Part shown: positions 1-64,000 of the stretch, piece by piece
How positions within the stretch are numbered: position 1 is the first letter of the stretch
Layout: each line of letters begins with the position of its first letter
Origin: Megalonaias nervosa
Lineage: Eukaryota; Mollusca; Bivalvia; Unionida; Unionidae
NCBI GenBank assembly: GCA_016617855.1
Contig: JAECUM010004444.1
Span: forward strand, 1 to 64,000
Length of the DNA: 64,000 nt
Reading direction: 5' to 3'
Notes under the pieces: generated by a model
The model's input: the letters and a program-made list of their open reading frames with translations, nothing else
Told to the model about the DNA's origin: nothing
Database searches by the model: none
Position numbers and translations under genes: made by a program

Positions 1-16
1 GTTCCTGATTTTTCAG

Positions 17-80
17 ATGAAATGACGCCGGCAGAGAAGGCCCTGGCTGCAGGTAGAGCTTATGTCATTCTGCCAAAAAG
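17..80 (+). CDS. TTC6: TTC6-like exon 1 of window (residues 1-22)
   Basis: Acceptor tgatttttcag before 17, donor AAG|gtgagt after 80. Reads EMTPAEKALAAGRAYVILPK in frame; the first codon is split (its first base lies in the previous exon, probably Asp or Glu) and the last is split after two bases. Its frame continues into the Lys-rich start of the next exon. No known domain. The gene clearly starts upstream of the window. Confidence 0.8.
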
Positions 81-3000
81 GTGAGTTCAGACTCCAGAAT
101 CCAGTTTAATCAATCTAAGTTAAGCCGGTAATGTTGAATAAAGTTATGTTATTATTTTGATCCTGAAAATGATAACTAGAATTGAATTTTAGGAGAAATG
201 GCTGTAACCATCTATTGGTAACATTGCTGATAATAATGCCAATACCTTATGACTACAATATGGCACATTTTCGTGTAAAATCTGAAAAGATGTAAGTTTT
301 GTTTCCATATTGGTATTATGAATATAAATATCATTGTTTGTTATTCAAGTGTTGCTATTCTTTGAACTGACATCAGAGTAAATCAGTGTACAGCCAAGGG
401 TTTCCCACTTAGCAGTACAGTGAAAATCCAATAACTCAATTGTAACTGTTGTAAAGTCAAGGGATTTCCACTTAGTCCAGTAAACTCTGATAACTAGAGT
501 AAAATAGTTTTGAAGTCAAGTTTTTCCCATTTAGCATTAAAGAAAAACTCTGTTAACCAGAGTAAAATGATTGATAAGTCATGGACTTTCTGTTTAGCAG
601 TACAGTAAAACTCCATTAAATCAATAAAAGCAATTTTAAAATCAAGGGGTTCCCACTTAGCAGTACAGTGAAACTGATAACTAGAGCAACAGTAGTAAAG
701 TCAAGGGCTTCCCACTTAGCCATGGAGTAAAACTCAGTTAACTCAGTAAAACAGTTGTAAAGCTAAGGACTTCCCACTTAGCAGCACAGTAAAACTCTAG
801 TAATGCATAGTAAAGTAGTTGTAAAGATAAGGGCTTCCCACTTAACCATACAGTAAAACTCTAGTAATGCAGAGTAAAGTAGTTGTAAAGATAAGGGCTT
901 CCCAATTAACCATACAGTAAAACTGATAACTCAGCAAAACAATTGTAAAGCAAGGTTCCCACTTTGTATTACAGTAAAACTGTTAAGTCCAGTACCAATC
1001 ACTGATATGCTTAGGATCACTTGATTCATGATCTCTGTCTCATCATTAAGTCTCATGTTATCTGTGACCACTAAAACTTAGAAGAACCCAAAGATAGAAC
1101 CTAAAACCAAAACAGATACCCACGAAAATAAATGAAATGACTGTCAATATAATTAAGAATGCAGGATATATATTGCTGTATACACAGATGGACTTGGGAT
1201 ACAATTCTTTCAGTAACTTGTCCAGTAATGACCCTGTCTGCATCATTGGATCATATAGTTTAGTTATTGCTGCCTACCTCCCCCATTCCACGACAGACTC
1301 ATCAAGATTAATTTATAATAGCTTTGTTTGTGTAACTTGTCCAGTGACAACCTTGCTGGCTTTATTGGGTCTTATATATTTGTCCCCTTCCCCTTTCTGC
1401 TTCAGCCTAAACTCATCAAGATTGCTTGCAAGCACCTTTCTCTGAGTAACTTGTCCAGTGACAACCTTGCCAGCTTTATTCGATTTTGTAATTAGTTATT
1501 GTCACTTACCTCTCCCCCAGCCTAAACTAATCAAGATTGATTGAGAGTACCTTTCTCTGACTAACTTATATAGTGACAACCTTGCCAGCTTTATTGGATC
1601 ATATGCTTATTGTCACCCCCAGCACAAACTAATCATGATTGTTTGGTGGTCGTGCATAAGAATTATGATTCATATGGGTATTATAAGAATTATGATTCAT
1701 AAGCATAATAGGAGAATTATTATTCATAAGGGTAATATAAGAAATATGATTCAGAAGGGTAATATAAGAATTATGATTCATATGGGTAATACAAGAATTG
1801 TGATTCATATGGGTAATATAAGAATTATGATTCATAAGGGTAATATAAGAATTATGATTCATATGAGTAATATAAGAAATATGGTTCAAAAGAGTAATAT
1901 AAGAAATATGATTCATAAGGGTAATATAAAAATTATGATTCATCTGGGTAATATAAGAAATATGGTTTATAAGGGTAATATTAGAATTATAATTCATAAG
2001 GGTAATATAAGAATTATGATTTATAAGGTAATATAAGAATTATGATTCATAAGGGTAAAAAGGAATTATGATTCATAAGGGTAAAAAGGAATTATGATTC
2101 ATAAGGTTGACTTAAGAATTATGATTCATAAGGGTAATATAAGAAATATGATTCATAAGGGTAATATAAGAATTATGATTTATAAGGGTCATTTAAGAAT
2201 TATGATTCATAAGGTAGTATAAGAATTATGATTCATAAGGGTAAAAAGGAATTATGATTCATGAGGGTAAAAAAGAATTATGATTCATAAGGGTAAAAGG
2301 GAATTATGATTCGTAAGGGTAACATAAGAATTATGATTCATAAGGGTAAAAAGGAATTATGATTCATAAGGGTAACTTAAGAATTATAATTCGTAAGGGT
2401 AAAAAAGAATTATGATTCATAAGGGTAACTTAAGAATTAGGATTTATAAGGGTAATATAAGAATTATGAGTCATAAGTGTAATTTTCAATCCAGTAATGA
2501 TACTTAACCTCATTCATTTTATTGTCTTTGTCTCAGTCCAACTTTGAGTGCACTATCACAGATTCATCATTGGAAAGTGGAGTAACTATCAGAATTTATA
2601 GTTTTAAAGATGTTTTAATTTTTGTTCTTTTCAGAAACTACTCTGCTGTCTGTAATTGTTTTTACCATTTAGTTTATTTTCTACACAATATGTGAATGAA
2701 AATTATTTTGACTTTTTTGGGAGGTTTTGTATACAGTAAAAATTATTCTTGCAAAATGCAAAATATTTTGTGTTTGAGAATGAGTTGAAAATTGTAAAAA
2801 TAGTTTTATCTGTACTTATTCATATATTGGATAAAAGCCAATAAAAAGTGTATGGAACATTACAGACAGCATAGTTAACTGTATTGTGTTAAAGTTGTAA
2901 GATCAATGTGAGACCTAAAGGATATGAAAATAAAAACTTGATGGATGCTTCTTATATGTATGTCAGGGGAGGGAGTGGAGGAGTGTATAAACACAATGCC

Positions 3001-6000
3001 ACTGTTCTGTATAGCATTAATTTTAGGTTAGATACAACATTTTTTTTCTCACTTAATGATATTTGTGCATTTAAATTTTGTCGGATTAAAATGTTTTCAA
3101 CTGGAAACAAAAAGATAATACTAAGTTTCATATTGTTTTTTTTTTCAACCCATATTGTCATACATTTGACAGACCAATTCAATCCATATTGTCATACATT
3201 TGACAGAACAATTCAATCCATGTTGCCATACATTTGACAGACCAATTCAATCCATATTGCCATACATTTAACAGACCTATTCAACCCATATTGCCATACA
3301 TTTGACAGACCAGTTCAACCCATATTGCCATACATCTGACAGACCAATTCAGTCCATATTGCCATACATTTAATAGACCTATTCAACCCGTATTGCCATA
3401 CTTTTTGTCATGTATTTGACAGACCAGTTCAACCCATATTATCATACATTTGACAGACCAGTTCAATCCATATTGCCATACATTTGACAGACCAATTCAA
3501 CCCATATTATAATACATTTGACAGACCAATTCAATCCATATTGCCATACATTTGACAGACCAGTTCAACCGAAAATTGTCATATATTTAACAGACCTATT
3601 CAACCCATATTGCCATACCTTTTGTCATACATTTGACAGACCAATTCAACGCATATTGTCATACATTTGACAGACCAATTCAACTCATATGTTCATACTT
3701 TGGATAGACCAATTCAACCCCATATCTTCATACTTTGGATAGACCAATTCAATCCCATATTGTCATACTTTATTTAGACCTGTTCAGTCCGTACTGTCAT
3801 ACTTTGGAGAGACTAATTCAAGCTCATTGTTTTTTATGCAAATTTTTCATATAGCGAATGTTTGCAATTCTGTTATTTTTAATTTAATTTTTTTATTTTT
3901 AGCTAATATAATATTTAGAATTTGGTCATGTTGACAATAGTGGTACTGTGTTATACCCTGTTTTATAATTTGGTGCTGGAGTCCATAGTGGCACTGTGTT
4001 TTATCCTTTTTTATAACTTGGTTCTAGTGTCCATAGTGGCACAGTGTTATATCCTGTTTTATAATTTGGTCCTGGTGTCCATAGTGGCACAGTGTTATAT
4101 CCATTTTTATAATTTGGTCATGGTGTTAATAGTGGCACTGTGTTATATCCTGTTTTATAATTTGGTCCTGGTGTCCATTGTGGCATTGTGGTATATCATT
4201 AATCATGTTATAACAATGTAGAGCTGTATTGTTGCCTGTATAAAGTTCATATAACTGCAAACTTTCTAAAACCCAGACCTGCTGTTGCATTATGTGCTGA
4301 CAGATCAGTCTATACCCTATTTGTTCCATTTCTGAACTTTGTAGAATTTTCATTCCACATATTTTGCCAAGTGTGATGAACATGCTGATTTGTCCAGTAT
4401 TTGAAGTAAGTACATTGAATCTTCCCTTCAGAAACAGATGACTGAGGGTAGCTTTGGCTGCTATATCTACCCTTACATTACCCTTAATATCAACGTGACT
4501 AGGCAGCCAATAGTGTATAATACTTTTCACTGATTGTATTAGAACATGTTTCAGTAATATATGGGTATTTTAATTTAATGGATTGTAAAATTTAAGATTG
4601 TGCAAGGCTTTCATTGTTGAAAGGGAATCTGAAAAGAAGATGAAATTTTCTGTTTTAGAGGTGTCAGCATAGTTCAAAGGTTTGAGTATGGCTTTGGTTT
4701 CAACAATAACTTTTCCAACTTTGTTTCCATCTTTACGACTGTCTGAATAGAGACGCATGCAGCTACAATAGCCACTATTGTGCTGAAGTGCCGTAAAATG
4801 CTTCTACTTACATATTCCAGTTTCAAGTGATAGTTTAGTCTCTGACCTGCTGATTGAGCCAAAGTGGCTCAATTTCTCCCAGTTTGTTGTAGCCGTATGT
4901 TAAAATTATGGACTGCTTAGGTTTTAATGTAAGATATAGACATTTAATTTTGCTGTCTCTGTTTGATACAGATTAATTAATCAACAATGTTTCCACAAAG
5001 AGATCACTGATACTTTGGGAAATACCTGTAGCTTCCCTAAATGTAGAAGACGCTATATGGAATATAGAGAAAAGTACATATAGGCCAGTTCTTCTGTATG
5101 TTCCATACCCCTTCATCTTATTGAAGAAAATATGAAACATTTCTGGTGAAAATTACAATACTGTATTTTAGGTAAGGTTGCCTATACAATGTTTACAGGT
5201 TATGTCATCATGTTTATCTAAAAAATACCATTCATTCCATATCTTGAATACATGATGATTGGCAGATGTTAAATCAGGTAATACATTACAGTGAGGTACC
5301 TTATAGTAAGGGATCACTGTATTTAGAAGATACTTTACATTTCTGTAGTTAGTCAAATAGTGTAAGACAATTTTAACATTGCTGTCAAAAACAATTCTAT
5401 GGCATATTGACCTAAAGATATCTGATTTGAACTGAAAACTGTGTTATAAAAAAAATTGCAAATTTGTTTCATTTTTGCCTTGTCTTCTATTTATTGGAAT
5501 GCTCATATTTACCTTTTGCTGAATATTTTATGCCTATCATTTCTAATCTTTTTGTGTGTTTTGTTATATACATTTAAGAAGTTTGTTGATAAGGGAACTT
5601 GGGATACCACAAAAGCTTACAGCAATAACTGTAAATAAACTACATAAATAAATTAGATCATTTCATAGTTAAATTTATATTTGCATATATATTGATACAA
5701 AATTATTAACATTTTTGAAGAAATTATCTTGAGAAGATGTTGGTAATATACAGTTCAGATACTGTTTGAAGAGCAGTTTTAAAAGGATGGACAGTCCCAC
5801 GCACATTTTCATATATTTTTGAGAGGCAGAGAGAGATCTCATTAGACATAGAGGATTGTACATGAGTGCTAACTTAAAAATAAAATGTATAAAATGAGTT
5901 GAATAATTTCTATCTTTTGTGAACATTTATGAGGAAGAGATTGAAATTATTCAACAATTTTATAAATTTCATTTGAAATGAGCACAAATGTTACATCCAT

Positions 6001-9000
6001 TTATTGCATGATGAAAAATACAAATTTTGTTCAAAATCATACTTTAGAATAGTGTAGTGATATGACATTTAAAACATTTAAATACCTTGGACATTATGCC
6101 TTTTCTTTACATAACATTATGACATCATTTATGATACAGTATTATGAGATGTTACATATATAATATTATGATATGGTTAGAGATGGATGGGTAGGTAAAT
6201 TTTGCCGGGTACCTGGGTACGTTGGTTTTTATTGGCTTGGGTTTCTCCACTTTCATTTTGTCCTGTTTCTCCACTCCCCTCTCTCACCCCCATTTTTGTC
6301 AGCTGTAAAATGGTTGGGGTGTTTTTGTCTTGGGGGTGGGGAACTGACCTGGCAAAATCAAATTTTAATCTTAGAACAGGCTGGGTATTTCCTTGTAGTG
6401 CCCATCTATCCCTAGATAGGAGTATAAATAACACAGAAGTCATGTGATTAATTCAGATACATTATGGGATATGAGTCTCAGTGCCATTTAAATAAAATAT
6501 AAACTGTTTTGTTCACATGAAATATTTTTTCCTCTGTTCTGTTGCATAATTTATGTAAATCACTTTTGCACTTTTTAAACAGTCATTAGATCTGCTAAAT
6601 TAAGAATATTCAAAGCTTTTCATAATTTTGTAAAATAAATCATTGTCAGTCTAGGCAAAATAATCTTTGATTTAAATCAAACACATTTATAAATATTTGT
6701 CATTGACTGAATAATCCAATATCCAGACTAGCTTATAAGTGAATTATCACTGAGTGGAAACGTTACACAATTTAACAATATAAAATTCATTGAGATTATG
6801 GCTAATTTAAGTTAGACTGGTCATTGGCACAGTTGAATCATTCTACTTAACAAACTTTTTCCATCTTACTCATTTAGAAAGAAGAAGAAACAGAGAAGCC
6901 CAGTTAGCATGGCACGCTTGGATGAAGTAGAGAGATTCATGAGACACAGACCCAACAAAATTAGACGACGACACTCTATGATCAGAATAGTAAAACCTAT
7001 TGAGAGAGAACTTCGTGTCCCAATGTGAGACCTATATTTCAATAACCATTTTTAAAGTGCTGAAACATGAAAGAAAATTGTTCTTTTTTAGGTGTTGAGT
7101 AGGTGCACAATATTATGTGGACAGAATTGTGTTAACATGACACGTTATTGACACAAACATTTGATTTAAATGTCTTTTCTTATTCAGTACTTTAGTCCCT
7201 TATTTAATGAATTTGAGTGATGTTCCATATTCAAAGTGAGGTTTCATAAGGGTTTAGCATGTATCTTCTTTTGTATTAGTTTATCATATGGTTTCTGACT
7301 TATCTGAACTAGAGAATTTATCCAGACATGAAAGGGAAAAAAATGATCTTTTAAAAGGTATAGGTACATGTTAGGCAGGACAGGAAATGATATAGATTTT
7401 AGGTGGTGCAAAAATATGCCATGTTTCTCAAGGCAATTAGAGTTGCTTCTGATGTTCTTAAACTAGAACCTAATGATAGGCCTAGTGTAAGAGAGAGTCA
7501 GGCAAAATATGTTAGTATTTTGTACATAAAGGATGCTGGATCTGAAAACTTCCAACCTCCCTCATCGTATTAATTATATAGTCAGTATTTGTCAACAGTA
7601 TTGTTGGTGAATGCTTGATTTGATGCTGTGTCATTGTCAAGTGTGTGTCAGTGTTGACCATTTGGTTGACAGTATGTCACTGTGTATGAGGCGTCTTTAT
7701 CAAATGAGTGTTGGTAACACATGATAGGTATCTTAAGTTTTTCTTTTCTAAGATGAGGTTATCAGGGGTCCTGTAATCTCATTATAGCGCAATAAGATGA
7801 GGTTATCAGGGGTCCTGTAATCTCATTATAGTGCAGTAAGATGAGGTTATCAGGGGTCCTGTAATCTCATTATAGTGCAATAAGATGAGGTTATCAGGGA
7901 TCCTGTAATCTCATTATAGTGCACCAAGATGAGGTTATCAGGGATCCTGTAATCTCATTATAGTGCAGTAAGATGAGGTTATCAGGGGTCCTGTAATCTC
8001 ATTATAGTGCAATAAGATGAGGTTATCAGGGGTCCTGTAATCTCATTATAGTGCAATAAGATGAGGTTATCAGGGGTCCTGTAATCTCATTATAGTGCAA
8101 TAAGATGAGGTTATCAGGGGTCCTGTAATCTCATTATAGCGCAGTAAGATGAGGTTATCAGGGGTCCTGTAATCTCATTATAGTGCAGTAAGATGAGGTT
8201 ATCAGGGGTCCTGTAATCTCATTATAGTGCAATAAGATGAGGTTATCAGGGGTCCTGTAATCTCATTATAGTGCAATAAGATGAGGTTATCAGGGGTCCT
8301 GTAATCTCATTATAGTGCAATAAGATGAGGTTATCAGGGGTCCTGTAATCTCATTATAGTGCAGTAAGATGAGGTTATCAGGGGTCCTGTAATCTCATTA
8401 TAGTGCAGTAAGATGAGGTTATCAGGGGTTCTGTAAGCTTAGTATAGTGCAATAAGATGAGGTTATCAGGGGTCCTGTAATCTCATTATAGTGCAATAAG
8501 ATGAGGTTATCAGGGGTCCTGTAATCTCATTATAGTGCAATAAGATGAGGTTATCAGGGGTCCTGTAATCTCATTATAGTGCAATAAGATGGGGTTATTT
8601 GGGTATTCTCTTAGTATAGTGCAAATCTTTATGGCCATGTTTGAAGAGAACTTTTTGTCACAGTGTATGGTCTATATCACAAAACCAAGACCCAGAATTT
8701 CTTAGTGTTTTAGTGTATATTAAGTTCTGGAAGAATTTTCATATCAGACATGTGATTATGATCCAGATAAAGGATGTCTGAACCTAGAACAAAGATTTTT
8801 TTAATTAACGCATATGTTTGATCAAAAGTTCAGATCAGAAGTTAAGTTTTCTTTTCTTTTTTGTTTTATTTTATTCTTTCTTTTAAAAGATATGATTACT
8901 CCTAATTCTTACATATTGAGTTACCATCTTTAAATAATAATAATAATGATAATAATAATAATAATTTATTATTATTTATTATTATTTATTATTATTATTA

Positions 9001-12000
9001 TTATTAAAACCTTTCTTATCATTTTTCTCTCTATTCCAGACAAGTTAGAGAGGGGAGGAAACATAGTTTGCCAGATATTCTGAATTTTCAAGAATATGGG
9101 GACAAAAAAGGATTAAAGTAAGTAATTATATCCGAAGCTTATGGGTTGTCTCCCCTGTCTTGTCAAATAACATACCATATATACTCACTTAAAAGTCAGC
9201 TCTAACTGTAAACTGCATAGATCCAGATTTTCCATCACATCGTCAGCCAGCAGATCTGGGTCTCAGCAGTTTATATAGGAGTCATCAGTAAAACAAGCAA
9301 TAAATCCTGGTCTGTTTGGTGCATACTGGATCAGCAGTTCAGGGTGTATGTTGTTTGCATTTTGGACCCGACTTGTACATTAGTTTAGAGTACAGTACCA
9401 TTTCAAGAATTTTTAGTTTTGGGGCTTGAAATTATTGTTATATGTATTAACAGTCATGGTGGGGACATGAAAATACAATTATCTAAAATGATTTAAGCCA
9501 GAATAGCTAATGGGATACAATTAAATCAGAGCAACTTTGTATTACATGCATAAGTGACTTTACATACTCTGATGTTTGCAAGAGTGACTTTTCGTTTCAT
9601 ACATAAGTAATTTTACATACTTTAGTGCTTGGAAAAAGCAATTGAATTGTCATTTGTCAGTTCCTGTTTACATCATTGCCTTGTTCAAGCTGATAATCAG
9701 AAATGTAATTTCTTCAGTTGCTGTAGTTGACTTAACTCTGTACAACAGAAAGATTTGTATAACTAATCACTGCATTCAGTTTTATTTAGAGATATTTTTG
9801 ACGGCCCAGATGCAAAGGCAGAATCTCATTTTTTCCTGCATATTCAGCCATTGGTCAATTGATGTGAACCAAAAGCTCTTTTAGCAGGATTACTGGAGTA
9901 TAGGGCGACATACAAGATGTCGTTTTTGTGTTATTATTATACAGCAAAACCTTTCCAAACATCAAAATTCCAGATAAATTGATAAACTGTGCCAGTAAGT
10001 AACTAACAAAATTAATTGACAAACATACTTTTGGGACATTATTTGTGTTACTAATAAACCTTGAAGTAAACTTCTCTTCATCAGAGTTGACACAAACTTT
10101 AAAATCTCCCTTCCCTCAAAACTGTGCTTATTTTTGACTTTTGGGATGCTGTGAGTACTGTAAGTGCTGTGAGTACTGTGAGTGCTGTGAGTACTATAAG
10201 TGTTGTGATTACCATAAGTGCTGTGAGTACTGTGAATACTTTAAGTGATGTGAGTACTGTAAGTGCAGTGAGTACTGTAAGTGTGGTGAGTACTGTAAGT
10301 GCTGTGAGTACTATGAACACTAGAATTGCTGAATACTGTGAATACTGTAAATGCTGTGAGTACTGTGAATACTGTAAGTGCTGTGATAAGTTCTGTGAAT
10401 ACTTTAAGTTCTGTGAGTACTCAAGTGCTGTGAGTTCTGTGTGTAATACTATACCATTGATTTAAACTATTTCCTATAATCTGATTTATTTGTTATTTGA
10501 TGTTCAGGTAAAAATAAATTGGTTTTGTCATTCTCTTCCTTGGCAGTGGTCCTTAATGGATATATATGTTTAGTTATGAATAAAGTAGAATATCTTTATT
10601 ACAGTCATGTGTTTAAATATCTGGATACAAAATGTAAAATAAATTCATGAAATTTACAGAATGCATGAAGCACATGTCTCTGTGCTGAAGTGAGTGTTAT
10701 TAATAGGTGTGGAAGCAGCTGGAGCACATGTCATTACAGAACTCACTGTAATTCTGTATTTATTCAAAGTGTTTAACAGTGTGAGTCTATCCAAGTTAAA
10801 GATAACAGTGGTTATGTGGTCTAAAGTGGAAAACTAAGTCTGTTTCCAGATTGTGAAGGTGTCAGTATATCAAAAATAAATATATGCTGTTATTTACTGG
10901 AACCTGGAGATAATGTGGTAGAGACAGAATGCCAGTTTAGTAAAGTTTATTTTGAGCAGGCTATTGCTGTATATATTGGGTAGAAAGTAGTGTCATTAAT
11001 GTCAGGTTGTAAATTTATCAAAGTTTGTTCAGAAACTCATAACAGATTTTACAAAGGATTTATGTTTTCATGACATGGTTGCGTGGGTGTATTTCAGACC
11101 AGACTATAATGTGCGTGAATGGGTGAGAGATATTTGGAACACATGGTTTGATGAGGTTTTTCCACCGACTCCTGACGATTCAGAAGAGTCAGAAATAGAA
11201 GAAATGGGAAAAGACCAAAAGGAGGAGGAAAAAACAAAACGGTAAGACATATCCATACTGTGTTTGGAATTAAGAGAAAAGAATCTTTATTCCCTACATT
11301 CCATATGAAGTCATAGAAGATGAGACATGGCCATTTAAAATGTAGTCCTTGGTCCCTTGTCTTCAGTTAGACATGGATTTTAAAGACAGAACTTGAGCCT
11401 TGACTTAAACATAAATAAAAAATTCTGTGAGTTTGACCTACAGTCCTTGAAACAAGTACTTTTTACAAGTGAAGAAAATCAGAATGCAGAGTTAATGAAG
11501 AACAAATATAAGTGGAACAAAAAGTGAACACAAATGCAATACAGAATGAATATTGGCAAAATGATAAATGCATTTTGAGAAAACTGCAAATGCAAAATGA
11601 ATAACACATAATGATGAATGATAAATCAAAATGGAATAGAACATGATTGTGCTTCATGAATGAATTTGAAAATTCAATTATTTCAAGCTGTTGCAAAATT
11701 TCCATGCTTGATAAATCAGGATCAAATTTTTTACATTTGTCAGATTTTTACCCTTGCCAACAGTCACATTACTTTTGTCCAGGGAGACATTAAATGTTAT
11801 TGATTTGATGACATCATCAATGGTTGTATATGTACAATTTTATTTAAATGAAATAAAATAAAAAATAAAATCTGCTTACAACTATATTTGTATAATTTAA
11901 TTGATTAAATATAGTTTAAGCAATGCACAGTGCATCCTTCTCTGACCCCTTGTTGGGCCCCTCTTTGTCTACTATGGTTTCTCTGATCTTTACATTTCCT

Positions 12001-15000
12001 TAAATTGGGGGCCTTCATTACAGTCACACTGTTCCTTCATTTGGACCATTACTTAGTTTCATGCATTCACAACTTTGCTTTTGAACCCCAATTTGTGTCA
12101 TTACTTAAATGTACTCAACTATTATACCCATATATACTTCATACCCGCTTCCTACGGTGCATGTATGGAGTATCGGCTGATGTTTGTTATCATAGAATCC
12201 TCAGGACAGACTTCTCAATTTTTGGTTATCAATGTCCCTATATACCACATATCAGCCCCTTGCAACTCCACTTACAGGTGTCGGACACTCTTCACAACCC
12301 TACAAACTCCTCCAAGTCTCTCTTCTTGAGGTATTCCTATAGAACAAATTCAGAGCTAGGCTGGTGCAGTGTGCTGTGACAGGATTTGCCCCTGTTATGC
12401 CAAAGGTTATTTTATATATACAATAAAGTGTATAACGAACCTATGTATTGTGTGTTATTTAAATGTATATTTAATGTAGTTGTGGTTATAACTTTCATTT
12501 AATTGCAAATTCAATGCTTTTTTGTCATTTTAATTACTTTAATATTTTTTGGAGTACACTTTTAATAAGATAAGATCTGAAAGTAATAGTTCTCTCCCTT
12601 TATCACTCTCCAAGACAGAAAACCTCAATTAGGTAAATGCATTTCCATTTTATTTCAAATGAGCAAAAACAAAATGAAACAGTGAATGGAAGTGATAAAT
12701 TCAGAATCAGTATACTATATATTTCTGAGATCCTAAATGAAAAATGAGACAATAACTAAACTGCAAACATAAATGGAATGCAAATGAAGCTTGTATGACA
12801 CGAGTTCCTAATGCATATCAAACACATTATGAAAGAATTGCAGTTTTTGGTAAATCTACCTTTCAGGTTGGTATTAATGTCTTTATATGTGACATGAACT
12901 TTACAACATTTTGGTTGCCTAGAGAAGCATACTTTTTATTTGTTTTTCAGTGTTAGAAGCATAAGTTTTCAAACTAATTTTAAGTTTTCTTGTAGGCAAA
13001 AATGTAAAGGAAAATATCTAGCAAATCCAGATGTAACCACTGTTTTTGATGAATGAACATTAACTATTTCATATTTTTCATCTGAGAATCAAACACTTGG
13101 ACCACAGAGGCACAAAATGAGTGTGCTAACACTGTGTTGAAATACTGGAAAATTTGCTTTCTGTGTTATCCTAATGTTCAGGGTATATTAATTACATGCT
13201 GTGTGATCCTAATGTTCAGGGTACATCAATTACATGCTGTGTGATCCTAATGTTTAGGTGCATTATTATGTGCATTCTGTGTGATTCTTATTTTCAGTGT
13301 ACATAATTATGTGCTTTTGTGATTATGAAGCTCAGGACACATTATTATATGTTTTCTGTGTGATTCTTTCATTCAGAGTACATAATTATTTGCTTTGTGT
13401 GTTCCTAATGTTAGGGTACATAATTATTTGCTTTGTGTGTTCCTAATGTTAGGGTACATAATTATGTGCTTTGTGAGTTTTTGATGTTAGGGTATATAAT
13501 TATGTGCTTTGTGAGTTTCTGATATTAGGGTACATAATTATGTGCTTGGAGTTCCTAATGTTAGGGCACATAATTATTTGCTTTGTGAGTTCCTAATGTT
13601 AGGGTACATGATTATGTGCTTTGTGTGCTCCTGATGTTAGGGTACATAATTATCTGCATTTTGTGTTCCAGATGTTAGGGCAATAATTATGTGCTTTGTG
13701 AGTTCCTAATGTTAGGGTAGATAATTATTTACTTTGTGTGTTCCTGATGTTCAGGGTACATAATTGTTTGCTTTGTGTGTGTTCCTGATGTTCAGGGTAC
13801 ATAGTTACGCTTATATGCTTTAAGTTCTTTGAATTGTTTTCTATTCCATCAGAAAATTATTTTTGAGATTAATTATTTATATATCCATTTCCTGTTTGTG
13901 CTCCCAACAGAAAGATCTCCATATCTAGCTCCATCCCAGAGAGTTTAGAGTACATTGAACCACTTGTGGAGAATGATGAAAATTTGGATGTCTTGCAGGT
14001 AAGAAAAGGGCCACCAGTGGGTGAATTACATAGAAAAGTTTGCTGAGGATAATTCCTGTTTTGCAATGTGGCTATGTTGAATAATTCACAAGTGCCTAAA
14101 AGCACAAACCTCAAGACTAAGTGCAATGGAAAAGTTATTTTTTTGATGAGTCAGTTACTCAATATATCCTAACATGCATGGTTCCATTTATTATACAACA
14201 TATCCTGACATGTAAAATTTATTATATTTATTATATACATCTTCAGAACCATTAATTTGCATCAGTTTTATAGTTGAGAAAATAAAATAGTTAATGTAGA
14301 TTCCTTACGTGTTGAACAAAAGAATACAGTGTCAATCATAATGGTACAAAAATATGAATGAACCATTATTATGTCATAACAGCTGTCATGTCAAAACCCA
14401 CATGTAGTGATGTCATACAAAACATTTCTCATTGATATGGGAAACATGTAAATAATCCCTACCTAATTTCAAGTACTTCCCATAATAGATAATCTGTAAC
14501 TATGAGACTATGAGCTAGTATGTGACTGGTAATTGAACAGTGTATTATTTTCAGAAAACTGATTGACTCTTATAAAGAATAAATTAGGATTTTATATCCT
14601 ATCTGGAGTAACTAATGTTAACCCCCTGCAGGCTCAGAGATGTAGAATAGGCCTATATCACTCGACTGTATGTTGTAATGAGACAGATGTTGGCAAAAGT
14701 CACAGTGGCTCAGAAGTTAGTGTGCTGAATGTTTGATTGAAAGGATACATGATCAGCCTGGGTTGGCTACACTGGTGTGTCCATGGGCAAGGCACTTATC
14801 TTCAGTTGCCATGGCACAAAATAACCTACATGTAATTTTGTGCCATAAAACACCAAACCAAATGCTTTTACTTTACCATTTGTAATGTCACTTAGCATTC
14901 TCATTAATTAATGGTACGATTGTACATTTATAAAGTCACATGTGTTAATTGTAATTGAAATTTATAAATTTCATGTTTACTGTCAGTTGTATAAAGTGTA

Positions 15001-15208
15001 TAGCACTTTTTAGCTGACATAGATCGTAGCTTTTTTTGTCTGAAATTATGGGGTTTGACATTGGCAAGTTACATTGAAGCATGGAGGTTTCAGGGACAAC
15101 CAGAAATGCCTTCTATCTTTATAAAAAATTGTCTCAGTTGCCAAAATATTAGCTATAGTTATTTCAAAATATTTGTGCTATACTGTGTAGGCAACAGGTC
15201 AAAATTAC

Positions 15209-15256
<48 letters not shown>

Positions 15257-18200
15257 TACAATTGAACAACAGGAGAAAAACAATTAACAGGAACAAATTA
15301 TGCAAATGGGTTATGTCCTGTATCAGAAAAAAGTATAGAGTAATTTTAATCTGAGATGTGGTTCTGATTAGAAACAAAATACAATCAACCATTTCTACTG
15401 TTGGCTTGATTCACAGCTCTTTGATCACAGTTGAAGGTTAGGAATAGGACATGAACACTCAAGCTGAATGAAGTATGATCTTAGAAAAAAATGAATGTTA
15501 TGTTGCATTTGTGTAGAAGTTTCAAGTGATGACAAAAATGTTAGCTAGTCATTTTTTTCAGCAGCTAATAAATTTTGACTGGATTATATTTGTGAGATCT
15601 CATTCTTAACTTGCTGAATCACAAAATTTTTCCATTGCTATAAAAACATACTGTAAAGTATTTTTGACTCCTTTTCTTTCAAAAAGCTTTTAATTATCCT
15701 TCACTCATGTAAGATTGTCTATTAATTCTAACAAATCTCCAAAAATATTTATGATAAAATTGTGATACTTTTGTTTATGAAGTAAAAATTTAAAATGTAA
15801 TAATTACAATTGGAACACCACTTCAGTGCTATGCCATCATGGAATTCATCATACTCTCACCATTGTTAGCATCATAATGTCAAAAGATTACTTGCCACAC
15901 TGTGCAATAATGGTGTGTGATATCTCATAGCAGTGTCAGCATCATAATGCTGTGTGATGTCACATAGCAGTGTCACTCATAATGCTGTATGATGTCACAT
16001 AGCAGTGCCACTGTTATAATGCTGTGTGATGTCACATAGCAGTGTCACTGTTATAATGCTGTGTGATATCACATAGCAGTGTCACTGGTATAATGCTGAG
16101 TGATGTCACATAGCAGTGTCACTGTTATAATGCTGTGTAATGTCACATAGTGTCACTGTCATAATGTTGTGTGATATCTCATAGCAGTGCCACTGTTATG
16201 CTTTTACAGTCATACTGCTGTGATGCCAGATAACAGTGTCACTGTCATAATGCTGTGCAATGTCACAGCAGTGTCACTAATAATTCTGTGCAGTGTCACT
16301 TAGCAGTGTCACTGTCATAATGCTGTGCAATGTCACAGCAATGTCACTAATAATTCTGTGCATTGTCACATAGCAGTGTCACTGTCATAATGTTGTACAA
16401 TGTCACAGTGTCACTGTCATAATGCTGTATGATGTCACAGCAGTGTCACTGTCATAATGGTCATAATGCTGTGCAATGTCACAGCAGTGTCACTGTAATA
16501 ATGCTGTGCAGTGTCGCATAGTGTCACTGTCATAATGTTGTGCAATGTCTTAGCAGTGTTACTGTCATGATGCTATGTGATGTCACATAGCAGTGTCACT
16601 TCATAATGCTTTGCATTGTCACATAGCAGTGTCATTTTTGTCATAATGCCATACGTCACATTACAGTGTCATTGAATAAGGCAAAGTCCTTAATGTTTTA
16701 TGATAAATAGAATGTTAAACTCATCATTTTTTTACATGAAATTTATGGCACATTAAATAATATTCCACTCTTTGCAAGCAGTTCAACTCATAATATTATT
16801 GAACTTACTTCATAATTATATTAAATTCACACTCCTATAAGATACTTTATGCATAAAGTATAATTCATACTTCTACATGATACTCTGTGTATAAAATCTA
16901 GACTTATCAAATGCACACTCCTGTAATTACACCATGTATAAATTACATATTTATCAAATGCACATTCCTGTAATTACACTATGTGTAAATTTTACATTTA
17001 TCAAAAACACACTCCTGTAATTACACTAAGTATAAATTATAAATTTATCAAATGAATACTCCTGTAATTACACTATGTATAAAATCTAGACTTCTCAAAT
17101 GCACACTCCTGTAATTACTCTATGTATAAAATCTAGACCTATTAAATTTAAATTATCAAATTCACACTCCTGTAATTACTCTATGTATAAAATCTAGACC
17201 TGTTAAATTTAAATTATCAAATTCACACTCCTGTAAAACACTCTATGTATAAACTATCAAATTCTCTTTCACATAATTAAATATAATATTTGGTGGATCT
17301 TACATTGTCATAAACATATTAACAATATGTTTAGTTAGACTCTTATTTATTACATTTTGATTTCCAGATTGTCATAGTACATGTGTTAGCATTGTAACAT
17401 GTTTATTACATTTTGATTTCCAGATTGTCATAGCACATGTGTTAGCATTGTAACATGTTTATTACATTTTGATTTCCAGATTGTCATAGTACATGTGTTA
17501 GCATTGTAACATGTTTATTACATTTTGATTTCCAGATTGTCATAGCACATGTGTTAGCATTGTAACATGTTTATTACATTTTGATTTCCAGATTGTCATA
17601 GTACATGTGTTAGCATTGTAACATGTCTTATTCATTACATTTTGATTTCCAGATTGTCATAGTACTTGTGTTAGCATTGTAACATGTCTTATTCATTACA
17701 TTTTGATTTCCAGATTGTCATAGTACATGTGTTAGCATTGTAACATGTTTTAGAGAAAGTCTAGTGTTTTTCTTTTACAGGGTGGTAAAGGTCTCTACGT
17801 TAGTTGTAAATTTTCATTTTTAAACCTTTATTAGTGTTACAATACACCTCTTCAGTTTTATATTTTATGTAAACTTTGGTAGCATACACTGCAAGGTACT
17901 TCAAATAGATAAGCGATTGTTGTTATCTTTTCTTCTTGAGGATTGGATGTCACTAAAATTTAACATTTGTATATTGTATAGTGTTACTTTTGGCAAGACC
18001 AGGTCTAATATTTTCATAAGTATTCGAACTCTGAACTCAAATTAAAAATAAAACCCTATCCTTTAGAGAGCAGTTTTAGAGTACAGATAATCCTGTTTAA
18101 GCAGACATCCCAGGGAAATGAGTAATGTGACCACGTAGACAGGTGGTTGCTTAATAGATATTTTGTTCTTTAATATTTTCATCTACGAGACTTTGAAAAG

Positions 18201-21200
18201 CTGGTTGTTTTCAAAAGATGATTGCCTAATACAGGTGATTCTCGAAGCAGGTTTGACTATTCATTTAAATAAGAGAACTAGAACAAGGTGGAATAGATCC
18301 TAAGTTAAGATAATCCTGACAAGTTCTGTGATTCAAGCTATAATTGGAGTAAATGAAAATGAGTCAAATTTAAATTATGGAATTCACATGTTTCGAATTA
18401 GAGCTTAAGTTTCAGTTTCAAGATAATGGGCACAGAACTGATTAGAGCTTAGAATGATTAATTTTTTTGATATTGTTTGGTACAAATTCAAAATTTTAAC
18501 AGATTAGTAAATTTTCTTGCCATTATGCTGTAATACTGGTAGACTTGATAACTTAAAATTTGCATATATATGCATTTAATGCTTCATTCTTGATTATCAG
18601 CATTATTTTGTAGAGATCCTTTTCTTGTTACGTTTAATTAATTTACAAAGCGTTGGGTCTTCTTTGCGAACTGTCACTATATACATCCTCAAAAACTTCC
18701 TGTTAGGAGTCAATTTGTATCTTTTTTCAAATCTTACTTGTGATACTGACTTGCATGTTGTTTAAAAATATCATAGATCTTACATGAAGAGCTTGAGAAG
18801 CTTACGGAAGAAATGAAGGACAAGCCAAGAGCTTTTGACTACTGTCGTAGGGGAGCATTGCATAGAAAGGTCTGTGGTAGTTTTTGTTCAGTCTAACAGA
18901 TTTGCTGTTTGAGTCATGCTTCATGTTTTGCATAGATAAGAATCCCTATATTTGGTTTACTCTTTGGTCATGGTTCCCTTGTCTTACAAGAGAGTAAAAG
19001 TGTGAAAGAGATATCATGATGGTATAATTTTTATGTCCTAGAAGTAGTACACACTGTTAATATTTTTCAGGTGCTGTTGCAGCTCATTTGCAGATGAATT
19101 GTTTTAATTGAAATTTTTCTTATTAAAATTTCATTTTATTAGTTTCAATCAACCAAAGACTGTTGCTGAAACAGTTATGATTAAGTTTTAAACATTTCTT
19201 TGTTGCCATAATTTTGTTACACTGATTTACAGTATTTCTTCCATGATTAAACTAGGAGGGGCAGAGGGCTGTCTGGAAAATTTGTCAAAGAGTAAGGGCA
19301 TGGACTTGTTTATCAGTTATCAGACAGATATCTATAATGAATATTTGTTAAAAATTTTAAATGTTGCAGAGGCTTATCTTTGAGAATAGGTTTGTTGTGG
19401 GATAAATACAGTATGCATAACAGAGAGATGCTTGATATCTTATTCAGATGACGTATTTTTATATTTTCAGCTTGGTTATATCAAGAAAGCGGAGAAAGAT
19501 TTGAACAAGTAAATCACAAGACATTTGCATAGATTATGAAGTCATTTTTCTTTAAAAAGTGCCATATTTGTTGGATTTGTGTTACTACAGACCACAAATT
19601 TAAGGACCAAATGAACAAAGATCTTTCTTTGAAGACAAAACAGAGTCCCTTATAAATCTATGAATTCAAGTGCTGTTCCCCTCTTATAAGACCACCTGTT
19701 CTGCAGTATGAAAGTGGTCTTATAAGAGGGGTGGCCTTTCTAGAAGGGGAATCATACAGATGGGAGCAGTGATTACATTAAAAGTAAGAAAGGAATCACT
19801 GATAACTGATTTTGAAATATTTAATATTTTCATTTCAAAACCACATTTATGTTATGGGATTATTGTGATTTAACTTGTATTAATTTTATTGAAAATTATT
19901 ATGAATGATCATCAATGATAGTGCAAAGCCATTGAGATACCTTGTCAATAAAATCAGGGTACAAACTTCTACCTGTAACTCTCCATCTATTCCATTTTCC
20001 CTGGAATGTATATTTGAATCCATGTAATGTCAAATTTCTCAGCTATAATCATGGGGCTCTCTCTATTTTCATTTAATCGAATTGCTTTCATTCTAAGCTG
20101 AGAATCCCAGACATTTTGCACTTTTTGCAACAACTTCCTTCATTGGCGACTATACCAATGTGAAACTAATTTCATAGCTATTGCATGACATGTTTATTGT
20201 TTGCAAAGGAATTTATCTTGTGACATGATTGATTGGTTTTACTCGGGTTCCCTTTCGTAATCTGTGAGAGAGAAACCACAATGGCTAAGATACCATTTTG
20301 TACTTTATGCAACTAGATGTCATGTTAACTTTTGGTGAACGATACAGTACTTCCAAGCTGTTAAATTTTGTAATCTTAATAATTATTGGTAATAGCTAAT
20401 AATTATCAGAGTGACATCAAAGGAGCTCACAGCAATAAAGATAAATGGATTACTAACCTCTTTGTATGAATTAAAGTTATGCATTTTTTTGGAATGTTGG
20501 AACAAATGTCAGTGTTTTGAATTTGAAGTCAACAAATATTCATGAGATTTCTATCAGTAAACCCCAATATGTGTTTTCTCATGGGACTTAAATCTGACAT
20601 TTTTCCATTGGTATGCTGGCCATCCTAGAGGGGTACTTTTGGATACAAACTCGTCCGTGCCAAGGGATTCTGGCCATATAAAGCGGGTGGCTGCTGGTCG
20701 GGGGTGGGGTGGGGGTGGGTGGGGCTCTTGCAAAAGGAGACCACTGTGTTAAGAGTTCATTTTTCTGAAACTCCATTTTTGGGGAAATGTATTCCAAAAT
20801 TTTAGCTGTCCAGAGGTTGTATGATAAGGTTACTTATAACTTGAGGAAATAAGTCCATTGAAAATGATAAAGTTTTTAAAATAACAGAAAATGCTGTCAC
20901 AGTTCAATCCGTGGACACAAAAGTTTGAAAATCCAACCAGATGCATACAATTTTATTTGTACACATAACCATGTATATAAATGATAAAATCCCTTGATCA
21001 TGGTAGTCACCTGTTATGCTTATTTCTGTGTAGCCATGGTAACTGAGTGGTTAGTATATATTATGCACCACCAAAAGGGTATGATTTTGAATTCTCCCAT
21101 TGAATTAGTCCATGTCAGCTACTTTGGCATGTCCAGTTTATTCCAATTGCCTGGACACTAAATAAGCTACATGTGTTGTTCTGTTGTAAAACACCAAACC

Positions 21201-24200
21201 AAACATATTTCTCTTTAGCCTGTGAATGATAGGACGTTGTTATAACTTTTAAGGCACCAGTTCTGACATCAGTGTGAAAGGTGTTAAGATTCTTTGTTAA
21301 TATTTTTAAAGTCATACATCCTCTGTGTCATTTACAGATCTCAGCTAAAACTTTCATATAGTATTCTGTATCATTTACAGATCTCAGCCAAAACTTTCAT
21401 GTAGTATTCTGTATGCTTAAATTATGTACCCTGAGATGCTATAATTTTCCAGTTCTGTAAACATTTGCAGAAAGTTGTCGTTTTAATGCTATTCTTAGGT
21501 AGGACTCATCATTCTGTGGAATCTCTGTATAGACTAGATGGACCCAAGGAGACAGCAAATCATGAATATTCACCATTAAAATCTGTTCTATGCTGACCAT
21601 GTACATTAAAATTTTTGAATAAGTGGAAAGTTTACAATAAAGCATTCCCATTGTGGTATGGTACAAATGTATTATTGAGACATCAGAATAATGAAAATAT
21701 ACTGTATTCCATGTATCAGTTTATTCCATGTATTAGTGTATTTGATTTTTTTTTACATTGCAGAGCAATAGAGTTGGAACCAATGCTGCTAGATGCTTAC
21801 TGGCATCGTCACTTGCTGTTCGTGTTACAGGATAAGAAAGCCCAGGCATTGGAAGATCTAACATACATATTGAAGCACAGCAAGCAACATTCTGGAGCTT
21901 ACAGATCTATGTCAGTACATCATTTTTATTAAAATGAAGATTATAATATCGTTAAGCATCCTTGAGCATTTTATGAGTTTTGGTAAATTCAGCAACATTA
22001 TGACACTTTGCTCATTGACAGCAGAAATATTGTAGTCATGGGGGTATAAATTGGCAAACTTTGGGTGAGAAAAGAGGGAGTCCAAGAAGTCAATAATGCA
22101 ACTTTTAATATTGGTAAATTTTTTGTTTTTACTGAAATAATAACTGTCCTGTGCTTGATTTCAGTTTCTATTATATTCACTTTACTTTTGTGTTTCTTCA
22201 CTTTTTGAATATGATAATACTTTATTTCATTTTCTGTTTGTTTGGTTAACCCTACTTGCCAGCTAGGGAATTTTCTTATAATCTGTTGGAAAAATGTTTG
22301 CTGATTGGTTAGTTGGTATGGGTTTAATGCCATCTTTCAGCTCATGATAGGCCATGAGTAAGAAGCATTAAAATTTCTTGCAATGAGCTTAGTTGTCATT
22401 GACATATGTGTGACAGCTCAGGACAGATCTGGAGGTTCACAAAATTTGGTCACCAGTGTGACTTCAAATTAGCAGAATTTTCATTGACCCAATTGTTAGC
22501 TTGTACATGGACAAAAATGACAGCTATTGAACAGTTTTCTATTTTCTGTATAAAATATGCACAGCATCTCATCACATCAGTCATTTCACAGTAAATTTTG
22601 CCTTTCATACTTTCCTTGTATGTAGCACAAACATTTTTAGCATTAGTAGAGCAGTGTTTGGATTATATTTGTGGCAGTCCTCATCATTGTTGGTCTCAAC
22701 ACTTAGGAAATGATATATCAGTTTCTTCTTGATTCTGCCTGAATTTTCTTTAGTATAGGAAATGTCCTATCACTGTCAACATTGGAATATGGCAGTGGTA
22801 ATATGACTCTACCAAGAAGTTTAAATTGTTTCCTACATGTGGTTAGATTCATGTTGCTGAATACCTGCTGGAACTGCTCAACATTAGTGCCGTCTGGGTT
22901 GAATTTGGAAAGTTCTTATTTAAACTCAACTTTACATGAATGACAGAATGCATATTCATATCCCTTTGAACATGATTCCATCCAATGAAATTCCTGTTTC
23001 AATCCATTACCGAATTTTGTGATATTTCAGCTGTTTTGATTTTGGCATTTTAGCATTGCGAGATGATGCACACTTTAGTATCTCAACAAACAGCCAAACG
23101 ACCCTGCCATAAGAATTCAAGTAATGTTTATTGTTTTATGCTGCCTGATGTCTTTAATAATCCACCCATAATCCATTAATGGCTTAAATCCTTCCATATT
23201 ATATTGATCGCACCTTATATATACCCATGATTACTTTTAGGTTATTATCTGTCAGGTGAATTGTTAAAGTATCATGCTTGCCCACATAATATGAGTTTAC
23301 AGTCATGTGATCACAGGAACTCTTTTTTTTTTTGTAGAAATATTGTATTGAAAGCAGTCACTTGAAAAGACAAAATACCATGAAATATTTCCATATGTTG
23401 ATGTTTCAAAACAAGTTATTGGGCTCACAATTAATACCTTCATCTAAACCAGGGGATTGAAATTCAAACCACCTGAGGGCCACATGAGGGCATTTTTGAT
23501 GGCCCAAGGGCCGCACCACCTTTGTTATCTCTCATGACACCGTGTGACACCAATCAGTTTGCAGGCCACAGGATATGGCTTGGCAGGCTGCATGTGGCTC
23601 ATGAGCCACGTGTTTTAGACACCTATCTAAACAGTTGAGAGGTATCACTTTGGAAAATTGTATGTTGTTATTTGCATGCATTGAAACATGGATAGTTGTG
23701 AAGAAGAATATTGATTGACTACATTATACAAGCTTTTCAAAAAAAGGAGAGTCATATTTGGATTTTTATTTTTGAATTTCAGAAAGGTCATCTACCAAAA
23801 GATGTCTACATAATTAATGCTTTTAATGTCAGAAAGGAAGTCCATAAGTTACAGATATTTTGGAAGGTGTTTTTATAACACTGCTTGGAGGAATATCAGT
23901 TGATTCAGACCTTATATACTGATAGTGCATCTTCCAAAGCAGAGAAATTTATCATGATAGCATTATATTGTTATTCAGCTTATTTAATAAAATGATACAT
24001 GCTTATGTGGCAGGTTGTAATTTTGTTTTGCTTGCATGTAACTATGACAAAATTCCAGTGAAACTAATCTTTCCCCCTCCTCCACAGGGCCGAGATCTAC
24101 AGGAGACAGGGAGATATTACGATGGCTATTGTCAATTACACTCAAGCCATTAAGTTAAACCCTAAAGATCATGAGGCATACTTCCGACGAGCCGAAATGT

Positions 24201-27200
24201 ACGAGAAGGTATGGGACTTCATTCATCTGTTTAATCAACAATACATGGGATTAACAGTCCATGAGTTATGGAGGTTACAGAATAAAGGTTTTGCAATGAA
24301 ATAAATTTTTTGCTTGTCTCTGTCATGTAGGGGAGAGCTGTTGTACTATGCCTGGTTCAGGTGTCAGTGTCAGTGTCAGTGTCAGCACTTATAAAAGCAT
24401 GTACATGTGTACAGACATATTGCATCTCCTAGGCAACAGCTTGGAGTGCATTTCACAGCATGTACCCCCATGAAAGGGGGATAATAGAGCTTACTTTGTG
24501 CATACATGTACATAGTTTTGTACATTTTTGGTTAAGATTATACATTTAGCTCATGGCCACATTGGGTTGTTAGCATACTGTTTTCTTACCGTTATAATGA
24601 GATTCATGAAAGTTGGTTAAGAGATGTATTTTGATGAATTCTACTCCCCGATTACTTAAGTTGGTCACTATGACTCATATTTTATGCTTCAGGGCTGTTC
24701 CAGTAAAACATACCCTGGACCCAGGAAGGCACTTTTAATGTGGGGTACTCACCTATAGATGGAATTTAGAATTTTCTTATTATCTGAATACAATCTCTTT
24801 GAAATTAAAGTACCCTGGCATATAGTTTTAAAAAACTGCTTTCCCTGGGTACCATGCATGTTTAAATGGAACAGCCCTCAGTAACTTTTGTTACATTCTG
24901 TGTTGTTTTTTTAAAAAATATTTCTCAAGCACTGCTTATGCCAGAAATATTTAAACTAGATAATTGTATGTATGTCTGCTAGTACTCCATCTGTATAACA
25001 GAAGAAGGTTTCTGTGGCCTCATTTCACATTTTAATGGTTTAAGTTATGTTTTTTCATTGAGCTCATGATTACAAATTTGTTTTGCATGATGCACTTTCC
25101 TATAAAAAATCATGAAACTTTGTGGGGGGGGAATGAGTTTTGATGAGCACTAAAACCATCTTGTAAAAGTAGGTCATTTTGACCCATACTTTATGCTTCA
25201 CTGATTTGGGTTTAATTTTGTGTTGGTGCTCATTTATAGGTCATGATCAGTTTAGTCTGAATGTATTTAATGCAGAGATGTTGCCAGGGCATGTGATTGC
25301 ATGAATTGCAAAAAGTGTGTATGAATTTGCTTACTTTGAGAACAGTGATGTGCATGAACTCCCACAAATTAGTTTCAGGCTGCACATGTTAAAATATTAT
25401 CTACTCTGTATAAAAATTTTTATTCAAGCATTTACTATTAAAGTGTTTGTTGTGAGATAAGTCATGTCAGTAGAGGTATCGTAGCACTTGTCACAACATC
25501 TGTCTTTTTTCAAGTTGGCAACTGTTTACACATCTGGGTTCTTCATCTTGATTTGAATGGTTGTTTAACTAAATTTGACTGGCACATTTGGCCCTGTAAC
25601 AAGCATTATTAGTTTGAACCTTGTATCAAGGAAGTTTCTCAAATGTGTGTTTAAAATACAGGCTACATAGAAAACCCAAAATGGCTGATTTCAGCATGAT
25701 TCATCATCAGATGATTTCATTATGAAAATGTGGCTGATGGTAGTAGTGATGACGGTGATTTTTAAAGTCATGAAGTATATCAGAATATTGGAGCTCGGAA
25801 AGTGTTAGTGGAGTTACAAGTCAGTGATTATGAGCTCAAAAATGATGTTAAATGATGTTGAATGTACATGCTGGATAGACAAAAAAGAGAGGCATGCTGG
25901 TAAACTACCCTTTTCAGCTGTATTTCAAAATTAAATGTGGAACAGACAGAATACCAAACCTAATTAAAATACAGACAATTTAAAAGCAGAGTGCAATTTT
26001 CATTTCTTTTCTCAGACAATTTAGCCCTCAGTGCTCAAAAAATCTGATAGCCCAATGCCTGGGGCTCCCCTCTAATTTTAGATCAGGCTTGTCCTGTATT
26101 CTAAGTGAGGTGCCCGTTGGGCTTGTTGAAAAAAAAAAATTTCCTGAGGAAACTTTGATCATGCTGATTAAATGTGTAAATGTATTTTACATACCTGCCA
26201 TAACATGCCAGAATCTAACTTAGATCATCACTGTCCTACATGAAATTGAGATCTGAAATTGAAGGATGGCGTATCATGCTAAAAGTACGATTTTGTACTC
26301 CCAAATCCCCTGACATGGTCGTGTTTTGAGAAAACACAATTTTCAGTAATCTTCAAAAAAACAAAAAAGAAAAGAAAAAAAAGAAAAACAATAACACTTT
26401 CAGTATATCCCCATTACATGATTGGAGCTGAGGTAAAACTATCCCTTGGGCAGTTTAAATAGCGCAATTAAAGGCAAAGAGGTCAGGTGTAAACCACCAT
26501 TTCAAATATTACTTAACTGACTGACAATTATTTGAAGGCTGCAGTGAGTGAGCCCATTGTGCTAATTTGTAAAGGTTGGATCAGGAAGTGGAACAACCCA
26601 TTATAGGTAATCAACGAGATCCTAGATACATGTACAAGAACAAAAGTTATTACATATCATTGCCTTGAATGAGAATGTTTAAGCCATATGTATAATATTT
26701 TTGACAAGTTTGTGAACAGCAGCATTGTTTCTTTGAAGTCAGATGTTACTGCATCTGTAGTAGTGTTCAAGTGTACTTCATTTTTTAATCTGATTTAGGA
26801 AGCATTTGGTTGACGGAGTTTTACACTGTGAAGAATGCCAGTGAAAAAAAGAGGGGGGGAGGAGCTATTAATTCTTTGCACATACTGTAAACAATACATC
26901 GACATACACCAACTCGGTTCTGACCAGGATTCACTCAGAGAATCCAGCAGAGAAGTTTGAACATCAGGGCCATCCAGTTCCTAGTGAGTGTAGTGATGAA
27001 GACTAATGACACTTGCATTACTTTCAAACCCCTTTGACCCCTATTGAATTTGTATTTGAATCGTAGCTATTGCAATTTTGTGTGACAATATTAAAAAAGG
27101 GGAAATTTTGGGCATGTGGAAACTGGAGTCCAGGCTTGTGGAATTTCAGTCAGGGTTTGTGAGTGTATTAAGTCACCAGCCTGGAGCCTGCATCTAAAAA

Positions 27201-30200
27201 CATTTTCTTTGAGCACTGGCCCTGCAGGATCATGTGCTACAAAATTATATAATCCTATTGGGGTTAAGATAAATTGAATAAATAAGAATTTAAAAAATTG
27301 AAATTAAGAAGTAAAGATATTTATTTGGTCAAAATACCCCTGACTGAACAAGCAGACTATGGCATTAATGGACCTAAAACCTTAATACAGCATTTTGGAA
27401 CAGATTTTAAAAAATCTGATATAGCAATCAGTTAACTATTCATTCAAGAGCAGAGCTTATATTAGTGAAAAATCTTATTTTGGAGCAGAAGTTTCCAATA
27501 GATAATACCTGTGAGCTGTGGAAAATTGTACATAACAACCATAAAGAATAGTTTCTGAATTTTCTACAATTGACACTGTTGCTTTCATTTTAAAATATTA
27601 TTAAAGTTTTGATATTCTGTTTTATACTGCATAAACTATGAGCAAAAGAGATGTATCCCAATATATTGATATACCATTGCAGCCTTTGAATTACCACTGA
27701 AGAGTGTTTTGCTGTTGCAGCACAGTGTTCCTCATGCACAACACTCCACAAATTCTCCACCTTCACACCCAGCACAATCAAATGATCTATTTGTGAGGAC
27801 CAGCTCTCAAGAAAAGTTGCCAAATGCATTACTCATGCTAAATGGAAATTGATTTCTAGTTGTTACGATGCCAAGTGGAAAATTTTTTATAATTGGTACA
27901 GTAGGAAAAGTATTGATCCTATCTGCTCTTCATTAACTACTTTTTTCATAATTTCTTCTTCTTCTGTTTTATGTTAAAGATTTCTCAGTATCCACCATTA
28001 GGGGCTATAGAGCTGCTCTCTCAAGTACTCCTAAATTCTCTATGAATGGCACTTCAGTATTGGACATAAATTTTTTAGAATTGATCTGGATCTTCAAGTT
28101 CCAGAGACCAGTCTCATTAATGTGAAGGTGGTACCAGTTGTATGTTCTTTGGTCATTATCTAAACCTTCTCATAGACTTTGGAGCAAAGTTTTCTTTGAG
28201 AACCCTTCCCATAAAACAGGCTCCCATCATCAGCATGAAGAAAGATTGAAATTCATGCTTTACCATGGGGGAAAAGGTTGTTTCTGTTTCAGTAATAACT
28301 ATGATTTGGCCTTTCTTCTTTGCCAGCCTGGTTTCAGGCCAAGAATCAGCTGCTCTTGATAGATCTTATTCCTACTGAAATCTCCAGCATGTTACTCCTT
28401 TGCTCAATTAGAGCCTTACAGTTCTATCCTGATTAGAGGAGAAAAGAAAGTGTAATGCCCACTTTGTATTTGTTGAAAATTTATTTCCAATATTTTGGCA
28501 GTTATCATTTTGCAGTGGATTATTGGACTATAATTTAAGAGCTTATCAATCCAAGTGAGAGAGATCTATGTTTCTTGAAAATCAAAGTCCATGACGTCAG
28601 GATTATTGCTGCGTCTTGGGCCTTTTTGAATCATTCATCTTTGGATAATGGCATGAAAGTTGGCATAAAGTCTGGTCAGTATAAAACATTGCTTAACTAA
28701 TGAGCTGATCCTGTGTTAGGTCATCTGTGACTGAAATTGGTATCAGTCACATCACCAGAGTTATTCTGTGTTAGGTCATCTGGGACTGAAATTGCTATCA
28801 GTCAAATCACCAGTTTCATATCTTAATGCTTTTATTTTAAAGATAATATAATGAAAATACTAAATGAGTTTATTTTTGATGGTGGGGTGGGAGGCAGTGA
28901 TTAAATAGGTTTTCATTTGTCTGACCAGTGCATAACTGGAAAACACTTTTGTTTGACCTCACTTTCGATACAAAGACAACAATGGTTTAAACAATGGAAA
29001 CAGATTTACTTCAGAATTCATCTAATATTTCATTGATGAAAATGTCTTCCTAAATTGCACAATGTTGTATAAAACAAATATCCATCAGTTTTTTAAAAAT
29101 AATTTTGAGTGATGCAGAGTGAACTTTTTTGTATGTCCAATTCTCAACCACTTGGACCTGGCTAACAAATATGGGCTTCTTGATGATATAAATAACAGAG
29201 ATTAAGACATCTGATAGCAGTCTCAGTGGTGACAGATGTAGTCTTGAAAGAAGCTCACATATAAATATTTAAGCAGAAGAATAAGCTTGCCCAGCGAGGT
29301 GAACTCATTGCAGGTTTTTCAGCTTGTTGCAGCCAGCTGCAAAATTAAGTTTTCTATTATGGAATTCAAAAGAAATATTCAGCCTTAGAAAAAAATAGTA
29401 CTATTCATCAGTAATGGCCAGTCTGCAAATTTAAGTACCAATCAAAATGTTATTTTCAGCAAAATCATGATGATAATTTGCCTTAAAACTGAATTCACAG
29501 AATTGAATAATCTCATCATTCTTCAGTATAGAACAAAACTATTAGGAGACAAAATTCTTATTTCCTGCATATGCTTACCTTTTAGAAAATATTGATTGAT
29601 TCTTCCTTTACCTACAGCGAGGTGACATGCTTCTGGCATTGGAGGATTATGGGAAGGCCACAAAGATCATGCCCACAAGAACTGATGCAATTCTCAAACA
29701 TGGAATGTATTATTTTGAGATTGGGTAAGATCTTTTCAGCTGTTAAATTTGTTGTTCTCTGATAGTCTTTGTGCAAGTTTTATCAATGTTATAATTTCAT
29801 TTTATCACCTCTCCTGGTCATAGACCTAAACAGTTTATTGGATCGTCTGTTGTCCATCATCTGTCCGACTATTAGCATAAGTTTGTTATAACTTCTCCTG
29901 CTTGGAGGATTGCCATAAAATTACTCATTTATCTAATGGTTGCCACTCAGACATTGAGTATGGCCAGCACATTTGCTGTCTTGAAAGTCTTGTTATCATT
30001 ACTTCTCCTGGGTGGTCATATCAACATGTGGTTTTCACTAAAAGACTTCTTATGATGACTAGTTTGTTCTAAATGGAATTGATGCCAACCTGATGTCCAT
30101 TATGGCTGCCATTGTGAAAATCATGTCATTTCTCCTGGACAAAATGTCATGTTGACATAGGGTTTTTACCATAAAACCTCTTATGATGTCTTGTTGTTCC

Positions 30201-33200
30201 TAAGTGAAACCACTATGGTTGTGACAGTGGCCATCTTGAAAATCTGGTTGCTGCTACCTTTCTAGAATAAATGTCAAATACACATGGGATTGTTACTGAA
30301 AGACCTTTGATAATGTCTAGTTTGTCCTAAATAAAAATGGTGTCAGTCTGACATACAATATGGCCACCATGTCAGCCATGATGAAAATTTTAATAAAAAA
30401 TCCTGAACAGAAAGTCATATTGACATGATGTTTTCATTAGAAGATTTCTTATGATATAAAGTTGATCCTCAATGGAAAAAGTACTGATCTGACATCAGTA
30501 CTGCTGCCATAGTGGCCATCTTGAAAATCTTTGTATTTCTATGCCTCTTGAATGGATGGTCATATCAGCATGGCTTGGTCACTAAAAGACTACAATATTT
30601 AATGTATTGTTGGTCCTAAATAAAATTATGCCAATCTTATGCCCAGTATGGCTTCCATGACAGCCATCTTGAAAATCTTGTTGTTGCTAGTTGTCTTGAA
30701 TGGAAAGCCATATCAACATTGGGTATTCACCAGAAGACTGCTTATGATGTCTAGATGGTCATAATAAGTGAAAATGACACCGCTTGGACATATAACCATC
30801 ACAGTGGCCAACATGAAATCTTTGTATTGCTATGCTTTCTGGATGGATGTTCATATCACTTTGCACTAAAAGATTTCTAATGATGTCTACTTGGTCATGA
30901 ATAAAATGGTGCTGATTTTACCTTCAGTATGGCCACCATGATTGTTGAGTATAATTTTGTTATCCGTACTCCTCCTACATGGAAAGTGAGATTGACATGA
31001 AGTTTACATGAGTAGACTTCTTGTGAGGTCTTCTTTGTCATAAATGAAAATGATGATGGGACATCCAATATTGCCTCCATGGCAGCCAACTTGAAAGTCT
31101 TATTATTGCTACTTACCCTAGAAAGTCTTGCTAAAATGGGGTTTGCACCATAAGACTTCTGATTGGGCCTAAATGGGCATCAATCTGACATTCAGTTTAG
31201 GCACCAGGTGGCCATGAATAGAATAGTATCAATCTTATTGGTACTTTAGAATGTATGGTCATATTTATATGGGGATTTTACCAGAAGACTTTTTATGATA
31301 TCTGGTTTTTGTCCTAAATGAAAATGGTGCTGATCTTAGATCCAATCTGGTCACACAATATCTAATTTGAAAATCTTGTTGTTGCTTAGAAATGTCATAG
31401 ATGGTTTCAGCACTCAGCGTTTGAAAAGAAGAAACTGTGTTCTCTTAAATTCCTGAAAATTATTTTTGGTCAGCAATCAAGATCTTATTAATTCATTGAT
31501 TTACACTTTTTGTTTAGTCTAAGCTTAGTAGCATCTGTTGAGACATGGAGGTCACTATTTTTTATGTTAAGATTTAAAGTTTGGTGGAAGTTAACGGACA
31601 ATGGGCTATGTGTACATCATAGTACAGTTCACAATAGAAGTATAGCATTCAGCAAAATCCTTGTCAGGGCAATATGAACTTCTTGTCGAAAATATATTTT
31701 AACAGTTGGATATTCTTGTCAGGCCTTCAGAATTTCTTTTAAGTTTCCTTGCTGATGGGGCAAATAAATGTCTGAATTTTACTTGCCAGTTAAACTTGTT
31801 TACTTCCCAGCATAAAGATCTTAAGTAAATTGCAAAGTACGTTTTCAAGATTACAAGATTTTAATATTGAAGTCATCTCAAATAAGTGCATATCACATAC
31901 AATCATTGCATATTTCATGCAATTATCACAAGGCAGGATGAGGGAATTTGTAAGCCTTTGCTAGAACATATGGATCCAAATAATCTGTGAGCCTTTGCTA
32001 TTAAATATGGATCCAAGTGATCTGTAAGCCTTTGCTAGAACTGTAAACATTAATCACATTTAAAATATTCAAAATTATCAGATTTCATTTTATCAGCAAA
32101 ACTTCAATAGAACATTTAATAATGTAACTTATATTTTCTGAATTATTGCATCACTATAAGTTTCCCAAAATACACTCTGTGATACAAATCCTTATGTGTA
32201 TTGCCAAAAATGCATTGTGATATGAATCGTTATGTGTAATGCCAAAAATGCACTGTGATAAGAATCCTTATGTGTTATGCCAAAAACACTGATACAAATC
32301 GTTATGTGTAATGCCAAAAATGCACTGTCTGATACAAATTCCTATGCATAATGCCAAAAATAAACTCTGTGATACAAATTCCTATGTGTAATGCCAAAAA
32401 TAAACTCTGTGATATGAATTCTTATGTGTAATGTCAAAATATATTCTGTGGTACCAATCCAAAGTGCAGTGCCAGAAATAGGAAGCTGCATAACAGACAT
32501 TAGTAGATTTCAATATTTCTGATTGGTAATCTATATCAGAATTATTGTATGCCATTGGGAAAATTCACTTGCTATGGATAACAGGAATTTTGAAGGTCTG
32601 CCTTTTCTAGATCATTCAGAATTATATTCATTAGACAAGAATGATTGAATAATAAACAATACAAAATTAAACTACATGAAAAAAATTATTATTTTGTTTT
32701 ATGTTATATTTTTTTCATTCATATCATGCAAACATTCCATTAAAAAAATGTCTGATGAGGTTTTCCTGTAGACATGCCACAAATACGTATCTACAGAGGC
32801 ATTAAGTGGAGGATATTCCAAATTGAAATTAATATACATGGTGCTAGATAGGAAGATGTCTTCAATTTCTGGTTGTTAGAAATATGGAAATAATTCTTAC
32901 TATTGTTTTCTTTATTATAGGAGCTGGAACAATGCAATCAATGATTTCTCAGATTTGCTGAGAGTTGACCCTCTGAATGCAGAGGCTCATGTACTTAGAG
33001 GCCGAGCTTATGCGAATATGGGACAGTGGAGTCTTGCAGTGGGTGATTTGTCAGCAGCCATTCATTTGAATCCAAACCACTGGAAGGCCTTCTACCACAG
33101 GGCTTGTATTCTCAGAAAGTATGCAATGGTTTTCATATTAGGCACTAACAATGTTACAATATATATACAAATAATGAAGACACTACTGAAAAATAAGAAA

Positions 33201-36200
33201 AAGAAAGACGTTATCTAGATTTCCATTGCTATATTGTATGAAGACATTCTTTGGAATTTTATCAAGTATTGTGTCATTGATAGTAGTAATCTTGACAAAT
33301 GTAGTTAATATTGTGGTAATTACTGGGTTCAAATGTAGTTAATACTGTGGTAATTACTGGGTTCAAATGTGGTTAATATTGTGGTAATTACTGGGTTCAA
33401 ATGTGGTTAATGTAATTACTGGGTTCAAATGTAGTTAATATTGTGGTAATTACTGGGTTCAAATTTAGTTAATATTGCCATTGTTACTGTTTTCAAATGT
33501 AGTTAATATTCTGGTAATTACTGTTTTCAAATGTAGTTAATATTGTGGTAATTACTGGGTTTAAATTTAGTTAATATTGCCATAGTTACTGTTTTCAAAT
33601 GTAGTTAATATTGTGGTAATTACTGGGTTCAAATGTAGTTAATACTGTGGTAATTACTGAGTTCAGATGTACTTAATATTGTAATTATTTGGTTGAAATG
33701 TGCTTATTGTAATTACTGAGATCAGATATAGTTATGATTGTGTAATTATTTGGTTCAAATGTAGCTATTTTTTGGTAATAATTTGGTTCAAATGTTAATC
33801 TTATAGTAAGTACTGAGTTTAGATGTAGATATTGTGGTAATTACTGGGTTCAGATGGTAAGTACTGGGTTCAGTGTAGTTATTATTGTGGTAATTACTAG
33901 TTTCAAACATAGTTATTATAGTGGTAATTACTGGGTTCCAATGTAGTTATTATTGCAGTAATTACTGGGTTCAAATGTAGTTATTATGGTGGTATTTACA
34001 GAGTTTCAGTGTAGTTATTATGGTGGTAATTACTGGGTTAAAATTTATCATTAGGAATAAGAGTTATAGAACATTTTATTTAACCATGGCTGTATGTAAT
34101 ATATTCCTTACATAGATATTAAAAGTGGAATTTATTATATAAGGTTAAAGACAAAATAGTATCTTTAAACTTTGGAATTGCTTCAGAGAAATGGAAAATT
34201 TATTTTTGGATTATGTTGTTAGATTAGAGAACATTTCTTATTTTAATAATATTTACCCAAATGCATTAAAATTGAAATGGCATCAGTGATTTTTCTGCTA
34301 TCTTGCCATTTGTAAGTTAATCCACTCACCTCAGTTCCATTGACTTCATTACCAAATATTATATTTAGGACGAGGCGGAAGGTAATTTTAAGTTCAGTGC
34401 CAAACCACAGCTGTAATAATTATCATTACAAATAAGTGTAATAGATGTGTTTTAAAAAATGATTAATTTTTTTATGTAGAGCTTATCCCAAGCGTGCCCT
34501 TCATGACTACAGCGTATCCTTGTTAATCTGCGACACAGAGGAAAATGTCATGTCATATCTACACAGAGGGATTTTATACAATTCAATGGGGAGGTAAGAG
34601 AAATCTGTTTTTATCACCACTGGTCATAGATCAAAAGAGCGTATTGGATGGTCTTGCATATGTTGTCTATTGTCCATCTGTTTTTATCACCACTGGTCAT
34701 AGATCAAAAGAGTGTATGGGATGGTCTTTCATATGTTGTCTATTGTCCATCTATTAGCACAAGTTTATTGCTAGTCCTCCTAAACTAGTTAAAGGGTAGC
34801 CATGAAAATTTACACACATTTCATCCGATGGTCAGGTTGGTCTTAAATGAGGATGGCACCAATTTAGTTGTCCAGTCATCTTGAAAATCATTGTTACTCC
34901 TTCAGAATGGATGGTCATATCAACATCGGGTTTTCACTAAAAGGCTTATTTTGATGTCTAATTGTTAATTATTGAAAAATGGTGCCAAACTGACATCTAG
35001 TATGGCCAACATGGCATCCATCTTGATAATCATGCTATTAATACTCCTCCTGAATGAAAAGTCATATTGACATTTGGCTTTCACTAGAAGACTTCTCATA
35101 ATGTCTAAATATTCGTACTGAAAATGGTACATATCTGATATCTAATATGGCCACCACAATGGCCAGTCATGAAAATCTTGTTATCACTACTTCACCTGAA
35201 CGAATGATCATGTTAACATGGAGTTTTCACTGAAACACTTATTATAATGTCTAGTTGGTGCCAATATGATGTTAAGTATGCCTACCACAATAGCCATCTT
35301 ACAAATCTTGTTCTAACTACACTTGAACAGAAAGTCATATTGACGGGTTTTTCACCAGAAGACTTCTTATGATGTCTAGTTCGTCCTAGGTGGAAATGGT
35401 GCAACTTGCTTATCCATTATGGCTGCCACAGTGGCCATCTTAAAAGTCTTGTTATAGCTACACCCCTTGATTTAATGGTTGCATCAACATAGGGTATTTA
35501 CTGAAAGGCTTTTTATGGTGTCTTGTTTTTCCTAAACAAAAGTGGTGCTGCACAGACATCCAATATGCCCACCAAAGTAGCCATCTTGAAAATAATATTA
35601 TCACTAGTTCTCCAGAATGAATGATCATATCAGCATGGCTGCCACAGTGACCATCTGGAAAATAATATTATCACTACTTGTCCAGAATGAATGATCATAT
35701 CAGCATGGCTGCCACAGTGGCCATCTGGAAAATAATATTGTCACTACTTGTCCAGAATGAATGATCATATCAGCATGGCTGCCACAGTGGCCATCTTGAA
35801 AATAATATTATCACTACTTGTCCAGAATGAATGATCATATCAGCATGGCTGCCACAGTGGCCATCTAGAAATCATATAATGGCTACGTATCCTAGATGGC
35901 TGGTCATCTTGTCATGATTGTACTTTCACCAGAAAACTTTTGTGATGTCTAGTTGACCCTGTGGGGAAATGGTGGACATGTGATATCCAATATTGCCACC
36001 ATGGCAGCCATCTTTAAACTTTTGTTATTGTCACTTCTTCAAAATGGAAGACATGTCAAAATGTTGTTTTCACCAGAAGACTTTTATAAAGTCGTGTTGG
36101 TCCTATATTTAAATGGTGTTGATCTGATGTCCAGTGGTGGCCATCTTGTTATCACTGTTCTTCTTAAATGGAAAGTCATTTTGACATGGAATTTTCATTA

Positions 36201-38015
36201 CAAGAGGTTTTTTGGCATCTAGTTGGTCCTAAATGAAAATGATGCAAATTGATCTTAAAAATGGACACAATAGTAGCCATCTTGAAAATACTGTTAAACT
36301 GACTGCTTCCAAATGGATGGCCTGTTAATATTAGGTTTTCATCATTATACTTCTTATGATACCTAGTTGACCCTAAATAAAAATGGTGCCTCCCATGCAT
36401 TCAGTAAGGATGCCACAACAGCTGTCATAAAAATCATACAATACTACTCTAGAATTTAAGGTCTTACTGACATGGGGTTTTCACCAGAAGATTTGTAATG
36501 ATATCTGCTTGGTATTAAATGACAACGGTGCCAATCTTACATCCAGTGTATCCATTACAGCAGCTATTTGTTGAACATCCTGTTATTGCTGAAGAATATC
36601 ATAGATGGTTTCAACACTTGGCAGGTAAAAGAAATGGTCATGTCTTCAATTCCAGGAAATTTTTTTCTCCCATTGGAGCATCAGTCCTTTTGAGGAACTC
36701 TTGTTTATTCATTTAAAAAATTTTCATGCTAAAAAGTCTTGATGTATTGTAAATTGATCATTATTCATCGGAGAGTACCAGTGTTTGTGGTTTATGTTTG
36801 TTGCCATGGATCATGAATTAAAAGACCCACCAAACAATCATCATGTGGTGGAAATAATGGGACCCACTCCACCAGTCAATAAATTTCAGTACTGTTGTTA
36901 ATGTCATTTTCGAAAATTGCAAAAACTGACAACCACCAAAATAAATGGATTGACAGTAGTATCAGAGAGGATGTGTTACCTTGCTTACGTCCACTGCTTC
37001 ATAGCCACTTGTCCAGGGCTTCTGACTGTTAGAAGAAAAAGGTTCCTGTCCAGGGGTGCTAACTGTTAGAAGAAAAAGCTTCATGTCCAGGGCTGCTGAC
37101 TGTTAGAAGAAAATGCTTCCTGTCCAGGGCTACTGACTTTTAGAACAAACAGCTTCCTGTCCAGGGCTACTGACTGTTAGAACAAACAGCTTCTTGTCCA
37201 GGACTACTGACTGTTAGAACAAACAGCTTCCTGTCCAGGACTACTGACTGTTAGAACAAACAGCTTCCTGTCCAGGACTACTGACTATTAGAACAAACAG
37301 CTTCCTGTCCAGGGCTACTGACTTAGAACAGACAGCTTCCTGTCCAGGACTACTGACTTTTAGAACAAACAGCTTCCTGTCCAGGGCTACTGACTTAGAA
37401 CAAACAGCTTCCTGTCCAGGGCTACTGACTTAGAACAAACAGCTTCCTGTCCAGGGCTACTGACTATTAGAACAAACAGCTTCCTGTCCAGGGCTACTGA
37501 CTTAGAACAACAGTTTCCTGTCCAGGGCTACTAACTTAGAACAAACAGCTTCCTGTCCAGGGCTACTGACTGTTAGAACAAACAGCTTCCTGTCCAGGGC
37601 TACTGACTTAGAACAGACAGCTTCCTGTCCAGGGCTACTGACTGTTAGAACAAAAAGCTTATCTGGCACTTTATCTCAGACGTTTTACAAAGATTTTATT
37701 AAAATTTTTACATATACGGTCGGTATTCTTTCATATCTCAGAATTATTATTATTAGTATCATAGTGTGACAGAGTTAGTTTTGTTTGTATCATAGAATTT
37801 TATTAGCATCTTAGAATTACTTGATATCTGTTAGTATGTATTTACCTAGGAACCCATCCACAAATTTCATAAAAATCTCATTTTTCACACAGTCATAAAA
37901 ATTATTATATATGTAAATAAATGAATTCACAGTGTACAAAACCACTCAGGTTCACCTTTTAAAATTGATTTTTGAATAAATACAATGCACTGAATATCGT
38001 TGTTGTTGTTGTTGC

Positions 38016-38057
<42 letters not shown>

Positions 38058-40052
38058 CAAGATTGCTTTATGTGCACAGTACAACAAAGTTATAATTATG
38101 GGTGTCTGTTGTTCTTTCCCAAATTTGATCCACACAAGATTACTGTACTTTAATCTGTCCTAGAAATGAAATCATCACTAACTTAAAAATATACATTGAT
38201 CTTAGTTTGTTCAATCAGTAAAAAGAATGTTTGGATTAGTCAGTTGCCCAACTTGCCAAGATCAAAAGACAGTCAGCTTATGTGAGAAGCCTGTGAAGAA
38301 CAGAAAATCAGAATAATCAGTATATGGCTGCTTGTTGTGACTCATGAACTGAAACTTCATTGCTTTCACAGACACATTTTGAATATTGAATGACCCCAGA
38401 CCCTAATGAAAAGGGATGTAACTTGTATCTTTTCTCAAAGATGAACATTGTATCATCAGAGATAGCTTTAATTCACAATCAGATAGATGAAAATGTGTAA
38501 CTATACCTTTCACACAGGCACAAAAGATGACTTCTGTTTCTGCTGCGATAACATAACTTCTTTTCCCACCATAGCAAAAGAATTGCTTCAATTCTCTCAT
38601 GTAAGGATATAAACTACTTTGCTTTTGAAGCTGACATGTTGACATTCTTGACTTTAACATTGTGACTGGAGTACAGTAAGTACAATCAAAACATGAAATG
38701 GTTAAACATTGATTCACATGATATGCCTTTATCTAACAAATGCCTTGCTCATCAAACAAAAAAAGTGTTTAATTGCATACTTGGATTGGTCACTGCTGAT
38801 ACGCTCCAGTGACCGCTTAAGGTAGGATGAATCCATTGTTTGGTTAGGGAACACCTGGCTCCTGACTGCTGGAGGCAGGTGACCATGAAATACAGGTCAT
38901 TTATGTAGGAAATTTGCTGGGGTGAAATTAGAATGGCCATTGAGACTAGGTGACCGTTAGGACAGGTTTGAATGTACTTCCATAATTTTCCTTCCAGAGC
39001 AGAGGATGCAGTTCCTGATTTTGAGAGTGTTCTGAAGCTGAATAAAGATGTGGCCTGTGCTCATGTCAACCTGGGGCTGATACTTATGCATCATTATGAA
39101 AATTATCACAGGTAGATATAATATAATCTTATATTACCTCTGGCAGCTTAAGTTGAGATGGGGTGGTATACTGGAATCAGCTCATCCATTTTTCCATGAC
39201 ACTTTTGTTTACTTAGTGTATCCTAAACCATCTGAGATATCTTCATGGGACTTGGTATGCTTTTATATCATGACTAGACACTGGGTCCTGTAAACAAGTG
39301 AGGTCTGTTTGATCTGCATTTTAAGAGTTATCTCCAATTTTTATTACAGATTGTGTCACATCATCTCACTATTATCCATTCAATATCTCCAGAACCATGT
39401 GAGATATTTTCATGAAACTTGGTATACATTTATATTGTGACAAGAGTTTGTATCCCATACATGATTTGGCTTTGTTAGAGTGGGATATTTAGAGTTATCT
39501 CTCCAATTCTTTTTATTAGAGTGGGATATTTAGAGTTATCTCTCCAATTCTTTTTATTAGAGTGGGATATTTAGAGTTATCTCTCCAATTCTTTTTATTG
39601 CACATCATATCTTGCTCAGAGTATTCTGTAGGTGCTAGCTGACTGACAGTTCTAAGTTATCCATTTTTGTCACTGAAACTATTGGATGAAGCTAATTTGT
39701 AGATAAAGATGGTTCGTTTAAGTGATTTTCCTGACATTGTTGTCATAGAATTCTAACAAATTATTTTTCTCTGTACATGCACAATTTATTTGAAAGACAG
39801 ATAATTGTATATCGAAGATATTCAGGTTGTAGGTAAATGTCCTCTTCGATTTAGTTCATATTCCATACATTCTTTACAATATCTAAACAAATTTTATTTT
39901 GTTATGAAATAAGGGCTATCAAGAAGTTCACCGCTGCCATCAAAGTGGATCCAACCTATGTCCGTGCATATGTCTGTAGAGCAGAAGCCTACCACAAAAT
40001 ACATGAGGTAGAGTACATTCAGCACTATCCAATAATTCTGATAGTTAGCCTA

Positions 40053-40097
<45 letters not shown>

Positions 40098-43000
40098 TGT
40101 AGTTGTAGTTATTATTTGTATTGTTCTTGTTGCTGTTGTTATTATTGTTATTATTATTGAGATTGATGCAGGTTAACCCTACAGTAACACTTGTCTTATA
40201 AAATAAATTTGTTTATAACATGTACTACCAATATTTGGTCTTAGATATCTCTTAATCCTGGCACAACTCAAAACTTCAGCCAAGCTTAAAAATCCCCAGA
40301 TAAAATTCTTTGGTTATATTTTAGAAACCAATAGCTTGCAGATCATAATTAATGCTATTACACAGCAGTGATTCATTTCTATTGAGTATGGACCTACCAT
40401 AATCTAACTGGTATATAATTTGTATGTATAATTGCATGCAGTTAATTATATCAAATTTTTGACCTTATGTTTTATTTACCCCCACCCTTACTTATACATG
40501 GATTAATAAGATTGTAAATCATTCTTGTTATACCATTTTTATACCATTTTATTATCCCATAATGTAGTTGTGGACTATAGATCCCAAGTACAGCATTATA
40601 GCAGGAATCCCATTTATAATTATAAGAATAATGCAGTTTGGTGATAGAATTAGTTATGATTAAAACTATGATACATTTTTCATAATCTACAAATACCTTT
40701 GAAGTGGGTTCTTCATAGTCTTTTCATTGGTTGTTAGTTATTTTTCCAAGCAATCGGTGTATGATCTTTTCAACTTTCGACTGTAGAAAAATAGTTACGC
40801 TAATATTGGGTTTAATCCTTTGTCTAGAAAATTTTATTGTTTAGGCTCTTACAGCATTTGTAAAAGTATGTCTTAGTTTGATTGTATGTGTGATTGGGAT
40901 ATCAGATATATCAAAGGGTGGGGTGACAAAGGGTGTTGTTGAAGTTGTGGGTGCTAGGGTGAATGTGATTTCTCTATCAATACTCTATGAGTCCCCTTCC
41001 TACTATGTTTGCCTGATTTATTGTATGACCGTGATTTTCTTTCCAGTTTTTACTTGATTAGCTAAATGTTTTTCCACTTGTCACACCTGTCACTCAAGTA
41101 TGGTTCTTGGCTCATAGTTAAGTTTCTCTCTGGAGGAAATTGTTTGCACCATCAAAATAATTACCTGAAAGCAGCACATCTTTAGGCCCAAGATAACACT
41201 CTTGACATAAGATGCTGTCGAGATAAGTGGGGGTTGGTTTGAAAAAAAAAAATTCCCATACAGTTGAAATTTTTTTAGTAAGTGTTTACTTGTCATCAGT
41301 GCATAGGAAATACACTTTGTAAGTGTTTACTTGTCATCAGTGCATAGGATATGCACTTTGAGAAAATAAACAATGGAAATTTTGAATAAATTAAGACCAA
41401 AGATAAAACCAGTTTGAAATGTATTTTGTCAACTTAAATTTGTGTTACCTTTGTGTTATACAGTCCATAATGTGTGAAGTAGGGTACATGCACATGAATA
41501 TAGGTCACATGTTAGAAAATTCCTGCATGTCACATCCCATTAGAACATTTATACAATGTATAAATACATCTGTAAAAAAATGGTAGTCATATTTTATGTA
41601 CTGTAGAATCCATTGGCAACCAACATGTGTCACTAAACAGTTTTGATATGCATTGTCCCCCTTCAGCATATGGCTGTTTAGTTGTTACGGTATTTATATG
41701 CTACATGTACTTAAAGTCCCTCTGTGCCTGAGACAGCAAATGTAAACTTCTTAATAAGGCTATCTAGGGAAAAAGGCTACTCATAGGGAAAAAGGCTACT
41801 CATAGGGAAAAAGACTACTCATAGGGAAAAGGCTACTCATAGGGAAAAAGGCTACTCATAGGGAAAAAGGCTACTCATAGGAGAAAAGGCTACTCATAGG
41901 GAAAAAGGCTACTCATAGGGAAAAGGCTACTCGTAGGGAAAAAGGCTACTCATAGGGAAAAGGCTACTCATAGGGAAAAAGGCTACTCATAGGGGAAAAG
42001 GTTACTCATAGGGAAAAAGGCTACTCATAGGGAAAAGGCTACTCATAGGGAAATGAAAACCTGTTACTAAGTTTTGTATTAATTAAGCATAAATAAAACT
42101 TGTACTTCTGTAAAACACTCACAAAATCCAGAATAGAGTAATGCATATGATTAAAAATATCCTGTAGAAAATGAAACTTGCATGTCATGTTAAATTTGTT
42201 CCTGTCGCCAATAACTTTGGAAAATGCAAAGATCAGTCAGATTTCATTGCTTGTATACAAGTTTGGTGCCGACTTCTTTTGATAAAGGGTGCAATATTTT
42301 TATAAATTAAAGATTGTAGCTGGCTTGTTTTGATGCAAGGTGCACATACTATTCAAGTCGCCGCAAAAACCAACTTCTGAGAACCAAATGTATGCCCATT
42401 TGTTAATGCGACAGCAGCATTAAAGCCTGGCAACAACATCAAATAATTGTAGAGCAAAGTATGAGTTGAAACTGGCAGCTTGTCTACGTAAACAATAAGA
42501 AAAACAAAGAATTTGTTAAAGTTGGAATCTAGGACTTCTGACAACTTGTAGTTATTTTTTTGTCTCGATGTTGACATAAGCATGACAAATTTTGTAGTAG
42601 TAATAGACCATTTATTATAAATTGCTAAAGTTTAACATATTCAAGACAATTTTCTTTATAGGCACTGAGATAGGTCAGGTTTCTCATTGGCTTGAAATGG
42701 GTTCATATTTTTCTCAGTCTGTGATGTGTTGATATTTTCCTCGATTTTTGGTGGTTGATATTTTTCACAGCTTTTGGTGGGTTGATATATTCCACAGCTT
42801 TTGGAGTGTTAATATTTTGCACAGCTTTCGGTGGGTTGATATTTTCCTCAGCTTTTGGCGGGTTGATATATTCCACAGCTTTTGGAGTGTTGATATTTTG
42901 CACAGCTTTTGGTGGGTTGAGAATAAATAGCATTTTACCAGACATTTGTGTTTATTTACAAATACCATCAAAGATGTGAGTTCATAATTTTAATCTTGGG

Positions 43001-46000
43001 AACATCATGGTGATACATGGATGTGGCATATACCATTATGGTTGGTATAGCAGCTATCAAGCTCTGCTTTGGAACAGATATCCTTCATTAAAGAAAGTAG
43101 TTTTGTTGATGCCAACCAATTGCATGTTGTAACACAAATTTGTCACCTCCATTGGCAGCAGGTAAAAATATTGTTTCCAAGAACCTTCATTTACCTTTCA
43201 TTAGCCATCACCTTTTCCTTGATCATAGCGAATATTGGGGCACCACTTCCAGTGTCCTTCTGACATCATTTTTCCTGAAACTGTGGTCCTTCACAGCCTG
43301 TGATGCTTGTTAAAGTGTCATGTCCATGAATTTTATTAAAATTAGTTCCTGCATTGACATCCTCTTTTCCATTCGCTGCCTACAGTGCTTTGTAGGATGG
43401 TATTGGTCACTCCTGATTGAAACACTGACAGTTCCAGCACCCTTAGTTGTCTGACTTTATTCTTGGTAGTTATGCTTTTCGCTGTGACCAGGGTAATTCT
43501 GGATTTACATCTATTGTTGAACCTGTCGGATTTGTCATGATAGATCCATGGAATCTGATGGAGTGTACAACCACCAGTTTTTGGTTTTGACTAAGATGTA
43601 ATTTGTAAGATGGTTGATTAGTCAGTCATAACTTGTTTTTTTTGCAGCACTTATCTCCATCATGAACTCTGAGAAGGCTCTGTTTAAGCTGTCAACTCTA
43701 CTAGCTCTGTTTAAGCTGTCTGTCAGTTCTACTAGCTCTGATGAGTTCTGCAGAAATGTTTTCTGTGCCTGCTGCCTTGCTGGGCTTGAGTGACTTGATT
43801 GCTGCCCCAGTGACTTGCCTTGTTTGAGTGACTTGATTGCTGCCATGGTGACTTGTTTGCTGCCCCAGTGATTTGATTGCTTGAGTGACTTGATTGCTCT
43901 TAACTCCCAGCCTTTTCTTTCAAAATGGGAAATAGTTATCTTTCAATGTACAATAAAATACAATGGTCACACTTGGATCCTGTCTTGGTACTTGTACCAA
44001 GAGTGGGGGAAATGCTTGTAGGTCAGTGTATAGTAGGGTATAGTTGTTACACTTGAATCCCCTATTGGTAGAAGTACCAAGATGGGAAGTCATTGTTGTT
44101 AGTAAGTCACACTTGAGTCCCTCTTTTTACAGCTTACATACACCAAGTTTTTGTCAGTGTTTTGTATGGTACAGTAGGTTACATGCGGGTCCCCTCTTGG
44201 TACATACACCAAGAGGGTGAAGTCATTGTCAATTACTGTACAATAGAGTACAGTGGTCACACTTGGGTTCCATCTAGGTGGAAGTTGTCTGTCACTTTTC
44301 AAAAGGGTACAATGGTCACACTTGGGTTACATCTAGGTGGAAGTTGTCTATTACTGTTCAAAAGGGTACAGTGGTCACACTTGGGTTTCATCTAGGTGGA
44401 AGTTGTCCATCACTGTTCAAAAGGGTACACTGGTTACACTTGGGTCCCCACTTGGCACATACACCAAAAATGGAAGTCATTGTTCATCACTTGGGTCCCA
44501 TCCAGGCAAAAGTCATTTTTTACTATACAGAAGGGAAAAGTGATCACGCTTGGGTCCCGTCTTGGTACATGTACTTAGATTTGAGAAATTGTTGTCTGCC
44601 AGTGTACAGTAGAATACAATGGTCACACTTGGGTCCCCTCTTGGTATATGTACAAGAGGGGGAACAATTGGTGTCTTTCAGTATACAGTAGGGTATAATA
44701 GTGACACCTGGGTCCACTTTTGGTTCATGTCAATCATGCAATGCATACATCTCTGCCAGCAATAGTATTGGTCAGCAGTCCATAAGGTAGTGGCACATGT
44801 GTTAGGGTTTGAGTGACATATGATAATACATTAATTATTTTTTGTGATGTCAAATTTTTATTTCTTTTATTGTTTTCCTAAAGAAATTAAGAATTTTTTA
44901 AATTACTGCCTTCTTATTTTTATTTCTGTGACCTAGTTATTCTCTCTCTCTCTCTCTCTCACACAGAATTGGGATAAAAAAAACAGCACAAACGCCGATA
45001 ATTCTCTGCAACTAGTTTCACCTTTAATACATGCTTCTTCAGGCACAAAATGATTTGAAAGAATCGAATTGCCAATATATATTGTGCATGGAGACTTGAA
45101 TAGACTCATAAAAGAAACTTATTGGATTCATAAATTAGATACTTTGTATCCTAATGGCCTTAATACCAATGCACTATATAAAATTGTATAAATGTTTTTT
45201 TGTTTTTTTAAATTCATAAATTGTATATCCTTTATAACAATATATTTATATGTATGACTGTTTGTCTCTATTTTATTTTATTATTTTCTCTCTCTCTCAC
45301 AAACACACGCACTGTAATCTTAGTGTGTGTTGATTCATTTTTGTCTTTTTACAACCATTGGAATGTGGATTCTATTTAATTGTCTACCCTGCACCAGTGA
45401 AATTGCTAACCATATTACACTTAGTACTGCCTATATCTTGAATAGAAGTTAAATTTAGAACATGACCAAGTTATGGGTTACAGTAATTTAAAACATGAGA
45501 TAGATCAGGTGAGAAAGTTGCCATAATACAATAAGATTTGCATCTACACTTCAAAAGAATTTCAAAGTGAGATTTATGATACAGTATTATAAAGAAAGAG
45601 TTTCAAGGCAAAATTGTATGACATATTTTATTTATTCCAGTTGAGTCAGGCATTGAAGGATTTCACACGGGCCATTCATCTTCGCCCAGATGTCCACCAT
45701 TACTACATGTACAGGGTTTGTATAATTTATGTACTTAATACACTTCACTCTCCTACAGAGTTTTACAAAAGAATACTTAGAAGTAATTTTGCTGAAAATT
45801 TTAACTTAGAAGGAGCTAACTCTTTATATCACTACAACAGGTCACATCCAAGTGAGGTAAAACTGACTTCTGTTTATGACATAATCTGATTACTGTCTTC
45901 TATATACCACATAATCTGATTACTGTCTTCTATATAGCACATAATCTGATTACTGTCTTCTATATACCACATGATCTGAGTACTGTCTAATATATACAAC

Positions 46001-48238
46001 ATGATCTGAGTACTGTCTAATATATACATGATCTGAGTACTAATATGTACAATATGATCTGAGTACTGTCTAATATATACCACATGATCTGAGTACTGTC
46101 TAATATATACCACATGATCTGAGTATTGTCTAATATAAACATGATCTGAGTACTGTCTAATATATACAAAAACATGATCTGAGTACTGTCTAATATATAC
46201 AACATAATCTGAGTACTGTCTAATATATACAACATAATCTGAGTACTGTCTAATATATACAACATGATCTGAGTACTGGCTCCTATATACTACCATATTT
46301 ATCATATATATTGGGACACAATAAAATAATAATTTTTGTTCCTGTTCCAGAACTTATGGTGAAACTTCCTTTCACCTAGGTCATGTGTCCCAAGCCTTAA
46401 GAAACAAAATAAATTTGTGTTGAATTTGCAACCCCCCCAACCGCCAATGCACATTGCAATAACATAGATAAACGAAACTGCTTATTTGATAATAAAATGA
46501 AAGAAACTAACCAGGTATTGTTATCATATTTTCCTCTTTGTTCATTATGAGCAATTTATTAAAGAAACAAATGTATCCACAAACTCCGTATATTTTACGT
46601 ATGCATCCCTACTGCAGTGTATTGCATATGTAAGATAACACATGACACATTGTTGATTGATGTGAATATAGAGAAATGAATCGTGTTTAGCTATACTCCA
46701 ATGTTTGATATATTATCAGACTGAAAACTGATCTGACAAAATCGCAAGAGAGAGAAATCAATCAAGATCAACCGATTGCTCGAGGCACCTGCCATTCACG
46801 CATGACTTGGTGCAAGATGCAAAATAACCAGGACTGTATTATATCCAGGTTAATTATGACAGTATTTTGCACAAAAAAAAATTATTATTTGAAGATACAT
46901 GTACTGCGAGTGCAAATGACAATCATTTTACTAGCATGGGTTACAACAAAGTATTATTAGTGCAAGTTATTGATGTGTATACTATTTACCCTGCAGACAT
47001 CAATGTTTGTTTGTATCAGTTATGATTACCAATGGGAAACAAATAGAAGCCCGGGTGGTGAATAAACACAACTGGCAGAGATGCCATAAACTTATTGTTT
47101 GAACTTACTAGCAGATATCAAATACAAGGGTTATTTTATTACAAAGCAAGCTGACCTCAGAAGACAACTTTGGATTCTTTTAAGTGAGCCGATTTTTGTT
47201 TTAAATACCAAATTGGCTGACAGAGGGAAGCAAACATTTGTTCCTTTTTACTGGTATTCACAGGAAATTTTGAAAATAAATTGAAACAATGAAACAGTTT
47301 TTAAAGTGACACAATCTAGTGCTCTGGACACGGACGTTGCTGGCCCAGGGTTTCCTAGAAGATTTGGAGGAGAAAATAAAAATAAAATGAACTGATGAAT
47401 TTTGAAGGCCAGAAGAGAGATGATTTTGTTGACAATATGATCATTAACATGGAGAAATTCCAGTGCACTTTGCTGTCATTCCTGGATGGACTGTCGATAA
47501 GAAGAGGGTTAATAATGTGAGAATTTGCATGACTAGTGCAGAACAAAATCTCCTTGCAATTTCCACTTCAGAAGATGTGTTGTCTCCAATGAGAATTTTC
47601 ATGGCATGGGGAAGCTAAAAAAATATTCATGCACCGAAAGTATGGATCGTACATGTGCAGGAGAAGGTTGGGTTGATGAGAAGATGCTGAAGGGGATTAA
47701 GCTGTTTTATCTCAAGTACACACTTTAATATTTTTCTTATAATAAATAAAATTTAAGTTTGAATTCATTTTCTGACCTGTAATTTTCAAATGATTTAAAA
47801 GGTGTCCCACAACATATGACTCAAAAAAACAACATGTTCCAGAACTTACAGTGCACAAAAAACTACTTTAAAAATTAATTTATTGTGTACTATCAAATAC
47901 AGTGTCCCAATATATATGGTAAATAGGGTACATGTCTGTGTACCTTCTTCTGTATACCACATAATCTGAGTATTGTCTTCTATATCCAATGTGATTTGAG
48001 TACTGTATCCTATATACTGACATTAATTGTGGAGTTTTTATTTTGTAACTTTCCTATGATGTTACCTAAACTGCCTCAGATTTAATACATCATGTTATTC
48101 ATTAACTTCTTTCAAAATGTAAGCAACACTCTATGAATCTGCTTGTATATTTGTTGAATAATAGTTTCATGGTAATTTCAATGATGCTCATACAATTTTA
48201 TTACATGAACACACATGCTCTTTCTATCTATCTATCTA

Positions 48239-48304
<66 letters not shown>

Positions 48305-50274
48305 TGTGAACCTTCTGTATGGGAGGGATTTCCTCTCACATGAGGGTTGTGTCCCTCCCATCACTCACTAAAATATCCCATTGTGCAAAATTATTATTGA
48401 AAATTTATCTTTCTCCTTTTTTTCACACCTTACTGACAGCGTAGTATATTTACAGTAATACTGCCTGTGATCACATGATTGTGATCTGACTAAAGCAGGG
48501 CAAGACAGTTTAGTTGCTAATTTCAAACAGCATAAAACAATTTTCATCCCTTCATAGCATTACCAGGATCAGTTGGCTTCAGTGTTTTAAGTTTATCGAC
48601 ATGGATTATTCTGTGTGTGATCAGAAGTAATACCTTAAGGATTAAAGAGAGTAATTGATTATGTTTGGATTACTAAAGAGCTGAATCTGCATAAAACGGT
48701 CAGTTTGGCTTCTATGTTTAAAGTTTGTCGACATGTCAAAGTGTGCTTCAGTGCTAAAACACCAAAATCTTAGTAACCAAAATTTAAGCCAAAATTAAGT
48801 GATAGATAGAAATGGGAATTTCATTGTTTGTAATCAAGTTCGAAGGACATGAATATGCATTCTGCCATTCCTGTAATGCTGATTTTAAAATCTGCTTCAT
48901 TAGTAAGAATGACCTTACATGTCATTCAGCATATTCAAGCATATTAAAAGCAACAACAAATATGACATCACTGTTTTCAGATTCTGCATCAAATATGGAT
49001 GATGTTATACATGCTGAGACTCAGCTTGCCAACTTTATAGCTGAACATAAAAAATTCTGTTTATGGTAGCAGATCAGTTATCAGATCTAGTTAGAATAAT
49101 CCCTGACTCAGAAATAGCACAAAAGTTTTCATGCACACAGAAGAGTTACTCACATTGTGACACATGCTTTGGATCCTGATAAGAAAAATTACCACAATGA
49201 AAAAGTTTTCCTTCTCATTGAAGGGCAGCTGCGTAAAAAATCCTGACCAAGTTTGACAAATCTCCCAATTTGTCATAAACTGGCTTATTTGTTCTGTCAC
49301 ATGTATATTGCTCCCCAAAAATTTGAACTTTGCAGGAGTTAAATTTTTGAATTATTGCTTGCCTGCTAAGTGAATTTTCATGAACCTTGAGTCTTTGCCT
49401 GCTAAGTGAATTTTCATGCACCTTGAGTTTGTAACACACACACACACACACACACATACACACATTTCCTGTGAATTGTATCTACCAATTATTTGTATTT
49501 AATATCTTGTTAGCATTTTCAAAGTTTGCAATCCTATGCCATCTTTCACTTTATTCTTGTTTTTGGATATTTTATGTCAGATGGTTAAAATACTGATCAA
49601 ATGTTATTTAATACTTTAATAAATATTATATGTTTTCTAATTTTACATTACCATGGTATTTTGTATAACATATTCACACCAACCTCAAATATACGAGCAG
49701 GTTACAATTGAAAAACTGCAACTGCTTCTATGGTAGAAGTAATATTTTCATATATTTATTGAATGAAGTATTGGATAAAATTGACCTTGTCATGTCCAAT
49801 GAAGTATTGGATAAAATTGACCTTGTCATGTCCAATGAAGTATTGGATAAAATTGTCCTTGACATGTCCAATGACATATTGGATAAAATTGACCTTGACA
49901 TGTCCAATGAAGTATTGGATAAAATTGACCTTGACATGTCCAATGAAGTATTGGATAAAATTAACCTTGACATGTCCAATGAGGTATAAGTTGCTTCTGA
50001 TTGTACTACAGAACTGCAAATTTCTGAGTCATTTTTTTTCATAGGTCATGTGTGAATTTTTGGTAGAAATCCCATACATGGTGATGTAATTTATTGCAAT
50101 TTATGATATGCAAATTCTGTCAGAAAATTAGGATCAGTCAAAAAAATTCTGACCTAAAATTACTAAAATTTTAGGGCAGGTAAAAATAATTCTTTTGAGA
50201 AAATCTTAGGATTGCTGGAAAGTTTAGGGTGCCTCAAGATATATCCAGGAGTTTTCTTTAGTCATCCTCATTTA

Positions 50275-50335
<61 letters not shown>

Positions 50336-53300
50336 GTCCATGATGTCATTGTTAATTTGTTGATCTATTGAAATTAAATTGAATTTTTCCTTGAAATCAA
50401 TTGCTGTATTGTATTTTCTCGGGGTTAAAATAACAACAGTGTTGCTTATTTTCTTAGGAAGTGAAATTTAATATTGCTATTCTGTGCAAAACTGTCAGAT
50501 ATTGTGGGCTTTCTGTAAAACATTCCCCAAAATATTACTGAAAACAATGCAGCCAGAGCAGAATAGTTATACAGTTTTTTTCTGATAAATATAATTACTA
50601 ACATCAGTAATAATACATAACTCTGGGACTTTGTGTAATTTTATCTCACATGTTGTGAACTCTTAAGAAATAATGTGTATCATATGTTATTTCTTTTGAC
50701 AGGGCCAGTTAGTGTTGGAGATGGGTAATTATGAACTAGCATCCTTCTGTGTCAGGTGAGACACCACCAGCATTATAGTTAAAATATCTTTCTGTCATAT
50801 TGTTTGTGAATTTTTTTTATTTAATGCATGTTTCAGCTGAAAAATATCATTATAATGTTCTCTTCCTGAAAGTTTGAAATATGTAAAGGTTTATACACTC
50901 AAATCTGTGTATAAACTACTCAGGCTGGCAGTTAAAATATTCTAAACTTTTTTAGAACATTTATCTGCATATGTTCAAACATTTCTCTGTTTTCCCAATC
51001 TGGAATGTAACTCATGTTAATGCATCTGTTGGAACAAAAACTTGCAATGTCGGTGCATCTGAATGTGAAGCCATGTTGCATACTTAAACTGGCCTATTGT
51101 GACCTACTTTTCTTGGTTTGTGAAACAATTGTTTAGATACGATAGCTGAACTTTGAATTTCAATGCTTCTACAGTTATTGCTGTGAAAGTTGAAATGTGG
51201 GTTGTGTTTGGGTATGAAGGTGTATTGTGCACCCAGAATGAGTAACCATTACCTAATTTCCTGGGTTTATTCATGTTGCTGAAAAATAATTTTTGTGCCT
51301 GGCTTAGTTGTAATGGCAAAAATGTTTCCTTTTGTGCCACTTTAGACATGCATCAGAGCTACAGTCAGACTCATCCACGTTGGGACAGAGACCTACCCAG
51401 CAGGCTGTCGTGCAGTCCTTCCTGAAGAACTATGACAAGGTATTGCGTTCATTCTTTTTTATTAGGGGAGTTAATTTGTACTCTAAAAACAATACCATTC
51501 TTTTAACATGGTGCTATTAAGCAATGCTTAACAGATTGACCATGGTCATCTGATATTGATCAAACCCTTTATGTGGTTAGAAAAGACTGATGTTCATGGC
51601 ATTGTTTCATTTACCTATTAACCAATATTGTAGCTGCTTTGGAAGCATTGAACTATAGAATGTGAATGTCAGTTATGATAATTATGAGTGCAAATATCAC
51701 TTTTATTCATGTTTTCCAGTGCTGAATTTAGACATTCATTTGCTATTTATTCACTGCATCAGTTTTCAATTGGTGTCTTTTTATCTGCTGGCATCATTGG
51801 TAAGCAATGACATGAATGGTTATGTTTTGTAGTTAGCCAGTGTCAGGTATACTTACAAGTTTTATTACCATCTTAAAAGGCCTGATGTATAATTATTATA
51901 TTGTGTAATGGTATGGAAAAAAATAATACAAGGGGTAAAATTCACCCTTGCTAAATTTAGTTACCTTATATAATAGTAGAATTACTTCCTCTTGCCAAGA
52001 TCATTTCTTTTACAACTTTGACAATGCACTCTAATTCCATATCAGGTAAATTTACCTATGTCCATTTTCTATTATAAGGCATGATGCTTTCTGTATTTGC
52101 ACATATATAACTTGTGACCAAGTGCAAGCATTGTAGACCTAGATATGTTGCTGCACATTGTTGCTTGTAGATCAGAGTACATTACTCCCTCAATATAAGA
52201 TGCTATACTCTAAGGCAGGGGTCAGCAACCTATGGCACACATGCCACAAGGTGGCACGTCAAGATGTTTTGTGTAGCACACGAAGGGCAGCCAAAAATCT
52301 CAATTTTAACAGTGTTACTCTCTTAATGGTGGCACGTGCTCATTCATTTTGTAATTAATGTGGAAAAAAGTGGCATGCTATGTAAAATAGGTTGCTGACC
52401 CCTGCTGTAAGGTTCCCATGTATGGTGTTATAATTAGGGAGTACTGCATATGTTGTTCTGTTCACATATGATTGTAAGTGAATGGTGTCAACCCTGATCC
52501 ACTGGCATCTTATGCAGTGACATCTCAGAGTCAATGCCACCGGAAATTGAATGTTTAAAACACACTGGTAAATAAGATACTATACATAATGTAGGCTATT
52601 GAAGCCCTGGAGACAGCTACCAGATCCAAGCCGACAGCGGCCATGTTTATGTTGCTTGGCAAGACACAGATGAAAGCCAAAAATTTCAAGGATTCCATTA
52701 AGAGCTTTGAAAGGGCCCTGGATGAATATGTAAGTAATCTAAGAAATTAAATGAAATGGAAGTTTTAGAGGATTTTTTTTTCAATGAAAATTTATTGATT
52801 GGATTTAAGGCTTTACTAGTAAGATATCAGATGGAAGTTAATGACTATCTTATGTCATAATTTTATAATTATTATTTCTTATAAACATGAAATATTCAGT
52901 CTTGTCAAGAAAAGCTAAGTTTTGATTGAAAGTTTAACTAACATTAGTGTTTGTAAAACAAATAAAACAAACTCTTACATAATCAGCTTTTAAATAAAGC
53001 TAATTTTAAGTTATAAGAAACTATACTAGCATGTGTGGGTTTAGTTCAGCATATGGTTCTATTTTCAAAGTAAAATTAGTGGAGAAAAAGAACACAAGTA
53101 ACTTGTTAAAAGGAGAAAATGTACAAAGGAACCACTATTTGTGTACTATCTAATTTGAATGTTTTTTCATGCTGTTGCATATTTTTTCATGAATTTGCAG
53201 ATAGATTGATGGAAAATGGATTAATTGATAGAACTGTGAGTTTGAGACAAACTTAAAATATGCAGTGTAATGGAAATGCTATATTTTGAAATTGATGCTT

Positions 53301-56300
53301 ATGAAAAAATGCACAGAAAGATAGAAATACATTGTGAACATGGATTAATGCTCTAGTGGGATCATTGTTAGTATCAAAGTTGGAAAGCAAATGATCCAAA
53401 CAAAGTGCTAGTCAGTGCTGTCAATTTTATATGTATATATTGTGTATTCTAGATTGCCGAGGTGCACGCTATGAATGCAGCAATGAAAGTCAGTGTAACA
53501 TTTACTGGCCTCAAAAAGATAACAGGAACTGAGGTTTAGTGAAAATTAGATATTTATTCTTTGCAGAAACTTTTGGAATGGGTTTTTACTTTTCTTTTTT
53601 AATGAAGATTTAAAGCACACACATTTTGTTGTTGCATGCTTCAATACAGTGTCCCTCACTATAAAATCAATACAGTGTCCCTCACTATAAAATCAATACA
53701 GTGTCCCTCACTATAAAACAGTTTATAGGATAACTCTTAAAAGTGTACTAAGTTGTAAGTAGACCACCATTTAATGTAGTATATTACATGCAAGGCCATG
53801 TCTATAATTACATGCAAGGCCATGTCTATAATTACATGCAAGGCCTTGTCCATAATTACATGCAAGGCCATGTCTACAATTACATGCAAGACCATGTCTA
53901 TAATTACATGCAAGACCATGTCTATAATTACATGCAAGACCATGTCTGTAATTACATGCAAGGCCTTGTCCATAATTACATGAAAGACCATGTCCATAAT
54001 TACATGAAAGACCGTGTCCATAATTATATGAAAGACCATGTCCATAAATATGTGCAAGACCGTGTCCATAATTACATGAAAGACCATGTCCATAATTATG
54101 TGCAAGACCGTGTCCATAATTACGTGAAAGATCATGTCCATAATTACATGCAAGACCATGCCCATAATTACATGAAAGAGAGTGTCCATAATTACATGCA
54201 AGACATGTCCATAATTACATGCAAGACCATGTCCATAATTATGTGCAAGACCATGTCTGTAATTACATGCAAGGCTGTGTCCATAATTACTGCAAGGCTA
54301 TGTCTGTGATGCATCATTTTCTGCATAAAATCATAAAACTAATTTGGGAATCCAAAAAACCAGATTTTAATTTGATCTAATGAGTTGGGAACAAAACTGT
54401 AGTGTAATGCATACCAATATATGATATGAATGGCTGTTTTATATTGAGGGGTTTAATACTGAAGGGACACAGTACTATGTAAAACCTGTGTCTGAAGCTA
54501 ACTAATGGTAGCTAAGTATGCCAATATTTAAGGACTTTTAATAATTGATCTCCCAGTGGAATGATATTTTATATAATTTGTCTTATAACCAGCTGATTGT
54601 CTATGATTAACAGAAATTAATTAAAATCAATTAATTCAGTTTAAATTTCATTGAGATTAATGTGCATTTGAATTTTACATTGATTCTTTTGAAAGTATTG
54701 ATTTCATCCATTTACAAAAAGTCATCGATTCCTGAATGAATACTTTAGCTAGAATGTACATATATTCTTGCTTATAACTTGGGTCCAAACTTGCAAACTA
54801 CACAGACCCAGATCTGCAATTGTATAATGCACCAGCAGATCTGGCTATAATGAGTTTTTTTGGAGTAATCATTATAACAAACAACAAAGAACCTGATCAG
54901 CCTGTGCTTTATGCAACTGCAGATCTGTATCTATGATGTTTGCAATTGGACTTAACTTACAAGTGAGTTTATAGGGATTAGAATGCTGACTTACACACAG
55001 GTTAATTAAAATTACAGATTTTTGCAATTCAGGTGCATGGACATGTGTTTGGGTGTTGGGATATATATTGCATCAGTAATTCAGGCACATGGACATGTGT
55101 TTGGGTGTTGGGATTTATGTTGCATCAGCAATTCAGGTGCATGGACATGTGTTTAGGTGTTGGGATATATATTGCATCAGTAATTCAGGTGCATGGACAT
55201 GTTTTTAGGCATTGGGATTTATGTTGTATCAATTCAGGTGCATGGACATGTGTTTAGGTGTTTGATTTATGTTGCATCAGCAATTCAGGCACATGGACAT
55301 GTTTATAGGTGTTGGGATTTATGCTGCATTAGCAATTCAGGTGCATGGACATGTGTTTAGATGTTGGGATTTATACTGCATCAGCAATTCAGGTGCGTGA
55401 ACATGTGTTTAGATGTTGGGAATTACGCTGCATCAGCATTATTGTTCTTCAGTTTGTATTCCTTATGCAACATTGAGAAAGTGATTTTCTGATTATGTGT
55501 CATTTACCATTAACTTAAATGGAACTTGTTACAAAAGATAATAATTATCGAAATGGAAAAAATATTTATTGTAAAATTCTCAATATTGACGGAATTGAAA
55601 ATAACCAATTTATGTCACAAACAGATGTTAACTGCAGTACAGCTTATATTAACAATTGTTTTCAGTAATATTATCATTCCTTAACATATTCATCGAATTC
55701 ATATTTTCAGTTTTTTCATGACTTGTAAAATTCTTGTTCTTTGAGTTGGATTAAGAATATGGTATATACTCACTTATAAGTCGAGTCCAACTGCAAACTG
55801 CACAAACCAGATCTACCATCGCATAATGCACTGGCAACTCTGAATCTGTGCAGATTGTTAGGAGTAATCAGTAGAATGAACAAGATGAACTCATGATTTG
55901 CAGGCACATTATGTGATGACAGATCAGGGTCTGTTTTGTTTGCAGTTTGACTCAGCTTATGATTTAGTGTATATGGTATGTCACTTTAATTAGACAAAAT
56001 AATCTAGTCCCATTAACTCCATGCAGACCATTCCATTTACAAACATCTATTAAATCAACTGAAGAGAAATTACTCTGAATGACCTTTAGATAGTATGCTT
56101 GTATAATGGGATGGGAAGATTAGTCATTGCATAATGGCATGGTAAATTTGTCATTGTGTAATGATTTAGTTCTGCCATGCTACAGTGGGCTGGAAGATCA
56201 ACCTTAATATAATAGGTCTGGAAGATTTCCCTTTGCCAGTAGATTTGCTATTGTATAATGGGCTAGATCTGTCATTGTCTGATGGGCTAGATCTGTCATT

Positions 56301-59300
56301 GTATAATGGGCTAGAGCTGTCATTATATAATGGGCTAAATCTGTCATATAATGGGCTAAATCTGTCATTGTATAATGGGCTAGAGCTGTCATTATATAAT
56401 GGGCTAAATCTGTCATATAATGGGCTAAATCTGTCATTGTATAATGGACTAGAGCTGTCATTGTATAATGGGCCAATATAATGATCTTGTAGATCTGTGC
56501 TGATTTAATGGGCTAGAAGATCAACCTTAATATAATTGGCAAGGAAGATCTCCCATTGTGTAATGACCAGTAGATTTGCCATTGTATAATGGGCCAGTAG
56601 ATCTGTCATTATTTAATGGGCTGGTAGATCTGCCATTGCAAAATGGGCCAGAAGATCAGCAGTTGTATAATGGGCCAGGAAGATCTGCCATTGTATCATG
56701 ATTTAGTAGATCTTTGGTATAACAGGCCAGGAAGATCTGTCATTCTTTATTGGACTGGTAGATCTGTTGTATAATGGGCCAGTAGATCTGTCATTGTATA
56801 ATGGACTCGTAGGTCTGCTGATGTATAATGGGCCATTAGATCTGTCACTGAAAAATCTGCTGGTAGATTTGCTGTTGTACAATAGGGCAGTAGATCTGTC
56901 ATTGTATAATGGGCTTGTAGGTCTGCCGATGTATTATGGGCCATTAGGTCTGTCACTGTATAATGGGCTGGTAGATCTGCTATTGTGGTATGGGCCAGTA
57001 GATTTGTGATTACATAATGGGCTGGTAGATCTGCTATTGTATGATGGTCCAGAAGATCTTTTATTGTACAATTAGTCAGGAAGATTTGCCATGGTTTAAT
57101 GGGCCAGAAGATCTTTTTTTTGTATAATTGACCAGTAGGTCTGCCATTGTATAATGGGCCCATATCTATGCCATAGCATAAGCCAAAATGTGCTGTTGTG
57201 TAATTGGGTTGCAGATCTGCTGTTGTCTCATGGGCCTGTAAATCTGCCATTGTATAATGGGCTGTTAGATCTACCATAGCATAATAGGCCAAAATGTGCT
57301 GTTGTAATGTTGGCTAGCAAATCTGCTATTGTCTAATGGGCCTGTAAATCTGCCATTGTATAATGGGCTGGATGATCTGACATTTTTAATGTGCTGGCAG
57401 ATCACTCTCGATGCTGTTTGTCCTATTTATGATTTCAAGTGAAAATGTTGACCATGATGTGGAGGTGCATTATGCGATGGTAGATATTAGTACATGCTGC
57501 TTACTGTTGACTGTGTTATACGTAAGTAAACTTGATTCTTTATGTCTAAGTTCTCCTCTTAGAGAAATTTAATAAGGTTAACTTTGTGGCAAGTAAATAT
57601 TTGTTTTCATTATTCTCTCTACTGGCCATAGACCAGAATAGATTATGGGATGGCCTGTTGTCTGACCATCTAGCTTTTAGCACAGATTTGTTATTGTTAC
57701 TCGTCCTTTGCTGCTTGGGTGATTGCCATGGAACCTTATACAGATTCCTACCAAGGTAGGACTAGTTTGACCAATGTGGGCTTTCACTTACAGACTTCTT
57801 ATGATGTGTACAGGGTCCTAAATGAAAATGTTGCTGATATGATGTGCAGTATGGCATGCAGCCATCTTGAAACTCTTGTTATTGCTATTTATCCTGGTAC
57901 CTTTTGGTCATCCAGAGTGGCCACAACAGTGGCCATCTTGAAACTCTTGTTATTGCTATTTATCCTGGTACCTTTTGGTCATCCAGAGTGGCCACAACAG
58001 TGGCCATCTTGAAACTCTTGTTATTGCTATTTATCCTGGTACCTTTTGGTCATCCAGAGTGGCCACAACAGTGGCCATCGTGAAACTCTTGTTATTGCTA
58101 TTTATCCTGGTACCTTTTGGTCATCCAGAGTGGCCACAACAGTGGCCATCTTGAAACTCTTGTTATTGCTATTTATCCTGGTACCTTTTGGTCATCCAGA
58201 GTGGCCACAACAGTGGCCATCTTGAAACTCTTGTTATTGCTACTCCTGAATGGATGCTCACATGAACATGGAGTTTGCACTGAAAGACTTGTTATGATGT
58301 CTAGTTGGTCCTAAACGAAATTGGTGCTGATCTGATGTCCAGTATGGTCACTATGGCAGCCTTCTTGAAAATCTTGTTACCACTACTGCAAGACTACTTT
58401 TGATGTCTAGTTGGTTGGTCTCAAACAAAAATGGTGTTTATGCGACATGCAGTATTACCACAACAGCTTGCAAATCTTGTTGTCATAACTTCTTCTCAAC
58501 TGAAAGTCGTACGAGCATTGGGTTTTCACTGGGAGACTTCTTAATGTGTCCAATTGGTCTTACATGAAAATTGTACTGAGTGACAAATCTTGAAAATCTT
58601 GCTCTCGCTAGTTCTTCTTGATGGAAAGTCATACTGACATTGGGTTTCACCAGAATACTTAATATGAAACATTTTGGACTGAAATGGAAATGAATCGGAT
58701 TTGACATGCAGGGGTCACGGGTTTATTACATGCCCTGGTCATCCCAAGTCAATTGCCTTAGTGCGTCCTTGGGAAAGGCACTTTGCTCCCATTTCCTTAG
58801 CATGATATAGCCAATAATAAGCTAACAATGCTGGTACAACAAATAAAACAACTCCAAAAGGTTGAATATGGCCACCACAACAGCAAATTTGAAAATTTTA
58901 TTGCTGAAGAATATCAGCAGTTAAAAAAAAGAAATGGTCTTGAATTCCTGAAAATTCTTTTTGGGTGGTAGAGCATCAATTCCTTTGTGTGATAAAGTGG
59001 TGTGAGAGGGTAATATAATTCCTTTATCGAAGTGGTATGGGAGGTAAGGATGCATTTTATTTAATAATACTGGTATAAGAGGGGAAAATAAAATTCCATT
59101 AAGGAAGTGGTATGAGAGAGGAAAATAAACTACTGTTAACAAAATGGTATGAGAGTACAGAATGATATTCCTTTAAGGAAATGGTATGAGAGTACAGAAT
59201 GACATTCCTTTAAGGAAATGGTATGAGAGTACAGAATGACATTCCTTTAAGGAAATGGTATGAGAGTACAGAATGACATTCCTTTAAGGAAATGATATGA

Positions 59301-60018
59301 GAGTACAGAATGACATTTCTTTAAGGAAATGGTATGAGAGTACAGAATGACATTCCTTTAAGGAAATGGTATGAGAGTACAGAATGATATTCCTTTAAGG
59401 AAATGATATGAGAGTACAGAATGACATTCCTTTAAGGAAATGGTATGAGAGTACAGAATGACATTCCTTTAAGGAAACGGTATGAGAGTACAGAATGATA
59501 TTCCTTTAAGGAAATGGTATCAGAGCCAAAAAAAAAGGAATTTTATTTTTCCCTCTTGTACCACCTCTGTCATGGTCATGGACAAACCCTTGGTTTACAT
59601 TTGGATTAGTGATATGGACAAACCCTTGGTTTACATATGGATTAGTGATATGCATATATGTGTTTCAACTTGAAAGATTATGTTTATTAATTTTGCCATG
59701 ATTTGGTTTTTATCAGTAATTTACAGGAACTGGTGGATGGAACACACTTGCAGCCATTTGGAATGCACCATAAGTAGTGTGTGGGATAGTTGGTTTTCTG
59801 TGCACTGTGTTATGGTGTGGGTATGAAATATCATTGAAGTTATGTTCATTTTTTTTTGTATTGATTTCCAGAAGCCATACAAACCTCGTGATTCATGGCC
59901 TATAGAAGCAGCTGACTCTCACTACCTCATTGGAATTTGTCACCAAGAACTGGGATCTCATGTAGATGCTCTGGAAGCCTTCAGTAATGCCATTAAGCTG
60001 AACCCAAATTATGCTGAG
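17..60018 (+). CDS. TTC6: TTC6-like TPR protein gene, internal part (19 exons, both ends outside window)
   Basis: Nineteen exons (listed separately) join in one frame to 684 codons with no stop; every intron is GT-AG. Numbering residues from the first codon in the window: 1-190 is non-TPR, with a Lys/Arg-rich stretch (22-60), a Trp-rich segment (EWVRDIWNTWFDEVF, about 103-117) and an acidic, Glu/Lys-rich tail (120-145). From about 190 to 684 there are some 14 TPR units of about 34 residues, recognised by the W/Y-x2-RG/A-x3-Y and A-x3-F/Y-x2-A-I-x-L-x-P patterns. TPR arrays are helical scaffolds for protein-protein binding; no catalytic domain is visible. The long C-terminal TPR run after a low-complexity N-terminus fits metazoan TTC6, but other long TPR proteins cannot be excluded without a search. 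Promoter, start codon, stop codon and poly(A) site lie outside the window. Confidence 0.8.
390..985. repeat. Degenerate minisatellite, unit about 60 bases
   Basis: About nine diverged copies of a unit containing 'gggcttcccacttagcagta' followed by cagtaaaactc-type sequence and a ttgtaaag joint. Lies in the first intron. Open frames here are absent or short. Confidence 0.85.
1213..1640. repeat. Tandem repeat, unit about 115 bases, four copies
   Basis: Each copy starts with 'gtaacttgtccagtgacaac' and includes cctaaactcatcaagattg. The overlapping open frames at 1058-1445 run across repeat copies and are not credible genes. Confidence 0.8.
1638..2485. repeat. 27-base minisatellite (about 30 copies)
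   Basis: Unit is a variant of 'gggtaatataagaattatga' plus ttcataa. Because 27 is divisible by three, long repetitive open frames exist on both strands (1629-1997 and 1635-2036); they mirror the repeat and are not genes. Confidence 0.92.
3150..3830. repeat. 34-base minisatellite (about 20 copies)
   Basis: Unit contains 'catacatttgacagaccaat' followed by tcaacccatattgc. Later copies (3690-3830) drift to atactttggatagacc variants. Confidence 0.9.
3918..4195. repeat. 48-base tandem repeat (about 6 copies)
   Basis: Unit 'ttggtcctggtgtccatagt' followed by ggcacagtgttatatcctgttttataat. 48 is a multiple of three, explaining the 99-codon hydrophobic open frame at 3922-4221. Abuts the RNase H relic. 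Confidence 0.88.
4210..4900 (-). mobile_element. RNase H domain relic of an I/Jockey-type non-LTR retrotransposon
   Basis: Minus-strand reading gives, in order, YSDSRKDGNKVG, VETKAILKPLNYADTSKTEN, FIFFSDSLSTMKALHNLKF and, after stops and a frame shift, HYWLPSHVDIKGNVRVDIAA. These match the four blocks of retroelement RNase H: YTDGSK, AELKAI, SDS and LPSHVGIKGNE-x-AD. All four catalytic acidic positions (D, E, D, D) are still visible although the frame is broken, so this is a dead 3' fragment. No reverse transcriptase was recognised next to it. Confidence 0.8.
4901..6877. other. Intron 1, 3' part: no gene recognised
   Basis: AT-rich sequence with open frames of 60-90 codons that lack recognisable domains. 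A GC-richer island at 6173-6447 (G- and C-rich runs, overlapping open frames on both strands) stands out in composition, but I found no family match and no clear element ends. Confidence 0.5.
6878..7024 (+). CDS. TTC6: TTC6-like exon 2 (residues 22-71), basic region
   Basis: Acceptor cttactcatttag, donor CAAT|gtgaga. Phase 2 in and out, joining exons 1 and 3 without a stop. Strongly basic: KKKKQRSPVSMARLDEVERF, then RRRHSMIRIVK. The Lys/Arg clusters could serve nuclear import or nucleic-acid/tubulin contact, but nothing shows which. No recognised domain. Confidence 0.85.
7748..8635. repeat. 44-base satellite, about 20 nearly identical copies
   Basis: Unit 'agatgaggttatcaggggtc' then ctgtaatctcattatagtgcaata. 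Copies differ at only a few positions (g/a in 'caggggtc', agtgcag versus agcgcaa), except one variant near 8430 and decayed last copies. The homogeneity implies recent amplification. Confidence 0.95.
8930..9006. repeat. (AAT)n-(ATT)n compound microsatellite
   Basis: A run of aat triplets passes directly into att triplets, making a nearly self-complementary tract that ends 34 bases before exon 3. Confidence 0.95.
9040..9117 (+). CDS. TTC6: TTC6-like exon 3 (residues 71-97)
   Basis: Acceptor ctctctattccag, donor TTAAA|gtaagt. Reads QVREGRKHSLPDILNFQEYG then DKKGLK; phase 2 on both sides. Directly preceded by an AT-rich trinucleotide microsatellite. No domain recognised, but the conserved-looking SLPDILNF segment is a good probe for orthologue searches. 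Confidence 0.85.
9173..9403. mobile_element. MITE family copy 1 (imperfect terminal inverted repeats)
   Basis: Left end taccatatatactcactta, right end reverse-complement gtactgtactctaaactaat; the arms continue with aagtc...ccaa..tgcaaac in both directions. Interior has bipartite cagatc/gatctg motifs. Related copies lie at 54756-54975 and 55758-55979. Superfamily not assigned. Confidence 0.65.
10140..10445. repeat. 15/18-base minisatellite
   Basis: Units such as 'gtgagtactgtaagtgct'. Produces Ser/Thr/Val-rich frames on the plus strand and a Leu/Thr/Val frame on the minus strand; both reflect the repeat. Confidence 0.92.
11098..11241 (+). CDS. TTC6: TTC6-like exon 4 (residues 97-145), Trp-rich then acidic
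   Basis: Acceptor gggtgtatttcag, donor AAACG|gtaaga. Contains PDYNVREWVRDIWNTWFDEV with three Trp residues, likely an amphipathic helix, followed by a Ser/Asp/Glu-rich linker and a Lys/Glu tail ending EEEKTK. Phase 2 on both sides. Confidence 0.88.
11242..13150. other. Intron 4, 5' part: no gene recognised
   Basis: Between exon 4 and the 39-base array. 11480-11640 and 12650-12800 are A-rich with recurring aaatgcaaaatga-like words. The 124-codon open frame at 12005-12379 matches nothing I recognise and overlaps another frame on the same strand. An acceptor-like site at 13000 is discussed under rejected items. Confidence 0.5.
13155..13805. repeat. 39-base minisatellite (about 16 copies)
   Basis: Unit 'acataattatgtgctttgtg' followed by agttcctaatgttagggt. 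Ends 105 bases before exon 5. Confidence 0.9.
13911..13998 (+). CDS. TTC6: TTC6-like exon 5 (residues 145-174)
   Basis: Acceptor tgtgctcccaacag, donor TTGCAG|gtaaga. Reads KISISSSIPESLEYIEPLVE then NDENLDVLQ. Switches the frame from phase 2 to phase 0. A Ser-rich linker between the acidic part and the TPR array. Confidence 0.86.
14704..14865 (+). mobile_element. tRNA-derived SINE, copy A
   Basis: The 5' part 'tggctcagaagttagtgtgc' resembles a tRNA A box and D arm, followed by a decayed B box region (gatcagcctgggttgg). The middle has tgggcaaggcacttatc, a motif common in invertebrate SINE bodies. The tail cataaaacaccaaaccaa is shared with copy B at 21031-21205. Confidence 0.65.
15210..15255. 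repeat. (TA)n(TG)n microsatellite
   Basis: Alternating ta then tg dinucleotides; gives artefactual frames with Tyr-Ile and Cys-Val runs. Confidence 0.95.
15890..16675. repeat. About 37-base minisatellite (about 20 copies)
   Basis: Unit 'gtcactgtcataatgctgtg' followed by tgatgtcacatagcagt. Copies vary by small deletions. Confidence 0.9.
16880..17270. repeat. About 50-60-base tandem repeat (about 7 copies)
   Basis: Unit 'cacactcctgtaattacact' followed by atgtataaa(tc)taga(c)ttatcaaatg. AT-rich, diverged. Confidence 0.85.
17346..17752. repeat. 56-base tandem repeat, seven copies, each with an acceptor-like site
   Basis: Unit 'ttattacattttgatttcca' followed by gattgtcatagyacatgtgttagcattgtaacatg. 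Every copy carries 'tttgatttccag', a good match to a 3' splice site. The sequence after it reads ten codons and then TAA. Confidence 0.93.
18085..18265. mobile_element. Decayed inverted-repeat element (unclassified)
   Basis: Contains the motif pair 'gtgaccacgtagacaggtgg' and ctaatacaggtgattct...agcaggtttga. Arms at both ends are weakly inverted (cctgtttaagcag versus cctgcttcgag). Similar wording recurs at 38776-38975. Low certainty. Confidence 0.35.
18777..18869 (+). CDS. TTC6: TTC6-like exon 6 (residues 175-205), start of TPR array
   Basis: Acceptor aaaatatcatag, donor AGAAAG|gtctgt. Reads ILHEELEKLTEEMKDKPRAF then DYCRRGALHRK; the latter is helix A of TPR 1 (RRGALH matches the RG-x-x-Y/H core). 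The preceding charged stretch is likely a capping helix. Phase 0 on both sides, 31 codons. Confidence 0.88.
19471..19508 (+). CDS. TTC6: TTC6-like exon 7 (residues 206-218), short TPR exon
   Basis: A 38-base exon reading LGYIKKAEKDLNK, the A/B helix turn of TPR 1. Acceptor tttatattttcag, donor AACAA|gtaaat. Phase 0 in, phase 2 out. Too short for ORF-based detection, but it completes TPR 1 exactly between exons 6 and 8. Confidence 0.86.
19678..19731. repeat. Perfect 18-base inverted repeat (hairpin)
   Basis: Arm CCCCTCTTATAAGACCAC at 19678-19695 and its exact complement at 19714-19731 with an 18-base loop. Probably the core of a decayed MITE; the outer limits are not clear. Confidence 0.85.
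20699..20725 (+). other. G-quadruplex candidate in intron 7
   Basis: Five G runs of 3-5 separated by single T bases (GGGGGTGGGGTGGGGG, then TGGGTGGGG) on the sense strand. Very short loops give a highly stable parallel G4 in principle. Confidence 0.8.
21031..21205 (+). mobile_element. tRNA-derived SINE, copy B
   Basis: 5' end 'catggtaactgagtggttag' resembles a tRNA A box; 3' tail has ctacatgtgttgttctgttg then taaaacaccaaaccaa, shared with copy A (14704-14865). Confidence 0.6.
21764..21910 (+). CDS. TTC6: TTC6-like exon 8 (residues 218-267), TPR 1 end to TPR 3 start
   Basis: Acceptor tttttttttacattgcag, donor TCTAT|gtcagt (a less common donor). Reads AIELEP (end of TPR 1), LDAYWHRHLLFVLQDKKAQA (TPR 2 helix A) and LEDLTYILKHSKQ (helix B), then SGAYRSM opening TPR 3. 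Phase 2 on both sides. Confidence 0.9.
21911..23441. other. Intron 8, 5' part: no gene recognised
   Basis: AT-rich intron sequence. A stretch near 22305-22360 (tgggtttaatgccatctttc...) resembles a mollusc-type SINE tail but is too decayed to delimit. The 111-codon minus-strand frame at 21998-22333 shows no domain. Confidence 0.45.
23450..23624. mobile_element. hAT-type MITE with perfect 8-base target duplication
   Basis: Flanked by ATCTAAAC at 23442-23449 and 23625-23632. Left end CAGGGGATTGAAATTC, right end reverse-complement AGGTGTCTAAAAC, interior GC-rich with gagggccaca and ggccgcacc words typical of hAT MITEs. 175 bases, non-coding. Confidence 0.85.
24088..24208 (+). CDS. TTC6: TTC6-like exon 9 (residues 267-307), TPR 3 and TPR 4 start
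   Basis: Acceptor ccccctcctccacag, donor GAGAAG|gtatgg. Reads AEIYRRQGDITMAIVNYTQA then IKLNP, a textbook TPR, followed by DHEAYFRRAEMYEK (helix A of TPR 4). Phase 2 in, phase 0 out. Confidence 0.92.
24692..24877. mobile_element. PIF/Harbinger-like MITE
   Basis: Terminal inverted repeats begin GGGCTGTTCCA and stay similar for about 40 bases; flanked by the 3-base duplication TCA (24689-24691 and 24878-24880). The flanking sequence has a diverged duplicate near 25165-25215 that lacks the element. 186 bases, non-coding. Confidence 0.75.
24881..27689. other. Intron 9, middle: no gene recognised
   Basis: Diverged copy of flank sequence at about 25100-25220, an A-rich stretch at 26345-26395, otherwise unique-looking AT-rich sequence. 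No credible coding frame. Confidence 0.5.
27690..28705 (+). mobile_element. DIRS-like retroelement, tyrosine recombinase relic
   Basis: Plus-strand translation, with stops and frame changes, gives the order typical of DIRS/Ngaro-type tyrosine recombinases: CYDAKWKIFYNWYS (from about 27865), VSTIRGYRAALSSTPKFSMN, YVLWSLSKPSHRLWSKVFFE (from 28138), PGFRPRI, and finally KVHDVRIIAASWAFLNHSS with the H-x-x-R catalytic box (HDVR) at 28590-28601. The other catalytic positions are uncertain. At least two stops and several frame shifts make it a dead copy. The reverse transcriptase part was not found. Confidence 0.8.
28706..29617. other. Intron 9, 3' end: short duplication only
   Basis: Two 66-base copies around 28700-28815 (gtgttaggtcatctg...tatcagtca.atcaccag). 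The rest is unremarkable AT-rich sequence before exon 10. Confidence 0.6.
29618..29724 (+). CDS. TTC6: TTC6-like exon 10 (residues 308-343), TPR 4 end and TPR 5 start
   Basis: Acceptor ttccttta cctacag, donor GATTGG|gtaaga. Reads RGDMLLALEDYGKATKIMP (TPR 4 helix B) and TDAILKHGMYYFEIG (TPR 5 helix A). Phase 0 in, phase 2 out. Confidence 0.9.
29805..31490. mobile_element. Head / tandem-core / tail composite element, copy A
   Basis: Head: cctctcctggtcatagacct, ...ccgactattagcataagttt, ...cttctcctgcttggaggatt. Core: about ten diverged ~150-base units (catatcaacatgg.gttttcac, ctaaaagacttcttatgatg, tctagttggtcctaaatg, gaaaatggtg, tatggccaccatg, gccatcttgaaaatcttg). Tail: atcatagatggtttcagcac and attcctgaaaattatttttg. 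The same three parts recur at 34607-36700 and 57609-58990. No coding capacity. Architecture recalls bivalve 'pearl'/Helitron-like non-autonomous elements. Confidence 0.75.
31955..32455. repeat. Two small tandem arrays
   Basis: 31960-32045 has three copies of a ~36-base unit (gcctttgctagaacatatgg). 32160-32455 has about eight copies of a ~38-base unit (tgatacaaatccttatgtgt then aatgccaaaaatgcactc). Confidence 0.85.
32921..33118 (+). CDS. TTC6: TTC6-like exon 11 (residues 343-409), TPR 5-7
   Basis: The longest exon here (198 bases). Acceptor tttctttattatag, donor AGAAA|gtatgc. Reads WNNAINDFSDLLRVDP (TPR 5 helix B), AEAHVLRGRAYANMGQWSLA plus VGDLSAAIHLNP (all of TPR 6) and HWKAFYHRACILRK (TPR 7 helix A). 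Phase 2 on both sides. Confidence 0.92.
33290..34050. repeat. 34-base minisatellite (about 20 copies)
   Basis: Unit 'gtagttaatattgtggtaat' then tactgggttcaaat. Fills most of the intron between exons 11 and 12. Confidence 0.92.
34480..34593 (+). CDS. TTC6: TTC6-like exon 12 (residues 409-447), TPR 7-8
   Basis: Acceptor tttttttatgtag, donor GGGGAG|gtaaga. Reads AYPKRALHDYSVSLLICD (TPR 7 helix B) and ENVMSYLHRGILYNSMG (TPR 8 helix A). The usual Pro after helix B is replaced (LICDTEEN). Phase 2 on both sides. Confidence 0.9.
34607..36700. mobile_element. Head / tandem-core / tail composite element, copy B
   Basis: Begins 13 bases after exon 12. Head tatcaccactggtcatagatc is duplicated within the element (a second copy at about 34680). 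Core of ~150-base units, with a local four-copy ~72-base expansion at 35590-35870 (atgaatgatcatatcagcat, ggctgccacagtggccatct). Tail tattgctgaagaatatcata, gatggtttcaacacttgg, gtcttcaattccaggaaa. Homologous to copies A and C. Confidence 0.75.
37005..37665. repeat. 34/37-base minisatellite (about 18 copies)
   Basis: Unit 'agggctactgactgttagaa' then caaacagcttcctgtcc; shorter units lack gtt. Fairly homogeneous, suggesting recent expansion. Confidence 0.94.
37999..38057. repeat. (GTT)n(ATT)n microsatellite
   Basis: gtt triplets followed by about 15 att triplets. Confidence 0.95.
38058..38775. other. Intron 12: open frame without recognisable product
   Basis: A 104-codon minus-strand frame (38403-38717) with several Cys residues was read and does not resemble a family I know; no splice or promoter context supports it. 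Confidence 0.4.
38776..38975. mobile_element. Decayed inverted-repeat element (unclassified), related to 18085-18265
   Basis: Contains 'ccagtgaccgcttaaggtag', tgctggaggcaggtgacc and a right end aggtgaccgttaggacaggt then ttgaatgtac. Shares the gtgaccgctta / acaggtttga wording with the 18.1-kb element. Lies just before exon 13. Confidence 0.4.
38998..39111 (+). CDS. TTC6: TTC6-like exon 13 (residues 447-485), TPR 8-9
   Basis: Acceptor ttttccttccag, donor CACAG|gtagat. Reads AEDAVPDFESVLKLNKDV (TPR 8 helix B) and ACAHVNLGLILMHHYENYH (TPR 9 helix A). Same length (114 bases) and phase as exon 12, consistent with duplication of a TPR exon. Confidence 0.9.
39140..39605. repeat. Two ~170-base units plus a 52-base triplication
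   Basis: ctgagatatcttcatgggac and gtgagatattttcatgaaac both precede ttggtat. At 39470-39600 'gagtgggatatttagagtta' tctctccaattctttttatt occurs three times. Confidence 0.85.
39914..40007 (+). CDS. TTC6: TTC6-like exon 14 (residues 485-516), TPR 9-10
   Basis: Reads AIKKFTAAIKVDP (TPR 9 helix B) and TYVRAYVCRAEAYHKIHE (TPR 10 helix A). Donor ATGAG|gtagag. The acceptor (gttatgaaataag) has a poor pyrimidine tract and Ala-type aAG context, yet it is the only one giving a continuous TPR. Phase 2 in, phase 0 out. Confidence 0.87.
40050..40158. repeat. (ATT)n microsatellite and degenerate extension
   Basis: About 15 att triplets starting 43 bases after exon 14, then an imperfect t-rich triplet zone (tgttgctgttgttatt). 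Translation through it gives the Ile and Tyr/Cys runs seen in frame. Confidence 0.95.
40159..41764. other. Intron 14, 5' part: no gene recognised
   Basis: AT-rich; a 40-base direct duplication at about 41278-41350 (aagtgtttacttgtcatcag tgcatagga). No coding signal. Confidence 0.5.
41764..42055. repeat. 18/19-base minisatellite (about 16 copies)
   Basis: Unit 'tagggaaaaaggctactca'. Length variation is confined to the A run (4 or 5 A), giving 18- and 19-base units. Confidence 0.95.
42720..42925. repeat. 27-base minisatellite (about 8 copies)
   Basis: Unit 'ttttggtgggttgatatatt' then ccacagc; multiple of three, so four overlapping frames of 60-80 codons arise on both strands. Confidence 0.92.
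42930..43650. other. Intron 14, middle: no gene recognised
   Basis: Somewhat higher GC than its surroundings. I translated both strands and found no family match; the minus strand has a ~70-codon open stretch (about 43350-43590) without an ATG start or known motif. Confidence 0.4.
43655..43905. repeat. Degenerate ~24-base repeats
   Basis: Recurring 'gagtgacttgattgctgccc' cagtgacttg and ctctgtttaagctgtc words. The minus-strand frame here (43622-43846) includes duplicated SLNRA words produced by these repeats. Confidence 0.75.
43940..44730. repeat. 58- and ~110-base tandem repeat
   Basis: Units with 'gtacagtggtcacacttggg' and tcc..tctaggtggaagttgtc; three 59-base copies at 44260-44440 are most alike. 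A 137-codon frame (44278-44691) is a repeat artefact. Confidence 0.88.
45641..45715 (+). CDS. TTC6: TTC6-like exon 15 (residues 517-541), TPR 10-11
   Basis: Acceptor ttttatttattccag, donor TACAGG|gtttgt. Reads LSQALKDFTRAIHLRPDV (TPR 10 helix B) then HHYYMYR (start of TPR 11). 75 bases, phase 0 on both sides. Reading on past the donor soon leaves the TPR pattern, which supports the splice site. Confidence 0.9.
45885..46290. repeat. 30-base minisatellite, left part (about 13 copies)
   Basis: Unit 'tactgtctaatatataccac' atgatctgag. The array is interrupted by the Tigger element and resumes at 47931-48020. Multiple of three, so long repetitive minus-strand frames exist. Confidence 0.93.
46293..47928 (+). 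mobile_element. pogo/Tigger-like DNA transposon, dead copy, inserted in a minisatellite
   Basis: 27-base terminal inverted repeats with two mismatches: both contain CATATATATTGGGACAC, the outer parts being CCATATTTAT and CCCTATTTAC. TA flanks both ends (46291-46292, 47929-47930), as expected for Tc1/mariner-type elements. Inside, plus-strand fragments match pogo transposase: AQGFLEDLEEKIKIK (about 47342), WTVDKKRVNNVRICMTSAEQ (from about 47486) and GWVDEKMLKGIKL (from about 47668), corresponding to the TVD..G...V and GWMDE blocks of the family. The NMDE block reads NMEK, and stops and frame shifts abound. 1636 bases. Confidence 0.88.
47931..48020. repeat. 30-base minisatellite, right part (3 copies)
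   Basis: Same unit as 45885-46290 (tgtataccacataatctgag), separated by the Tigger insertion. Confidence 0.9.
48215..48305. repeat. (CTAT)n(TA)n(CA)n compound microsatellite
   Basis: Five ctat units, about 25 ta units, then ca units. Confidence 0.97.
48812..49190 (+). pseudogene. hAT/ZBED-like zinc-finger fragment, broken
   Basis: Open frame 48812-49069 reads EYAFCHSCNADFKICFISKN, DLTCHSAYSSILKAT, a Ser/Thr linker, then AETQLANFIAEHKKFCLW before a stop. After a +1 shift the next frame continues VADQLSDLVRIIPDSEIAQK then FSCTQKS. This order (C-x2-C...H finger, AE-x-x-x-ANF-x-AEHN, VADHLSDLV, FPDSEIAKKFSC) is that of hAT-derived transposase-like proteins common in marine invertebrates. Only the N-terminal ~120 residues remain; the catalytic domain is absent. 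Confidence 0.75.
49355..49470. repeat. Short direct duplication and (CA)n tract
   Basis: tttgcctgctaagtgaattt tcatg.accttgagt occurs twice, followed by about 12 ca units at 49435-49460. Confidence 0.85.
49765..49985. repeat. 36-base tandem repeat, six copies
   Basis: Unit 'gaagtattggataaaattga' ccttgacatgtccaat. 36 is a multiple of three, giving about 90-codon frames in four readings; none is a credible gene. Confidence 0.95.
50276..50336. repeat. (ATT)n microsatellite, about 20 units
   Basis: Uninterrupted att triplets in the intron before exon 16. Confidence 0.98.
50703..50755 (+). CDS. TTC6: TTC6-like exon 16 (residues 542-559), TPR 11
   Basis: A 53-base exon. Acceptor atttcttttgacag, donor GTCAG|gtgaga. 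Reads GQLVLEMGNYELASFCVR, continuing the TPR 11 started by HHYYMYR in exon 15. Phase 0 in, phase 2 out. Confidence 0.88.
51346..51439 (+). CDS. TTC6: TTC6-like exon 17 (residues 559-590), degenerate TPR
   Basis: Acceptor tttgtgccactttag, donor GACAAG|gtattg. Reads HASELQSDSSTLGQRPTQQA then VVQSFLKNYDK. A Ser/Gln-rich insertion interrupts the TPR spacing after TPR 11; QQAVVQSFLKNYDK resembles a shortened helix A leading into exon 18. Phase 2 in, phase 0 out. Confidence 0.87.
52216..52404. mobile_element. hAT-type MITE, 189 bases
   Basis: Perfect 18-base terminal inverted repeats CAGGGGTCAGCAACCTAT; flanked by CTCTAAGG (52208-52215) and CTGTAAGG (52405-52412), an 8-base duplication with one mismatch. 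Interior is non-coding with paired ggcac..tgcc words. Confidence 0.92.
52595..52729 (+). CDS. TTC6: TTC6-like exon 18 (residues 591-635), TPR 12-13
   Basis: Acceptor catacataatgtag, donor GAATAT|gtaagt. Reads AIEALETATRSKPTAAMFML then LGKTQMKAKNFKDSIKSFER and ALDEY: helix B of the degenerate repeat, then a full TPR. 45 codons, phase 0 on both sides. Confidence 0.91.
52730..53452. other. Intron 18, 5' part: nothing recognised
   Basis: AT-rich, no repeat array, no open frame of note. Confidence 0.6.
53453..53488 (+). CDS. Possible optional 12-codon exon between exons 18 and 19
   Basis: Acceptor atattgtgtattctag in phase 0, then IAEVHAMNAAMK and a gtcagt donor of the same type as exon 8 uses. 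Including it keeps the frame into exon 19. If not spliced there, the frame runs 16 more codons to a TAG at 53537-53539, so it could also be an alternative last exon. Skipping it also gives a proper reading frame, and I cannot decide from sequence alone. Confidence 0.4.
53640..53718. repeat. 26-base triplication
   Basis: 'atacagtgtccctcactata' aaatca three times. Confidence 0.93.
53780..54305. repeat. 24-base minisatellite, about 22 copies
   Basis: Unit 'ataattacatgcaagaccat' gtcc. As 24 is a multiple of three, frames of 154 (minus) and 173 (plus) codons encode eight-residue repeats; they lack any context of a real gene. Confidence 0.95.
54756..54975. mobile_element. MITE family copy 2
   Basis: Left end gtacatatattcttgcttat then aacttgggtccaaacttgca; right end reverse-complement cctataaactcacttgtaag ttaagtccaattgcaaac. 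Interior holds AGATCTGCAATTGTATAATG followed by caccagc and a second agatctg, i.e. a 27-base spacing between AGATCTG words. Confidence 0.75.
55027..55440. repeat. 52-base tandem repeat, eight copies
   Basis: Unit 'attcaggtgcatggacatgt' gtttaggtgttgggatttatgttgcatcagca. Confidence 0.93.
55758..55979. mobile_element. MITE family copy 3
   Basis: Left end ggtatatactcacttataag tcgagtccaactgcaaac; right end reverse-complement accatatacactaaatcata agctgagtcaaactgcaaac. Interior has agatctaccatcgcataatg cactggca and a right-half block gcacattatgtgatgacaga. Confidence 0.78.
56100..57415. repeat. 27-base satellite derived from the MITE interior (about 45 diverged copies)
   Basis: Unit approximates 'agatctgccattgtataatg' ggccagt. 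The same 27 bases, with few differences, occur once inside MITE copy 2 (54756-54975), bounded there by two AGATCTG words. Right of the array, 57465-57535 (gtgcattatgcgatggtaga ... cgtaagtaaac) resembles the right half of the MITE. Long minus-strand frames (56747-57292) reflect the repeat. Confidence 0.85.
57609..58990. mobile_element. Head / tandem-core / tail composite element, copy C
   Basis: Head ctctctactggccatagacc, ...agcttttagcacagatttgt, ...gctgcttgggtgattgccat. Core of ~150-base units containing a five-copy 72-base expansion (57870-58230; catcttgaaactcttgttat ... agagtggccacaacagtggc). A SINE-like piece (58705-58800, ccttgggaaaggcactttgc) lies in the core. Tail tattgctgaagaatatcagc, aattcctgaaaattcttttt, gagcatcaattccttt. 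Confidence 0.75.
59150..59530. repeat. 37-base minisatellite, ten copies
   Basis: Unit 'atgacattcctttaaggaaa' tggtatgagagtacaga. Each unit has the palindrome ttcctttaaggaa. Homogeneous. A 35-base duplication (gacaaacccttggtttacat) follows at 59578-59650. Confidence 0.95.
59872..60018 (+). CDS. TTC6: TTC6-like exon 19, last in window (residues 636-684), TPR 14
   Basis: Acceptor tttgtattgatttccag, donor GCTGAG|gtaaaa. Reads KPYKPRDSWPIEA (linker), ADSHYLIGICHQELGSHVDA and LEAFSNAIKLNPNYAE, a near-consensus TPR. 49 codons, phase 0 on both sides. It ends exactly where another TPR helix A should begin, so the gene continues beyond 64000; no further exon was seen in 60019-64000. Confidence 0.92.
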
Positions 60019-60164
60019 GTAAAACATATGGGCTCATGGTTAGCTTACACAAAGTTCTGGTTTAATGCAATCAGCAATAAGGTGGAAGACTTCCCAAATG
60101 TAGTGATTTAAATTACTAAATTCAGCCGAAAAAGGATTCCAGTCCATCTTATTTTAAACTACAG

Positions 60165-60561
60165 CTTAAAATGGTACTCATTCAGATGTTAATTAAAAGC
60201 TGAAGATGGTACTCAGTCAGATGTTAGCATACAGTAGAAGGTGGTACTCAGATGTTAAAGTACAATTGAAGGGGATCCTCAGTCAGATGTTAAAATACAA
60301 TTGAAGGGGGTACTCAGTCAGATGTTAAATTACAACTGAATGGGGTGCTCAGTCTGATGTTAACAAGCAGTTGAAGGTGGTACTCAGATGTTAAAATACA
60401 GCTGAAGGAGGTACGTAGATGTTACAGTACATTTGATGGTGGTACTCAGTCACATGTTACATTACAACTCTAGAGGATAATCATTCAGATATTAAAATGC
60501 AACTGAAGTTGGTACTCATTCGTATATTAAGATACAGCTGAAGTTGGTACTCATTCATGTA
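60165..60561. repeat. ~35-base minisatellite, left part
   Basis: Unit 'aaaatacagctgaagttggt' actcattcatatatt and diverged forms (cagtcagatgtta). Interrupted by the piggyBac-like element and resumes at 61177. Confidence 0.92.
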
Positions 60562-60565
60562 TTAA

Positions 60566-61176
60566 CTCATTAACCCCTGGAGGTTTTTGCTGTTTTTGCC
60601 TGAAATGTGAGTAGGAAACACATTTTGGGGGCTATTTCTGAATACATCCTAATACATCGACTTCCAAGAGATTTCTGGTTAGCCTAATGCCTAGTTGTGT
60701 TAGAAACATCATTTTTCATTGGCTATTTTGCTTGTGCATGAGCAGAAGGGTAAAAGTTGGAGGTTTTTTGGTTTTTTTTCCTTAACGGACCCATCATTTT
60801 CGTATCAAGACCACTCTTTATTCCAAATGCCCATCTTATCCTACTTTTTGCAAAGGTTTGCCAGTCTGTGTGCAGTTCAGACTGGTCTGCCTTAGATCTG
60901 AGGCCAAAAAGTCTAAAATCTGGACACAAAATCGGATTCCAAACACCAGCAAATTTATGGTGGAAAAAAATCTGGTCCAAAAACTTATGTTTTTCCCTCT
61001 GTATTTTGTAGTGCAACTAGAACATCCAGATTATTTGGTATCATTATAGAGCTACATCTGTCTACCTTTCTATAATACCACACACTTGAGTGTATCATAC
61101 ATGACCTTGATGCTACAGAGCTCGGAAGTAGGCTACTACCTCCTGACGCATAAATGAGGTGCCAGGGGTTAATGAG
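60566..61176. mobile_element. piggyBac-like MITE flanked by TTAA
   Basis: TTAA at 60562-60565 and 61177-61180 flank perfect inverted ends CTCATTAACCCCTGG / CCAGGGGTTAATGAG. Joining the flanks with one TTAA restores the minisatellite unit exactly (tcatgtattaaaatacagc). 611 bases; the ~95-codon frames inside lack transposase motifs. Confidence 0.88.
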
Positions 61177-61620
61177 TTAAAATACAGCTGAAGTTGGTAC
61201 TCATTCATGTATTAAAATACAGCTGAAGTTGGTACTCATTCATATATTAAAATACAGCTGAAGTTGGTACTCATTCATATATTAAAATACAGCTGAAGTT
61301 GGTACTCATTCATATATTAAAATACAGCTGAAGTTGGTACTAATTCATGTATTAAAATACAGCTGAAGTTGGTACTCATTCATATATTAAAATACAGCTG
61401 AAGTTGGTACTCATTCATATATTAAAATACAGCTGAAGTTGGTACTCATTCATATATTACAATACAGCTGAAGGTGGTACTCAGATGTTATAGTACTGAA
61501 GGTGATACTCATTCTGATGTTAAAGTACGGTTGAAGATAGTAGATGTTAAAATACAGATGAAGTTAGTACTCAATTAGATGTTTCAATACACCTTAAGGT
61601 GGTACTCATTTGTAAGCTGT
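61177..61620. repeat. ~35-base minisatellite, right part (about 12 copies)
   Basis: Same unit as 60165-60561. Copies next to the insertion (61177-61470) are nearly identical; later ones are diverged. Confidence 0.93.
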
Positions 61621-61868
61621 GCTGGCAGTGGTAATGGAGGTTTCACCTCCTGGCATGGATTTCACCACAAGAACTTGAGTCTAGGCTTAAATTTAAATTT
61701 ACAATCAGTTAATCAATTCTTACGTATATGTAATTAAATTGCTTGTGTGTTAGTTTTAAAATTCCTTTTTATTTTATTTTTGTTTCATTACATTTTATTG
61801 TAATGATTTTTTTCATGGGATTCGATATTCTCTTTCAGTAAAATTCTGTTTATCTAAAAAGTAAAAGA

Positions 61869-62645
61869 TGTTACATTAGCATTATTTTTAGTTCACCCTG
61901 GTGCACGGTAGTATAAACACTATGCGAAAATGATTGGCTAGTGCCAAGGTCAGTTTGGTCTACGTGTAGTCTGAATAAACAATGTTTTATTTTTAAATTT
62001 ATTTCAGAGTGAGAATCTTAGATAGGACTGTTCTTGCTGCGCGACAAATTTCATATTTTCTATTGCGTTATTCAAGTGTTAAGAGACCACGTGACCTATC
62101 ACGCGAGAACGGGATGATATTTTAGTTGGATTTAATACCCTTTCTGAGAGCTTTTCAGTCAGTTGTATTTTTAAAACCTTGAGGGCTTGAAAGGTTTCTA
62201 TTGTTGAAACCAGATTGTTTTTGAAGTTCATTTGTTTTTGGAATTTAATAATTTATTCTCTAGAAAACCAAACGAGTGGAACTTTTTTATAAAAGTTCTG
62301 GGAGAAAGAAATTCAGTGGAAATTTATGCTGGAATTATTCAGAAACATAAACTGTGATTCAATTGAGGAATTGTTGCCATTTGGACAACGACCACATCTG
62401 ATGTCATCGACTTCCATATTGGAACGTCGTCGAGATTTGAACCTGGATTCTATTAGAACTACTTAGTGATAGGACTTGTGTTTTTCAATCTTAGGATTAA
62501 ATTTGGGATTATATTCACAAACCATAAGTCCTATTTCCAATTTTTAAATTGTTTTCTAGGGAAATAAATTATTTTGTTAAAATATACAAAGCTTGTTGAC
62601 TTCACTCTTTTCTCTTGTTATTATTGTATGAGCCTACATGTAACA
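61869..62645. mobile_element. Candidate solo LTR
   Basis: Starts TGTTACAT and ends with its exact complement ATGTAACA, a TG...CA-ended inverted terminus typical of LTRs. Internal signals fit: a TATA-like tttttataaaag near 62285 and an AATAAA near 62563. Sequence is richer in structure than the surrounding intron, non-coding, 777 bases. Weak point: the adjacent 5 bases (aaaga, caatt) do not form a target duplication. Confidence 0.45.
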
Positions 62646-64000
62646 CAATTCAGTAATATATGAGTGTCATTTAAGTTCAACCATTGAGACAAAGACTGAG
62701 ACTGTCAGATGTGTCAATAAAATTTAAACCTCAAGTCTGAGATTCTGGATTTACATTCACCATCCATTAACTACATTGGCAAAATCAAATTAGTGACCCT
62801 TATGTAAATTTCTGGTTTTCTCTTTAAATTTTTTGCTCAGTATCACTTTATAACTCAATGAATATTTCCTGCATCCTTTGTATTGTCTTCATAGGAAAAT
62901 AACTATTTGGTCCTGGAGACTATATGCCTTCTCAGAACAATTTTTATCTGTTACTTTTTTAATTTCACTTTCTCATGGTATGATTGCATGTTTTAAGTCA
63001 TAGTACCATTGTATTTTCAAGACAAAATACAATTTAGCCCTGATTTCACTTCTGATAATTACATAGGTTTTTTTTCTTCAAATTATACCAAGATCCATTT
63101 GTTTTAGTAAACCTTACATTTTTTGATAGTAATTGCTTTTGGCATCTGTGGCTTGGCAAGATGTTTTGGATTTTTCTATCACTTAAAAAGTTTTCTTCTT
63201 GGCTACTGTTTTTTTGTGTAGTTTGTACCCTCAATAAATTGGTCTTGTTCACTGCTTTCAGCAGCCGATTTCTAAATTGCTCATAGCAAGTACATGGTTA
63301 TGTACCATGATCGGAAGGGTAGGTGTGCATTTGTTGCATGCCCACTCCAGTAGTTGTAGGAAGGTTTATTTCTACATGGAATATAATGATTAAATGTATC
63401 ATGACAAAAACAAATTCAGAGTAAAGACACATACAGTAAAATGTACATTTTACATTGTTCATATATCAATCATTGTATACAAATACAATACATATCGATA
63501 GAAAAAGATGAAGATATACTTGGAAAATGAAAATTTTGTGCTTAGACTCTATTTGCCACTGATACAATTCACTGATTGTACAGCATGACTAGATCAGCAC
63601 TTGGGTGGAACATCCTCAGTGAAGGTCAGTTCAAGGTTCGTAAATAGTATTATGTGTAAACACCTGTATGAGGTCAAGGTTGGCTGTGTAAACACTTTTA
63701 TGAGGTCAAGGTTCACTGTGTAAACACCTGTATGAGGTCAAGGTTGGCTGTATCAGCCAATAGTAACCATTCCACGTTTACTGGGACTGCTCTTTGCCAG
63801 TTTAGATATTGATGACAAAAAATGAAAAAATTTAATGCATGAAAAATTCACAATTTCTTGTGAAATTATGCACAAAGATTAGTTAGACTGCTATTGTGTT
63901 AAAACTTTGCTCAGGTTGGTGAATTTGGGATAAAACTGAGACAAAAAAAGTTATAAAATAAATTGCATTACTTAAAGCCATCTTCAGAATTCAAACAGGA
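62646..64000. other. Window end: no exon found
   Basis: AT-rich intron sequence; three ~33-base copies at 63640-63750 (gtgtaaacacctgtatgagg tcaaggtt). No phase-0 acceptor followed by a TPR-like frame, so the next exon lies beyond 64000. Confidence 0.6.

Follow-up and report, generated by a model that had tools for sequence, protein, structure and literature searches.

A fold-back MITE family in the window

The stretch of DNA that we analysed, 64 kb long and hereafter called the window, carries numerous minisatellites, as detected by TRF, and few long reading frames. Four of its open reading frames were compared with Pfam, and one gave a match, a short tetratricopeptide stretch at 32880-33215. 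These features together give the window a eukaryotic look. Dispersed over the window is a family of fold-back MITEs, represented by three full copies, two partial pieces and a part that adjoins a 27-bp tandem array. The full copies lie at 9172-9392 (copy 1), 54758-54977 (copy 2) and 55759-55979 (copy 3), are approximately 220 bp in size and share 67.6-69.6% pairwise identity. All three carry long inverted arms, as seen when each was aligned to its own inverted sequence and compared with 200 shuffles (z 9.6, 31.6 and 31.6, respectively), and copy 3 as single-stranded DNA is predicted to take up a stable hairpin fold (z -4.1) that was equalled by 0 of 200 shuffles. At about 220 bp, the copies are too short to code for a transposase, and no such gene is present in them. 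Their ends may resemble those of Tc1/mariner-type MITEs. When the ends were inspected by eye for target-site duplications, ATATGGTAT was seen to flank copy 3 on both sides, and no similar pair was seen in copies 1 and 2. However, the reverse complement of ATATGGTAT stands just before copy 1 on its left, and hence ATATGGTAT could be part of the element itself.

The original prediction had named three MITE copies, near 9.2, 54.8 and 55.8 kb. All of them were found, but the family has further pieces in the window, which were detected with an nhmmer profile trained on the three copies in both orientations (the copies themselves are also found by it). A partial arm at 4252-4325 is recognized both by the profile (over 4252-4322, E 1.2e-8) and by alignment. 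An old copy occupies 52100-52536; its left half is at 52100-52178 (E 1.1e-4), and its right half may be at 52490-52536, where the profile match is weak (E 0.18 and 0.35). This copy apparently was split by a nested element of approximately 190 bp, which reads CAGGGGTCAGCAACC...GGTTGCTGACCCCTG within 52100-52540, is flanked by CTCTAAGG and CTGTAAGG, and has what we presume to be a hAT-like look. No strand is assigned to any of these copies and pieces.

The arm of the MITE, whose consensus from ten arms is AGATCTGCCATTGCATAATGCACCAGC, contains a repeated short word. In the consensus of the whole element, CAGATCTG is found at positions 53 and 80, i.e., 27 bp apart, and a third time in the right arm, at position 164. 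In copy 2, as had been predicted, two AGATCTG words at 54810 and 54837 bound a segment of 27 bases (54810-54836). This pair had been taken as a feature of copy 2, and both words are indeed exact only in the left arm of that copy; the pair as such, however, belongs to the consensus of the family, and decayed forms of it are present in the other arms.

A 27-bp tandem array with a unit resembling the MITE arm

The array lies on the forward strand at 56088-57398, as delimited by wraparound segmentation and TRF, and its consensus is AGATCTGCCATTGTATAATGGGCCAGT. Wraparound alignment to this consensus divides it into 52 unit slots over approximately 1.31 kb, a number that counts partial and poor units too, as compared to the predicted 45 or so repeats over 1.3 kb. 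Its period matches the spacing of the two words, as had also been proposed, and does so for the 27 bp of the MITE consensus. The units have a mean pairwise identity of 0.71, computed over the 49 slots in which 20 or more bases were aligned, and identity is highest between units four slots apart (0.753 versus 0.707 overall), which agrees with a period of 106 bp that TRF reports for the array in addition to longer periods of 69 and 93 bp. Unit variants of 24 bp and 21 bp occur in the block 56241-56450. Thus the array is diverged, and its growth seems to have taken place in local blocks.

The consensus of the array and that of the MITE arm agree in 23 of 27 bases and differ at the remaining 4 positions. 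To place this agreement against the rest of the window, a 34-base query, consisting of the array unit and the next seven bases (AGATCTG), was slid over it on both strands. Outside the array, 13 matches of at least 22 of 34 bases were obtained at nine places, the number of places being smaller because the near-palindromic unit scores on both strands at some of them. Eight of these nine places are in parts of the MITE, among them 52494, in the weak right half of the 52-kb copy, and 57454, in the arm that adjoins the array. When the window without the array was shuffled with dinucleotides preserved, the best scores ranged from 19 to 22, and 22 was reached by 5 of 20 shuffles, such that the four matches of exactly 22, including the one outside the MITE at 45065, are at chance level. 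The other nine matches, with 23 to 30 identical bases at seven places, exceed every shuffle, and all of them fall into parts of the MITE (with the place at 52494 being weakly supported). The best of them, 30 of 34, is in copy 2. Local alignment of the array to the copies gave a high value with copy 2 (z 14.6), modest ones with copy 3 (z 3.5 and 3.2) and no similarity to copy 1 (z 0.6 and -0.3), an outcome that speaks against the origin of the array preferred below. In the scan, the anticipated likeness between unit and MITE interior goes beyond chance, and homology of the array unit to the interior of the MITE arm is supported by the sequence comparison. In viral and genome contig collections, which may leave out the window's own genome, the 27-bp unit had no match, and the MITE arm had none in the viral collection, to which the same reservation applies.

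The two sides of the array

The last array unit, at 57373-57398 on the forward strand, is followed directly and in register by MITE sequence, which comprises the centre and the right arm (57399-57528, forward strand). This part was recognized by nhmmer: the right flank, counted from 57374 to 57528, matches model positions 56-214 with an E-value of 3.5e-10 and 34.7 bits. When one copy at a time was left out of the model, the flank still scored 38.4, 22.1 and 22.0 bits without copies 1, 2 and 3, respectively, as compared to 6.0 bits for the best of 20 shuffled windows. The sequence to the right of the array therefore does resemble the right half of the MITE, as the original prediction had it, and the match to positions 56-214 means that the last unit occupies the site of the left-arm segment, with the MITE centre directly after it.

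The bases at the end of the unit differ between array and element. GGG at unit columns 20-22 was counted in 29 of the 52 slots of the array, but none of the 10 MITE arms has it, not even the one adjoining the array. At its end, the last unit reads TGTGCTGGC in place of the TGGGCCAGT of the array consensus, and this ending is a junction of the MITE type, GTGC being found in two of ten arms and GCAC being the commoner form. In register, the MITE-type ATGTGC occurs once in the array, namely in this last unit adjoining the MITE centre; it recurs at 57188 and 57294, but there in another phase. On four columns that are diagnostic between the consensus sequences, the last unit shows no MITE states and two array states, because its last four bases were unaligned in that run and because GTGC is the minority form among the arms. 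Taken together, the junction states mildly favour growth from the MITE into the array.

The order of events could also have been the reverse. An older tandem repeat may have existed, of which the ancestral fold-back element captured approximately 1.3 units, such that its arms would hold one unit and the start of the next, and the array would be the old tandem repeat or a captured one that expanded again. The MITE consensus indeed contains one full unit and the beginning of another, and the ends of the array show no gradient (see below). Nevertheless, we hold this order to be distinctly unlikely: the array meets the MITE centre in register, the GGG junction that prevails in the array is absent from all ten arms, and, in this window, wherever the unit is matched above chance outside the array, the match is in a part of the MITE.

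To the left of the array, at 55980-56087 (no strand assigned), a MITE left arm was not detectable by local alignment, end-to-end alignment or the profile model. In end-to-end alignment, 91 of 300 shuffles matched the outer arm as well as this flank did, and in local alignment 52 of 300 did so. In a like-for-like test, the outer arm on the right of the array was itself marginal (26 and 33 of 300 shuffles), which implies that an eroded left arm would escape detection. The proposal that the array lies inside a further MITE copy is thus supported in part, by the homology of the unit, the in-register junction on the right and the period, but a left arm was undetected.

Units near the ends of the array do not have significantly more MITE-like states than others, whether position is counted from the right end (Spearman p 0.21), from the nearest end (p 0.95) or in a third form of the test (p 0.19). 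These tests used the 44 of 52 slots that have at least 24 aligned bases, and the last unit was among the eight dropped. The absent gradient counts against a simple picture in which the edges of the array are conserved.

The undetected left arm would fit a further scenario, in which the array arose independently and was later joined by a MITE, either by insertion into its right end or by landing next to it, and in which the two are alike because they share the short palindromes AGATCT and CCATTGTATAATGG. An element with inverted ends inside a minisatellite in the same window (46291-47930, see below) also speaks for this scenario. However, the agreement in 23 of 27 bases, and of 30 of 34 at copy 2, is beyond chance, and an inserted MITE would carry its own left arm, whereas here the array replaces that arm in register. 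We therefore regard an independent origin as very improbable.

Other arrays and elements in the window

It had been suggested to ask whether arrays always have MITE arms on both sides, and this fails in the window. Inverted flanks at p<0.03, as judged against 1500 random placements, were found for two of 30 arrays, with approximately one expected by chance; the array studied here is not among the two (p 0.26). Since 28 of 30 arrays fail the test, a general rule that minisatellites sit in inverted arms was rejected. One of the two, 53783-54304, passes through a 17-base match only. The other, 59093-59525, is an array of 37 bp units between inverted 30-base arms (59071-59100 and 59534-59563) that match in 27 of 30 bases, and it is the only convincing case. 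By eye, its arms look like its own unit. This array at 59 kb may be a second, independent MITE-born minisatellite. Two more candidates, 44226-44445 (z 5.6) and 49762-49987 (z 4.0), stood out with flanks of 250 bases and were dropped, since with 150-base flanks and other gap costs p was 0.11 for each.

The opposite relation, an element within a minisatellite, is seen at 45879-48017, where a 30-bp minisatellite is interrupted by a 1.64-kb element with inverted ends of 29 bases (46291-47930) and resumes beyond it. Further repeats in the window include related dispersed stretches at 29761-31130, 34603-36011 and 57610-58242, which carry tandem units of 70-73 bp at 34603, 35572 and 57861 with 95-99% matches within an array. 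The neighbouring arrays 60154-60557 and 61177-61608 have a 35-bp unit in common; the first is diverged (73% matches) and the second is nearly homogeneous up to 61483 (97%). Finally, an inverted repeat at 24691-24878, with 35-base arms that are 80% complementary and 118 bp apart, is possibly another MITE family.

A model for the growth of the array

In our reading, the array probably grew within one copy of the non-autonomous fold-back MITE, by tandem growth primed by the repeated word. The starting point would be a MITE left arm in which two copies of CAGATCTG bound a single 27-bp segment. Misalignment of these words, by slippage or unequal exchange, would have produced the first duplication of the segment, and further exchange together with the duplication of blocks could then have raised the number of tandem copies to approximately 50. 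In an early unit, the MITE junction GCACCAGC or GTGCTGGC may have changed to GGGCCAGT, which subsequently spread. On one side, the array still continues in register into the right part of the host MITE, whose outer left arm would have been lost or eroded. Both the direction from MITE to array and the mechanism of copying are inferred, and slippage and unequal exchange are indistinguishable here because there is one haplotype only.

The fold-back shape of the element may have favoured a different mechanism for the same growth from the MITE, namely rolling-circle copying or a cycle of stem-loop excision. The stable fold of copy 3 is in line with this, as is the stem-loop mechanism that has been proposed, according to the account in PMC12628747, for Xstir of Xenopus. 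However, the duplications of 69, 93 and 106 bp and the identity peak at a distance of four units suggest stepwise local growth, and a stretch of 137 bases from the array folds barely better than chance (z -1.6, equalled by 13 of 200 shuffles). On the premise that the array grew from the MITE, we consider such a mechanism unlikely; as it concerns the manner of copying, it overlaps with the origin that we prefer.

Growth from the MITE is read from one locus. A broader and doubtful, though conceivable, extension is that the MITE family is a standing generator of 27-bp minisatellites by virtue of the CAGATCTG pair 27 bp apart in its arm consensus. If it were, one would expect many independent arrays of the same period and of various ages, each joined to remains of the MITE, and these would amount to a replicated natural experiment on the beginnings of satellites.

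Comparison with known systems

The route from a MITE to repetitive DNA is already known from other animals, as far as the accounts cited here describe it. In its anatomy, the nearest system is Tetris (with TIR-220) of Drosophila virilis, a non-autonomous foldback transposon whose arm repeats give rise to satellite-like arrays (PMC4079207); the likeness is one of description. Both cases involve a non-autonomous fold-back element in which a repeat of the inverted arm expands, or appears to have expanded, inside the element. In Tetris, by that account, the satellite-like arrays reach kilobase size within the element and may disrupt it. The Tetris unit, however, is described as approximately 220 bp long and already tandem in the arms, whereas the unit here has 27 bp and is single in the MITE arms of the window.

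Two MITEs of Xenopus are comparable in other respects, again by description. The first is miDNA4 of Xenopus tropicalis, a Tc1/mariner MITE with an internal satellite (PMC12628747, PMC9659126), for which a microhomology model has been given (PMC12628747). As here, its monomer is reported to be single or arrayed, flanking short direct repeats are proposed as the cause of expansion, and the arrays later lose the ends of the element (PMC12628747, PMC9659126), a likeness to the array described above; in contrast, the monomer here lies in an inverted arm. The second is Xstir (Hikosaka and Kawahara 2004), which is described as MITE, tandem array and composites of the two (PMC12628747, PMC9659126). 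The array here resembles it in being apparently derived from internal MITE sequence, but differs in that the stem-loop mechanism proposed for Xstir has no direct support at our locus. Several more MITE-born satellites are listed in the review PMC9659126. Viewed as an array born from a transposable element, the present one has a unit that is homologous to a segment of the element, and the element is present on its right side and undetected on its left.

In the light of Tetris, the Xenopus MITE satellites and the cases listed in PMC9659126, the array is a new and readily legible case of a kind already described, and by itself it adds one more locus to a list that, to judge from that source, is already in reviews. 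What can be read at this locus are MITE arms with a single unit and an array of approximately 50 units within a few kb of each other, as well as the words that may have acted as primers, the period and one of the junctions. Should the family have repeated the growth of arrays elsewhere, one could test directly if the period of new satellites is determined by short direct words.
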